From Selaginella tamariscina (taxonomy: Eukaryota; Streptophyta; Lycopodiopsida; Selaginellales; Selaginellaceae): a DNA stretch of 64,000 nucleotides. Below the pieces are notes generated by a model. That model was not told the origin of the DNA. It was given only the letters and a program-made list of their open reading frames with translations, and ran no database searches. Shown here piece after piece: positions 1 to 64,000 of the stretch. Position 1 is the first letter of the stretch, and each line of letters opens with the position of its first letter. Made by a program: the position numbers and the translations under genes. The stretch spans positions 124,001-188,000 of the forward strand of contig PUQB01000143.1 of NCBI GenBank assembly GCA_003024785.1, read 5' to 3'.

Positions 1-1055
1 TTGAAAATTCAACTTAGAAGAAGGCCTGTTGGTGCGAATGTGTCGACGAAGAAGCCACACGAGATCACCAATCTTGTATGCAGGTGCCGGCTGATGGTGA
101 GCATCAGCATGATGCTTGTACCGTTCTTGTGCCTGCTGAAGGTGAACCTGGAGATCATCCTGTACCTGCCGAAGATGCTGAAGACGATCCTGTACTGCAG
201 GAGCGGAAGAAGGAGAAGCGGGAAGAGCGAAGTCAAAACGTGGATGGTGGCCTGTAAGAGCAAAGAAAGGTGTCTGTCCTGTAGATGCGTGAACGGAGTT
301 GTTGTAGGCAAACTCCGCCATTGGAAGAAAGTCCAACCAGTTGTCCTGCTAGTAACTGATGAAGCAACAAAGATACTATTCTAAGGTCTGAATTGTGCGT
401 TCGGACTGCCATCGGTTTGTGGGTGATATCCTGAAGAAAGATCCGCTTTAACCTGTAGACTCCGAAGAAGCTCTCGCCAAAACTTGGACATGAATTGTGG
501 ACCTCGATCAGAAACAATGCTCTCAGGAAGACCATGGTGTCAGAACACTTCGCGGATCACCAACTCAGCAGTTGTCTGGCCTGTAGCAGTCTTGTTACAT
601 GGTAGGAAATGAGCCTGTTTGGTGAAACGGTCAACCACCACAAGAACTGCATCAAATCTGCGAGAAGGAGGAAGATCTGTGAGGAAATCCATAGAAATGG
701 ATCTCCAAGGAGCAGAAGGAACAGGAAGAGGACGAAGAAGACCAGAAGGTGTATGACGAGGCATCTTCGACCTGTTGCAGGTGTCACAACTCCGTACAAA
801 CCTTTCCACAAAACCTCGCAACCCAGGCCACCAATAGTTGCGAGTCACCAACTCAACTGTCTTGGCCACACCGAAATGTCCTGTAGCCGGGGTATCATGA
901 CAATCCTGTACCACACGAGTCCTGTAAACACCAACAGGAACGTACAGGAGACCTTCCCAGTACAGGAGTCCGTCCTGTATGGCAAACAGCATGTAGTTTG
1001 AACGGGCTGGAGGAAGAGGAGCTTGCAATGTCAGGACTAATGTGTGAGAACACAT
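1..1055 (-). pseudogene. Integrase of family-B chromovirus copy 1
   Basis: The minus strand encodes the zinc-binding HHCC module (HDTPATGHFG followed by CDTCNRSK) and the start of the catalytic core (SMDFLTDLPPS, VVVDRFTKQAHFLPC) at about 540-1055. The rest of the core (second Asp in SDRGPQF, Glu in [13 protein letters not shown], both seen in copy 2) lies at about 230-540 but in shifted frames, so this copy is broken. Integrase inserts element cDNA into chromosomes. The C-terminal region would continue left of base 1. Confidence 0.85.
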
Positions 1056-1061
1056 TCCTTG

Positions 1062-2732
1062 TCAAGTCATCTGTAGCCAACTGCGAACGGATGTCCTATA
1101 GGAGTGTTGAATCTGTTGGAGCCTGATGAACCTGTAGTGCCGCAAGCCGGAATCGATCAGGACCCAACAGCACTTGTCTTTGACAGTCATATGCAGGATC
1201 GCATGGGACTGGTGCAAGGTAAGAGCGCCTAGACAATGCGTCCGCCTTGCCATTCCAAAAACCGGGCCTGTAGACAATGACGAAATCAAAACGTGATAGG
1301 AACTCCGCCACCTAGCCTGTCGTCGACTGAGAACTCGAGCCGTTTGAAAGTACTCCAAGTTCTTGTGATCCGTAAGAACTTGTACAGGATGCGCAGCACC
1401 TTCCAGGAAATGCCGCCACTCCTCGAACGAATCCACAATGGCCTTGAGTTCCTTGTCATGAATTTCGTAATTGATTTCCGTCGAAAGGAACTTACGAGAG
1501 TGAAAAGCTACAGGATGAAGCAACTTGTCTTCTCCAACTTGTGATAGGACGGATCCTACTGCAAAATCCGAGGCGTCTGCTTCAACGAAGAAAGGACGAG
1601 AAGGATCAGGATGTGCTAAAATCGGAGCTATCGTGAAGGTGTCCTTGAGTGTTGTGAATGCATGTTCTGCCTTGTCGGACCAAGAGAAAACCTCTGTGCG
1701 CTTGGTGAGTTCCATGAGTGGAAGTACACGCTTGGAGAAGTCCTGTATGAACCGCCTGTAGAAGTTTGCAAAGCCAAGGAAACATTGTACATCTCCTACC
1801 GACTTGGGCCTCTCCCACTCCACGATGGTTTTCACCTTGTGCATGTCCATGGAAACGCCAGCAGGAGAGACGATGTAGCCCAAGAACTCCACAGAATCCC
1901 TATCGAAAAAACACTTCTCCAACTTCGCATACAGGCCATGCTCGCGAAGCCGCTGTAGAACCAATCGTACATGCTTGTCATGTGCCGCCAGGTCCTTGGA
2001 GAAAATCAAAATGTCGTCGAGGTAGATCACCACAAACTGGTCCAAGAAGTCACGAAAGATGTCGTTCACCATGTGTTGGAACACGGCTGGGGCATTGGTA
2101 AGGCCGAAAGGCATTACCGTGTACTCGAAGTGTCCATACCTTGTACGAAAGGCAGTCTTCCACTCATCGCCTGGACGAATCCGTACAAGGTTGTAGGCCC
2201 CTCGTAAGTCGATCTTCGTGAACACCTTTGCTCCTCGCAGCCGATCGAGAAGTTCCGGGATCAATGGCAACGGGTACCGATTCCGAATGGTAACTTGATT
2301 CAAACCCCTGTAGTCCACAACCAAACGTAAGCTCCCATCCTTCTTCTTGACAAAGAAGATAGGCGCTCCTGCAGGGGACTTTGAGTGACGAATGAAGCCG
2401 GATGCCAAGTTGTCCTCGATGTACTGGCGAAGAACCTCCAACTCTGTGGGTGACAATGCGTAAATCGGTCCGAACGGTGGAGTCTTTCCTTCTGCAAGAT
2501 CAATAGGACAGTCGTAGGACCTGTGAACAGGAAGAACTGTAGCCTTGTGCTTGTCAAAAACGTCCTTAAAGTCGTGGTACTTGGATGGTAGAGAAGAAGG
2601 AGGAGAAGGAAGGAGTAGGCGAAGGAGATTGAAAAACAGGAGAGTCAGACACAGGAAAGGTAGAAAGGACGTAGGAGTTACTTGAAAGGCAAAAAGGTGG
2701 AAAGGAGCAGGATCAGTGGTAAGTTCATGCAT
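1062..2732 (-). CDS. Reverse transcriptase-RNase H of family-B chromovirus copy 1
   Basis: One open frame of 556 codons contains the RT palm and fingers ([41 protein letters not shown], active-site [18 protein letters not shown]) and then RNase H ([54 protein letters not shown]). These are the hallmark motifs of Ty3/gypsy pol. The frame opens in a proline/serine-rich linker after the protease and is lost after RNase H where another frame (1096-1311) continues. It is the best preserved pol segment in the window and could be part of a recently active copy. Its counterpart in copy 2 is broken into many frames. Confidence 0.92.
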   Translation of the reverse strand: MHELTTDPAPFHLFAFQVTPTSFLPFLCLTLLFFNLLRLLLPSPPSSLPSKYHDFKDVFDKHKATVLPVHRSYDCPIDLAEGKTPPFGPIYALSPTELEVLRQYIEDNLASGFIRHSKSPAGAPIFFVKKKDGSLRLVVDYRGLNQVTIRNRYPLPLIPELLDRLRGAKVFTKIDLRGAYNLVRIRPGDEWKTAFRTRYGHFEYTVMPFGLTNAPAVFQHMVNDIFRDFLDQFVVIYLDDILIFSKDLAAHDKHVRLVLQRLREHGLYAKLEKCFFDRDSVEFLGYIVSPAGVSMDMHKVKTIVEWERPKSVGDVQCFLGFANFYRRFIQDFSKRVLPLMELTKRTEVFSWSDKAEHAFTTLKDTFTIAPILAHPDPSRPFFVEADASDFAVGSVLSQVGEDKLLHPVAFHSRKFLSTEINYEIHDKELKAIVDSFEEWRHFLEGAAHPVQVLTDHKNLEYFQTARVLSRRQARWRSSYHVLISSLSTGPVFGMARRTHCLGALTLHQSHAILHMTVKDKCCWVLIDSGLRHYRFIRLQQIQHSYRTSVRSWLQMT

Positions 2733-2972
2733 GGTAGTGGTAAGAACTCGGAGAGGAGAGGAGGGAGCTGTGACTGAAAAAGAGGAAGGATCTTGGGGGG
2801 TGGAACAGAGGCAGAGTAAAAAGGAGGCAGGATTGGGAGAAACCTGTGTGGATGTTGACGAGTGTACAGGATTGGAAAATCCTGTACAGAAGTCCGTGGT
2901 TGCACAGGAGTGAGGGAAGCCTGTGAGTGTGCTGACGAACCAACAGGAGGTGGATCTGTTGAGGAGGAACCT

Positions 2973-3560
2973 TCAACTGATACAGGATTGGGAAGAACCC
3001 TGTACAGGAATCCGCAAACTTACAGGAGTGGAGAGAACCTGCGGATGTGCTGAGGAACTGACATGAGGTGAATCCTGTCGAGGAAGAGTCTTCAACACTG
3101 GTACAGGAACAGGCACGGTCAATCCTGTAGCTTGTACTGCCTCAGACACCAAGGATGTATCCTGCACGCAGGAAGGTACAGGATTGATCCTGGCTGCTGG
3201 AGAGGAAAACGTGAGCGTCCTAGACCTCCAGTCGATCTGCGGATTTGCAACAACGAACCATGGCATGCCAAAAATGATGGGAGTCGACCGAGTCTTGATC
3301 AAGTTGAAGGAAATCGAACAGTTGAATGCACCATGACTGCAAGAGAGAGGTGTGGTAGCGTGGGTAACTGCGCCAGAAGCAATCAAACGACCATCGGCCA
3401 CCTCTACAGGAACTGCACGCTTCAACTTCACCACCGGAATGCCATGCTGAGCTGCAAAAGTGTCATCCATGAAACATGCATTTGCACCAGTGTCTAACAG
3501 GGCAAACTCCTTGAGCTCTCGTTATTGAGGCGAATGTGTACAGGAAACTTGAGTGTGGAA
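2973..3560 (-). pseudogene. Retropepsin-type protease region, family-B copy 1
   Basis: The minus strand reads LLDTGANACFMDDTFAAQHG near 3430-3510, an aspartic protease active site (DTGA) as in gypsy elements, followed by KRAVPVEVADGRLIASG and IIFGMPWFV, typical of the second half of the fold. The DTGA start and the rest lie in different frames because of a frameshift near 3500. It would cut the gag-pol polyprotein. A long proline, valine and serine-rich linker (about 2680-2970) separates it from the RT. Confidence 0.8.
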
Positions 3561-3611
3561 TGGTATGAGCAGCACCAATGGAGCCTGCACCTACGTCCAA
3601 CTTCGCGGCTC

Positions 3612-4585
3612 CTAGACGAAGTGGACATTGAAGTTTTCCGACTGAACTTCAGCTTCGGCTTCACGCGTCTTGAACTTTCTGGCTTTATTAGGACATTCCG
3701 CCACCTTGTGTCCTGCTGCACCACAATACAAGCATAGGTTCTCACCCCGACGACGTTGCTTCTCAGCAGTTGAAAGTGGGCCACGCTTGGATTTGTTAAC
3801 CTCCATAGGAACTGCTCCAGAAGGTGTCGTAGGAACATGTGCTACGGCTACAGGATTGGTTGGCAGGAACTGCTGACGGAATTTTTCCTGACGGCGCTCG
3901 AACAAACGGTTGTCGCAGCGAACGGCCTGTTGCATGATCTCCGCTAACGTTTGAGCATCCGGTAATGTAAGGAGAAGGTCCTTCACATCATCCCTCAGCC
4001 CAAAACGGAAGTGTTCGATCAATGCAGTCTCGTCCCATGGAATGTTCGTGCACAATTGCTGAAATTCGGATGCATAAACGGAAGCTGGTCTGGATCCTTG
4101 TGTGAGCCTTCCGTAACTTTGTGCATGCAGAACGGTACTTATCAGGATCTCCAAAACAGGCTTCAAAGGCAGCCACGAAACCTTCAAAGTCTTCCATCAA
4201 TGGGTCGTCACGCTCAAGGGAGCAACCCAAGCTCGTGGAGATCCACTTAGTAAGGATGCCAAAAGGCCAACCTTTTGTGCATCCGTCGAGTAGCGGCGTG
4301 GTTGCATGCGGATCAAGAGCCGGATCTGATTCAGGAAACCTTGGAAATCGGCACGGTTGCCACTGAACTTCTCTGGCATGCTGATCTTCGGCTCCGGAGA
4401 AAAGTTCGATGAAGAAGGAACCACCGATGCCTGAGAGAGAGCCTGCGCAGCAGCCTTGGAGGATGCATCAGCAGCTGCATGTGCCGCATGGGTGGAGCCT
4501 TGCAGATCGGTGACCACTTGGCGCAAAGTGGCCAGCTCATGAAGCAACATTTGGTGCTCGCGTTGAAGTGCTCAAAATCAGCCAT
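3612..4585 (-). pseudogene. gag of family-B chromovirus copy 1
   Basis: It starts with MADFEHF at 4585 (copy 2 has MADFEQFQ). A retrotransposon gag core follows (GNRADFQGFLNQIRLLIRMQ, GSPRAWVAPL, FEGFVAAFEACFGDPDKYR, SYGRLTQGSRPASVYASEFQ), then a CCHC zinc knuckle CLYCGAAGHKVAEC near 3680-3720. The pieces lie in at least three frames, so one-base changes near 4570, 4230 and 4170 break it. Gag forms the particle that packages element RNA. Confidence 0.85.
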
Positions 4586-4669
4586 GATCTTATGAAAGAA
4601 AGAAAGGAGAAAAACGAAGGAAAAGAATCAAGGAAAAAAAAGTAGCTGGGAAACGAAGAGCTATGAAAG

Positions 4670-4682
4670 CAGTTACTATCAA
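4670..4682 (-). other. Self-priming primer-binding site, family-B copy 1
   Basis: The plus-strand sequence CAGTTACTATCAA, two bases from the LTR edge at 4685, is the exact reverse complement of TTGATAGTAACTG at 4969-4981 inside the LTR. It does not resemble the tRNA-Met site TGGTATCAGAGC found in most plant elements. Tf1/sushi-group elements prime minus-strand DNA from the 5' end of their own RNA; this arrangement fits that mechanism. Confidence 0.75.
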
Positions 4683-4968
4683 ACTGTCAAGCCACGATCC
4701 AGGAACCAGGAAGCGAGTAGGATTCCGGAACAGGAAGGCTTGACTCAGGAACAGGACCGAGAGCAGGACAGGAACTAGGAACAGGAACAGGACGGATCCA
4801 GGAGCAGGACAGGATCAGGATAGGATCCGGGAAGACAGGAAAGGCAGGACAGGATCCAGGAACAAGATAGGAACTAGACAGGATCCAGAGCAAGACAGGA
4901 GCAGGAGGCAAAGAGTAAGACAAGAACAAGACAAGAAAGGAACAAGAATAATCGTAGAATGACTGGTG

Positions 4969-5012
4969 TTGATAGTAACTGATTGTACAACAATTAGGTC
5001 GGAGCTTTTATG
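4969..5012 (-). promoter_or_regulatory. LTR promoter: TATA-like box and inferred transcript start
   Basis: On the minus strand CATAAAAG (5012-5005) is followed about 30 nt later by CAGTTACTATCAA (4981-4969). Copy 2 has a perfect TATAAAAG at 50949-50942 and the same 13-mer at 50918-50906. The start site is inferred from spacing only; it would place the self-complementary 13-mer at the RNA 5' end. Confidence 0.55.
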
Positions 5013-5086
5013 CTCACAACTCCAAGCTAATCTAGTCATGAGTCTAATCTAGTCATGAGCTAAGAATAGTGTCCCTTATCCTCTAG

Positions 5087-5255
5087 GCATATCCTGTAGC
5101 ATATCCTATAGGCATATCCTATAGGAATATCCTATAGGTATATCCTGTAGGAATATCCTGCAGGCATATCCTGTAACCCGTATCCTGTATCCGATCCTGC
5201 ATCCTGTATCCTGTATCTGGAAACATGTATCCTGCATCTGTATCCTGTATCGGGT
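5087..5255. repeat. Degenerate short tandem repeats (TATCCTGTA-like)
   Basis: About 15 imperfect units of 11-12 bp of the form ATATCCTGTAGG followed by shorter TATCCTGTATC units. They form the outer end of the family-B LTR; the same repeats occur at 51005-51165 and 56330-56460. Confidence 0.85.
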
Positions 5256-5267
5256 TGTGACATAGAT

Positions 5268-6365
5268 TTTCGACGGTTGAATGCCGACGGAGAGGACTTG
5301 TTCCCCATCCCATTCACAAAGGCCATCCTAGAAGACATAGTGGGCCACGAGATGTACTCATTCATGGACGGCTTCAGTGGATACAACTAGGTGACTATCG
5401 CAGCGGAAGACCAAGCCAAAACGCATTCATCACGGACTGGGGTGCTTACGCCGTTAGAGTTATGCATTCGGCTCTGCAACGCTCCAGCCACATTTCAGAG
5501 GTTGGTCCAGCGGGTATTCTCAGACAACCTCACAGATTTTGTCAATGCATTCCTGGACGACTTCACAGCTTATGGACCAGTGCAAGACCATGTGACACGC
5601 TTGGAATGGGTGTTTCGGCGCTACCAGGAATATGGGATCTTAACCCCTCAAAGTGTGTATTTGGCATGACCGCCAGGAAGTTACTAGGGCACATCATTTC
5701 CAGGGAAGGCATCACGGTGGACCCAGGTTCAGTACGACACTGGCCGAAATGCCACCTCCACAGAACATTATGGAACTCCGAAGGTTCCTGGGGAAAGCAG
5801 GGTTTCTACCACAAGTTTATCTGGAAGTATGCGAATAGGGCCCAACCAAATGACCGAATTACTCACCAAGGAGGCACCGTATGAATGGACCGCCCACCGA
5901 CAGGAGGCCTTCGAAGACATAAAGCGCCAGCTAGTGGAAGCGCCCATCCTCATCCCACCGGATTGGAACTGACAGTTCCACCTACAAACGGATGGCTCAA
6001 AGCATAGCTGCGGGTGCGGTCCTATCCCAAGAGGATGATGAGAGGATGCTCCGACCCATAGCGTATGGAAGTCGACTCATGACGCCGGCCGAACGCAACT
6101 ACTCGGCGACTGACAAAGAATGCCTGGCAGTCATCTATGGGTATCCAAGTTTCGCCACTACCTTCTGGGCAACCACTTCATACTGATCATAGATCACCAT
6201 GCTCTGCTGTACCTCGTAAACAAACCGCAGCTCACCAGGAGGCCAGCTTGGTGGATACTCCTCTTGCAGAAGTTTGAGTTTACCGTAGTCCATAAAGCAA
6301 GTAAACTGCACGTATCACCAGATCCTCTCCCGAATAACGAGCGGCAAACTAGCGAAAGCCGCTGA
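5268..6365 (+). pseudogene. RT-RNase H fragment of the older gypsy element
   Basis: Frames at 5270-5460, 5391-5669, 5653-5880 and 5990-6365 together show YSFMDGFSGYN, LCNAPATFQRLVQRVFSD, AFLDDFTAYG, LGHIISREGITVDP (RT) and then AAGAVLSQEDDERMLRPIAY, ERNYSATDKECLAVIYG and HHALLYLVNKPQLTRR (RNase H). Each is a known block of gypsy pol. Frames change at least four times and an in-frame stop follows GYN, so it cannot make a working enzyme. Confidence 0.85.
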
Positions 6366-6699
6366 TTTGCTCGACATACCAGACGCTAACCTTTTCTGGA
6401 CAACTGTTGAACAAGGCACATTACCATGAACCACCAAACTAAGGACTGGTCCGAACGTCCCAGAGTGGCAACAACCGATACGGCACTACCTCACTAGTGG
6501 GTTAAATGGCCTCTCTGGCACATCAGTGACACAGACAGAGCCTTGCCCGAAGGTGCTTACCGTTCCAACTGATCGGGGATCAGCTATACAAGCAAGGGAG
6601 GAATGACATACTCCGGAGATGCCCACTGACTTGGGAAATTCCTGAGATTTTCGAGGCAGGCCACACGGGACCAGGGGCAGGATACTTCAGGGGAGACAA

Positions 6700-7735
6700 A
6701 ACGGCCAGGAAGATCCTACAAATCGAACTTTGGTGGCCAACATTCTTCTAGGACGCCACCAAGGTAGCAAGGAGCTGTACCGATTGTCAACGAATAGGCA
6801 AACCCACGGCAGGCCAAGGCATGGAGTAGCACCCCTTGGCAGGAATGGCAGCATTTGAGAAGTGGGGCCTGGACTTCGTAGGACCTATCAACCCAAGGGC
6901 CCACACGACACACTCCAGGTACATTATAGTGGCAACGGACTACGCCACAAAATGGGTAGAAGCAAAGGCACTCAAGGAGGCAATGGCAAGACAAACAGCG
7001 AGGTTCATCTATACAAACATTTTGACACAGTTCAGATGCCCACTGGAGCTGGTGTTAGACAAGGGGAGCCACTTCATCAATGAGACTGTCCAAGAATTGG
7101 TCAACGCATTTGTCATCGCACGTCAACAGCCTACTATCCATAGGGAATGGACAGACCAAGTCCACAAACAGGGTACTGGTCACCATCTTAAGGAAGCTCT
7201 ACCATAGGGAACCCAGGCGATGGGAAGAAATGCTACCATCGGTGTTATGGGCATATCAAACAACGTTCAAAATCGCAACGGGAACAACACCCTTCCAGCT
7301 AGCCTATGGTCTGGAGGCCATCATGCCATGGGAGTTCACCATACCCAGCTTACAGACGAACTTGGACCACAGGATCACGGACGAACCAGCGGTAGCACGG
7401 AAAAGACTACAACAACTGGAACAACTAGACGAAGTACGATTCTTAGCACAATTGACGAGAGAAAACCGACAATAGTAGACCAAACAAGCTAGGGATAGGA
7501 AAAAGAAACACCAAGAATATAAGCCAAAACAGTGGGTATGGTGGTTCAAGAACCACAAGCACTCCGGAAAAGCAAATTCCGGCCAAGATGGAAAGGACCA
7601 TATGAGGTGCTAAAAACCTTCAACAATGGCACGATTCTACTGGGGGCCAATGGGCAGCCATTACAACAGAAGGTTAACGGCAACCACCTCAAGCCATACA
7701 TTCACCCGACAAGAACCTTTGCTTGGGGGAAATGA
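6700..7735 (+). pseudogene. Integrase fragment of the older gypsy element
   Basis: The zinc-binding part reads ATKVARSCTDCQRIGKP near 6755-6800. The core gives WGLDFVGPINP and YIIVATDYATKWVEAKAL (6860-6970), then FRCPLELVLDKGSHFINE (7032-7085), TILRKLYHREPRRWEEMLPS and TPFQLAYGLEAIMP (7180-7330). The C-terminal GPY/F module is FRPRWKGPYEVLKTFNNG at 7577-7630, ending in GNHLKPYIHPTR. Frame changes near 7140 and 7490 and a stop near 7471 break it. Confidence 0.85.
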
Positions 7736-7739
7736 GAGA

Positions 7740-8100
7740 GAGAGGTAAACCCCACGAGCCTTCGGGGCAAAGGCATGGTTGGAGTAGCGGCATTAAGAAT
7801 TGAGGGAAGGGGCACTCAACGGGAGAGCGGGGACCCCAGTCCCACACGAGTGGCCAGCTCACAGGTCACATGGTTCACGAGAGTGGACCACACATGTGAG
7901 CACGTAAAACGGGGCAATAATGGCAGGCGGCACCATTAATGCCTGATTATGGCATGTGGAAGGACACGCCGGGCATATCAAGCGAGGTAGGCTGCCATGT
8001 AGGCACCATCTTTGGAAAGACAATAGGGGTGAGCCAAAGCACACCCACTTTTCACAGGAAAAATCAACCATTCCCCAGCATCAAGATGATGGAGTGGACC
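7740..8100. other. Non-coding stretch after pol of the older gypsy element
   Basis: No sustained reading frame or recognisable motif is seen. It probably is the spacer between the integrase stop at about 7735 and the accessory frame that starts near 8100. Confidence 0.4.
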
Positions 8101-9913
8101 ACGTAGAACAAGCCGGTGACCATCTAGCACGTCTGGGTGCGGTACGAGGGCCAGGATAGGATTGTGGAGCTTGTGGCTCTCAAGTTCTCCAGATTTCAGG
8201 AGTTGATCAATAGACCCAACGTGCGGAAGGTGCGGAAGCAGATGCGACTACTCGGCTTTTCGAGGCCCCGTGGGGAGAAGTGGAGAAGCCCGGATTTTCA
8301 GCACGGGCCAGCCATTTCATCCAGACCATACAGCTAGAGATAGGGAAAACCAAGCGAGAGGAGCTAAATCTAGATTGGGCGGCTCTACGAGCTTCTGCAT
8401 CGATCTCAATCAGCTAGCCGCCATGTTTTGCCTACCAAAGAGTGGCAATCTCTTGGAAGACCTGGGGGAACCCAGACTCTAGTGGTTCCCCACCAACCGA
8501 GATGAAATCACAATGTCCAGACTCTCCATATAGGAAAGGGACGACGTGGACGAGTTCCTGGCACTTACAATGTTTATGTTCCGGAAGAACAAAGAGGCAG
8601 GTCGCCATGCAACTAGCGAGCGCCCTCGGCAATGCCTGGGAAGGAGTCACAGTGGACTGGGCTGACTGCCTTAGGCACTACATGATCCCGGCCCTGACCC
8701 GCGGACCGGACAAAGGCTCATGACGGCGGGCCACCTCAGTGTGATGATCACCTGGATCATTAGCCAAAGCCCAATTCCCCTACCAGAGCAATTCTACTCG
8801 AACACCATCGGGAATTGGGGGCAGGAGAACAAGCGGGCCCCAGCCAAACCAAAGAAGGGAAACAGCCGGACACATCGGAGTCTTCGCGGAAACGTGTGAG
8901 AGAAGACTCCCTTGTGGAGCAAGCCAGGGGAAGAGGACCGCGGGGAAAGAAGCAAAGGGCCTCCACCACGATGTCCCATTGGCAGTTCCCAGAGCAAAGG
9001 CCCCACCAATCCAAGGGCCGCGGAACACAGGGGCGTGTTCCGTCGGCCCCTCGCAGGCCAACGAAGTGAACATCAAGGAGACACATGTAACGTGCTGAAG
9101 GGGACGTACAAATACTTCAATGCAAAGGACCTCTACAGTGCATATGGAGCTATCCAAGGCCTTCGGTCAAATTTGGAAGTCTGTAGCGGTGTACAATGGT
9201 TTGGATCTCCCGGGGGTTACTGCGGAACACAACACAATAATACAAGAGCTCACAGACAGCTATTGAACCACTCAAAAGGAGGCCTGAGAGTACTCGGACC
9301 AGCTTCTCAAGGGAGTCCACCTTTGGGATATCGCGGAAGCCAGGAGGAAGCAAGCAGAGGAGACGTGTCAATAGTTGATCGACAGCTTGGATCAACTTTA
9401 GATCAAGTACAACCACATCCAAAAGCTCCACGACCAAAAGACGAGAGTTTGAGTAGGTCACAACAAAGAAGGAGCGATAAGTTTTCGAGCTTGGCTCCAC
9501 ACTTGAGTAGCGCGAGGCAAAGCTTAGCCGGGTTCACTAGGAGTTGGCCACAACCAAAGAAGAGCTGCACCAAGCCACCAACCAGCTCGAAGTCATCCCC
9601 TCATCCTCCTCGGAGGGACCCACTCCCGAGTCGTATGGAGCTCTGGTAACCGTCTCCCCACTCGCAAAGCACCAACCAATCGAAGACCCGCAAGACTAAG
9701 CACGGACCATCAGGGAGCTAGAGGTACACACCCAGCTACAGGCTCAACTCCTCATGGCAAAGGAATAGGAGCTACAATACTCGCGAGAACGGGCGCAGGA
9801 CCTGGAGGGTCAGCTCAAGCAGGTTCAAAACAATAGGCAGGGTCCAAGGCAAAGCTCCAAAGGGTGATCGTGTTACGGGAGGCGACCATCACCACACTAA
9901 AGACCACACTAGC
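8100..9913 (+). pseudogene. Accessory reading frame downstream of pol, coiled-coil C-terminus, split by insertion
   Basis: Broken frames give WVRYEGQDRIVELVAL (from about 8131), WFPTNRDEITMSRLSI near 8480-8530, a basic Ser/Arg-rich part (SSRKRVREDSLVEQARGRG, 8878-8935) and a Gln/Glu/Lys-rich coiled coil (RTIRELEVHTQLQAQLL, AQDLEGQLKQVQNNR, 9695-9840). The frame reads straight across the family-A element: TTLKTTLA before 9913 joins ATENEIAMYQELQG after 24582 and stops at 24635-24637, confirming the insertion boundaries. The first part slightly resembles plant mobile-domain proteins, which is weak. Extra genes after pol are known in some plant gypsy lineages. Confidence 0.5.
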
Positions 9914-11715
9914 TGTCATAGTTTTTATTATGACTCAACCCTTTACTTTGGACGTTGACTGTTGTTACCTACTGTACTATGTTGACAAACCCTAGATGTA
10001 GTGAGAAACAGCCCTGCTTAGTGCACTTAGGTGTTTAAGGGTAGTCCGGTCGGCTATCTTTAGATGTCGCGAGAAACTCTAAGCGAAGGTAGCACTTACC
10101 TTCTAGAAAACCCACCCCCGATTTTGACGTCCTAGTTAAGATGAGTTTGGCATGTTAAATAGGGTTAGGAACACCCCTAGGGTTGACCTAGCCCTAGGGT
10201 TGCCCTAACCCACGCCCTAAAACCCCTTGGTTAGGGTTTAGGGGTAGGGTTAGTGTGCAAACTCATCTCATTAACTAAGGGGCTGGCATTTAGTGCCAGC
10301 CCACTAACACAAACAGGAAAAGAGGGAGGGGGGGGGGGGGGCTCCATCACATAAATAAGGTAGAGTATACGTAGGAGAGCTCTTGGGTTCATGACTAAGT
10401 TTGTTGCTCTTCTGCCGATGCAAGCTGCAGCTTGTGTCGTTAAGGTACAACCCTCTGTTGTACGCGCCTAACTTCTAGACGACAGGGGTACGTCCCACCT
10501 TCGGGGTAGCTTACCCTTAACGTTGGCGAATCCATGCCTGGGAGGACTTGTCGGGATGCACGTTCCAAGAAGCAGAGGTTGAGGCTTGTCTCCAGCCTCC
10601 TCCTCCACGTCAAGCTAGGAGCAACACTCACAGCTAACTAGGGCACATTCGTGTCCTTGTCCAACTGTGGGCGTGGGTTCTTGATTGACAGGGTTTCCTT
10701 ACCGAGTCTTGAGGGATAATTGAGGGGTTCTAGAGTTGGCATTTAGGAGCCACGTTTCTGGCACTTGGTGCAACTCTTGAATCTAAGGGCTATGGCATGA
10801 TAGCCCACATCAGGGAAGGCAGTGTCACATGGAGATGTGACACTGGGGTAAACGTCACATGGTACAACGCCTGAGGCCCGCCCTTTGGGGTTATGTCATG
10901 GACTTGTTGCCAAGGGGTTGGATACTTTAACAAACAGACATGCTTGTGCTTGCACTAGGTGCTAAGCCTTGGGCATCTGCTCAAGGAGGTTAGGTCTCAT
11001 AATTAGGTGTGCTTTGGCACACTTGGCTAGGGGAGTGTTTTCCTTGGAATTCAAGGGTTGAACAACCTAGACATGTTAACAGGAGCCCTTTCGTGAGGCA
11101 CTCGCAAGGTCATGTGCTTAGGGTCATCCCAAACCTAGCCTTAGGGAGTTTGCTTAGCAGAACACTCGTGCCTGCCTACGGCACACACTCGTGTCCTCAC
11201 TAATACTAGCCCTAGGTCTAGGGTATAACTTGGCCACTCAAACCCTTAGGGGTTAGTCGTGGTTCAGGGTACCCCTTGTCGCCCTAAAGGGTTGTACTCC
11301 TGAATGAGGGTGATTCCTCAAGGGTAAGTGACGATGCCTTAGCTCTGTCACGGGGTATGTGGAACACACGTCTCCTTGATGGGGGTTAGGGCATGAGCCT
11401 GTCTAGGTCTTCTAGGGCAAGACCCTAAGTCAACTAGGGTTATCCCTCAAGGGTTTTGGGGTAGACACTTTAGGGAGACTTAGGCTAAACCCTAAGTCAA
11501 CTAGGTTATCCCTCAAGGGTTCTGGGGGCAGACATTCTAGGGAGACTTAGGCTAAACCCTAAGTCTCCTGTCCACTTGGGCATTAGAGTCTAACCCTAGG
11601 GGTCGTTGGGGTTGTTCTGGGAAACTTAGCGTTGCTCACACAGGGTGATGACGCCAATGGCCACCTGGCAGCCATGTGTTGCCACGTGTTGGCCCTTTGG
11701 GTTAAAACTCTAACA
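9914..11715 (+). repeat. 5' LTR, family A
   Basis: It matches 22774-24577 almost base for base by eye, apart from single-base changes and a longer G run near 10330. A TATA-like ACATAAATAAGG lies near 10350, a run rich in CCCTAGGG and TTAGGG-like words covers 10165-10250, and two copies of a 67-bp unit lie at about 11420-11570. Confidence 0.95.
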
Positions 11716-11717
11716 AT

Positions 11718-11730
11718 TGGTAACAGAGCC
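11718..11730 (+). other. Primer-binding site, initiator tRNA-Met type
   Basis: TGGTAACAGAGCC begins two bases after the 5' LTR end. It differs by one base from the common plant site TGGTATCAGAGC, which pairs with the 3' end of initiator tRNA-Met. Confidence 0.85.
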
Positions 11731-12995
11731 ATTCTCTGCGGTCAGTAGGACTACCTAAAGTTGTAGTGTGTTTCAAGGTTTAGTTAGTCCTAAATTTTTA
11801 AAGTACTCTATCACTTTCGGCTAATGTCTGAATTCTGTGCAGAGAGTTGGTCCTGAGAGGTATAACTCTTCAAAGAATATCTACTTATTAAGTGGGTGTG
11901 GGTTATGGACTCCAATGTCGAAGACACTTGGAAGACAACTTCCAAGTTGTATGCCAGGTTACTTTACCTTATGAATGTTTGGGTTAATTTACCATATACT
12001 TCCACAAGACGTGGCGTGTTAGTTTGTTCTAGCTTACAAAACTAAGTCTTGGAAGTGGGTCTTGTGATATCCTAAGTCTACACATTATTGAAAATTTTTC
12101 TTTCTTTAAGGTGTTTGAATTTGGGATAACACATGATTTAGAAACAGACAGTGTCCATTGAGTTTTGACTTAGGGCAAGATTCAATATCAAGTTCAGCAA
12201 TAGTGTTTAAATGGGGAAAGACTTATGTTCGAAAGTGCATCTTTGACTTCAGAAGAAGGGGCATACTCAAACATAAGAGTGAACACTACATTTTGACATA
12301 AAAGTGTAAATAAGCTCTCATTATAGTGCATGTTTCTGAGAGTGTAACTCTAGAAGCAGACTATGGTGTTGAACTTGTAATACAACAAAATGTCAAATAT
12401 TAACATATGATGAATATGTTAAGCAGTTGGTTCAAACATCCAATGTAATCAAAAGTATTGGCCGATGTTCGTAATATTTTGATGATGCTAGCTACAAGTA
12501 ACATTAAGTGAAATAGTTTACTAAGTTCAAGTTACCTAAATTGAACATGTACAACTTGAAACCTTAATTAGTTGTAAGCATGCACTCTGTATTCAAGTTA
12601 GCTAGCTCGGCTAACTTGATTATGAAATTATTTCATATGGGATCATAAGAATGAGCTAGAATAATAGATTTTGGCAGTAGACGGATTTAATGTTGCATCC
12701 CTATCAATGCAGCTTTTTGGATGGATGGCGTGATCTATCACAAAGAGTAATGTTGGAAACATACGTTTACATTTTCAGTTTATTGAGTAATGAAGGACTT
12801 GCATAGTGAAGGCGTTCGACGCACACTTGTGCATTTTCATTGTTAACTTTTTAATCTTGAAATCTGTAACGTTGTTTACAATGTGGGCATAAGCTCTTGA
12901 ACAAGGGTGATTCCTTGGTTAAGAAGAGCATGATTTGAGGTTCTCCAGTTTGTTTATCAACTAAGTAAGGAAACTTGCTAAGTTTGATAACTTAT
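11731..12995 (+). other. Internal leader of family-A element, no gene seen
   Basis: AT-rich, stops in all frames. A short frame starting at about 11905 (MDSNVEDTWKTTSKLYARL) could be a gag remnant but ends after some 47 codons and matches nothing I recognise. Confidence 0.5.
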
Positions 12996-13128
12996 GTTGA
13001 GAATGAGGATTAGCAAAAACCGGGCTTCGTACAACGAGCTTTTCGCATATTCCCGAATATCCAAGAATATTCTGTCAAATAAACGGGAATATTCTAGAAT
13101 ATTCTGCCAAGTAGATTATCTTTAACTT

Positions 13129-16100
13129 TCAATATAAAATGCCGACCAACAAGTGAAAAACGCTAATTATTTGCCGACTAGACTTAAAAGGTCGCAGGTT
13201 CGACATTGCGCTTGCAATCAACCAATAATCGATGCACTTCTGCTGGAGTAAGGGTCCACCTCTGTAAGAAGTAAGTAATCGTTGGGTCCAATCCAAGAAC
13301 ATGAGTGTACACAAAATACATGTGTTGGCAGGGGCTCCAGTTCTTGGCTTTCTGAAAAGTTGCACAAGTGCATGACGGAACAGTAAAATTGTTACCTTAG
13401 CAGATTGCATGCCTGCAGAGACAATGAAGGCCTCAGTCTTCCCTCTTTGAACCACCTTCACGTTGTTGATCCGACCTTGAAGAATCTTTGCCTGGTTGTA
13501 ATGTTTCTCATGTTCCTTGGACATTCTTGTTGGTGTTCACACACTCCGTCCATGGTATGTTGGTACTCTATGTGCTCCCTCTCCTCTTGGTGGTGATGGA
13601 CTACTGTCGTCTACCATTTCTTCAAGTCCCTCCAACTTGAATCCTGCTTTCAGAAGAGCTTCAACCTCATTTGCATTCAAGTTTGTTCCTTTTTGAACTG
13701 GCCAAACCTCTGGAACTTCTGGAATACTCTCAGGAGGAATCCCTGCATATGGTCGTCTGAAGCAACAAGAATCACGTGGGCAGAACCAAACATCTGATGA
13801 GTGAACTCAATGTTCCCAAATGCATTTGTATATTGCCGTCTACCGTGAAATACTAGTGCCGGTACACGATATGGATATCCTATGGGTCTGCCACACTTGT
13901 TGTTACCGTCCTGAGTGAGACCTAGACATTTCACCTGACTTGCCTCCCCAATGTGTCTGATGGCCCATTGAGTCATCAACGTCTCTCTTTCAGTGACATT
14001 GACATCTTGAAACTTGAGTTTTTTCCTGTGTGCATTTGGATGACTTGTTCTGCATATTGTGTGTCATGTCTATGTGTACGAAGCGCATCAATCCCATGGT
14101 CCCCAGTTGACGGTTGACGAACGGTTCGAACACAAACATTGTTGTAGAGGCAAACTCTAGACTTGCAAGATGCTCTTCATCACTAACAAGATTTGCAAAA
14201 GTTGTTGGAGACACTGATTTTCCCGCTGAAAGTTTCTGCTGTGCATGTTTCAGAAGAGTTTCCATGGAAGGACCTGTGTCTGAATATCTCCCTTCAAATG
14301 ATGCCTTGACCTTTGCACTTTGGAAAACAACATCTGTTAAATCTAACATTGTTGCCTCCAACAAAGGAACACGCTTCGTCAGCCTTGCTCTTCGTGCTCT
14401 TGCATGAACAACTTCGGAGTTGTTAGTGGTAGGCACATTCGCAACACCATCTTCTGTCAAGTCAATTATCTCTGTCATGGAAATATGATCTTCATGTCTT
14501 GCCCACCATGACAACCATGTTTGCAAAGCGCTAACGTTACTGGACCTGCCTTCCCAAAATGACTCCAACATTACTCGTCGTTCCAACTTATCTTGGTTGG
14601 TTAGTGCTGCAGGCCATGAGCGTGCAAGGTTCATGTGCTCCTCCCTGTGTTCCTCAAGTATCCACTTCTTTGTAACTTGATGCATTGACTGCATGTAATG
14701 GAACAAACAACTCCTTTCTCTTCCTTTCATCTTTGACCCATTGTTGAAAACTTGACGCAATGCTAACCAAATTGCACCTGACTCATTTGACATGAACCCC
14801 GCAAAGTTCACATTATGAAGTCCTTGCTTGCTGCACACTTGAAGCATAGTGTTCAAAAATTTGATCACCGCCACACTATCCTCCCTGATCATGTCACCAT
14901 AAGCAAGTGTCACCATCGACCTTAAACTACACAAATATAAGTGCATTATATTAGTAAGTATTTTAAAACATAGATATGTTAATACTTACAATGGATCATA
15001 GAGATGTATTCCCAGTGTACACCAATCATCAATACGATATGTGTGGTCTAGCACCACCCACTGCTGTTCGAGATCACCTCCAGATTGACACCTTCTAATG
15101 TAGTCTATTCCAGATCCTGGGCGGTAACCGTCATTTTGAAGATTAAAGGCTGCTCTTCAGCTCCGTTGAGGTCCATTCCGGATATGTGGATAACATGTAT
15201 GAATGGGATTGATAGCTTCTTTCTTTAACTGCAGAAGTCCTTCGTAACCTTCTTTGAAACGAGTGTCTCTTGTTCTAGCCTGAGATATCCATTCTCTTGT
15301 TCTACAGTGGAAAGGTTAAGCATCTCCAAAAGGACATAATAATTTTTTGCTTACCAGCAGTGATTTGTGAGTGGTAGTAGATCTGACAGAACCTTTTTCG
15401 TATGATACATCTCCAGAATCTGTTACCAGTTTTTCCAAAATTATATTGCGTGCTGCTTGAAACTCTATGACACGTTGATTAGTTCTTGGGGTTGCAGCGA
15501 CTGCTTTTTGATTGTCCTTTAGCTCTGTCTTTAGAGACCATGGATTCGGGTGGTCTACGTGGATGTTGATGTTCTCCAAGATGGATGAAAAGCCTCGTGC
15601 ATGTGATATCATCTGGAATTATGTAATATGCAACAATGGAGCATGTTTGCACTAGAAGGGGCTCATTGTTGCAATGCACACACTTCATTCCAAGCACTCT
15701 AACATCTGAAGATAACTGGACTTTATCAATGGTGCCCTTAAATTGGCAGTCATTTGCTTTCTTACTAAAGCTGATGAACGGACATGTTTCCTTTACGCAT
15801 TTCATGTGGCCAATACATGAACTGCGACTAACACGAGCTGGAACATTCCAATGTGTTGTGCAGCGTTGAGTCCAGTAATCACACCCATCCTTCCTATTCA
15901 TCCCTTTGTACTTGTCCTTCATTGTTTCGTGTGCTGGCAACTCGTAAATCACATTTCCGTTGCAATCTTCTGGACCTCAACAACTTGCTGAATCGATGAC
16001 GAGACCAGTTGCTTCCCAATCCTACATCTCTGACTATTGCGAAGTATTGTTACCATAGAATTGTCCCGATCTGTTGTCTCCAACCGGAATAGTGGTCCTT

Positions 16101-16325
16101 TGGAAGGAAGAAGTGTGTAATACACAAAACTGCTAGCTCTTGCCCTTCTGGTTCTACCTCAACATTCGTAGCATCTCCACCAACAACAGACATCAAATGC
16201 AGCACTTTAAAAGATTGCCAAGGTGGAATGTCAAATGCAGACCTGAGATCTTTCAAAGACAAATGCAATACCATCTTCATCTGCGGGAAGTCCTTGTCAA
16301 CAACATTGTAGCTGATTCTTGCCAT
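13129..16325 (-). pseudogene. MULE-type transposase, spliced, damaged
   Basis: Exon pieces read from about 16325 (MARISYNVVDKDFPQMKM) downward. A Cys/His-rich N-terminal part (DGCDYWTQRCTTHWNV, CVKETCPFISFSK, CVHCNNEP, IHLGEHQHPRRP; 15540-15950) resembles a WRKY/FLYWCH-type zinc finger. The catalytic part QQWVVLDHTYRIDDW, LRSMVTLAYGDMIREDSV and FAGFMSNESGAIWLALRQVF (15065-14770) resembles the MULE DDE fold, with C-x2-H in SCLFHYMQSM. An intron of about 43-45 nt (GT near 14991, AG near 14947) restores the frame. One in-frame stop near 15160 and a frame change near 14060 suggest it is dead or miscalled. The position usually held by the second Asp reads Asn (MSNESGA). The 3' part (13129-13979) is not recognised. 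Confidence 0.65.
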
Positions 16326-16429
16326 GTAGCAAAAATGGAACAAACAAAAGTTAAAATTCAAAGACAATGAACATATTATACACACGATGGTTAATGTGTT
16401 TGTTAGTCGTGAGGCAATCATTTCATTGA

Positions 16430-16845
16430 CAAATATTAAAAATAATATTAATTGCGTGCGTCTGGGTAGAAGAGTGAAATTAATTTATTTCGTCTAGGTA
16501 GGTTTTTTGTAAATTAAAAAGTTTTACTATGTACAAGTGGCGATCATGCATGCAATATGTTTACAGAAATTAGGTTGGTTTTTAATTGATTTAGGGCGGC
16601 TAGGGTTTTGCAATTAGGGCGGCTAGGGCAGCTAGGGCGGCTAGGTTTTCGTGGAGCAGGGCTCATTTGGGGGCATAGCATGGAGCAAGTGTGGCTCCAG
16701 AGATTAATCACAATTAGGCTTCCATTGAGGGGGTGAGTATTTTCTGATTTCTTCATGATCTGCTCATGATCTCTTCATGATCTGTTCATCTTTTTACATC
16801 TCTTCACAGTTGCAAGAAATTCGAGTCGGCGCCTGCCGACTCGGA
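16430..16845. other. Spacer between the two MULE genes
   Basis: AT-rich with a small cluster of AGGGCGGCT units (16595-16650) and TGATCT/TCATGATC repeats near 16755-16790. It probably holds promoters for the divergent genes; no clear element was identified. Confidence 0.4.
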
Positions 16846-16849
16846 CTAA

Positions 16850-17470
16850 CTTCGTTGTCCGTCCTAGTCGGCACAGTTGACTGGGGTGGACTGTTCTAGA
16901 TCCAGTCAACATTTTTGACCGGGGTTGACTATTCCAGCCCCAGTCAGCATTTTGACTAGGGTTGACTGTTCTAGTCCACCTAGCATTTTGACTGGGCCTC
17001 GCTTCGTTCCAGTCCCAAACTGGGCCTCCCTTTGTTGCCAGTCCCAGTCGGCATTTTGACTAGGGTTGACTTTTAGTCCCACCTAGCATTTGATGAGGCC
17101 TCGCTTCGTTCCCAGTCCCATACTGGGCCTCCCTTTGTTTGCTAGTCCCAGTCGGCATGCCGACTGGGACTCCCTTTGATGCCAGGCCCAGTCGCATTGC
17201 CGACTGCGCCTCCCTTTGTTGCCAGGCCCAGTCGGCACTCCCTTTTATGCCAGGCCAGTCGGCATGCCGACTGGGACTCCTTTGATGCCAGGCCCAGTCG
17301 GCATGCCGACTGGGACTCCCTTTGTTGCCAGGCCCAGTCGGCATGCCGACTGGGACTCCCTTTGTTGCCAGGCCCAGTCGGCATGCCGACTGGGACTCCC
17401 TTTGATGCCAGGCCCAGTCGGCATGCCGACTGGGACTTACAGCAACTGCTCTCTCAGTTGGCACGCCGAC
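16850..17470. repeat. 40-bp palindrome-containing minisatellite
   Basis: A unit of exactly 40 bp repeats at 17281-17440 and in more diverged form back to about 16850. Each unit holds the perfect 18-bp palindrome CAGTCGGCATGCCGACTG followed by a GGACTCCCTTTGTTGCCAGG-like linker. The array lies between the transposase and the ParB-like gene. Long frames across it on both strands only reflect that 40 is not a multiple of three and the unit lacks stops. Confidence 0.95.
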
Positions 17471-17537
17471 TGTGAGGGCTAGTATGTTTTTTTATTTTTT
17501 ATTAAACATCTTTGAACATTTATTATAGTTTTTTGTA

Positions 17538-20065
17538 GATGCGCACTTCACAACGTTTACAAGAAAAGAAGATGAAGGAGCCTACTGAGAGAGAAGCAGA
17601 AGCTAGAGCTACAATTCAGAGAGGGCGTCGGGGTCGTGGGAGAGGAAGTAGGAAGCTGGATGTGGTTTAGGAACAAGGACCTTCAAGTGATGCTCCAGTT
17701 GAACAGGCAATCTAGCAGGACTGGTCAGGAGAGCAAGAGGATGTAGTTCAACCCCAACAAGAACAATCAGACTTTGTTGAAGAAGTTGAGGATGATGTCT
17801 TACCACAGGAGACACAGGAGCAGACAGAAGGCACACAAGCCTCATGCGCAATGACTTTGTCGAGTGACGAAGAGGATGAACCCAAGAACAAGAAGACAAA
17901 GCAAAGCTGCTGGAGATTCAGAGGCTGCTAAGAAGAAGAAGAAGGGTAAAGCAGAAGTGCCAGATAATGAGGAAGTTTACAACATTGCAGCCAGCATGCA
18001 TTCGGAGAGTGCAGTGCGTCTTCTCGCGAAGATCACAATCCGAGAATATGGAGAGGCACCAGATGTCCCTATTTGCCAAATTCTGGGAAATGAACAGGTG
18101 CGGAGAGTCAATCCAGCGGATCTGGAATCTTTGACTAGGAGTTTCAAGAAGGCAGTTGGTTATTTGCGCAACACCACTCAGTTCATCCTTCAAGTTGGGG
18201 GTGCATTTGTGTGCATATGTGTCTCTGTAAGTGCTTATAATGTGTGTGCACGTGTATATATAGATTTATGATTGTGTTTATAAGATGCAGATCTGGCAGC
18301 ATTGAGAAGCGATGAAGTGATGTATGCTCAGCATTTGGCTTTTGAGGAGGAGCTTCAAGCTGTCATGTTCCGGCAATGGGCACCAATGCTTTTGATGAAG
18401 AAGTTCATCTGTTGGGATGGTAATCACAGGCTAAAGGTGCTTCAGAAGCTGTACATAGAAGACACGGAAGATAAGAATCAGTAGGTAGTGAGAGTGCGTT
18501 CAGGCTTCATCCGTGCTGGGGTCATGGATAATCTTCAGCTTGTGACAATGTTTCAGCAAATTAATAGGTAAACATAGTGACCTCTAGATCATAGGATTAA
18601 CTAACTTCGAGATTTTCAAATATGCAGTTCCTCCGCAACGGCAGTGCAAACCACACTGCCACATCTTCTGCTATCTGTGAAGACATGTTGCACCAGTGAG
18701 GAGGGCACAGCGAAGATCTTGGCCAGGCTCAGTGACAAGGAACGAGATGACATAAGAAAGTGGAAGGAAAGCGCAACTGGACAACAAGCTTGGCATCCAC
18801 TTCCGAATTTGATCTGTGCAAAGATTTTTTTTGAGGTACCACGTCTCACACTTATATTACTTAGTTGATTACGTTTGTGAATTACAGAGTGAGATTGAGA
18901 ATGATCTTGAGAAGGCTGCAAGGGCATCCAAAGGCAACAAATACCAGGAGCAACAACAGGTCTACATTAAGCATGACAAGCACATGATGAAGATCTTAGC
19001 CATCATCGATCCTGCATTGGGTGAAGAGTGGTTCGACAAGGTGACCCAAATCACATGGAAACAATGCAGATGGATGGGGTTGGAAAAGCTGTACGCACTT
19101 TCAAGGGCGAGAATTCCAAACGAGACGAGAATCATGTACTTCAATAAACTGGTACGTCTCGAACTGAAGAGAGAGCAAGAGACACTTGGATTGCCGGGTG
19201 TTCAGGATAAGGAGTGGATAAGGTGGTTTACTATCGATTTGTATTGGCGAGCGATCAGAGAGGAGGTAGTCCAGATTCTCACGGGACTCATCGAGGATGG
19301 CGAGTGGACTAGGCCGGTTACAGATTTCACGACTTGGTACGATGAAGTGCGGGTAAAATGCAAGAACGTGATGTTCCAGCCATTCCATGAGTGTGTGAAG
19401 TTCACTTACTCCATAGAGCTGAAAGAGTTCCTCGAACACGAAGAGACAGCAAGAAGGATGATTTGGAGGTAAGGATGATCTTCTTGACATTGTTACATTC
19501 TGACACTACTATATGTTCATTACAGGTATGTCGCAGCGAGAAAGGTGCCTCACACACCTGGGCAACCACCAACATGGGAGAAGGATCTCTACAATGAACA
19601 CTCAAAAGATCTCCCATGCATCTCATGGGATCCGGCAGAGGTCGACTTCATTAAGAAGACAAAGGCCAAGGCAAAGCGGCGTCAACCTGTGCAGCAGTCA
19701 AAGAAGAACTCAGATACAGTAGCTGGCACCTCCACTACTCGCGATCCAGCTGCCTTATTCAATTTATCTGAAATGCTACCATCGCAGGAACCATGGACAT
19801 TAAGGATGACTTGGTCACATTTGTCCCTTCACTTGCTACAACTCGAGGTGATAATTTCTTGGCGATTGATGACATCGAGGAGATGCAACAGGCCGTGCTC
19901 ACGGATGAGAAGGAAGAGGAGGTTCCTGACGCTAGACTGGTTCCTTATAGAAAAGTTCAGACACAGGTGGCCAGGTACCATATAGCTGACAGCCAGACTC
20001 GCTACCAGCATATTGCGGGAGAATATGGTTTCAACTTGGTGATCTTCGACCTTCCAAATGGTGGT
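17538..20065 (+). pseudogene. ParB/sulfiredoxin-like domain fused to start of DNA amino-methyltransferase, spliced, damaged
   Basis: Begins MRTSQRLQEKKMKEPTE with a charged Lys/Arg/Glu-rich N-terminus. VPICQILGNEQVRRVNPADL (18067-18126) followed by CWDGNHRLKVLQKLY (about 18410-18455) matches the ParB/Srx pattern in which a DGxHR motif (18416-18430) is the nucleotide-binding signature. A long helical middle follows (EEWFDKVTQITWKQCRWMGL, EWIRWFTIDLYWRAIREEVV). The last exon reads HIADSQTRYQHIAGEYGFNLVIFDLPNGG; FNLVIFDLPNG resembles methyltransferase motif IV (DPPY), with Pro and Tyr altered. Introns of 50-110 nt with GT-AG ends join the parts. Stops near 17668 and 17715, one at 18482 and a frame change near 17900 suggest damage. 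The methyltransferase is cut off after motif IV at the MULE end. Bacterial and phage ParB-methylase fusions are known; here the assignment rests on motifs only. Confidence 0.5.
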
Positions 20066-20206
20066 CTTCGACCTTCCAATATTTTTTGTTTTAGAATATT
20101 CCTAAATATTCTTAGAATTTAAGAAGATCGAAGATCACCAAGTTGAAACCATATTCACCGACTGAGCCAAAATCTTAAATTCTAAGAATATTTAGGAATA
20201 TTCTAA
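20021..20206. repeat. Two interleaved perfect inverted repeats (29 and 33 bp)
   Basis: Arm A 20021-20049 is the exact reverse complement of 20128-20156; arm B 20091-20123 is the exact reverse complement of 20174-20206. The order is A-B-A'-B', not a simple hairpin. Arm A lies in the coding end of the ParB-like gene and overlaps its DLPN motif. Confidence 0.95.
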
Positions 20207-20299
20207 GAATATTCTGGTAGATTCTTTAGAATATTCCGGGTCCAAGCCCAAAAGCCCGGAAGCCCGGAAGCCCTCTTTTTGTCGGGACTCGTTGAGAAT

Positions 20300-22773
20300 T
20301 ACAAATGAGTTAGTAACAGTCGGATTTCCATTGGAGTCGGTATTCGATGAGGATCAGAAGTTGGTATTGTTTTTCAATAACGATTTCATTTTAGAGTTGA
20401 ATACGATTATTCAAAGATGGTTTCTTGACTCTGCATCATGGTCGCAAATGTGGGCACTTAAAGAACAAATAAAGTATGTATCTTTAATCTTTCGGAATAT
20501 TGAAAAATAGAACTATTCTTGACTCAAGGTTTGATTGTATTCCTTGGGTTAGTTGTTAGTTGTATCTCAAGGTTTGATGGTGTTCCTTGAGTTGGTTCAA
20601 TATTCTTGTAAGTATGATATTGTGTAACGGGATTAGCTCAAGAAGATGGTGTCCCTTCTTGATGATTGTAGTTCAAGGTTCGTTCAATATCCGATTCGAG
20701 AATATGAGGTTTTCTATCACCTCATCTGTTGAGATATTCATATCTTAGACTTTGAAAGTAGTCTTTTAATATTGATTATAAATGACTTGTCAAAGTAAAG
20801 TATGGTATCTCTTTAATATTGAGTTTGGAGCGCTCAATATCGAAACTTGGTTATGATCACACGAGGTGGCCATAATCATATAATAGAAAGACTCAAGCAG
20901 ATTTGAGTTTAACACTTTGGTAAAGCACTACCTTAGTGTTATAACTTGAAATATATTTTCAAGTTATTTGAGAAATGAGGTGTTTCTCAATACATTGCTT
21001 GAGGGGCAATGTAGTACTTTGTGGATGGCTAGGTGTTTAAATGGATAATGTATTTTAGTTCAACGTATTGAACTAAATATCTTATTCATGTTTGGGGAGA
21101 TCTGCTGAATTATGAGATATAACTGAAACATGAAGTTAGTGTGATACTTTGGTGTCATGATAACATTAGTGTGGAAAATAATATCTTACTAAATCAGTTA
21201 GATGAACCAAACACTGAGTCATGATTCCTCTTGGTCCCTGAACTGTTGCTTGATGCATTATAGCATTATCCGTCTTGAAACTAAAGTTCGAATAATATCA
21301 AGAACTAAGTCCTCATTCCATAATAATTACCACGTTTTAATATTTTGATAGTTCATGTAGTTATGTTTGATAATGTAACTATATGCGTTCACGAGAACAA
21401 AGCACTTGAGTATGCAAAGTACTTAACAAACTCATCACTTGTTAAATTCTAAACTTCAAGGTTAGTCGATGATCACGGGAACAAAATATTATCAATATCA
21501 AGAATGCAAAGGTTATATGAAATAAGGTTGTCTGAAGGTATTTCACGAACATTAAATTGAATTAGATGATAAAGCATTACTTTTGAGTTATTCGAAAGTA
21601 AGTTACTTTAATTGAATGATTCAAATTAGTGACACTGCTGTGTTTCAATATTAGCTTATTGAAATCTTGTGTAATCAATTTTACGAGTTGGAAAAGTATA
21701 ATATTATAATGATTTGGTATTCGAGTTTAGGGAGACTCTTATCATAAAGCCGAAAGTCTCTTAACTTAATTCTAGGATTAAGTTATGTGGCCTTAGCGAG
21801 ATTAAGAGTTAGGAATTATTGAATGCATCTAGTATGTTGTGCTCTTTAAGGAATGAGTACAATGAGAGTGACAATTAAGAGATGTGTTATCTAAAGGTTG
21901 CCGATTGAGGCACTGGAGATGGATTGAATTTCCTGGTTTCCACATTGATTTATAAGAAAGGTATGTTAGCTTATCTGGTCCCTGAACTGGTTGGTGTTAT
22001 GAAAGAGTACAAAGATGGTTGCGAAGGATGAATGGTAAGGTTATCAACTTGGTCGCGGATTTGACTGAATTTGATTCCTATCGGGAATAAATTTATGTTA
22101 ATAACACATCAAGTGAATGGCAGTTGGTAGATTGGCAAGACCTTGTTGTATACTTATATCGGAAAAGAGCTTGATTCCAATAAAAGTCTCATACTTAGTC
22201 TGGCGTAGCTATATACTAATGAGAGATAGGTATAGTAGCAGACCCTTATGAAAAGGGGTAATGAGAAGCATCGAGGGATGCAGAGATGTAAGAGATGTGG
22301 GACCATTAGAAAATCAAAAGAAATGCGAAGGTATTTGGTCAAGCATTTGAGAAGTGCTTGTTCTGTGTTAAACGACAGAGGTCGTCAACAACATTTAATA
22401 TAAAGGAATAAAGAAAGTCTTTATTTTTATTAACCAAGGGCCGGCAACAACACTAACTAGAGGCCTCCAAATATAAATTCTAGTTAAGTAAAGAAATTAA
22501 CCAGTGTTGTGTACGTCGGGTGACAAACTTTGCAAACGTGCAAAAGGTCTCCAAGTGACTTCATGTCGCAGGTGGTGCCTCCGGCAGCTGGGTTTATGAC
22601 TTAGTGAACGACGGTTCTGAAGTACTTGGTTTCGCATAATGCAAGGACTTATGTGAACTTTTGGCTGACTCCACATAGAGTGATATGTTAGTTTTGGTTA
22701 ATTTTTTCTAACATTATCTAGTCTTGGAGTTGGACGTCAATGAGGACGTTGACATTTTCAAAGGCAGGGAGTG
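20300..22773 (+). other. 3' interior of family-A element, no gene seen
   Basis: AT-rich with frequent stops. The only longer frame (20292-20510, 72 codons) has no recognisable motif. Bases 22370-22773 resemble 28260-28640, the 3' untranslated part of the related chromovirus fragment. The last bases AAAGGCAGGGAGTG form the polypurine tract. Confidence 0.6.
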
Positions 22774-24577
22774 TGTCATAGTTTTTACTATGACTCAACC
22801 CTTTACTTTGGACGTTGACTGTTGTTACCTACTGTACTATGTTGACAAACCCTAGATGTAGTGAGAAATAGCCCCGCTTAGTGCACTTAGGTGTTTAGGG
22901 GTAGTCCGGCCGGCTATCTTTAGATGTCGCGAGAAACTCTAAGCGAAGGTAGCACTTACCTTCTAGAAAACCCACCCCGATTTTGACGTCCTAGTTAAGA
23001 TGAGTTTGGCATGTTAAATAGGGTTAGGAACACCCCTAGGGTTGACCTAGCCCTAGGGTTGCCCTAACCCACGCCCTAAAACCCCTTGGTTAGGGTTTAG
23101 GGGTAGGGGTTAGTGTGCAAACTCATCTCATTAACTAAGGGGCTGGCATTTAGTGCCAGCCCACTAACACAAACAGGAAAAGAGGGGGGGGGCTCCGTTA
23201 CATAAATAAGGTAGAGTATACGTAGGAGAGCTCCTAGGTTCAGGACTGAGTTCATTGCTCTTCTACCGGTGCAAGCTTCAGCTTGTGTCGTTAAGGTACA
23301 ACCCTCTGTTGTACCGCCCTAACTTCCAGACGACAGGGGTACGTCCCACCTTCGGGGTAGCTTACCCTTAAGGTTGACGAATCCATGCCTGGGAGGACTT
23401 GTCAGGATGCACGTTCCAAGAAGCAGAGGTTGAGGCTTGTCTCCAGCCTCCTCCTCCACGTCAAGCTAGGAGCAACACTCACAGCTAACTAGGGCACATT
23501 CGTGTCCTTGTCCAACTGTGGGCGTGGGTTCTTGATTGACAGGGTTTCCTTACCGAGTCTTGAGGGATAATTGAGGGGTTCTAGAGTTGGCATTTAGGAG
23601 CCACGTTTCTGGCACTTGGTGCAACTCTTGAATCTAAGGGCTATGGCATGATAGCCCACATCGGGGAAGGCAGTGTCACATGGAGATGTGACACTGGGGT
23701 AAACGTCACATGGTACAACGCCTGAGGCCCGCCCCTTTGGGGTTATGTCATGGACTTGTTGCCAAGGGGTTGGATACTTTAACAAACAGACATGCTTGTG
23801 CTTGCACTAGGGTGCTAAGCCTTGGGCATCTGCTCAAGGGAGGTTAGGTCTCATAATTAGGTGTGCTTTGGCACACTTGGCTAGGGGAGTGTTTTCCTTG
23901 GAATTCAAGGGTTGAACAACCTAGACATGTTAACAGGAGCCCTTTCGTGAGGCACTCGCAAGGTCATGTGCTTAGGGTCATCCCAAACCTAGCCTTAGGG
24001 AGTTTGCTTAGCAGAACACTCGTGCCTGCCTACGGCACACACTCGTGTCCTCACTAAGTACTAGCCCTAGGTCTAGGGTATAACTTGGCCACTCAAACCC
24101 TTAGGGGTTAGTCGTGGTTCAGGGTACCCCTTGTCACCCTAAAGGGGTTGTACTCCCGAATGAGGGTGATTCCTCAAGGGTAAATGACGATGCCTTAGCT
24201 CTGTCACGGGGGTATGTGTGGAACACACGTCTCCTTGATGGGGGTTAAGGCATGAGCCTGTCTAGGTCTTCTAGGGCAAGACCCTAAGTCAACTAGGGTT
24301 ATCCCTCAAGGGTTTTGGGGGTAGACACTTTAGGGAGACTTAGGCTAAACCCTAAGTCAACTAGGGTTATCCCTCAAGGGTTCTGGGGGCAGACATTCTA
24401 GGGAGACTTAGGCTAAACCCTAAGTCTCCTGTCCACTTGGGCATTAGAGTCTAACCTTAGGGGTCGTTCGGGTTGTTCTAGGAAACTTAGCGTTGCTCAC
24501 ACAAGGTGATGACGCCGAATGGCCACCTGGCAACCATGTGTTGCCACGTGTTGGCCCTTTGGGTTAAAACTCTGACA
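22774..24577 (+). repeat. 3' LTR, family A
   Basis: Starts TGTCATAG, ends ACTCTGACA, followed by the target duplication CTAGC. See the 5' LTR at 9914-11715 for comparison. Confidence 0.95.
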
Positions 24578-24582
24578 CTAGC

Positions 24583-24932
24583 TGCAACAGAGAATGAAAT
24601 TGCCATGTACCAGGAGCTCCAAGGGGTAGATGTCTAGAGCACATGGCCCGAGGACATGCCAACAAATAAGTCCGGGCATCTGGTTGACGATGGTTAGACA
24701 CCGTCAAACGGCCAGGTGGCGTGGACGAGCGACGGGACAAAGCGCCAGATAAGGAAGGTATCTCATGTACGAACTGATGGTGACCGATGTCAGGCGGCGA
24801 CGTAACCAGGTGTAGATCCGATCATCCGGACCAACTACCTAGGGTACGTAGGACAACATGCATGAGGGAGGCGCATAAATGTGACAGACAGGACTTTGTC
24901 ACAAGGCGGCAGACAAGTAGGAAGGTGCCACA
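24583..24932 (+). pseudogene. Continuation of the older gypsy element after the family-A insertion
   Basis: The first 55 bases complete the coiled-coil reading frame cut at 9913 (ATENEIAMYQELQG, stop 24635-24637). The remainder up to the solo LTR at 24933 has no sustained frame and probably is 3' untranslated sequence of that element. Confidence 0.7.
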
Positions 24933-26816
24933 TGTAAGAGTTTTTACCCGAAGGGCCACCACATGGCAACACATGGCTACTAGGCGGCCATCTAGTGTCA
25001 TAACCATGTATGAGCAACGCTAAGTCTCCCAGAACCACCCCAATGACCCCTAGGGTTAAACTCTAATGCCCAAGTGGACAGGAGACTTAGGGTTTAGCCT
25101 AAGTCTCCCTAGAATGTCTGCCCCCAAAACCCTTGAGGAATAACCCTAGTTGACTTAGGGTTTAGCCTAAGTCTCCCTAGAGTGTCTGCCCCAGAACCCT
25201 TGAGGGATAACCCTAGTTGACTTAGGGTTTAGCCTAAGTCTCCCTAGAGTGTCTGCCCCAAAACCCTTGAGGGATAACCCTAGTTGACTTAGGGTTTAGC
25301 CTAAGTCTCCATAGAGTGTTTGCCCCCAAAACCTTTGAGGGATAACCCTAGTTCCTACCCTAGAAGACCTAGACAGGCTCATCCCCTAACCCCCATCAAG
25401 GAGACTTGTGTTCCACACATACCCTCAATAGACCCTCAATTAAGTACAACCCCTAAAAGACGACGAGGGTATCTTGACCCACAACTAACCCCTAAGGGTC
25501 TGAGTGGCCAAGTCATACCCTGGCTCTAGGGTTAGTACCTAGAGAACACATGAGTGTCTGCAGTCAGCGACACGAGTGATCCCCTAAGCATTCCTTAGAG
25601 GCTAAGGTTGGAAAACCCTAACCCTTATTCCCCAAAGGGAACCATGCCTATGTCTAAGAAGACCCTCGCTAAGGAGCTTAGGTTGTTCAACCCTCAAACA
25701 TGCTTCCACATCCTGAGAACGAACACCCTTAACCATGTGTGCTAGTAAGCACACTTGGCAAAGAGACCTAACCTCCCTTGGGCATGTGCCCAAGGCTTGG
25801 CCCTAGTCCTAGAACACGAACATGTGCTTGTCAGGTTCACCAACCCCTCGGCCTTAGGCTCGAGACACGACCCCGTGGGTCATGCCCTGAGTGTTGCACT
25901 TGTATGAAACCCATCCTAGTGTCACATGTGTGTGTGGCACCGTTTCACAGGACAAGGCTATCTTCATAGCCCCCTTAGAGACAAGAGTTAGACCCAGTAC
26001 CACGATCGTGGCTCACCAGATGCCAACTCTTAGAGCCCACACTCGAATACCCCTTTGGGAACATGTCTACCTAAGAGCTCATCCCCTGAAACAGAGTCTT
26101 AACGATTACCCAAATGTGTGAGCGAGTTACCGGACGAAAGGAGTTGGCTAACTCCTAGATGTGGTGTACCCGGGCATAGTAGTGCAAATTTGCCAATGAT
26201 AAGGGTAGGCTACCCCTAACGTGTGACGTACCCCGCGGGTGAGTGGGACACGGCAGCATAGCGAGTATGCCTTGACGACATGAGACGAACCCATGCTGGT
26301 GGGGAGGAAGGAACCAAAGACCTCTCAGTCTTTGGCCTGCTTGCCCCACACCTACTCTACCTTATTTTTGTGATAGAGCCACCCCCCCTTAAAATGCCAT
26401 TCTAATAAGTGGGCTGGCACGAAAATCTATCCCCAATGCAAAAGAGACAGTGAGTTTACCCAATCGACCCCATCAACCCCTAAACCCTACCCCAAGGGGG
26501 GTGGGGGTTTTAGGGCGTGGGTTAGGAAAACCCTAGGGTTAGGTCAACCCTAGGGGTGTTCCTAACCCTATTTAACATGCCAAACTCATATTAACTAGGA
26601 TGTCAAAATTGGGGGTGGGTTTTTTAGAAAGTAAGTACTACCTTCGCTTAGAGTTTCTTGCGACATCTAGAGATAGCCAGCCGGACTACCCTTAAATACC
26701 TAAGTGCACTAAGCGGGGCTGTTTCTTACTATATCTAGGGTCTGTCAACATAGTACAGTAGGTAACAATAATCAACGTCCAAAGTAAAGGGTTGAGTCAT
26801 AGTAAAAACTATGACA
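24933..26816 (-). repeat. Solo LTR, family A, minus orientation
   Basis: The whole 1.88-kb segment is a diverged reverse-complement copy of the family-A LTR: plus strand begins TGTAAGAG and ends AAAACTATGACA. The 5 bases outside each end (CCACA, ACACA) agree at four positions, fitting a target duplication. No internal sequence is attached, so it arose by LTR-LTR recombination. It carries four copies of the 67-bp tandem unit (about 25075-25350). Confidence 0.85.
25075..25350. repeat. 67-bp tandem repeat inside the solo LTR
   Basis: The word TAACCCTAGTTGAC starts at 25141, 25208, 25275 and 25343, a 67-68-bp period. The two LTRs of the complete family-A element carry two copies each. Confidence 0.9.
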
Positions 26817-26821
26817 ACACA

Positions 26822-27279
26822 TGTACCTAGGGTCTAGCGCTAGGTAACCCACTATATAAGCAGAAAGGCGGGTAGTGGGTCGGGGTCTTTTGGAGTTAAG
26901 TCTGCATCTTATATCTTGCTCCTATGTTGGAGATAGTTTGTACTCGGACAGGCAATATAATATATCCATATTCCTTCTATTCACCTTACAAGCGGGTGTT
27001 CCCCGCTTGTCCCACTCCTGAGTTGGGCAACACTCTTTGCCAAACCATCGTAGTAGAACTTCCCTACCCTGTACATGGACCCTCGTGGCATCCGGGTAGA
27101 GGCCACCCAACACCTTCCACCACTTCCAAGGTAAGGCCGGCTTGCCGGTTCGAACCCTCGGAGTTGGACGCTCTCCACAGCATCCTGGCGACCATTGAAG
27201 CTTCCTGAGAAGCACCACATTTGGCCTGCGGAGTCCCCGACGACCAATAGTGTATACCAATTCCAAAGTGGCCATTTCA
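26822..27279 (+). other. Probable LTR-like remnant with TATA box
   Basis: CACTATATAAGCAG at 26849-26862 looks like a core promoter, followed by a GC-rich stretch with short frames on both strands that match nothing known. It directly follows the solo LTR target site and may be the 3' LTR of the older gypsy element; no second copy is in the window to confirm this. Confidence 0.35.
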
Positions 27280-28642
27280 AAGTGTTACTTTGGACTTTAT
27301 CACGAGATTGCCAAAATCTTATGGTTTTAATGCTCTCATGGTGGTGGTTGATTGATTTTCAAAGGTTGCTTATTTCATTCCAACTGTAGAGACAGTGAAT
27401 GCGAAACAAGCAACAAAGTTGTTCTTCCACGAGGTCGTAAAAGTGTGCAGGTTACCTGAAATGATGATCTTAGATTAGGATTCTTGATTTACGGGCAAGT
27501 TTTGGTGAACGTTGTTTAAGCAGTTTGGCACAATGCTAAAGTTCAGTATATCTTACCATCCGCAAACAGATGGTCAAATGGAGATAGTGAATCGACAAGT
27601 CGAGGATTATCTCAGATGGTATGTTCAAGGTGATCAACTTGATTGGGCTGAACACTTGGATATGGCTGAGGTATGTTACAATAACTCGATACACACTGTG
27701 ATTGGGTATAGTCCAATGGAGGTGTTAACTGGGGATAAGGGTGGTATTCCTCAAAATATGGTGTTACCAAAAGACGATGTTAATCGAGTTCCCTTTGTAG
27801 CAGAGTTTATTAAACAGTTGTATCACACATGGGAAGCTGCCGGTCAAGCAATGGCTACAACATAAGAAAGGTATCGTCAGCAATACGATAAGCATCGATG
27901 GGATGTAGAGTATCAAGTTGGGGATATAGTATTGTTGAGTACTAGAAACCTGAAGGTTCCATGACTCTTTCAAAGAAGTTTCTATCGCACTACATAGGTC
28001 AATGTGTTTCATACCAATTTACGCAAACTATTTTACAAGGATGAAAAACATTTAGATACATCTTATAGTTTACATCTGCCTCAAAATTAGTTAGCAAGAA
28101 GGAGTTCAAAGTTGAGGCAATATTAAAAGGGAGAAACATTCATGGGCGGCAAAAACGTAAACGTGAATATCTTGTTAAGTGAAAAGGTTACCTGGCATGC
28201 GAGTCGACATGGGAACCATTGGAGTAACGCGATGGAGTTAGTGAATGAGTTTGAGGTGAGGTTTCAAACTGTTTGTGAAATAAAGTAAACTTTATTTCTT
28301 ATTAACCTAGGGGCCAACAAACACTATTAACTAGAGGCCTCAAATATAAATTCTAGTTAAAGTAAAGAAATTAAATAATTTGTTGTTTGTGTTGGGTGAC
28401 AAACTTTTCCAAGTGACTTAATATTGTAAGTGGTGCCTCTGGTAGCTGAGCTGTCACTCAGTGAATGACAGTTTTGAAGTACTTGGCTTCACGTAATGCA
28501 AGAGGGGTAATAAAAATTGTGAACTTTTTACTGACTCCGCATAAAGTGATTAGCCTTAGTTTTTAATTAATTTTTTCTAACCTAGTCTAGTCTTGGAGTT
28601 AGACGTCAACGAGGACGTTGATATTTTCAAAGGTGAAGAGTG
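27280..28642 (+). pseudogene. Chromovirus integrase-chromodomain fragment and 3' UTR, family A helper
   Basis: The integrase core is visible as DFITRLPKSYGFNALMVVVD and RFSKVAYFIPTVE (27293-27390), then SYHPQTDGQMEIVNRQVEDYL (27550-27612) and DMAEVCYNNSIHTVIGYSP. The C-terminus ends with a chromodomain: EFKVEAILKGRN, KREYLVK, KGYLACESTWEP (28102-28226). Stops at 27477, 27863 and inside the chromodomain (the Trp codon of LVKWKGY now reads TGA) show decay. Chromodomains target integration to marked chromatin. Bases 28260-28642 match the region before the 3' LTR of the non-autonomous element, linking the two as one family. Confidence 0.85.
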
Positions 28643-29235
28643 TGTCATAGTTTTTACTATGATTCGACCCTTTACTTTGGGGTTTGACTATTGTTACTTA
28701 TCGAGTTGTGTGACGAACCCTAGATGTAGTAAGAAACATGCTTGCTTAGTGCACTTGGGTATTTGGTGATGGTCCAGCCGGGTGTCATTAAGTATTTGCA
28801 GAAAACTTTAAGCAAAGTTAGAACTTACCTTGTAGAAAACTCTTCCCCAGGTTTGACATTCTCAATTAAGTATCTTCAAGAGGATAGCTTGTCAAAAATG
28901 TTAAGGAAACCCCTAGGGTTGCCTTAACCCCACGCCCTAATACCCCCCATGGGGGTTAGTAAGTTTAGGTCATCTCATTTTATTAAGGGCTAGCATTCCG
29001 TGCCAGCCCACTTACTCAATTAGGAAAACGAGGTGGGGGGAGGACTCCATTACATAAATAAGGTAGAGTATATATAGTGAGAGTTCCTGAGTTCAAAAGA
29101 GATCTCATTATTCTCCTATTGGTGCAAGCTAAGCTTGTGTCATCAAGGCACAACTCTCGGTTGTGCCACCCTAATTTCCACACGACAGGGGTACGTCCCA
29201 CCTTCCGGTTAGCCTACCCTTATCATTGGCAAGAT
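28643..29235 (+). repeat. Truncated family-A LTR (first third)
   Basis: Starts TGTCATAG like the other copies and follows them up to the CTACCCTTA stretch near 29220, then similarity ends abruptly. It is the 3' LTR of the preceding chromovirus fragment. Confidence 0.85.
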
Positions 29236-29835
29236 TTCACCCTTGTGACCGAAAAACAAGGGGACATTAAAGTATGTCATTTATATTAAATTTAATTAGC
29301 AAAAAACAACAACTACAGATCCTCAGCACCAAGGATTTATCAATGGTTTCCTCGGTGTTGAGGACATTGTGAGGACATCCTCAATGCTAAGGATTTGTTC
29401 ATGGTGTCCTTGATGTCAAGGACATTGCAAGCAGATCCTTGGCACCAAGGATTCGTCATTGGTATCCTTGATGTTGAAGACATTACTATGAGGACATTGT
29501 GGTGAGATGCTCAACATTGAGGATTTGTTAAAGAAAACCTTAGTGTCGAGGATTTCTCCTTGCTGTCCTAAAACCCAAATTTAGTTATATGTTAATTAGT
29601 AAATTAAGTATTCAAACATGACTGACTTAAGATGCCTTTATGAATGCAACGCATTGATGTGTGATTGGTTGTGATGGTACGAAGAGGAGACCACAAAGCT
29701 ATTTCAAACCCACTTGATATATGGGCTAACACCCTTGTGAAAAATATTAAGCATCAAAGTCATCAAATGAAAATACTAGTATGTTGAGTGGGCAATACAT
29801 ATCACTATAAATTACTTATTTATTTTTATTACAAG
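29236..29835. repeat. Imperfect repeats of a TCCTTGGTGCCAAGGA-like palindrome
   Basis: Between 29318 and 29560 the words GATCCTCAGCACCAAGGATT, GATCCTTGGCACCAAGGATT and similar recur every 50-70 bases, each near-palindromic. The rest (29580-29835) is AT-rich and shows no certain gene, although it could hold a decayed upstream exon of the next gene. Confidence 0.55.
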
Positions 29836-29837
29836 TG

Positions 29838-30292
29838 CTAGGGGTTCGAGAAATCGGCTCCTCTTTTCAACCAAGATCTTGACAACTCTAAGAAAACCTA
29901 ACGACTACGTCCTAGACTTGTTCATGGGTATTGGAAAATTGTTTTTTTGTTGGAGTTGCAATAGGAAGGAATGTTTCGGGAGTGGATATGGATCAAGTAA
30001 TTTGCTCGCATGTGAGAGAGATGGTGTTGGCAAACCTACTAAAACCCTTGCATTTCAAGCAAAGGTGAAGAGTCGAGAGAGACTTCAAGTAGTGACCCAA
30101 AATCTAAGAATAATAAGTATGAGAGTAATAAAGATAAAGTTGATAGCAATCAAGAAGACAAGCCAGAACATTCAAATAAACATCCACCAAAGAAGAGGTT
30201 CAAACAACACAAGGACCAGGAAGCTGAGCAAGTATAACAAACAGAAAAGTCACCTAAAAAGAAAGCATGCAGAAGCACAAGATATCATAGTT
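29838..30292 (+). pseudogene. DNA N4/N6 amino-methyltransferase-like C-terminal fragment
   Basis: After a likely splice acceptor (TTTATTACAAG) the frame reads STKILTTLRKPNDYVLDLFM GIG, where NDYVLDLFMGIG (29900-29935) fits SAM-binding motif I (VLDxFxGxG). One frame over, FVGVAIGRNVSGVDMDQ (about 29950-30000) fits the following beta strand and acidic residue, so a one-base shift near 29940 breaks it. A Lys/Ser/Asp-rich tail follows (SKNNKYESNKDKVDSNQEDK). It stops at 30292 where a family-A LTR intrudes; the Lys-rich tail appears to resume at 31953. Motif I after motif IV is the beta-class order, so this is the half missing from the ParB-like gene at 17538-20065. Confidence 0.5.
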
Positions 30293-31952
30293 TTTTTATG
30301 ACTGCTCTTTACTTTGGACGTTGATTGTTGTTACATATCTAATTGTGTTGATAAACCCCTAGGTACCATAAGAAACAGGTCTGCTTAGTGCACTTGGGTA
30401 TTTAGTGATGGTCGTTTGGGTGTCATTAAATATTTACAAGAAACTTTGGGCAAAGCTAATATTTCCATATAGAAAACTCTTACCCTCATTTTTTCGTGTT
30501 TCGATTGGGTTAATGACTAGTTTTTTGTGATTTTGACATGTGGGATATGGGTAGAAACAACCATAGGGTTGACCTAACCCTAGGATTGCCACACCATAAA
30601 TCCATTGGGTTAGGGTTTAGGGGGTCGAGGGGTCGAGGGGTCGAGGGGTCATTAGCTTAAACTCACCAAGTATATTCTCATTGGGAATGATATTTCATAC
30701 TAGTCAGGAAAACAAAGGGAGGGGCTTTGTCATATATATTAGGATATGTAGTGAGTGTTCCTAAGTCATAATTGAACTCATTAATTATTCTTCTACCAAC
30801 AAGCTCTAACTTATGTTATTAAGGCACACCCCTCTGTTGTGCCATCCTCAATTTTCAAAATAGGGGTGCGTCCTACCTTCGAGGTAACCTACCCTTAATG
30901 TTGGCGAATCCATGCCTAGGAGGTCTTGTTGAATTGTATGTTCTAAGGGTCAGAGGTTGAGGTATGTCTCTGGCCTCCTCCTTCACGTCAAGTTAAGAGT
31001 AACACTCACAACTAAGTAGGGCACATCCGTGTCTTTATTTATTTATAGGTGTGGAATCTTAAGTTTTCTTTACCAAGTTCCTGAATGTTTAGAGAGGAGT
31101 TTTAAAGTTGACATTTAAAAGCCACGTTTGTGGCAGTTAATGTAACTCTTGAATTGAAGGGGCTATGGTGTGTAGCACACATCTTGGAAAATATTGTTAC
31201 ATAAAGATGTGACACTATGCTACATGGCACATAGTACAATGCTCGAAGCACACCTTTTGGGTTGTTTTCATGGGCTCAATACTGAGGGGTTGGATATTCT
31301 AACAAACAGGCATGCTTATGCTCACATTAAGGTACTAAGCCTTGAGCATTCACTTAATGGAGGTTAAGTCTTCTAATTGAATGTGCTATTGGCACACTCG
31401 GCTAAGGGGGGTCTTCTTCTAAGATTGAATGACTTAAGCTCGTTAGCAAGAGCGGTCGAGTACTTAGGGTTATTCAAACCTGACCTTAAGGAGTTTACTT
31501 AATAGAACATTCATGTTCATCTATGGTGCACACTTGTGTTTTCACTAAGTATTAACCCTAGGTCTAAGGTATGACTCAGCCACTCAAACCCTTATGAGTT
31601 AATTGTGGATCAAGGTACCCTTGTTAACCAAAAGGGGTTATACTCCTGGACAAGGGCGATTTCTCAAGGGATAAGTGATAATGTATTAGCTATGTCACGA
31701 GGGTATGTATTGGTGGGGTTAAAGTCTCATGGACAAGATCCTAAAATCTACTTAGGTTATCGTTTATGGTTCGAAGGATAGTCATTTTTAAGAACTTAGG
31801 ATAAGACCTTAAGTCTCATCATCTGGGATAGATTCTCAAAATTGTTTTGAAAGATTTAGTGTTACTCACATAGGGTGTTGACCCTGGATGGCCACTTGTA
31901 GCCATGTGTTACCATATGTTAATCCTTCGAGTCAAAACTAGGTCCCATCACA
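30293..31952 (+). repeat. Diverged family-A LTR, apparently solo
   Basis: Follows the family-A LTR from TATCATAG to the GAGTCAAAACTA end with many substitutions. The right boundary is uncertain by a few bases; flanking CAAGA and CAACC agree only partly. Both sides are Lys-rich coding-like sequence, so it probably inserted into the methyltransferase-like gene. Confidence 0.75.
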
Positions 31953-32140
31953 CAACCTCCAATTTAATCTCAAGAGATCAAAGATGAAATGTGCACAAGA
32001 AGAAGAAGAAAATTGTTCATGGAACTACTAGTGAAAAACTACCAAGAAGAACGCGATCATCTAAACTTTCACTAGACATTGTTCACACAATGAAGACGAA
32101 GAAGATTAAGAGTAATGTTCAAAAGAAGAGCTAATGAAGG
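31953..32140 (+). pseudogene. Lys-rich tail after the solo LTR
   Basis: One frame reads NVHKKKKKIVHGTTSEKLPR and SKLSLDIVHTMKTKKIKSN before a stop near 32130. Composition matches the Lys/Ser-rich tail before 30292, so it is likely the end of the interrupted methyltransferase-like gene. No domain is recognisable. Confidence 0.35.
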
Positions 32141-32144
32141 GTCC

Positions 32145-32780
32145 ATGCGTTCAATACTATTTTTATAAATTCAATTTTGTATTCTTTTTACAAATGTTAA
32201 AATCTAATTTATTTAACTTTTGAAATTTAGACAACGATTTAAATAATATTTTGCACATGGAACATTTCCACTGTGCACGAAGTGTAGCACATTCCATATG
32301 TTTTCTATGTATCCCCGTCCACAACGAAAAGTCAACTTTAGGGTTAGTTGAAACCTTGGTGGTGACGTTCGTGGCCAGTACCATACATGGGTTTGCCACT
32401 AATCATCATAGGTTCGCTGCCATTGACTTCAATAACCTTGGTTAATTCGTGTTGCTCATTGAATTAACTCAACTGTGATAAGCATTGGACATTGATCTAA
32501 GTTGACCTTAGTTAAAGTCATGTTGACTCACGTTCGGCTGTACGGTACCACACTCACCGAACAAACGCTCTTGTCAACAATGATCCAAGCTGTAGATGAG
32601 TAGCTCTTGTCGTGTATATATATATATTTGTAGCCCTCATGTTTCATACATATACATGTATGCGTGTAGATATGGTCTTAGTTTACGTGTATATCTGGTC
32701 TTAGTTTACATGTATGTGTTGATTCAACGAGTACTTTTTAACAGTAAACCATATGGCGTATTAAATAAAGTCAGCTGCAA
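32145..32780. other. Intergenic, downstream of AXR1, no gene seen
   Basis: AT-rich with a TATATATA run near 32617. It should contain the AXR1 3' UTR and polyadenylation signals (minus strand) but none stands out. Confidence 0.4.
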
Positions 32781-32785
32781 AAGAG

Positions 32786-34377
32786 TTATTTAGCCGCACA
32801 GCTGCAAAACCGTGCTGGTCGATGCAATCGCATTGTAAACAAGCGTCCAGGGACGGGCGTAAACTGCTTGGTCACAAGTTTGATAGCTTCTTGTGATGCA
32901 ATCCCACCAACAACAGCACCGACGCAGTGAACTTCCCCAGCACCAAATCTACAAAACTCACTCACAAGCTCCTCCGCAACAGAACCTCCACCAAACCCAA
33001 GCTCGCATACCATCCCCGTCAGCTTGGACACATCGTCCTCGACTTCGTCCTCTATCGTCCCAGGGAATCGTCCGTGAGCCTCGTAAAACCTGTCCACGGC
33101 TCGAAACAGAAGAAAGACCGTGTAGTTGCTCTTCTCATCTTCCAATGGAAGGACCTTTCTCAGCTTATCGCCAGCTCCGGCGTATTCCTCGGACAGCCGG
33201 GGATATCTTACCACCCGCAAGTTCCTCGAGTTCTTGCAGAAGTTCTTCACGGATGCCCGAGGAATCTCCTGCACATCCCTCCCCATCTGCTTGAGTATCG
33301 CCCCAACATGTTCCTCCATTGCTGACACGTCCGCCTCGGCTCTCTGGTAGCACTTCTGCAGCTGGATGTAATACTCAGTAAACGAATGCATATCTGGAAT
33401 GGCTCCGTCAAGTGGAAGCTCCCCACGTCCCTCGTTGGCAATGAATCGCTTCAGAGCTGCGACCAGAATCCAAACTCGGACGAGGCAGCATCAACATCCA
33501 ATGCGGGGTCTTCCAGAATCGCCTTGAGTTCAGAGCTCATGGTTGGTGGCGACCAGACCATAAAAGCCGAGGCCAAAGCCTCTTTGTAGTTATCATCGTC
33601 TTCGGAACGCCTCCCTGCCGAGATCATCGTTTTGAACTCGGACCTCTCCTTGATGTTCGATGGGAGCGAACCTCCGTGGCTCTTCTTCCAGTTCTCAGAG
33701 AGCTGCAGGAGGATCACCGCGAATGGAATATGCTTGTGAACCACCGGGTCTGAAGTGTCAATGTCGAAATGAGAGACGAGTTTGGCAAGCTCCGGCCAAG
33801 GATCGTGTAGGCGCAGATCGTTGACGGAGCTATCGGGCTTGGTCTCAACGACTGCGTGCTCGGACACGCTAACTCTCACTAGTCCCAATAGACCGTAAGA
33901 GCGAGCAACGAGAAGCGGAATCGACTTGTTCCTGCAGATGGAATCCAGAGCTGTCAAGCTGCTCTCTCGCATCTGGGTGGCGATGACGAGTGTGAACCTG
34001 GCAAAGAAGTTGGGCTCTGAATCGATGAGCGACTCCGGAGAGACTTCAATGTGGTCGATGACGACCAGTTCGTTCATTTCCCTCAAGAGGGCAGCCACGC
34101 ACTTCGACCGAGGCTGACCCAGATCCTCGGATCGCAGCAGGAAGTTGTTGCCGAGGTCCGGCTCCTGGACGGGGTTGGGATCGACAATCGTGACGCTTCC
34201 AACGCCGCCCAAGACGAGATTCTTGAGTGCCTCGCTGCCAGTGGCGCTGCAATTGAGAAGGCAGACGGAGGCTCGCTCCAGAGCTAGCTGGCCGTGCTCA
34301 CCCCAGATACGAAGCTGTCGGTCGTACTTGATGCTTTGGTGGCGGAGCCGTTTGAAAGGGCCATGAAACCTGGACAA
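32786..34377 (-). CDS. AXR1: AXR1-like regulatory subunit of the NEDD8/RUB-activating enzyme E1
   Basis: With its partner ECR1/UBA3 this protein activates the ubiquitin-like modifier RUB/NEDD8, which then modifies cullins; in plants this is needed for auxin response. The start MSRFHGPFKRL at 34377 leads into KYDRQLRIWGEHGQ, LLNCSATGSEALKNLVLGGV and GSVTIVDPN, the adenylation-type Rossmann fold, which in this subunit lacks the catalytic Cys. The C-terminus has FCKNSRNLRVVRYPRL, EVHCVGAVVGGIASQEAIKL and VTKQFTPVPGR and stops at 32786. Total span equals about 530 codons, close to the plant family length of roughly 540, with no intron. One base is missing in an A run at 33472-33474: FGFWSQL-stop should read FWILVAALKRF, after which the frame is perfect. 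I treat it as a live gene with a probable sequence error. Confidence 0.92.
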
Positions 34378-35060
34378 TGGCGGACAGCGTGATGATCTTG
34401 CTCACCTTGCGCCGCCTCGTCTCTCTCTCGTTTCATACCTGGAGCATCGGCGCCCTCAAACCCTAAGGTACAACCTTCCAATGCCCTTTTTAACATATAA
34501 CTTGGAACTTCTTTCATCAACAGGTCGGGGAGGATGGATTTGATTCCCGACAGACACCATGCTCCACATTTTATAGGACACGGCATGGTCCAGAGTGAAG
34601 TGTCGCTACATGGAGCTGCCTTGTTCTGGATACGTGGAAAATGGACTCGTTCACCAGCATCGACTGTGAACCAGACCCCTCAAGGTATGTAGTCATTGTA
34701 TGGTCAGGTGATTCGTGGATCCTTGACTGCCACATGTCTTGGTGTCTTTTACCAGCATGGCAACCGCTAGGATAAAAGGATGCAGAGATACTTTGAGCCG
34801 CTATCGCAATGTTATAAGCTCATCTCGGGGGATCCGCATTCACCACACACGGAGGGTTTTATTGCATGTTAACACTGCAAAAACTGTATAAAACAGTATG
34901 TGCCACAGGAGTAAGATGGATCAATCGTCTGCCCATCAGTACGCCCCAACTGGTTCCCTCCGGTATTTGTCTGGATTTCTCGTAGCAGCGGTGATAGGAT
35001 CTCCAAGTCCGAGCAAGTTTATCACTTCTTATGAACAAGTACATGTACGGTGTATTATGT
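34378..35060. other. AXR1 upstream region, no gene seen
   Basis: Short frames on both strands match nothing. It should contain the AXR1 5' UTR and promoter on the minus strand; no TATA box or other element could be assigned with confidence. Confidence 0.35.
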
Positions 35061-35568
35061 TCCTTATATCATTTTGGTGACCCACGTTAACCTGTCACGT
35101 CTTCGTCTCTCATGTGTATATATGTATAGGCTAATTTTACCGAATGTCCTATCCAAGCTCACTAGCGGCTCCATTGCCAGGAAAGCAACCATCTGCAAAA
35201 TATGACTCCAGACAATATCTCCAATCACCCCGTGCTCATCAAAGTATCTGCTACAGAGTGAACTCAAGAATACCTTACCTTCGTCTGAATGCTCCTTGCT
35301 GAACACTGCTCCAACTTTCATGGGCGTATCCAGAGGCATACAATCCAGCATGCTGTACCTTGCAATAATGTCTTGGATATATATACACCTCCTAATCCAC
35401 CATAAGTAACTTCCGCTTCCTATCCCTGGTGAATCATCAACCCAAGACAGCTTTGGATATCCTGGAAGTCAATCATCTCATGCTTCCTCTTAAACAGACC
35501 CTTAAATGCTAGCAACATCCTCACCAGTGTCGAGCGAGCAGCACAAACGAGGTACCCACAGCCTTCTT

Positions 35569-35800
35569 TTAGACATTTGTGTCGGAGATACCACTGCTAA
35601 AGCCAAGTTCTTGGAAACTGTTGTCCATCCAGTCATACCATGCTCTCGGAGCTTGCTCAAGCCCTGTCAAGCTTGACATCCTTCCTTCACACACCCTCTG
35701 GTTGCTGAAGGTAGGTCTCATCAGTGAGTTCCCCGTACAGGAAGACAGACTGCACATCCATCTGGTGCACTTCATAGTCTTATGCTGCAACAACTGCTAA
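35569..35800 (-). pseudogene. Copia reverse transcriptase fragment
   Basis: Minus strand reads DYEVHQMDVQSVFLYGEL and, after a frame change, GLEQAPRAWYDWMDNSFQEL, which are conserved copia RT blocks (compare DVKTAFLNGDL and GLKQAPRAWY). The catalytic YVDD block further on (35400-35560) is not intact. Confidence 0.85.
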
Positions 35801-36072
35801 AAGAGCACGAATGCTCACCAATTTGACGATAGGTGAGAAGTCTCGAAAAAATCAATACACATGAGAGACAAAGACGTGACAGGTTATACCATGTATATGT
35901 CTCAGGTTATAAAAGTGTCTCAGGTTATGTCTCAGGTTATAACAAGTGTCTCAGGTTATGTCTCAGGTTATAACTACTGCTAAAAGACCACGAATGCTCA
36001 CGCATTTGACGATAGGTGAGAAGTCTCGAAAAAATCAATACACACGAGAGATGAAGACGTGACAGGTCATTC
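35795..36072. repeat. About 100-bp duplicated unit around TCTCAGGTTAT repeats, inside copia RT
   Basis: Bases from about 35790 to 35885 (ACTGCTAAAAGAGCACGAAT onward) recur at about 35972-36070 with few changes. Between them lie several copies of TGTCTCAGGTTATA. A local duplication inside the dead copia element. Confidence 0.85.
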
Positions 36073-36131
36073 TCAGGTATCTGGTGTCCTATTCATACGT
36101 TCTGCTAGGCCATTCTGCTGCACATTCCCTG

Positions 36132-36524
36132 TCACGGCCGTTCGATGTTGCATACCATGTGCTTGAGAAACGCCTCATGCTGTCTGAAATCCCTGAAATG
36201 TCTAAACACTTCACTTTTGTTCTTGAGGAGGAACATCGCTACCATGCAAGAGTAATCATCTATCAAAGTCACAAAGTACCTCAATCCTGTAAGAGACGGA
36301 TATGAATAAGGCCCAGAGACACCCTGCTTGTTCAACTCGATAGTCCAGACTCTTGGTGAGCTTTCCCATTGCACAAACTTTGCATGGATGAAGTTTTGCC
36401 ACTGAAAAACAACTCCACCTAGTGCACTTAGGAGGTTTTTAGGGGTAGTTGGGCCGACTATCACTAGACAAAGAAAGCAACCAACAATCTCTCTCAACTT
36501 GTGAAGTTGTAGCTGATCCACCAA
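36132..36524 (-). pseudogene. Copia integrase fragment
   Basis: GPYSYPSLTGLRYFVTLIDD and FLLKNKSEVFRHFRDF match the start of the copia integrase core, including the first catalytic Asp. Beyond 36415 the frame meets a 48-bp piece of family-A LTR, so the upstream zinc-binding part is displaced. Confidence 0.8.
36421..36468 (+). repeat. 48-bp family-A LTR fragment inside the copia element
   Basis: TAGTGCACTTAGGAGG and TTTTTAGGGGTAGTTGGG match the LTR stretch at 22879-22926 (TAGTGCACTTAGGTGTTTAG and onward) with a few changes. Sequence on both sides is copia-like. Confidence 0.65.
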
Positions 36525-37430
36525 GCAACTTCAGCATGGATCTCCTCCATCTTGAACAAGTTCACAACCTGCTTCCTTTTCCTTGCGCCTTCAGAGATGA
36601 AGAGCACTCCAAGACCACAATCTGCGATCTAGGCAACACAAAGCAAACATCCTGACACGTTAGACACATTAGCAACCATGCCTTTGACCAAAAAAGGACT
36701 CGAATATCTCCCTTGTGAGTTCCCCCAATTGCTCGATTGAATGTCTGGAACAATTCTGCATTCCTTGAGTTGTGACGCTATGCTGCACAGTCTAGCCACC
36801 GCACCCCTTTGTCAGCAACATTGGCAAACGAAGTCATAAAAGAAACATCCTCCTCTATGGTGAAATTTGGCTTACTACTGCTGTTCTGCCATCCACTTGT
36901 CTTTGGAATGCCCCTTCCCCGAGCAATTTCATACTTAGCTTCTTGCATTTCAGATGTCTCGGTACTCTAATTCTGACCAGTCTCATCCCGATAGTCTTCG
37001 CTAGATATCACCACCACGATTATCATAAGCAGGGGTCAAACTCGAGAGTCAAAACCAACCAGTTATCCTCAACAGAATCCCTCCTCTACCTGCATAGTAG
37101 CTGCATTCTGAGTCCGAGAAACGCCTTCGTTGCAATGGACTTCTTGTCATAGGCATTGAGAAGCTTCCTCCACAACTCGTTGGCATTCTTGAATATTCAG
37201 TTGACCGTTTTGGCGTCCTTCTCCCCCATTTGGTAATAGCAACACCTTCCTTGCTATCAAGTTCCTGTTCCCTCGACCACCTTCCACAGCCCCAAATGAA
37301 TGAGGGCCATTTGCATGCGGTATTTCCAGAAGTGAAAGCCGTTGAACCTTTAAATGGCGGGTATCAATTCCCAGAACTGCATCAGAGGCTGAAGTCTTCT
37401 TCCACTATAGCCTGGATCACTCTTAACCTG

Positions 37431-37443
37431 GCTCTAATACCAT
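37431..37443 (-). other. Copia primer-binding site
   Basis: The minus strand reads TGGTATTAGAGCC, one base from the initiator tRNA-Met site TGGTATCAGAGC. Confidence 0.8.
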
Positions 37444-37623
37444 GATGAAAAAAGAAAACGAAGATAAGATAAGATAACTCTTCGTGAGAATAAAGCACAC
37501 CTAGTTCTAACCACGAATCAGGCGGCGGATCTGCCGAGTCATGTGTCATGACCGCAAGAGCCCGGCTCCACGCCTCACTCCACTCCATAGAGCCTCAACC
37601 AATCTTGTTCATTGTACATGACA
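37444..37623 (-). repeat. Probable copia 5' LTR (180 bp)
   Basis: The plus strand runs from TGATGAAAAAAG next to the primer site to GTACATGACA. The TG...CA ends and position fit an LTR, but no partner LTR was found, so the outer end is a guess. Confidence 0.4.
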
Positions 37624-37680
37624 TCGGTGCCATAGATTTTAACCCTTTCAATGTGACCTAGTTTATTTTCAAAAGTAAGG

Positions 37681-38156
37681 ATGCACGACTTTTGCTTCAC
37701 ATATCCATATGGAATTGTCGTCTTGTTGGGGGGATTGGTGGGTTATTTGAAAAGAGGCAGCTCTATCTCCCTCCTAGGTGGCGTTGGAGCAGGGATTGTG
37801 CTGCTGTTTGCAGGGCAGAGAAGCTTAGCAGCCTATCACAAGGGCACAAACTCATGGATCTCACTCGTCCTTCAGACAGGTATGGTTTATATCATGCATA
37901 GACAAGCTCTCATAGTTCATTTTGGTTGGATTCAGTTGTTTCGCTGTCACTAACATGGGTGATGGGTGAAAGATACCTTGAAACCAGCAGAGTGATGCCT
38001 GCGGGAACAGTGGCCTTTATCAGGTTAGCATTGTGAGGTTCTGCCTGATTGAAATTTTGAATCTGTGTTTGCAGTGGTGTTATGAGTTTGTTCTACTTGT
38101 ACAAGATGGTCAAAGGAGGAAATCGTCTCCCAAATAAGAAAGAAAACACAAGCTGA
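37681..38156 (+). CDS. TMEM14 / fatty acid export (FAX) family membrane protein
   Basis: Three exons (37681-37879, 37936-38023, 38075-38156) with 56- and 51-nt introns, GT-AG ends and an intact frame of 122 codons. The protein starts MHDFCFTYPYGIVVLLGG and has the glycine-rich first helix (GYLKRGSSISLLGGVGAG), then AGQRSLAAYHKG, SLSLTWVMGERYLETSRVMP and a last helix SGVMSLFYLYKMVKGG, the usual four hydrophobic segments of TMEM14 proteins. The short form without a transit peptide resembles plant FAX5-7-type members, inferred to move fatty acids or lipids at the ER or other membranes. The start codon lies only about 57 bp from the edge of the copia LTR, and the PFP-beta gene converges on it with about 70 bp between stops. 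Confidence 0.93.
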
Positions 38157-38227
38157 ATTTTGTTTATAATGACAACTTTGAATTTAATTTAATGCAAATA
38201 AATCAAAGGGTAAAAGAACCGTTTGTT

Positions 38228-40808
<2,581 letters not shown>

Positions 40809-40955
40809 CCTCGGGATTTCTCACTCGCTCTGTTTAGCCCTAGGCAGCTAGATCGGACAAAAAAGCCATGTGCATTATTGCTATTATAGATAACAATACA
40901 ATCTGGAGAATATTCTGGATTAATTTAAAACGCTTAAACTTTCTTGGGACATTGT

Positions 40956-42594
40956 TCATGCATGGGATTGGACACTTTTCCGGTTCTTATGAGTGCTCTT
41001 GGCTACGTTGGCTGGGGGTATAAAGCAGTCCCGGGACACTCCTCGCACGTTGAACGCAACCTCCTCAATGCTCCACTCCTCCTCCATTTTTGTTCTGGTA
41101 TACTCCAGGAAGTTCTCGCCGAACCTGAAGAGCGTCACACGAGAGTGACCAGAGTGTGCAACGGCAACCCCATCCACCTTCCTGTAATCCTCAAGTGTAG
41201 ACTCGATGCTTGTCTCCCAGTGGACATTCTCGCCAGCTGAAGCCTGAATACGAGTCATATGTGTGTCTGCTATCCCAACTAACAGGCCAGTCCGTTGACT
41301 GAAATATCCGAACATGTCATGCCTCATTATTTCGGCAGGTCCATCGCTCCGAGCCCGAAGAGTGTGAGAGTCTGCCTCCAGCTTCAGAACGAAGCAATCC
41401 TCCCGCACACCTGCTTCTCTCCCTTGTGGACAGCCCCTGAAAAGATGCTGGCGGTTGTCAACGGATCCAATCCCTGCATTGGCAGTTAGAACAATCAAGC
41501 GCGGCCTACGGCAAAAAGAACACTTACCTGAAGAGCTCTGCGGAGGGGGCGTACTGGACCTTTGGCAGCGTGGGGACCCATCCATGGGTTGTGCCGCCAA
41601 ACAATGTCTCCATTGCAACCCGCATTTACCTTGCTGCTACCAGCAAGAACGAGCTCCACATTCCACATGTCAGGCTTCATCCGCCACAACACAAAGCAGC
41701 CACTTTCAGCAGGCCTGAAAGGGTTCTTAGTTCGGACAACCTTGTCCATTGTGTGGAACTCAGAAAGTGTCATCCGAATCTTGCCTGCCACATAAGAGTT
41801 GTAGACGGAGCTTAGCAGCTCCTCACCCCACAAGCCTGCCAAGTACTGACGGAGAATGTACTGTGCAGATATGAATTCCTGCAAACAGTTAGAAGTCAGC
41901 TCAGATATTCATCCGTCTGAACACTCACGATTGGGCCGCCTGAAGCTGGTTCTGCTCTGTACTCCCCAGTTGGAGCAGCCATGGGAGCGAGTGGCGCACC
42001 TAGAACTCCCAGCAGAAGTCGGACATCAGAGTGTTTGTAACCCAGGAGTGGCAGTGCTGTCTTCTCTATCTGCTCCATCATCCAGCTCCGGAACGACCCC
42101 TGCCGTTTGGCGCTCTCGCCTCCGTTGCTGCCATTCTCATAGTCCGCTGTACCATCAGGATCTTCCCGCAGTGGAGCCAGTGTCTCGTGGCCTGATGAGG
42201 CTGCCGTTCCTTACCATATGAACTTGCTGGGACTGGGATTTAGCTAGCGCTGCCTGTATCATGTCATCTGCCGAATGCTGCTTCCTTATGAACATGCCCT
42301 TCAGTTTAGATTCTAAGCGCCTGAAGTTCCTGGCCGGCGAAATCCCCCGGTCCTCCATGAGGTTATCTATTCACAGGCATGAGGAGTGTAGCTAAAACAC
42401 AGGAATCCGGATGGGTTTGCAAACTTTAGTCTTTGTCTTTCTTGTCTCATGCCCGCTAAACTGATCCTCCGCAACACTAAGTCAACTCTACCAATACACA
42501 CAACCAATGACTCTGCTCCCAGTCGCACACAAAGAGGGATGGTACCTGTTTGCTGAAAAGGGCTCTTGACTACGACTGGAGAAGGAGCGCCCAT
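40956..42594 (-). CDS. DUF620 family protein
   Basis: Plant family of unknown function. Signature blocks in order: LLLGVLGAPLAPMAAPTGE (about 42000), SAQYILRQYLAGLWG, GCFVLWRMKPDMWNVELVL, NGDIVWRHNPWMGPHAAKGP, VRPLRRALQGLDPLTTASIF, EDCFVLKLEADSHTLRARS, RHDMFGYFSQRTGLLVGIAD, WETSIESTLEDYRKVDGVAV, EEVAFNVRGVSRDCFIPPAN, stop 40956-40958. Two introns near 41885-41935 and 41490-41530 are clear. The first exon may start at 42594 (MGAPSPVVVKSPFQQ) with an intron to 42369, or at 42358 (MEDRGISPARNF). A missing C in the run at 41402-41404 breaks the frame between GEKQVCG and EDCF. Another frame change near 42200 is unresolved and may be an unrecognised intron. Confidence 0.8.
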
Positions 42595-42599
42595 TAATC

Positions 42600-43650
42600 C
42601 TAGGGATTGAGACCTGCTGGATGCTGACAGCAGAATAAGGGTGTTTCTATGTAAATGTGTGTTGGAAACAAAATCAATTACTTAGCATAGCACCAGGAAA
42701 CAAGAGTAGTTTGTGGGGCGGGCGATCCGCCATAGCCAGGAGAACAAGGGGAATGAACAAAAACGCCAGGTATTAAATGGAGAAGCCGGCGTATAAAAAA
42801 CAATGAGCCACGTGCGTTAGACCCGACCGACACGTGGCAGACATCTCATAACGGATGTCCCACCATTGTTTGAGTAACGAAATGGTGGTAGGTGTCGTGG
42901 GCGAGATGATGCAAGAGGAGAATTAAAAATGAACGAATCAATGGTAGCTTTCCAACTTCTGCCACTGAGAGAGATGATGATAGCACAGTACACGCACAAT
43001 GTTGCATTCATCCTTCTTCCTAGTTACCACCACACATGAAGTGACAGGTCACCGCCCACGTTAAAACTGTTCATCGGACGCGTTACTTGGACGTCGCTAT
43101 TACTTGCTTAAGCAAAGATAGTACGGTGGGTACGACCTGGTACTGAAGTTGGCAACTACGTCTCAAGTGACACTGGAAACAGAACAGAGGATAGGGTTCC
43201 ATGGCAATGGCGCTGCACCAGGGCATAAAATTGAAAAATAACTGTCTAATGCCAAATCTTTCAGAAAAATAAGCCTTCGTTAACATGACACTCTAAATAA
43301 GAGTAAGTAAAAGGACATGCTGTAGATTTAGTTGATATCCAAAAAATCTCAAAACCATTTTACCCTCACGATCCTTTGCATTCATATAAAGCATCATTAA
43401 TTAAGTATTTAAAGTTTCAAGGCAAAAACCTTTCTCACATCTCTTTACATCATTGTGCTGAGAAAACCCACACTCACATGGAGTTGTATTCCTAGAAATA
43501 GTCATACAAATTTGCCACAACCTCATTTAAATTATATAAGTTAAAAATAATATTCAATATCAAAGTAGATTACCTGAAACAAGGTTCACCATGCTTCTTC
43601 ATCCTAATAGTCCATCCAAGCTTCATAGGTTCTAGGGCTTTTTCGATGAT
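42600..43650. other. Intergenic, no gene seen
   Basis: Contains the presumed DUF620 promoter at the left and AT-rich sequence to the right (43200-43570). Short frames on both strands have no recognisable motif. Confidence 0.4.
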
Positions 43651-43659
43651 GCGAGTTGC

Positions 43660-43900
43660 TTGTCGCCTCTCTGCCGCCGCCCAGAGTTCCCGACGTCCTC
43701 CGCCGCCGCCGACGGCGGTTCTCTCTGCTGCCGCCCAGAGTTCCCGACGTCGGCCTCCTCCGCCACAAGCCCAAGTTAGGGTTTTCGACTTCTTCGGCCT
43801 CCTCCGCCACAAGCCACAAGTTTAGGGTTTTCGACTTCTTCGGCCTCCTCCGCTGCTGCCTCCCCACAGAGAAGTACGAACAGGTGCCCCCGCCGACTCC
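43660..43900. repeat. GC-rich tandem duplications upstream of the next gene
   Basis: CTGCCGCCCAGAGTTCCCGACGT appears twice (43672 and 43731 areas) and a TTTTCGACTTCTTCGGCCTC unit twice (about 43780 and 43830). Frames through it are proline, arginine and leucine-rich on either strand and look like low-complexity 5' leader rather than protein. Confidence 0.7.
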
Positions 43901-43963
43901 TCCGCTGCCGCCGCCGGTCAAGTCCCGAAGGCGTCGGAGACAGTAGTCGGATATTTAAAGAGG

Positions 43964-45495
43964 ATGATGCTCGTGAAGGGGATCATGACTCTGGTCGGCC
44001 TGCTTTTCAGCCTGGTTGTGGCGTTTGGTTTCTCTGACACTGCCTTCTTGTCTGGCGCTTGAATCACCCTCTGCTCCCCGATTTTCTTTGCCGGAGCCGC
44101 ACGTGGACACGAGCAAAGCTGAAGATGAGTTGCTCGTTATGATGAATGGTAGCCCGCAGTTTGTGGTATTTTGCGGGACCATCCTTTCTGCTGCAAAGAG
44201 GAGAGGAAAAGCTGTGTTCTACTACACCATGGGCACAGGTGGGTCTCTGAAGGCCTTGGAGGAGAAAATCCAGAAGGAGTATGGAGCAATGTTCCCTTCC
44301 CTTCATGAACTTGTAAGGGGAAAGAGCGGTGCCACTGTATGGGACAGGCTCACGGTGGCTGGTAACGTGTGGAGGAGATGGCTTTGTCCTGATGCTTCTA
44401 GTTCCCTCGTGATCATCTTGGACAACGTGAACAAGCTAGATGAGAGAGACCTGTACAGTATCGCAAGCATCGGGAAGTGCGCTAGGGATGAAAAAGTTTT
44501 AGTGTATGGCTTGTTTCATCCGAGGAGCAGGGCTTGGGAATACTGGAACGCCAGGCGGATGCTTTGACGAGGGCAAAAGGATACAACCTGCCATCCATTC
44601 CTGAGGAGGAACTTGTGAGGTTTGTTGATAGCGCTTTGGGTTCTCATGGTAAGATCACTACAGACTTGGCGGAGCGGTACGTTTATTTGGTAGGATCTAG
44701 CCTCGCTCATTTGTGGCAGCTAGTGGATGCTACTAAAGAACGAACGGTGGAACGGGATGTGCTTCCGCATCTGATACGACGTAAGCCACGACGTCAGCCA
44801 CCAGAAGATCAGGAGGCCAAGGTACATTTGGCTTCGTGTTCTCACTTATTCTTTATTTATTTTTCTTGGTTTCAGGATTTTTTAAAAAAATTTTGGACGC
44901 TCGTGAAAAGGTTGAGTTGGGAGAAGTCCCCTCGACTGCCGACTGGTCATGCCTTCAACCTCAGAATAACGTGGTGAAGATTCGTAATCGGTGGTGCAGG
45001 GATGTGATCTCACTCCAGGTTGCCAAACGCGAAGTCAACGCCGAACGCGAAGTCACTGCAGCCAAAGATAGAGTCACTGCAGCCGAAGGAAGTCACTGCA
45101 GCCAAGGAAGTCACTGCAGCCAAACGCGAAGTCACTGCAGCCGAAGATAGAGTCACTGCAACTGCAGCTCGGTGGTGGTGGTGGAAGGTGGTGGTGCCCG
45201 AGAGGGAGGCTGCACGTCAGAAAGATGCTGAAAATGCACTAGAGGAGGCACTCAAAGCAGAAAAAAGCTGGCAATCTCCTAACGAATGCAGTGAGAAACA
45301 AGAGGGAGCTCGCAAACTCCTGCAGGAGGCACTCCGAAAACAGGAGGAGGCTTGCAACTCCGAGATCAAGCTGCGGAAGTGGTATCGAAGAACAAGAAGG
45401 CTGTTTATCATGCTCTTTCTACATTTAAGGCGTCACCACTTCCACCGCCTCTTCCAACAAAGGGTTCAAGTCCACCACCACCCCGCCACCTGTGA
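43964..45495 (+). CDS. Unrecognised protein with ATPase-like core, VTAA repeats and proline-rich tail
   Basis: No family assigned. The N-terminus may be a membrane anchor (MMLVKGIMTLVGLLFSLVVA at 43964), then a frame change or intron to VDTSKAEDELLVMMNGSPQF. The core has FYYTMGTGGSLKALEEKIQ, a hydrophobic run ending in acidic residues SSLVIILDNVNKLDERDLYS (Walker-B-like) and VLVYGLFHPRSRAWEYW (sensor-like), then a helical domain IPEEELVRFVDSALGSHGKI. This looks like a STAND/AAA-type NTPase but no Walker A was found. After an intron (44822-44874) comes a charged coiled coil with VTAAK/VTAAE repeats (45050-45165), EEALKAEKSWQS, LLQEALRKQEEACNSE, and the tail PLPPPLPTKGSSPPPP, stop 45493. One base appears missing at 44545-44546 and another in the T run 44878-44883. 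Confidence 0.5.
45024..45168. repeat. 15-16-bp coding tandem repeat (GAAGTCACTGCAGCC)
   Basis: About seven imperfect copies of GAAGTCACTGCAGCC, each encoding EVTAA, with CAAACGC or AAAGATAGA spacers. Confidence 0.85.
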
Positions 45496-45661
45496 GATCT
45501 TGGCTGCTGTTCACCACCTCCTCCGCCTGTGGGTTTTCTGCCACCTCCACATAGCCGCTCTTCACCACCACCTCATCTATGAACTACATGTAATGAATAA
45601 TATTCAAGTATCATATATTATATTATTAATGTTTGCTAATGAGTTTATTTAATCAAATATG

Positions 45662-46411
45662 CAGTAATGTTCATGGCAATCTTTTAAATGGCACCATACC
45701 TCCAGAGCTCCACCAGCTTGGAAGTCTAACTTACCTGTATATCTCTCTCTCTCTACACACAAACACCCAACTTAAAACACAATATATGTATTACGTATAT
45801 ATAGGCGTCCATAGAGATAAACACTTATTAACAAGTGCTTTATTAGCAATATGTCATCAAACTTCATATCTGGAAGCATTCCTGAAGAGTTTGGTCACAT
45901 TGTCAACTTGGACACTGTGTAAGTATAAATTTGAATTTTGCATTTTCGTTAGTTCTTATATGCTTTTCAGGGATTTATCCGGGAATCTATTGACTGGGCA
46001 TATACCGAGATCAATTGGTAACCTTCAACACATGCTTACCATGTAAGTATATATACATATATATCTAATGTGAATATATATGTATACGCATGTATGTATA
46101 TCTGTTTGCGCCTGCAGGATTCTAAGACACAACAAGCTCTCTGGAGAGATTCCTTCTGAAATTAGCAGCTTAAGGAGCGTCAGTCTGATGTAATATCTTT
46201 GGGGAGCATACCTCCGGAGTTAGGACAGCTCACAATGCTGAATGAACTGTAAGCTCTGGGTGTGTGTGGGTTGGGTATGTTTGTGCTTTTCCGTTGGTAT
46301 TTACTTGTTGTAATTTGAGACAGACACTTAGAAAAGAACGACTTATCTGGAAGTATACCTGTACAACTTGGCAACTGTATGAGCCTTTATCTGTAAGTGA
46401 CACACACACAG

Positions 46412-46444
<33 letters not shown>

Positions 46445-46600
46445 GAGAGAGAGTTAGGTTTATGCAGGCACGATGTCTGTACGTGTTTGTGTGTGCACGT
46501 GTGCATTAATGGTATTGGAATCTTATGTATTATATCAGGAACGTCTCATATAACAACTTATCGGGAGAAATACCTGCGAATATCATCTTCAACAAATTCT
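45662..46600 (+). pseudogene. ERECTA-family receptor kinase LRR fragment
   Basis: Seven 24-residue leucine-rich repeats lie one per exon with phase-matched GT-AG introns: NVHGNLLNGTIPPELHQLGS (45662-45735), ISGSIPEEFGHIVNLDTV (about 45850-45918), DLSGNLLTGHIPRSIGNLQ (45970-46043), LRHNKLSGEIPSEISSLRS (46118-46190), GSIPPELGQLTMLNEL (46203-46250), HLEKNDLSGSIPVQLGNCMS (46322-46393) and NVSYNNLSGEIPANI (46539-46590). The order and wording (NVHGN..., NVSYNNL... before the membrane segment) match the last repeats of ERECTA, the receptor that controls organ shape and stomata. The transmembrane and kinase parts are missing, the fifth repeat is truncated at its start, and no 5' part is present, so this is a relic. 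Confidence 0.8.
46400..46455. repeat. (CA)n/(GA)n microsatellite
   Basis: CACACACACA with interruptions, then GAGAGAGAG, in an intron of the ERECTA-like relic. Confidence 0.95.
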
Positions 46601-46609
46601 CCGACACAT

Positions 46610-47470
46610 GCAGTTTTTTTTTTTGAAAACCATAGAAAAATTATATATAATTTTAAAAGATATAACTTGACACATAACTTTTTTGTGAGTGTAATTTTTA
46701 ATACATGTTATAATCACATGTGATATTTTTTCTTTGTTAGACATATTAATGAATTAATTTTATCATTAAATGTTGTTCTCTTTCTCTCCTTCTCTCACAC
46801 AATTAATTATAATATTAATAAAAAGTTTGTCTATTTATTTATTTTCTTTTATAAATAACTTTGTCTAAATTCATAATTTATATTATTTAATTATGTTTTA
46901 TAAAACACATTTAGAATTACATTATAATAATGATTATATTAATATAATTAATAAATTGATTTCATTATTAATGTAAAGAATAAAGTGATAAACTAACAAA
47001 TTTGTACATTCGTAAGTACATGATAAATTAAAAACCCTAACATGTGTGAGTCAGTCACAACCGAGTACTGGATATGCTGATTTCATCTTAGTTGTAGCCG
47101 AGTATTGAGTATGTAAATTTCACAATTCTAAGTATGCCAATTCTGATTCCAGGTCCAATTCCAAGGGCCTGACAAATGTGCAAGTGAATTCATCTCTCTG
47201 AGCTGTTGCACTACGGGCACACAAATTTGGACATACATATAATGTATATAATAATGTCATGTAAGCACACACATATGCATTCAACCTTTTATGTGCATGT
47301 GCTGTGTATATATGCCTTTGACAATGATGATTTTAATAATCATTTATTGAAGTATAGTTATGCTATAACAATGTATATGTAATATATGTGCTCTCAAATT
47401 ATATTGTGAACTTAATATAACATGCACACTCAAGTACAAACACACATATACTAAGTTAATCGATTTTTTG
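46610..47470. other. AT-rich intergenic DNA, no gene seen
   Basis: Strongly AT-rich with no frame beyond chance and no repeat family recognised. Confidence 0.5.
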
Positions 47471-47478
47471 TGCATGTA

Positions 47479-47608
47479 GGGCACATTGTCTTTGAAAATT
47501 GCTGAGTGCTACATGGCAGTGGATGCTATAGAGGATGCCATTCAGGTCTACTACAAAGGTTCTACATATGCATACACATCGTATGTGTATATTTATTTAT
47601 GTATCTAT

Positions 47609-47656
<48 letters not shown>

Positions 47657-47717
47657 TGCTATTACAGTGTTGGAAAATTGCCTTAGCATACTTTTGCATC
47701 TTCTGTATACTTGTCCC

Positions 47718-47751
<34 letters not shown>

Positions 47752-48320
47752 TGTGCACATACACACAAGTTATAATTGATTATATAATTCTAGTATATAG
47801 TTTTATTTATTAATAACATAATATATGTAATATATATAAGCTTTATATTCAACAAAGTTATCACCAAAGGAGAACTCCTCAACACATGGATGCAAGACTT
47901 ACACTGGCATCTCTTCTTTTGAAATGCTCAACAGTTGAGGATGCTGTTACGCTTCTGAAACCTCCACAAGTTACAGGTTTGATGATAAAAAACTAAAATA
48001 ATAACACTATGTATGCATGTTTCTCAAACACTATTATAATTTATTCATAATTAAGGATAGTTCTACACACACACACACATACACACACACACACACACAT
48101 GCATGCACACACTATACTATTATTACGTGTGAACTTTTGACAGATACATCACTGTCATGACTTTATTGGTGGCAAAATGGAAGGATAAAGATGAAATTAG
48201 CAAAAATTGATCATGGACAAGGAAAGCTCTATATACACAACACATGGAAACTGTTCGATAATAAAGAGAGATCAATTTCAAAGGAGGTGCCATGGTTCTA
48301 GCGATTAGTGATGCCATCTA
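47479..48320 (+). pseudogene. TPR fragment similar to TFIIIC subunit GTF3C3
   Basis: GTLSLKIAECYMAVDAIEDA followed by IQVYYK (47479-47560), then after an intron DARLTLASLLLKCSTVEDAV and TLLKPPQVT (about 47890-47975), then WWQNGRIKMKLAKI (about 48160-48205). The order and wording (LKIAECY, AI.FYYKA, DARLTLASLL, AISLL.PP) resemble TPR repeats of the tau131/GTF3C3 subunit of TFIIIC, which recruits RNA polymerase III. Only three pieces remain, with altered frames between them. Confidence 0.5.
47611..48112. repeat. Cluster of (CT)n and (CA)n microsatellites
   Basis: (CT)15(CA)8 at 47611-47656, (CT)n(CA)n at 47717-47752 and (CA)n at 48065-48112; a (GT)n(GTGG)n tract follows at 48330-48358. Confidence 0.95.
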
Positions 48321-48559
48321 GCTGAAAGGTGTGTGTGTGTGTGGGTGGGTGGGTGTGTCTATGTGTTCTCAATCATTTTTCCTCTTTGTATATGTACATA
48401 TGATATATGCATCTTATATTTAATACAACTACAACTTGAAAGTTTGCTAGTTTACTTACATTGTATATATAATTTATATATTTTTATGCAATATATAACT
48501 TTAAAGCGATTTACGATGATTTTAATATGATGATTAATAATTTTCATTGTTATGGAGTA

Positions 48560-49075
48560 TACTAGGTATGATCATGAATGCCAAGAAGAGATACTGGATC
48601 TATGCCACTGCTGTGAGCAAGAGCAAGATGATGTGTTTTGAAGCTTTTGAAGATAGGGTTAAGAATATACATTCACTATGGGAGGATATCACATGGTAGA
48701 AGTTCCATATATAATAGGAAAACTCAAGAGAGATGTCACTTGGGAAACCATTAATTAAATTAACTTTTAAATATTAAATTTAAGTTATATTAATATACAT
48801 AATAATAATAAGAAAATTATAGGATAAAACAATAACCATAAACCATATGTGCAAATGCATTGAGTAACTACATATAATTTTATATTTAAAAAACCACACT
48901 ATATAACCATGGTTGTAAACTACATTCAAAAACCACATGTATCCAACGATTGCATCCGTATTTTAATCATATGTGGCTTTTAAAAAATAAAAATTACAAC
49001 ACAAAATCACATGTAATGTTACAAAGGGACCGTTGTGCTTTCATTTTTGTGTCTTGGTTAGATTTCTGGCAAGTT
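48560..49075. other. AT-rich DNA, no certain gene
   Basis: A short frame at 48567-48699 (MIMNAKKRYWIYATAV, then FEAFEDRVKNIHSLWEDITW) is unrecognised. The rest is AT-rich. Confidence 0.35.
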
Positions 49076-49079
49076 AAGT

Positions 49080-49335
49080 GTGTTGGAGAACACCCCTAGG
49101 GTTGCCCTAACCACCTAGGGTTTAGGGGTAGGAATAGAGATTTGTCCCCAGAGTCTAACTCTTTATATATATATATATGGGTTGGCATTTAGTGCTAGCC
49201 CATTTACTTAAATAGTAAAACAAAAGGCAATTTAGGTAGAGTATAGAGAATCCCATCATTTTCCCTAATGGAGCTTTAACTTGTGTTGTTAACTTATTGT
49301 GTTGCCCAATTTTCAACGGGTAGGGGTACATCATA
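49080..49335 (+). repeat. Family-A LTR remnant
   Basis: CACCCCTAGGGTTGCCCTAA, GGGTTGGCATTTAGTGCTAG and TTTCAACGGGTAGGGGTACA follow in the same order as in the family-A LTRs (compare 23030-23345), with a TA microsatellite expansion at 49165-49178. Confidence 0.75.
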
Positions 49336-49719
49336 TCAAGGCTGAAACTAATAACAAAGTAAGAACGGAATCTTTTAGTAAAAAAATGAAGCGAGAAAAA
49401 AAAATGAAAAAAGATATGCTTAAGTAATTAGTATTATAAAAGATCAGGCAACAATTGGTGTTGAATTGAAATACTCAAAATCTAATCCTATCCTCTATCT
49501 ATGAGAGCCTAGCATCCATAAACCACAGGTGTAGATCTGAATCTGGACCCTTGGTTTTGGATTTGAATATGGGCCATCAACTCTTGATCTTGGAATATCC
49601 CAAAAAACATTCTAATGTTGGCATATCCTAGTACCAGCATTAAATCAACTTGGTATTGGCATATTTTGGTATCGGCATTATCATCGTTTTAGTATATTTG
49701 ATGGTTCATGACACTGTCC

Positions 49720-50756
49720 CCCCTATTTGATAACGAGTTCCATGAGCTGCAGCACGTCTCAAGTGCAGTCACTTGAAGAGTAACCAACCCAATCAACAAG
49801 GGCTTACCACAAAGAAGTTTAGAATCTAAGATAACAGCAACCTTGTACTCTAATGTACCATACAGTTGATTATCAATAATAGCTTTGTAAATATCTTCAT
49901 TTGTAGATTGCTTATCAGTTCCATAAAATTTAGCTAGGGCATTTGTTTTAATACTTTCATAAGCCTTTAACTGCTTATGCTGGAAGAGAAGTTTTTAGGA
50001 ATTAACAATTTCATCTTTTCCAATATCGTTTGGTCTAGAAGTCTTTCCTTAATTTCTTCAATCAATGCTTCACAAAAGTAATTTTAAAACTCAAGAGTTT
50101 CTTGTATATCTTCACCAATTATTGTCATAGCATTGGGATGCTTCTATACATGTTTCTTTTCATTATGCCTCTTAAAGCTGCTAAGGCTCCATCAACCTTC
50201 CCAAAGTTTGAAATAACATGATACATTCTAATGTCTAAAGCACCATCATTCAAATCAAATGACTAATTTTGAAAATCAACTTTAATTTTCACAATTGTGG
50301 CATTACATAAACCTTCAACCATTATAACATCAATATAGCTCTGGTAAAAGGCCAAACTTAGCCCCAGGGGATTTACAAAATGTAAACAATCCAGACCATG
50401 TGTGTCCATAAGGTTAGAGATTAGTCCCCAAGTATCTGGATGTTTAGATGTGTAATCTCACTCACATATTCGATTTTTTAGAAGTTCAAATGTCTTACCC
50501 TTTGAGTTCTTATTAAAGTTTTGAAATATTTTGGGTTTTACCTTAATCCTTCCTCAAGTAAAAATTGTGAAATAAGGCCCCTATAGGTAAATTTTATTAT
50601 TTTGGGTATCACTAAAGAGTAAACCCCTCATGAGCTTAGCAAGCTCATATGCTCAAAACTGTCAATAAGAAAGTGGAGAATATACACCACCTTAAAGCTT
50701 CTCGATTCATCAAATAGTTGTAGCTTTTGATTTTTTAACACTTTAAGCAAGGGTTC
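49720..50756 (-). pseudogene. hAT-like (ZNF862-type) transposase relic, C-terminal side
   Basis: Broken minus-strand frames give FGKVDGALAALRGIMKRNM (about 50150-50205) and CEALIEEIKERLLDQTILEK (about 50010-50075), wording typical of the late part of plant hAT-like zinc-finger-862 proteins. Stops are frequent. The N-terminal side continues beyond the inserted family-B element at 56476. Assignment is tentative. Confidence 0.35.
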
Positions 50757-51179
50757 TGTCAAGCCACGATCCAAGAACAAAGAAGTGAGTAGGATTCCAA
50801 GAACAAGGAAGCTTGACTCAGAAGTAGGACAAGAACTAAGAACCAGGAACAAGACAAGAGTAAGAGGCAAGTAACAAGACAAGATTAATCGTATAAAGAC
50901 TAGTGTTGATAGTAACTGATTGTACAACAATTAGGTCGGAGCTTTTATACTCACAACTCCAAGCTAATCTGGTCATGAGCTAAAAATAGTGACCCTTATC
51001 CTCTAGGCATATCCTGTAGTATATCCTATAGGCATATCCTGTAGGAATATCCTGCAAGCATATCCTGTAGGTATATCCTGTAAGTATATCCTAAGAATAT
51101 CATTAGGCTTGTAGGTATATCCTATAGGCATATCCTGTAACCGTATCCTGTATCTTGCATCTTATATCGGTTGTGACAG
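50757..51179 (-). repeat. 3' LTR of family-B copy 2
   Basis: 423 bp. It holds a perfect TATAAAAG (minus strand, 50949-50942) and TTGATAGTAACTG at 50906-50918, complementary to the primer site. Confidence 0.92.
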
Positions 51180-51189
51180 CACCTCTCTC

Positions 51190-52532
51190 CTAAGGACGAG
51201 TTTCCACGAGTCTTGGACCTGGTTTAACAGGATAACGCCGATGGAAAGCAGCAACTTTGGAAGAAGCATGCAGTAAGTTGGATGCAGGTTCAAGTGCGAT
51301 CGGTAGGCAAATAACCTTTTTAATCCACAAGTATTGAAGTTGGCGGTGATGAAGACGAGAATCAAGGATGGCTACAACTTCGTACTCAGGTTCACCATCA
51401 ATGACCACATGAGGGGGAGGAGAAGAAGCACGACCAGGAAGAGAAGAAGGATGATACGGCTCCAACAAAGAGGTGTGAAACACAGGATGAAGTTTCACCG
51501 TAGATGGTAACTCGAGTCGGAAAGCTACAGGATTGACCTCACCGCAATCCTGTAAGGGCCCAATCGTTAAAATCCAACTTAAAGAAGGCTGTTGGTGCGA
51601 ATATGCGACGAAGAAGCCACACGAGATCACCAATCTTGTATGCAGGTGCCGTTTGACGATGAGCATCAGCATGACGCTTGTACCGTTCCTCTGCCTGCTG
51701 AAGATGAACGGAGATCCTCATGTACCTGATGAAGATGCTGGAACGATCCTGTACTGCAGGAGCGGAAGAAGAAGGAAAGAGAGAGAGAGCAAAGTCAAAA
51801 CGTGGATGGTAGCCTGTAAGAGCAAAGAAAGGTGTCTGGCCTGTAAATGCGTGAACGGAGTTGTTGTAGGCAAACTCCGCCATTGGAAGAAGGTCCAACC
51901 AGTTGTCCTGTTGGTAACTGATGAAGCAGCGAAGATATTGCTCCAAGGTCTGAATCGTGCGTTCTGACTGCCCATTAGTTTGTGGATGGTATCCTGAAGA
52001 AAGGTCCGCTTTAACCTGTAGACTCCGGAGAAGTTCTCGCCAAAACTTGGACATGAATTGTGGGCCTCGATCAGAAACAATGCTCTCAAGAAGACCATGT
52101 GTCAAATACTTCGCGGATCACCAACTCAGGTTGTCTGGCCTGTACAGTCTTGTGACATGGTAGGAAATGAGCTGTTTGGTGAAACGGTCAACCACACAAG
52201 AACTGCATCAAATCCACAAGGAGGAAGATCTGTGAGGAAATCCATAGAAATGGATCTCCAAGGAGCAGAAGAACAGGAAGAGGACAAAGAAGACCAGAGG
52301 GCGCGTGACGAGGCATCTTCGACCTATTGCAGGTGTCACAACTCCGTACAAACTTGTCCACAAAACCTCGCAACCCAGGCCACCAATAGTTGCGAGTCAC
52401 CAACTCAACTGTCTTGGCCACACCAAAATGTCCTGTACGGGGTATCATGACAATCCTGTACCACACGAGTCTGCAAACACCAACAGGAACATACAGGAGA
52501 CCTTCCGTATAGGAGTCCGTCCTGTATGGCAA
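51190..52532 (-). pseudogene. Integrase and chromodomain of family-B copy 2
   Basis: Minus strand: HFGVAKTVELVTRNYWWPGL and CDTCNRSKMPRHAPSG (zinc part, 52310-52460), [19 protein letters not shown] and [19 protein letters not shown] (core Asp and Glu, 51920-52085), FRLELPSTVKLHPVFHTSLL (51450-51520), then a chromodomain EYEVVAILDSRLHHRQLQYL (51320-51390). In the chromodomain both conserved Trp codons have become stops (TAA, TGA). The core frame 51539-52105 is 188 codons and otherwise intact. Confidence 0.9.
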
Positions 52533-52599
52533 ACAACTTGTAGTCTATACGGGAACTGGAGGAAGAGGAACTTGCGATGTCAGGACTAATGTGTGAAAA

Positions 52600-53935
52600 C
52601 ACATTCCTTGCCAAGTCGTCTATAGCCAACTGCAAACGGATGTCCTGTAGGAGTGTGGAATCTGCTGGAGCCTGATGAACTTGTAGTGCTGCAAGCCGAA
52701 GTCGATCAGGACCCAACAACACTTGCTTTTGACAGTCATATGCAGGATCGCCCGGGGTCGGTGCAAGGTAAGAGCGCCTAGACAATGCATCCGCCTTGCC
52801 ATTTCAAAAACCAGGCCTGTAGATGATGACGAAATCAAAACGTGATAGGAACTCCGCCCACCTAGCCTGTCGCGACTGAGAACTCGAGCCGTTTGAAAAT
52901 ACTCCAGGTTCTTGTGATCCGTAAGAACTTGTACAGGATGCGCAGCACCTTCCAGGAAATGTGCCACTCCTCGAACGAATCCACAATGGCCTTGAGTTCC
53001 TTGTCATGAATCTCGTAATTGATCTCCACCGAAAGGAACTTACGAGAGTGAAAAGCTACAGGATGAAGCAACTTATCTTCTCCAACTTGTGATAGAACAG
53101 ATCCTACTGCAAAATCCGAGGCATCTGCTTCAACAAAGAAGGGACGAGAAGGATCAGGATGTGTTAAAATCGGAGTTGTGTAAGATCCTTGAGTGTTGTG
53201 AATGCATGTTCGCCTTGTCGGACCAAGAGAACACTCCTGTGCACTTGGTGAGTTCCGTGAGTGGAAGTACACGCTTGGAAATCCTATATGAAACGCCTAT
53301 AGAAGTTTGCAAAGCCAAGGAAACATTGTACATCTCGTACAGACTTGGGCCTCTCCCACTCCGATAGTCTTCACCTTGTGCATGTCCATGGAAACGCCAG
53401 AAGAGAGATGTAGCCCAAGAACTCACAATATCCCTGTTGAAGAAACACTTCTCCAACTTCGCATACAGGCCATGCTCGCGAAGCCTTTGTAGACTAGTCG
53501 TACATGCTTGTCATGACCGCCTGTCCTTGGAGAAAATTAAAATGTCATCGAGGTAGATTATCACAAATTGGTCCAAGAAGTCACGAAAGATGTCGTTCAT
53601 CATGTGTTGGAACACGGTTGGGCATTGGTAAGTCCGAAAGGCATCACCGTACTCAAGTGTCCATACCTTATAGAAAGGTAGTCTTCTCACTCATCGCCTG
53701 ACGAATTCGTACAAGATTGTAAGCCCCTCGTAAGTCATCTTCGTGAACACTTTGCTCTTGCAGCCAATGAGAAGTTTGGGATCAATGGCAACGGGTACGG
53801 TTCCGAATGATGACTTAATTCAAACCTCTGTAGTCCACAACCAAACGTAAACTCCATCTTTCTTCTTAACAAAGAAGATAGGTGCTCTGCAGGGGACTTT
53901 GAGTGACGAATAAAGCCAGATGCCAAGTTTTCTTG
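52600..53935 (-). pseudogene. RT-RNase H of family-B copy 2
   Basis: Same motifs as copy 1 ([47 protein letters not shown]-like) spread over at least six frames. One- and two-base deletions are frequent, for example around 53190, 53390, 53520 and 53740. Confidence 0.88.
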
Positions 53936-54676
53936 ATGTACTGACGAAGAACCTCCAATTTATAGTGATAGTGCATAAATCGATCCGAACGGTGGAGTCT
54001 TTCCTTCCAAAGATCGATACAGTTGTAACCTGTGACTAGGAAGAACTAGCCTTGTGTTTGTCAAAAACGTTCTGAAAGGAGTGATACTTGAATGGCAGGG
54101 AAGAAGGAGGAGAAGAAGAAGGAGATTGAAAAACAGAGGAGTCAGATATAAGAAAGGTAGAAGAGGATGTAGGAGTTACTTGGAAGGCAAAAAGATGAAA
54201 AGGAGCATATCAGTGGCAAGTTCATGCATGGTAGTGGTAAGAACTCGAGAGGAGAAGGAGGGAGCTGTGATTGAAAAAGAGGAAGGATCTTGGGGTGGAA
54301 CAGAAAAGAGTAATGAAAAGAGGCAGGATTGGGAAAAACATGTATGGATGTTGACAAATGTACAAGATTGGAAGAATCCTGTACAGAAGTTTGTGGATGC
54401 ACAGGAGTGAGGAGAGCCTGCGGATGTGCTGAGGAACTGACATGAGATAAATCCTGTCGAAGAGGAGTCTTCAACACTGATACAGGAACAGGCACGGGCA
54501 ATCCTGTACTTGTACTGCCTCAAACATTAAGGATGTATCCTGCACATAGGAAGGTACAGGATTGATCCTGGTTGTTGGAGAGGAAAACGTGAGCATCCTA
54601 AACCTCCAGTCAATTTGAGGATTTACAACAACGAACCATGGCATGCCCAAAATGATAGGAGTTGACCGAGTCTTGA

Positions 54677-54979
54677 TTAAGTTGAAAAAATCGAATAGTT
54701 GAATGCGCCATGACTACAAGAGAGAGATTTGGTAGCATGGGTAACTACGCCAGAAGCAATCAGACGACCATCGGCCACCTCTACAAGAACTTCACGCTTT
54801 AACTTCACCACCGGAATGCAATGTTGAGTTGCAAAAGTGTTATCCATGAAACATGCATTTGCACCAGTGTCTAACAGGGCAAACTCCTTGAGCTCTTGAT
54901 TATTGAAATGAATGCGTACAGGAAACTTGAGTGATGGAATGGTATGAGCAGCACCAATGGAGCATGTACCTACGTCCAA
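54677..54979 (-). pseudogene. Protease region of family-B copy 2
   Basis: LKEFALLDTGANACFMDNTF carries the aspartic protease DTGA site; followed by HCIPVVKLKREVLVEVADGR as in copy 1. It is in a single frame here, which shows where the frame of copy 1 is broken. Confidence 0.85.
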
Positions 54980-54990
54980 CTTCGTGACTC

Positions 54991-55966
54991 CTAAACGAAG
55001 TGAACATTGAAGTTTTCCGACTGAACTTCAGCTTCAACTTCACGCGTCCTGAACTTCCTGGCTTTAATAGGACATTCCGCCGCCTTGTGTCCTGCTTCAC
55101 CACAATACAAACATAGATTTTCACTGCGGCGATGTTGCTTCTCAGCAGCAGAAAGTGAGCCACGCTTGTATTTTTCAACCTCCATAGGAACTACTCCAGA
55201 AGGTGTCGCATGAGTATGTACCTCAGCTGCAGAATTGGTTTGTAGGAACTGCTGACAAGATTTTTCTTGACGACCCTCAAACAAGCGATTATCGCAGCGA
55301 ATGGCCTGTTACATGATCTCCATTAATGTTTGGGCATCCGGTAATGTAAGGAGAAGGTCCTCCACATCATCCATCAACCCAAAACGGAAGTGTTCAATCA
55401 ATGCAATCTCGTCCCATGGAATGTTCGTGCAAAATTACTGAAATTCGGATGCATAGACGGAAGCTGATCGAGATCCTTGTGTGAGCTTTCATAACTTTAT
55501 GCATGCAGAATGGTACTTATTGGGATCTCCAAAGCAAGCTTCAAAGGCAGCCACGAAACCTTCAAAGTCTTTCATTAATGGGTCGTCACGCTCCAGCAAA
55601 GGGGTAACCCAAGCCCGTGGAGATCCAACTAGTAGGGATGCCAAAAGGCCAACCTTTTGTGCATTAGTCAAGTAACGGCATAGTTGCATGCAAATCAAAA
55701 GCCTGATCTGATTTAGGAACCCTTGAAAATCAGCACAATTGCCATTGAATTTTTCCAGCATGTTGATCTTCAGCTTCGAAGAAGTGTTCGATGGAGAGGA
55801 AACCACGGATGCTTGAGAGAGCCTGCGCAGTAGCCTTGGAGGATGCATCAACAACTGCATGCACCACATTGGTGGAACCTTGCAGATTTGTGATCACTTG
55901 GCGTAAAGTGTCCAGCTCATGAAGCAATATTTGGTGCTCGCATTGAAATTGCTCAAAATCGGCCAT
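54991..55966 (-). pseudogene. gag of family-B copy 2
   Basis: Starts MADFEQFQCEHQILLHELDT at 55966; core CADFQGFLNQIRLLICMQL and FEGFVAAFEACFGDPNKYH; CCHC knuckle CLYCGEAGHKAAEC near 55090-55135. Frame changes near 55770 and 55490 and a stop near 55310. Confidence 0.88.
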
Positions 55967-56043
55967 GATTTATGAAAAAAGGAGGAAAACAAAAGAGAAG
56001 AATCAAGGAAAAAAAGTAGTTAAAAATCAGAAAGCTATGAAAG

Positions 56044-56056
56044 CAGTTACTATCAA
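56044..56056 (-). other. Self-priming primer-binding site, family-B copy 2
   Basis: CAGTTACTATCAA, identical to copy 1 and complementary to 50906-50918. The 5' LTR of this copy lost the matching 13-mer through a small deletion near 56230. Confidence 0.75.
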
Positions 56057-56058
56057 AT

Positions 56059-56475
56059 TGTCAAGCCATGATCCAGGAACAAGGAAGTGAGCAGGATTTT
56101 GAGAACAAGGAAGCTTGACTCAGAAGTAGGACAAGGAGCAGGATAAGAATTAGGAATCAGGAACAAGACAAGAGCAGGAGGCAAGGAGCAAGACAAGACA
56201 AGATTAATCGTAAAAAGACTAGTGTTGATAGTACAACAATTAGGTCGGAGCTTTTATACTCACAACTTCAAGCGAATCTGGTCATGATTCTAATCTAGTT
56301 ATGAGCTAAAAATAGTGACCCTTATCCTCTAGGCATATCCTGTAATATATCATGTAGGAATATCCTACAGCCATATCCTATAAGTATATTTTATAGGAAT
56401 ATTCTGTAGGAATATCCTACATGCATATCATGTAACTCATATCTTATATTCTGCATCCTATATTGGGTCGTGACA
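56059..56475 (-). repeat. 5' LTR of family-B copy 2
   Basis: 417 bp, TGTCAAGCCATG to GGTCGTGACA. It retains the TATAAAAG box (minus strand) near 56250 but has a deletion of about 10 bp over the inferred transcript start. Confidence 0.92.
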
Positions 56476-57430
56476 GGTTTTAGAATCTCACAAAGCTTTT
56501 TAAGGTGACTATAGCTTTTTAAAGGTGGAAAAAATTTAGCACACATAGTGGCTTAGTAAACATTTTTCAAAACATTTAACCATGTTTAACTTTTAGAAAA
56601 GAATGCAATAACTCTATTTACTAATCCATTAATTTGTTCAAACTTCCCCCACTTGTTTTCTTAGCAGTTACAAGTACATATAGATTTGTTCTATGAGCTA
56701 CACATTTTATACTTGTCATGAATGAATTAATATCATTCAGCCTTTGTTGCAACCCTAGTTCTTCTTCCAATCATCATAGCAACTCAAATGCTATACATTT
56801 GCCCACATCAAGTTTCCACTCTTCCTTTGCCCTCTAAAGCTCACCAAAAATCATTACACCATCACATTTAGCAACTGGAATAATCGCCAAGTAACTTTGT
56901 TAAGTTCCACACAAACCCCAAACAAAATCATATGCTTAGTGATGCTTAAATCTGTTAATTTATCAATTACAGTTCCAAATTATAGATTATTCTGCATTTT
57001 TTCTATTATACTTAAATGAATTGATTTGGATATATTCATAAGAAACTCTACTCTTTTTCATTATGGTAAAGATTTGGAATATTCATCACCTCATTTAACT
57101 TATGCAAAATTATCAAACCCGAAAATCTTCTTATATGCATGCATTCTTTATAAATGCATCTAAATAACTTCACCATGATTTTGTCTACAACCACCTTCCT
57201 CCTCTTGTTTGTCTTCTCCAACAAATATTTACCTTTAACAACAAGCTAGGATGTATGTTTGTGTGCATTGGGTGCCAACATGATCTCTAAAAATAATTGT
57301 CTTGAAATTTACAATTTCACTTTTGTTAAACATTGTTCTGTTTTTTTTAATTTTCTCTACAAACAAAGTAGAAAACTCTTCCCAACTTTGTATCATGCTA
57401 TAACCAATCAAATTTATTTTTCCATTCATC
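56476..57430 (-). pseudogene. hAT-like transposase relic, N-terminal side
   Basis: Broken frames include INSFMTSIKCVAHRTNLYVL (about 56690-56750), matching the CxxHxxNL-type block of hAT proteins, and KGKYLLEKTNKRRKVVVDKI (57180-57240). It is separated from its C-terminal side (49720-50756) by the family-B element. The match is by eye and modest. Confidence 0.35.
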
Positions 57431-57439
57431 TATTCATTT

Positions 57440-58640
57440 CTTGTTTCTCTCAAGAATCACTTTGGTGCTCGACATTTAATTCTTTTGTGTGACCATTCAT
57501 CTGGCCTTGTAAATCCATACAAGCCACATCTCTTATAATAGAACTATCCCTCTTCTTAGTCATAAAGACTAAGAACCCATTAATGTTATCAAAATTGTTT
57601 CTATGCTGCTTAACCATCAACCAATACTTGAACCAGCTCTATCACAAGAATGCATTTCTTAATCCATCTTGTTATCCTAGATAGAAACGGTGAGTCCAAT
57701 GCAAATTAAGTAAAACTGCAACGTCCAAGAGGTCATTAATGAGTTTTATGATTAATTTAGGAATACCCTTACTCTCTTAAATCACTAAAATTAATTAATA
57801 ATTTAACTAAGTAATTTCCCACCCATCAACTTTTCAACCCGAAAGTTTCCTTCAACCAAAGTATTTCTGTATTTTCAGAAATTTTGATCAGATGAATAAT
57901 AATCGTATTTCTTGGTGATTTTTGTATAACCTAAAAATTTACATTTTACAATCATAAGCATGTAAGAGTCCTCCGGACTTTCTTGCACGCTGGTTCATGC
58001 TCTGTGTGCCCTTGATTGCGTGCGGAACGGCTAAACGACTGCTGGTCCACCAGGGCGGCTTGCTAGCGTGCAGCATGTTAGCCAATCTTGTACTCTGTTT
58101 TTGTTTCACAAATACTAAAACCTTTCTTTATTTCACTATTAGATATCAACCTAAGGTAGACTGTGACTTCTGAGTTAATTCCTATATACTTAACACCTAT
58201 TATTATAGAGATCTTTTGTGTTTGCAGTTACACAAACCTACACTTATTACTTGCTGACTCCTTTCCCAAAGAATTTAATAGCCACCTGCATTTGCTCTCT
58301 TTTAACCTCTTCATCTATTTACCTTTTTTTATCATCTGCCTTAAATAGTTACTCCATTCTCCATTATATCCTTACAGGTCTGAATCCAAATTGCTTTTGA
58401 ATTAGTTAATATTATTCCTTCAATTTATTGAAATCAGCGTGAAATCAAATAATTTTTACTTTGGTAGCGTATATATATTGCTCAAATACTCATTCACAAA
58501 GGTGTTCATCAGCATCCACTCGTGAGGGATTCTCATCAAAATTATAAAATATCAAATGACAAGACATTTCCATGAAAATTAAGAGATTGATCTTAAAATT
58601 TTCTTCTTTTCATTTCTTGAAACGCGCAAAAGTGTTGTAA
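57440..58640. other. AT-rich intergenic DNA, no gene seen
   Basis: No frame with recognisable motif; a GC-richer island at 57965-58085 has no identified function. Confidence 0.45.
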
Positions 58641-58717
58641 ATTACTATGAAGTATTATTGGGACAACCCAATGAAATCATTTCTAGATATCGCAGGATGT
58701 GAAAATAATTAGTGTTG

Positions 58718-59050
58718 CTACTTTCTTGGCCTGAAAGGCAAAATGAATGAAACTGTTTTGCCTGGTTTGATACCTGTACAATAACTTGTGAAAGGAGTAG
58801 ACATGTGTATACTGTGTGTGTGTGTGTGTGTGGAGAGAGGGGAGAGAGATTACATTCTTTGAAGCAAGTGTCGGAACAGGACTTAAGAACTCGTTGTTGG
58901 TCTGGTGGATCCAAAACATACCCTATACTTTGTTGTACATCAGAAAGATGATGTGCAATGACAGCTTGACAGACTTGGTGACAAGGTGGCAAACAAGATT
59001 CCTCTCTTGACTGCCCTTCCCCTTTCCACAAGTAAGCGTCACCTGCATGT

Positions 59051-59112
<62 letters not shown>

Positions 59113-59586
59113 CAAATACATTAACACTGATCGTAATGTATGTATAGACTCCCAAAGTACCTTTAGACCAGCAGGGACATCCATGCTCGCTTCAACTATG
59201 TTCATACTGCAAATGAGTAAAAACCACACATAACATATACATAGAGGTTAGTGTATGACTGACCATGTGGAGACTGTGAAACCTTTCTTTCTGGCTACAA
59301 TCTTGCCCTTGACAATCTGCTCGATCAAGTATTTCTTGCTGTAGAGAAACAGAGTAAGTTAGGAAGGGAAAGAAATAGGAAGAACAATTTACACAATGCT
59401 GCCGTAGATGGTGAATGGCTCCACAGGATCAGGTTCAGGTGCAAACTCGAATGCCAAAGCCAGTCTTGGGTTTGCCAGTGTCGCCGCGGCCATTGAGGCC
59501 AACACCACTCTCTTGTTGGCTTTGATTGGCCTTCGCTCCTGGCCGGCAGTGCAACACAGAATTGTCCCACCAGATGCATGTGCCAT
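58718..59586 (-). CDS. Predicted chloroplast protein with conserved cysteines, function unknown
   Basis: Exon 1 (59393-59586) encodes a basic, Ser/Ala-rich targeting-like N-terminus ending NPRLALA, possibly a thylakoid signal, then FAPEPDPVEPFTIYGSIV. Exon 2 (59264-59338) gives KKYLIEQIVKGKIVARKKGF and TVST; exon 3 gives CMNIVEASMDVPAGLK (to 59162); exon 4 GDAYLWKGEGQSREESC, CHQVCQAVIAHHLSDVQQSI, CSDTCFKE; the last exon CIKPGKTVSFILPFRPRK, stop 58718-58720. Six cysteines in CxxxC-like spacing suggest disulfides. I recall similar uncharacterised plastid proteins but not a name. Between exons 3 and 4 the frame closes only if one G is added to the run at 59160-59161. It shares a 45-bp divergent promoter with NUP62. 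Confidence 0.65.
59048..59108. repeat. (GT)n(GA)n microsatellite in an intron
   Basis: GTGT followed by GAGA, about 61 bp, just before exon 4 of the chloroplast protein gene (pyrimidine tract on its coding strand). Confidence 0.95.
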
Positions 59587-59631
59587 TGCTTAAACCCTAG
59601 GGTATCTTTTTAGGGTTCTTGAGAGGGAACG
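59587..59631. promoter_or_regulatory. Divergent promoter between chloroplast protein gene and NUP62
   Basis: Only 45 bp separate the two ATG codons. The stretch contains AAACCCTAGGG, close to the telo-box AAACCCTAA often found near plant transcript starts. Both 5' UTRs must overlap or lie inside the opposite gene. Confidence 0.6.

Positions 59632-64000
<4,369 letters not shown>

Follow-up and report, generated by a model that had tools for sequence, protein, structure and literature searches.

Does a plant transposon encode a protein that could recognize and mark the transposon's own DNA? The question is raised by a locus of Selaginella tamariscina, which was analysed in a window of 64,000 nucleotides (assembly GCA_003024785.1, contig PUQB01000143.1, forward-strand positions 124,001 to 188,000); all coordinates below are counted from the first letter of this window. 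A first-pass annotation, made from the letters of the window alone, had proposed that a Mutator-like element (MULE) carries a gene in which a ParB-like domain is fused to the beginning of a DNA methyltransferase. Proteins with these two parts have been suspected of self-marking, and the available part of the published account names no target sequence. The young, high-copy plant family described here offers a candidate target, the half-site TGCCGACTG and a palindrome, which is kept between two subfamilies, A and B, despite diverged flanks. This makes the self-marking idea directly testable. An altered catalytic motif raises the further question of whether the methyltransferase domain has kept its enzymatic activity.

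The element, its family and its two genes

The window copy of the element spans 7286 bp (13005..20290), its borders being set by the left end common to most fetched copies and by end-to-end lengths. It is flanked by an exact 9-bp target duplication, GTTGAGAAT, which was read by eye (12996..13004 on the left and 20291..20299 on the right). The element is nested inside an LTR retrotransposon (9914..24577). The two LTRs of this host (9914-11715 and 22774-24577) are 97.0% identical over 1815 columns, and a 5-bp duplication, CTAGC, read by eye, lies on either side of it (9909-9913 and 24578-24582). No long reading frame was present in the ORF listing for the retrotransposon interior outside the MULE (11716-12995 and 20300-22773). 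Just downstream, at 24933-26820, there is a partial inverted further copy of the same LTR. Two gypsy-like retrotransposon copies, 87-89% identical and in the same orientation, are found elsewhere in the window (4-4793 and 51569-56169), with reverse-transcriptase-like frames that were assigned by eye.

Inside the element, two genes diverge from a region of G+C-rich tandem repeats (16839..17472). The minus-strand gene (13184..16325), delimited from its reading frames, is a broken copy of the transposase gene with a SWIM-like finger near its end. The SWIM match was below the cut-off in two profile searches (E 0.016 and 0.026), and no transposase profile matched this gene at E up to 10. The second gene lies on the plus strand (17538..20062) and is broken and truncated.

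How common is this element? I searched the same genome, of 300,702,823 bases in 1391 contigs, and fetched 20 element copies. The ParB exon of the window found 217 candidates; all 40 that were scored matched, the 39 others at 97%. A transposase piece of another copy, L016, found 223 candidates, of which 40 were scored, every one at 100%. For at least 28 of these 40, the matches listed include a place of the ParB or the methyltransferase part on the expected strand and at the expected spacing from the transposase. The left end falls within a few bases of window position 13005 in 15 of the 20 fetched copies. Both ends are present in 14, and 11 of these are 7722-7942 bp long; for the others, lengths of 4957, 7343 and 7811 bp were noted, the last of which lies inside that range. 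With a slack of 4 nt per end, the 9-bp duplication is exact in 6 of the 14 and has at most one mismatch in 7, the remaining 7 showing 2-5 mismatches. The terminal inverted repeats consist of an imperfect, gapped similarity of about 60 nt between the two ends of L016, with no long perfect repeat. By its 9-bp target duplication and its terminal inverted repeats, the element is Mutator-like, as first annotated, and it is a two-gene element composed of a transposase gene and a divergent second gene, of which the window holds a decayed copy. In one MULE copy, L025, a portion of the second gene is tandemly duplicated.

The exon structure of the second gene was modelled from L016, whose six exons are separated by GT-AG introns 52-60 nt long. 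Of the 19 aligned copies, 18 have GT-AG borders at all five introns. In the window, the exons are 17538-18567, 18628-18835, 18888-19468, and 19526-20062, and the introns are 60, 52, and 57 nt long. The first annotation had put the introns at 50-110 nt. The stretch 18201-18282 was rejected as an intron; it is mostly extra DNA, the other copies having about 10 nt there versus 82. Stop codons and frameshifts interrupt the window copy, which also lacks about 110 nt near 19555 and has no coding sequence of this gene past 20062. Its end is rearranged, with two interleaved inverted repeats at 20022..20205, seen by eye, one arm of which was also computed (20124-20162, minus strand). Lying where the gene is cut off, these repeats resemble a template-switch scar.

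As assembled, none of the 19 aligned copies has an open frame for the second gene. Substitutions among the A copies are rare (mean 0.42% in exons and 0.29% in introns, 19 copies), and exon deletion events average 5.4 per copy (103 events, 19 copies). A minus-strand gene of the same window (32789-34401), which I take to be AXR1-like from its appearance, is also frameshifted without room for an intron, and thus assembly indel error is suspected. The broken frames probably reflect assembly error superimposed on young copies rather than decay.

The methyltransferase domain and the ParB-like region

Queried with the window copy of the second gene, profile and protein databases yielded nothing, mainly because this copy lacks most of the methyltransferase domain. 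Its coding sequence ends with FNLVIFDLPNG (20030..20062), at the position of motif IV of a methyltransferase start, with the D of DLP at 20048 as first annotated. As a check, the first annotation had asked for fuller copies with DPPY followed by VLDxFxGxG. Continuing copies do exist. In them, about 120 residues come after FNLVIFDLPNG and are followed by PKSTRLMQLVIERLTRPGDLIWDIGSGTGSSMLAA; motif X comes after DLPNG, and then WDIGSGTGSS. The DPPY position is occupied by DLPN.

In the read-through protein, the Pfam profile PF01555 matched over motifs X and I (E 3.2e-9, 37.5 bits versus a cut-off of 26.7), so that the proposed methyltransferase assignment stood. The match is present in both subfamilies A and B. 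Searched against the genome, PF01555 gave 739 candidates, and all 150 that were scored were over the cut-off. PHROG 67 also matches the methyltransferase part (E 6e-12), as do the PDB sequences of MboIIA (4.7e-4), DpnA (9e-4), and CcrM (0.0018). At E up to 0.1, tblastn matched 302 phage records and 584 plasmid records; the best of the latter included Curtobacterium plasmid methylases located amid TerD-family genes (L046, 2318-3055, E 1e-7, 28%; L048, 2324-3052, E 2e-4, 28.7%). A profile-profile comparison of the methyltransferase part with phage ParB-methylases gave 84.9% (E 6e-6). The order of the motifs, IV and then X and I, is that of the beta class.

It was revealed that DLPN aligns to DPPY in three plasmid or phage methylases and to DPAY in a fourth. 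The catalytic motif DPPY/F/W was not found in this family: 35 of 35 distinct readable copies (28 A and 7 B) have DLPN, as counted from 37 reads with EYGFNL, including two pairs from the same copy. In aligned A copies, including that of the window, DLPN is present in 21 of 21 and DGNHR, the ParB signature discussed below, in 23 of 23. Since the A copies are nearly identical, the weight rests on the agreement between A and B. Taken alone, the motif IV stretch did not stand out from its shuffles when scored with a profile of methyltransferase starts (996 and 772 of 5000 shuffles; 1224 and 1501 of 10000), and the identification of motif IV therefore rests on position and alignment. DLPN is without the usual aromatic residue. 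Motif X and, after it, the SAM-binding motif DxGxGxG are both well conserved. In summary, the second gene encodes a predicted beta-class N4/N6 methyltransferase domain whose catalysis is questionable given DLPN. The DLPN form of motif IV, not DPPY, in both subfamilies is new here.

The whole predicted protein is about 990 residues in length. It comprises a charged tail, a ParB-like region, a long middle without known relatives, and the putative methyltransferase. Neither the window gene nor, in a later search, the longer protein's methyltransferase part had a relative at the set limits among 5.8 billion proteins, and pattern scans of prokaryote genomes and viral contigs gave none either.

Is the ParB-like region a true ParB? 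It spans 18056..18567 on the plus strand and contains DGNHR at 18416-18430, inside a coding stretch, as had been reported; the signature is also kept in the diverged subfamily B, which argues against chance. The Pfam ParB profile (PF02195) matched neither the window protein nor the longer proteins, and gave no candidate in the genome. Profile-profile comparison of the ParB part with phage ParB-methylases gave 0.5%. A fold model from the single sequence was useless (pLDDT 33.6). A model with viral ParB rows reached pLDDT 68.3, being biased by design toward ParB, and no solved ParB was among the 50 structures listed for it, the best E being 0.1. Profile and fold tests thus failed to return a ParB, and the support for this half of the first annotation comes from tailored profiles compared with shuffles.

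In a MAFFT alignment on 33 viral ParB rows, the residues N, R, S, G, P, G-N-H-R, and N of the window protein are in register, with one long insert. A profile of 52 viral ParB-methylases, used without an allowed insert, gave scores that were reached by 8 (A) and 40 (B) of 10000 shuffles. A narrower first ParB profile was weaker (156 for A and 41 for B, of 5000 shuffles). With an insert allowed, the best score was taken over many placements of one cut insert, and the same freedom was given to the shuffles. The score of A was 18.8 versus 10.9 for the best shuffle, none of 1500 being as good; the score of B was 9.2 and was reached by 5 of 1500. A version with the insert cut after viewing the alignment (0 of 20000 shuffles for both A and B) was set aside, since the cut had been chosen afterwards. 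Judged by these comparisons, the region is best termed ParB-like, not ParB, and its resemblance to the ParB part of viral ParB-methylases is beyond chance.

Two subfamilies and a shared half-site

Subfamily B was found among the PF01555 places, and its protein was pieced together from several copies. A and B are 58% identical over 850 residues of protein. In five segments (563 codons), the protein identity is 51-74%, with a pN of 0.256 and a saturated pS of 0.855. In the sole computable segment, dS is 2.97 versus a dN of 0.28. The low pN against the saturated pS, together with the kept protein identity, indicates that the second gene was probably held under purifying selection for long during the divergence of A and B. 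Within the young A family, no selection was seen (63 singletons, distributed 17, 27, and 19 by codon position), as expected because the copies are so recent. One B element, L045, was examined for its transposase; the transposase start lies on the opposite strand and is 45% identical (E 7e-86), with some in-frame stops.

What lies between the two genes? Six perfect palindromes, CAGTCGGCATGCCGACTG, occupy 17149..17432 in the window (starts at 17149, 17256, 17295, 17335, 17375, and 17415), and a seventh with two mismatches follows at 17455-17472. The intergenic region of the window has these 7 palindrome matches versus none in 100 shuffles. In the genome, CAGTCGGCATGCCGACTG occurs 1135 times and its reversed control 0 times. 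Fifty distinct sites among the matches listed form 8 clusters of 3-10, each of which adjoins a transposase, ParB, or methyltransferase place of this MULE family. Among the 14 complete copies, the number of palindromes varies from 0 to 6.

The core TGCCGAC also occurs near the ends of the element. On the left it has two positions, 132-136 and 164-168 nt inside the border; 12 of 14 copies have both, and 13 of 14 have one or both. On the right, 13 of 14 copies have it 115-135 nt inside the border. The window copy has kept the two left sites (13140..13178, plus strand; 136 and 168 nt from the left end) and lost the right one. The intergenic repeats of B differ from those of A, having a 138-nt period. 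It was found that TGCCGACTG is the commonest 9-mer common to the A and B intergenic regions. In B, 4 exact occurrences lie in 811 nt versus none in 300 shuffles, and with one mismatch allowed there are 10 versus a shuffle mean of 0.16. In the B element, TGCCGACTG is also found beyond the 3′ end of the second gene.

Possible roles and known systems

I consider it an even call that the ParB-like protein reads TGCCGACTG and that the element is thereby marked or shielded, or both genes controlled together. Both genes start from a shared region with tandem palindromes built from TGCCGACTG. The further steps may be as follows. The ParB-like part would read this half-site, and the protein would then gather on its own element, at the array and at the end sites. 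The methyltransferase domain would either methylate the element DNA or, given DLPN, be a non-catalytic binder of cofactor and DNA. In both cases the outcome might be a mark on the element or a shield from host silencing, or else joint control of the two genes. A bolder form of this proposal, in which the protein and a parS-like palindrome array serve self-recognition and the DLPN domain marks or coats the DNA so that hundreds of young copies escape silencing, is held only tentatively and would more probably fail than succeed.

A different protein may read the same sequence. Transposases commonly bind near the ends of their elements, and the half-site core is found near both ends of nearly every complete copy. 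If the transposase binds TGCCGACTG, the arrays would serve transposition or promoter control and the methyltransferase would act elsewhere or on a different sequence. However, the sites close to the two ends point the same way, whereas mirrored transposase sites would be expected in inverted ends, and the half-sites are densest in mid-element, between the two promoters. I regard binding by the transposase as rather unlikely. Another possibility concerns the role of the domain itself. It may be a retired enzyme which only binds, the protein being a DNA-bound regulator or shield. The uniform DLPN of A and B, against DPPY or DPAY in the four aligned relatives, favours this, and METTL14, a non-catalytic partner, has EPPL in place of DPPW. 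On the other hand, motif X and the SAM-binding DxGxGxG are well kept, and NLPY enzymes, Erm and KsgA among them, are known to have leucine in the second position. Loss of catalysis is a real prospect, a little short of an even chance.

The likeness to ParB may also be convergence of a short motif in a region with another fold, as the negative ParB profile and fold tests would allow. Yet the alignment preserves the residue order of viral ParB (N..R, S, G, P, G-N-H-R, N), the shuffle result for A is strong, and PMC12477816, in its available part, describes proteins of this class as ParB-like plus methyltransferase. Convergence seems improbable to me. Finally, the second gene may be a passenger, captured and copied with the element and doing nothing for it. 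MULEs often capture genes, according to the available part of a review (PMC13317346); moreover, no copy is open as assembled and no selection is visible within the young family. This explanation is largely refuted by the comparison of A and B, which differ at most synonymous sites and yet keep their protein identity, and the transposase is also kept in the B element examined. A mere passenger is thus very improbable. Captured gene or functional partner were the two options first raised; a lone capture does not fit, since the diverged subfamily B has the same protein and no different one after DGNHR.

Returning to binding of TGCCGACTG by the ParB-like protein, I compared this gene with known systems. 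The MULE survey PMC6446971 does not contain the words methyltransferase, ParB, or Selaginella in its main text, and methyltransferase does not occur in the available part of the 2026 review PMC13317346. In the open-access literature searched, no land-plant MULE was found to be reported with a protein of this kind. The first annotator likewise knew of no such cargo of a plant MULE. This holds for land-plant MULEs as far as searched, but not for transposons in general. As described in the available part of PMC12477816, the transposon Sola1-1_Ec32 of Ectocarpus encodes a protein of 1104 residues, ParB-like plus N4/N6-methyltransferase, opposite to the transposase. Self-binding and self-modification are suggested by its authors, who also cite cases from green and red algae (Iyer 2011; Petroll 2025). 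Likened by description, both systems have one long two-domain protein on the strand opposite to a DNA-transposon transposase. They differ in that the former is a Sola element of a brown alga and the latter a Mutator-like element of a plant, and that part of the account says nothing of motif IV or of target arrays.

A Streptococcus phage protein (vb_Spy_7, WNI00524.1) has the same order of parts, a ParB part and then a PF01555 domain with motif IV before X and I. It is 530 residues in length, has no long middle, carries DPPY, and matches PF02195 above the cut-off. In contrast, the MULE gene has introns and encodes about 990 residues with DLPN and no PF02195 match. The VANC protein of VANDAL, an Arabidopsis MULE, is described in the available part of PMC5735166 as binding the motif YAGTATTAY, amplified in tandem repeats, and removing DNA methylation. 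In both cases the gene is the second one of a MULE, and a short motif is tandemly amplified in noncoding stretches of the element. That part of the paper names no methyltransferase domain, and whereas binding and loss of methylation are shown for VANC, the protein described here is proposed to bind. DNA methyltransferases in dinoflagellate and charophyte retrotransposons and adenine methylases in DIRS elements (PMC5890265) are likewise transposon-borne; these are C5 or Dam-like enzymes of retrotransposons, a ParB part going unmentioned in the available part of that paper. As far as these sources extend, the class of ParB-like plus methyltransferase proteins is already known from brown, green, and red algal transposons, and the version in a plant MULE is a new variant of it.
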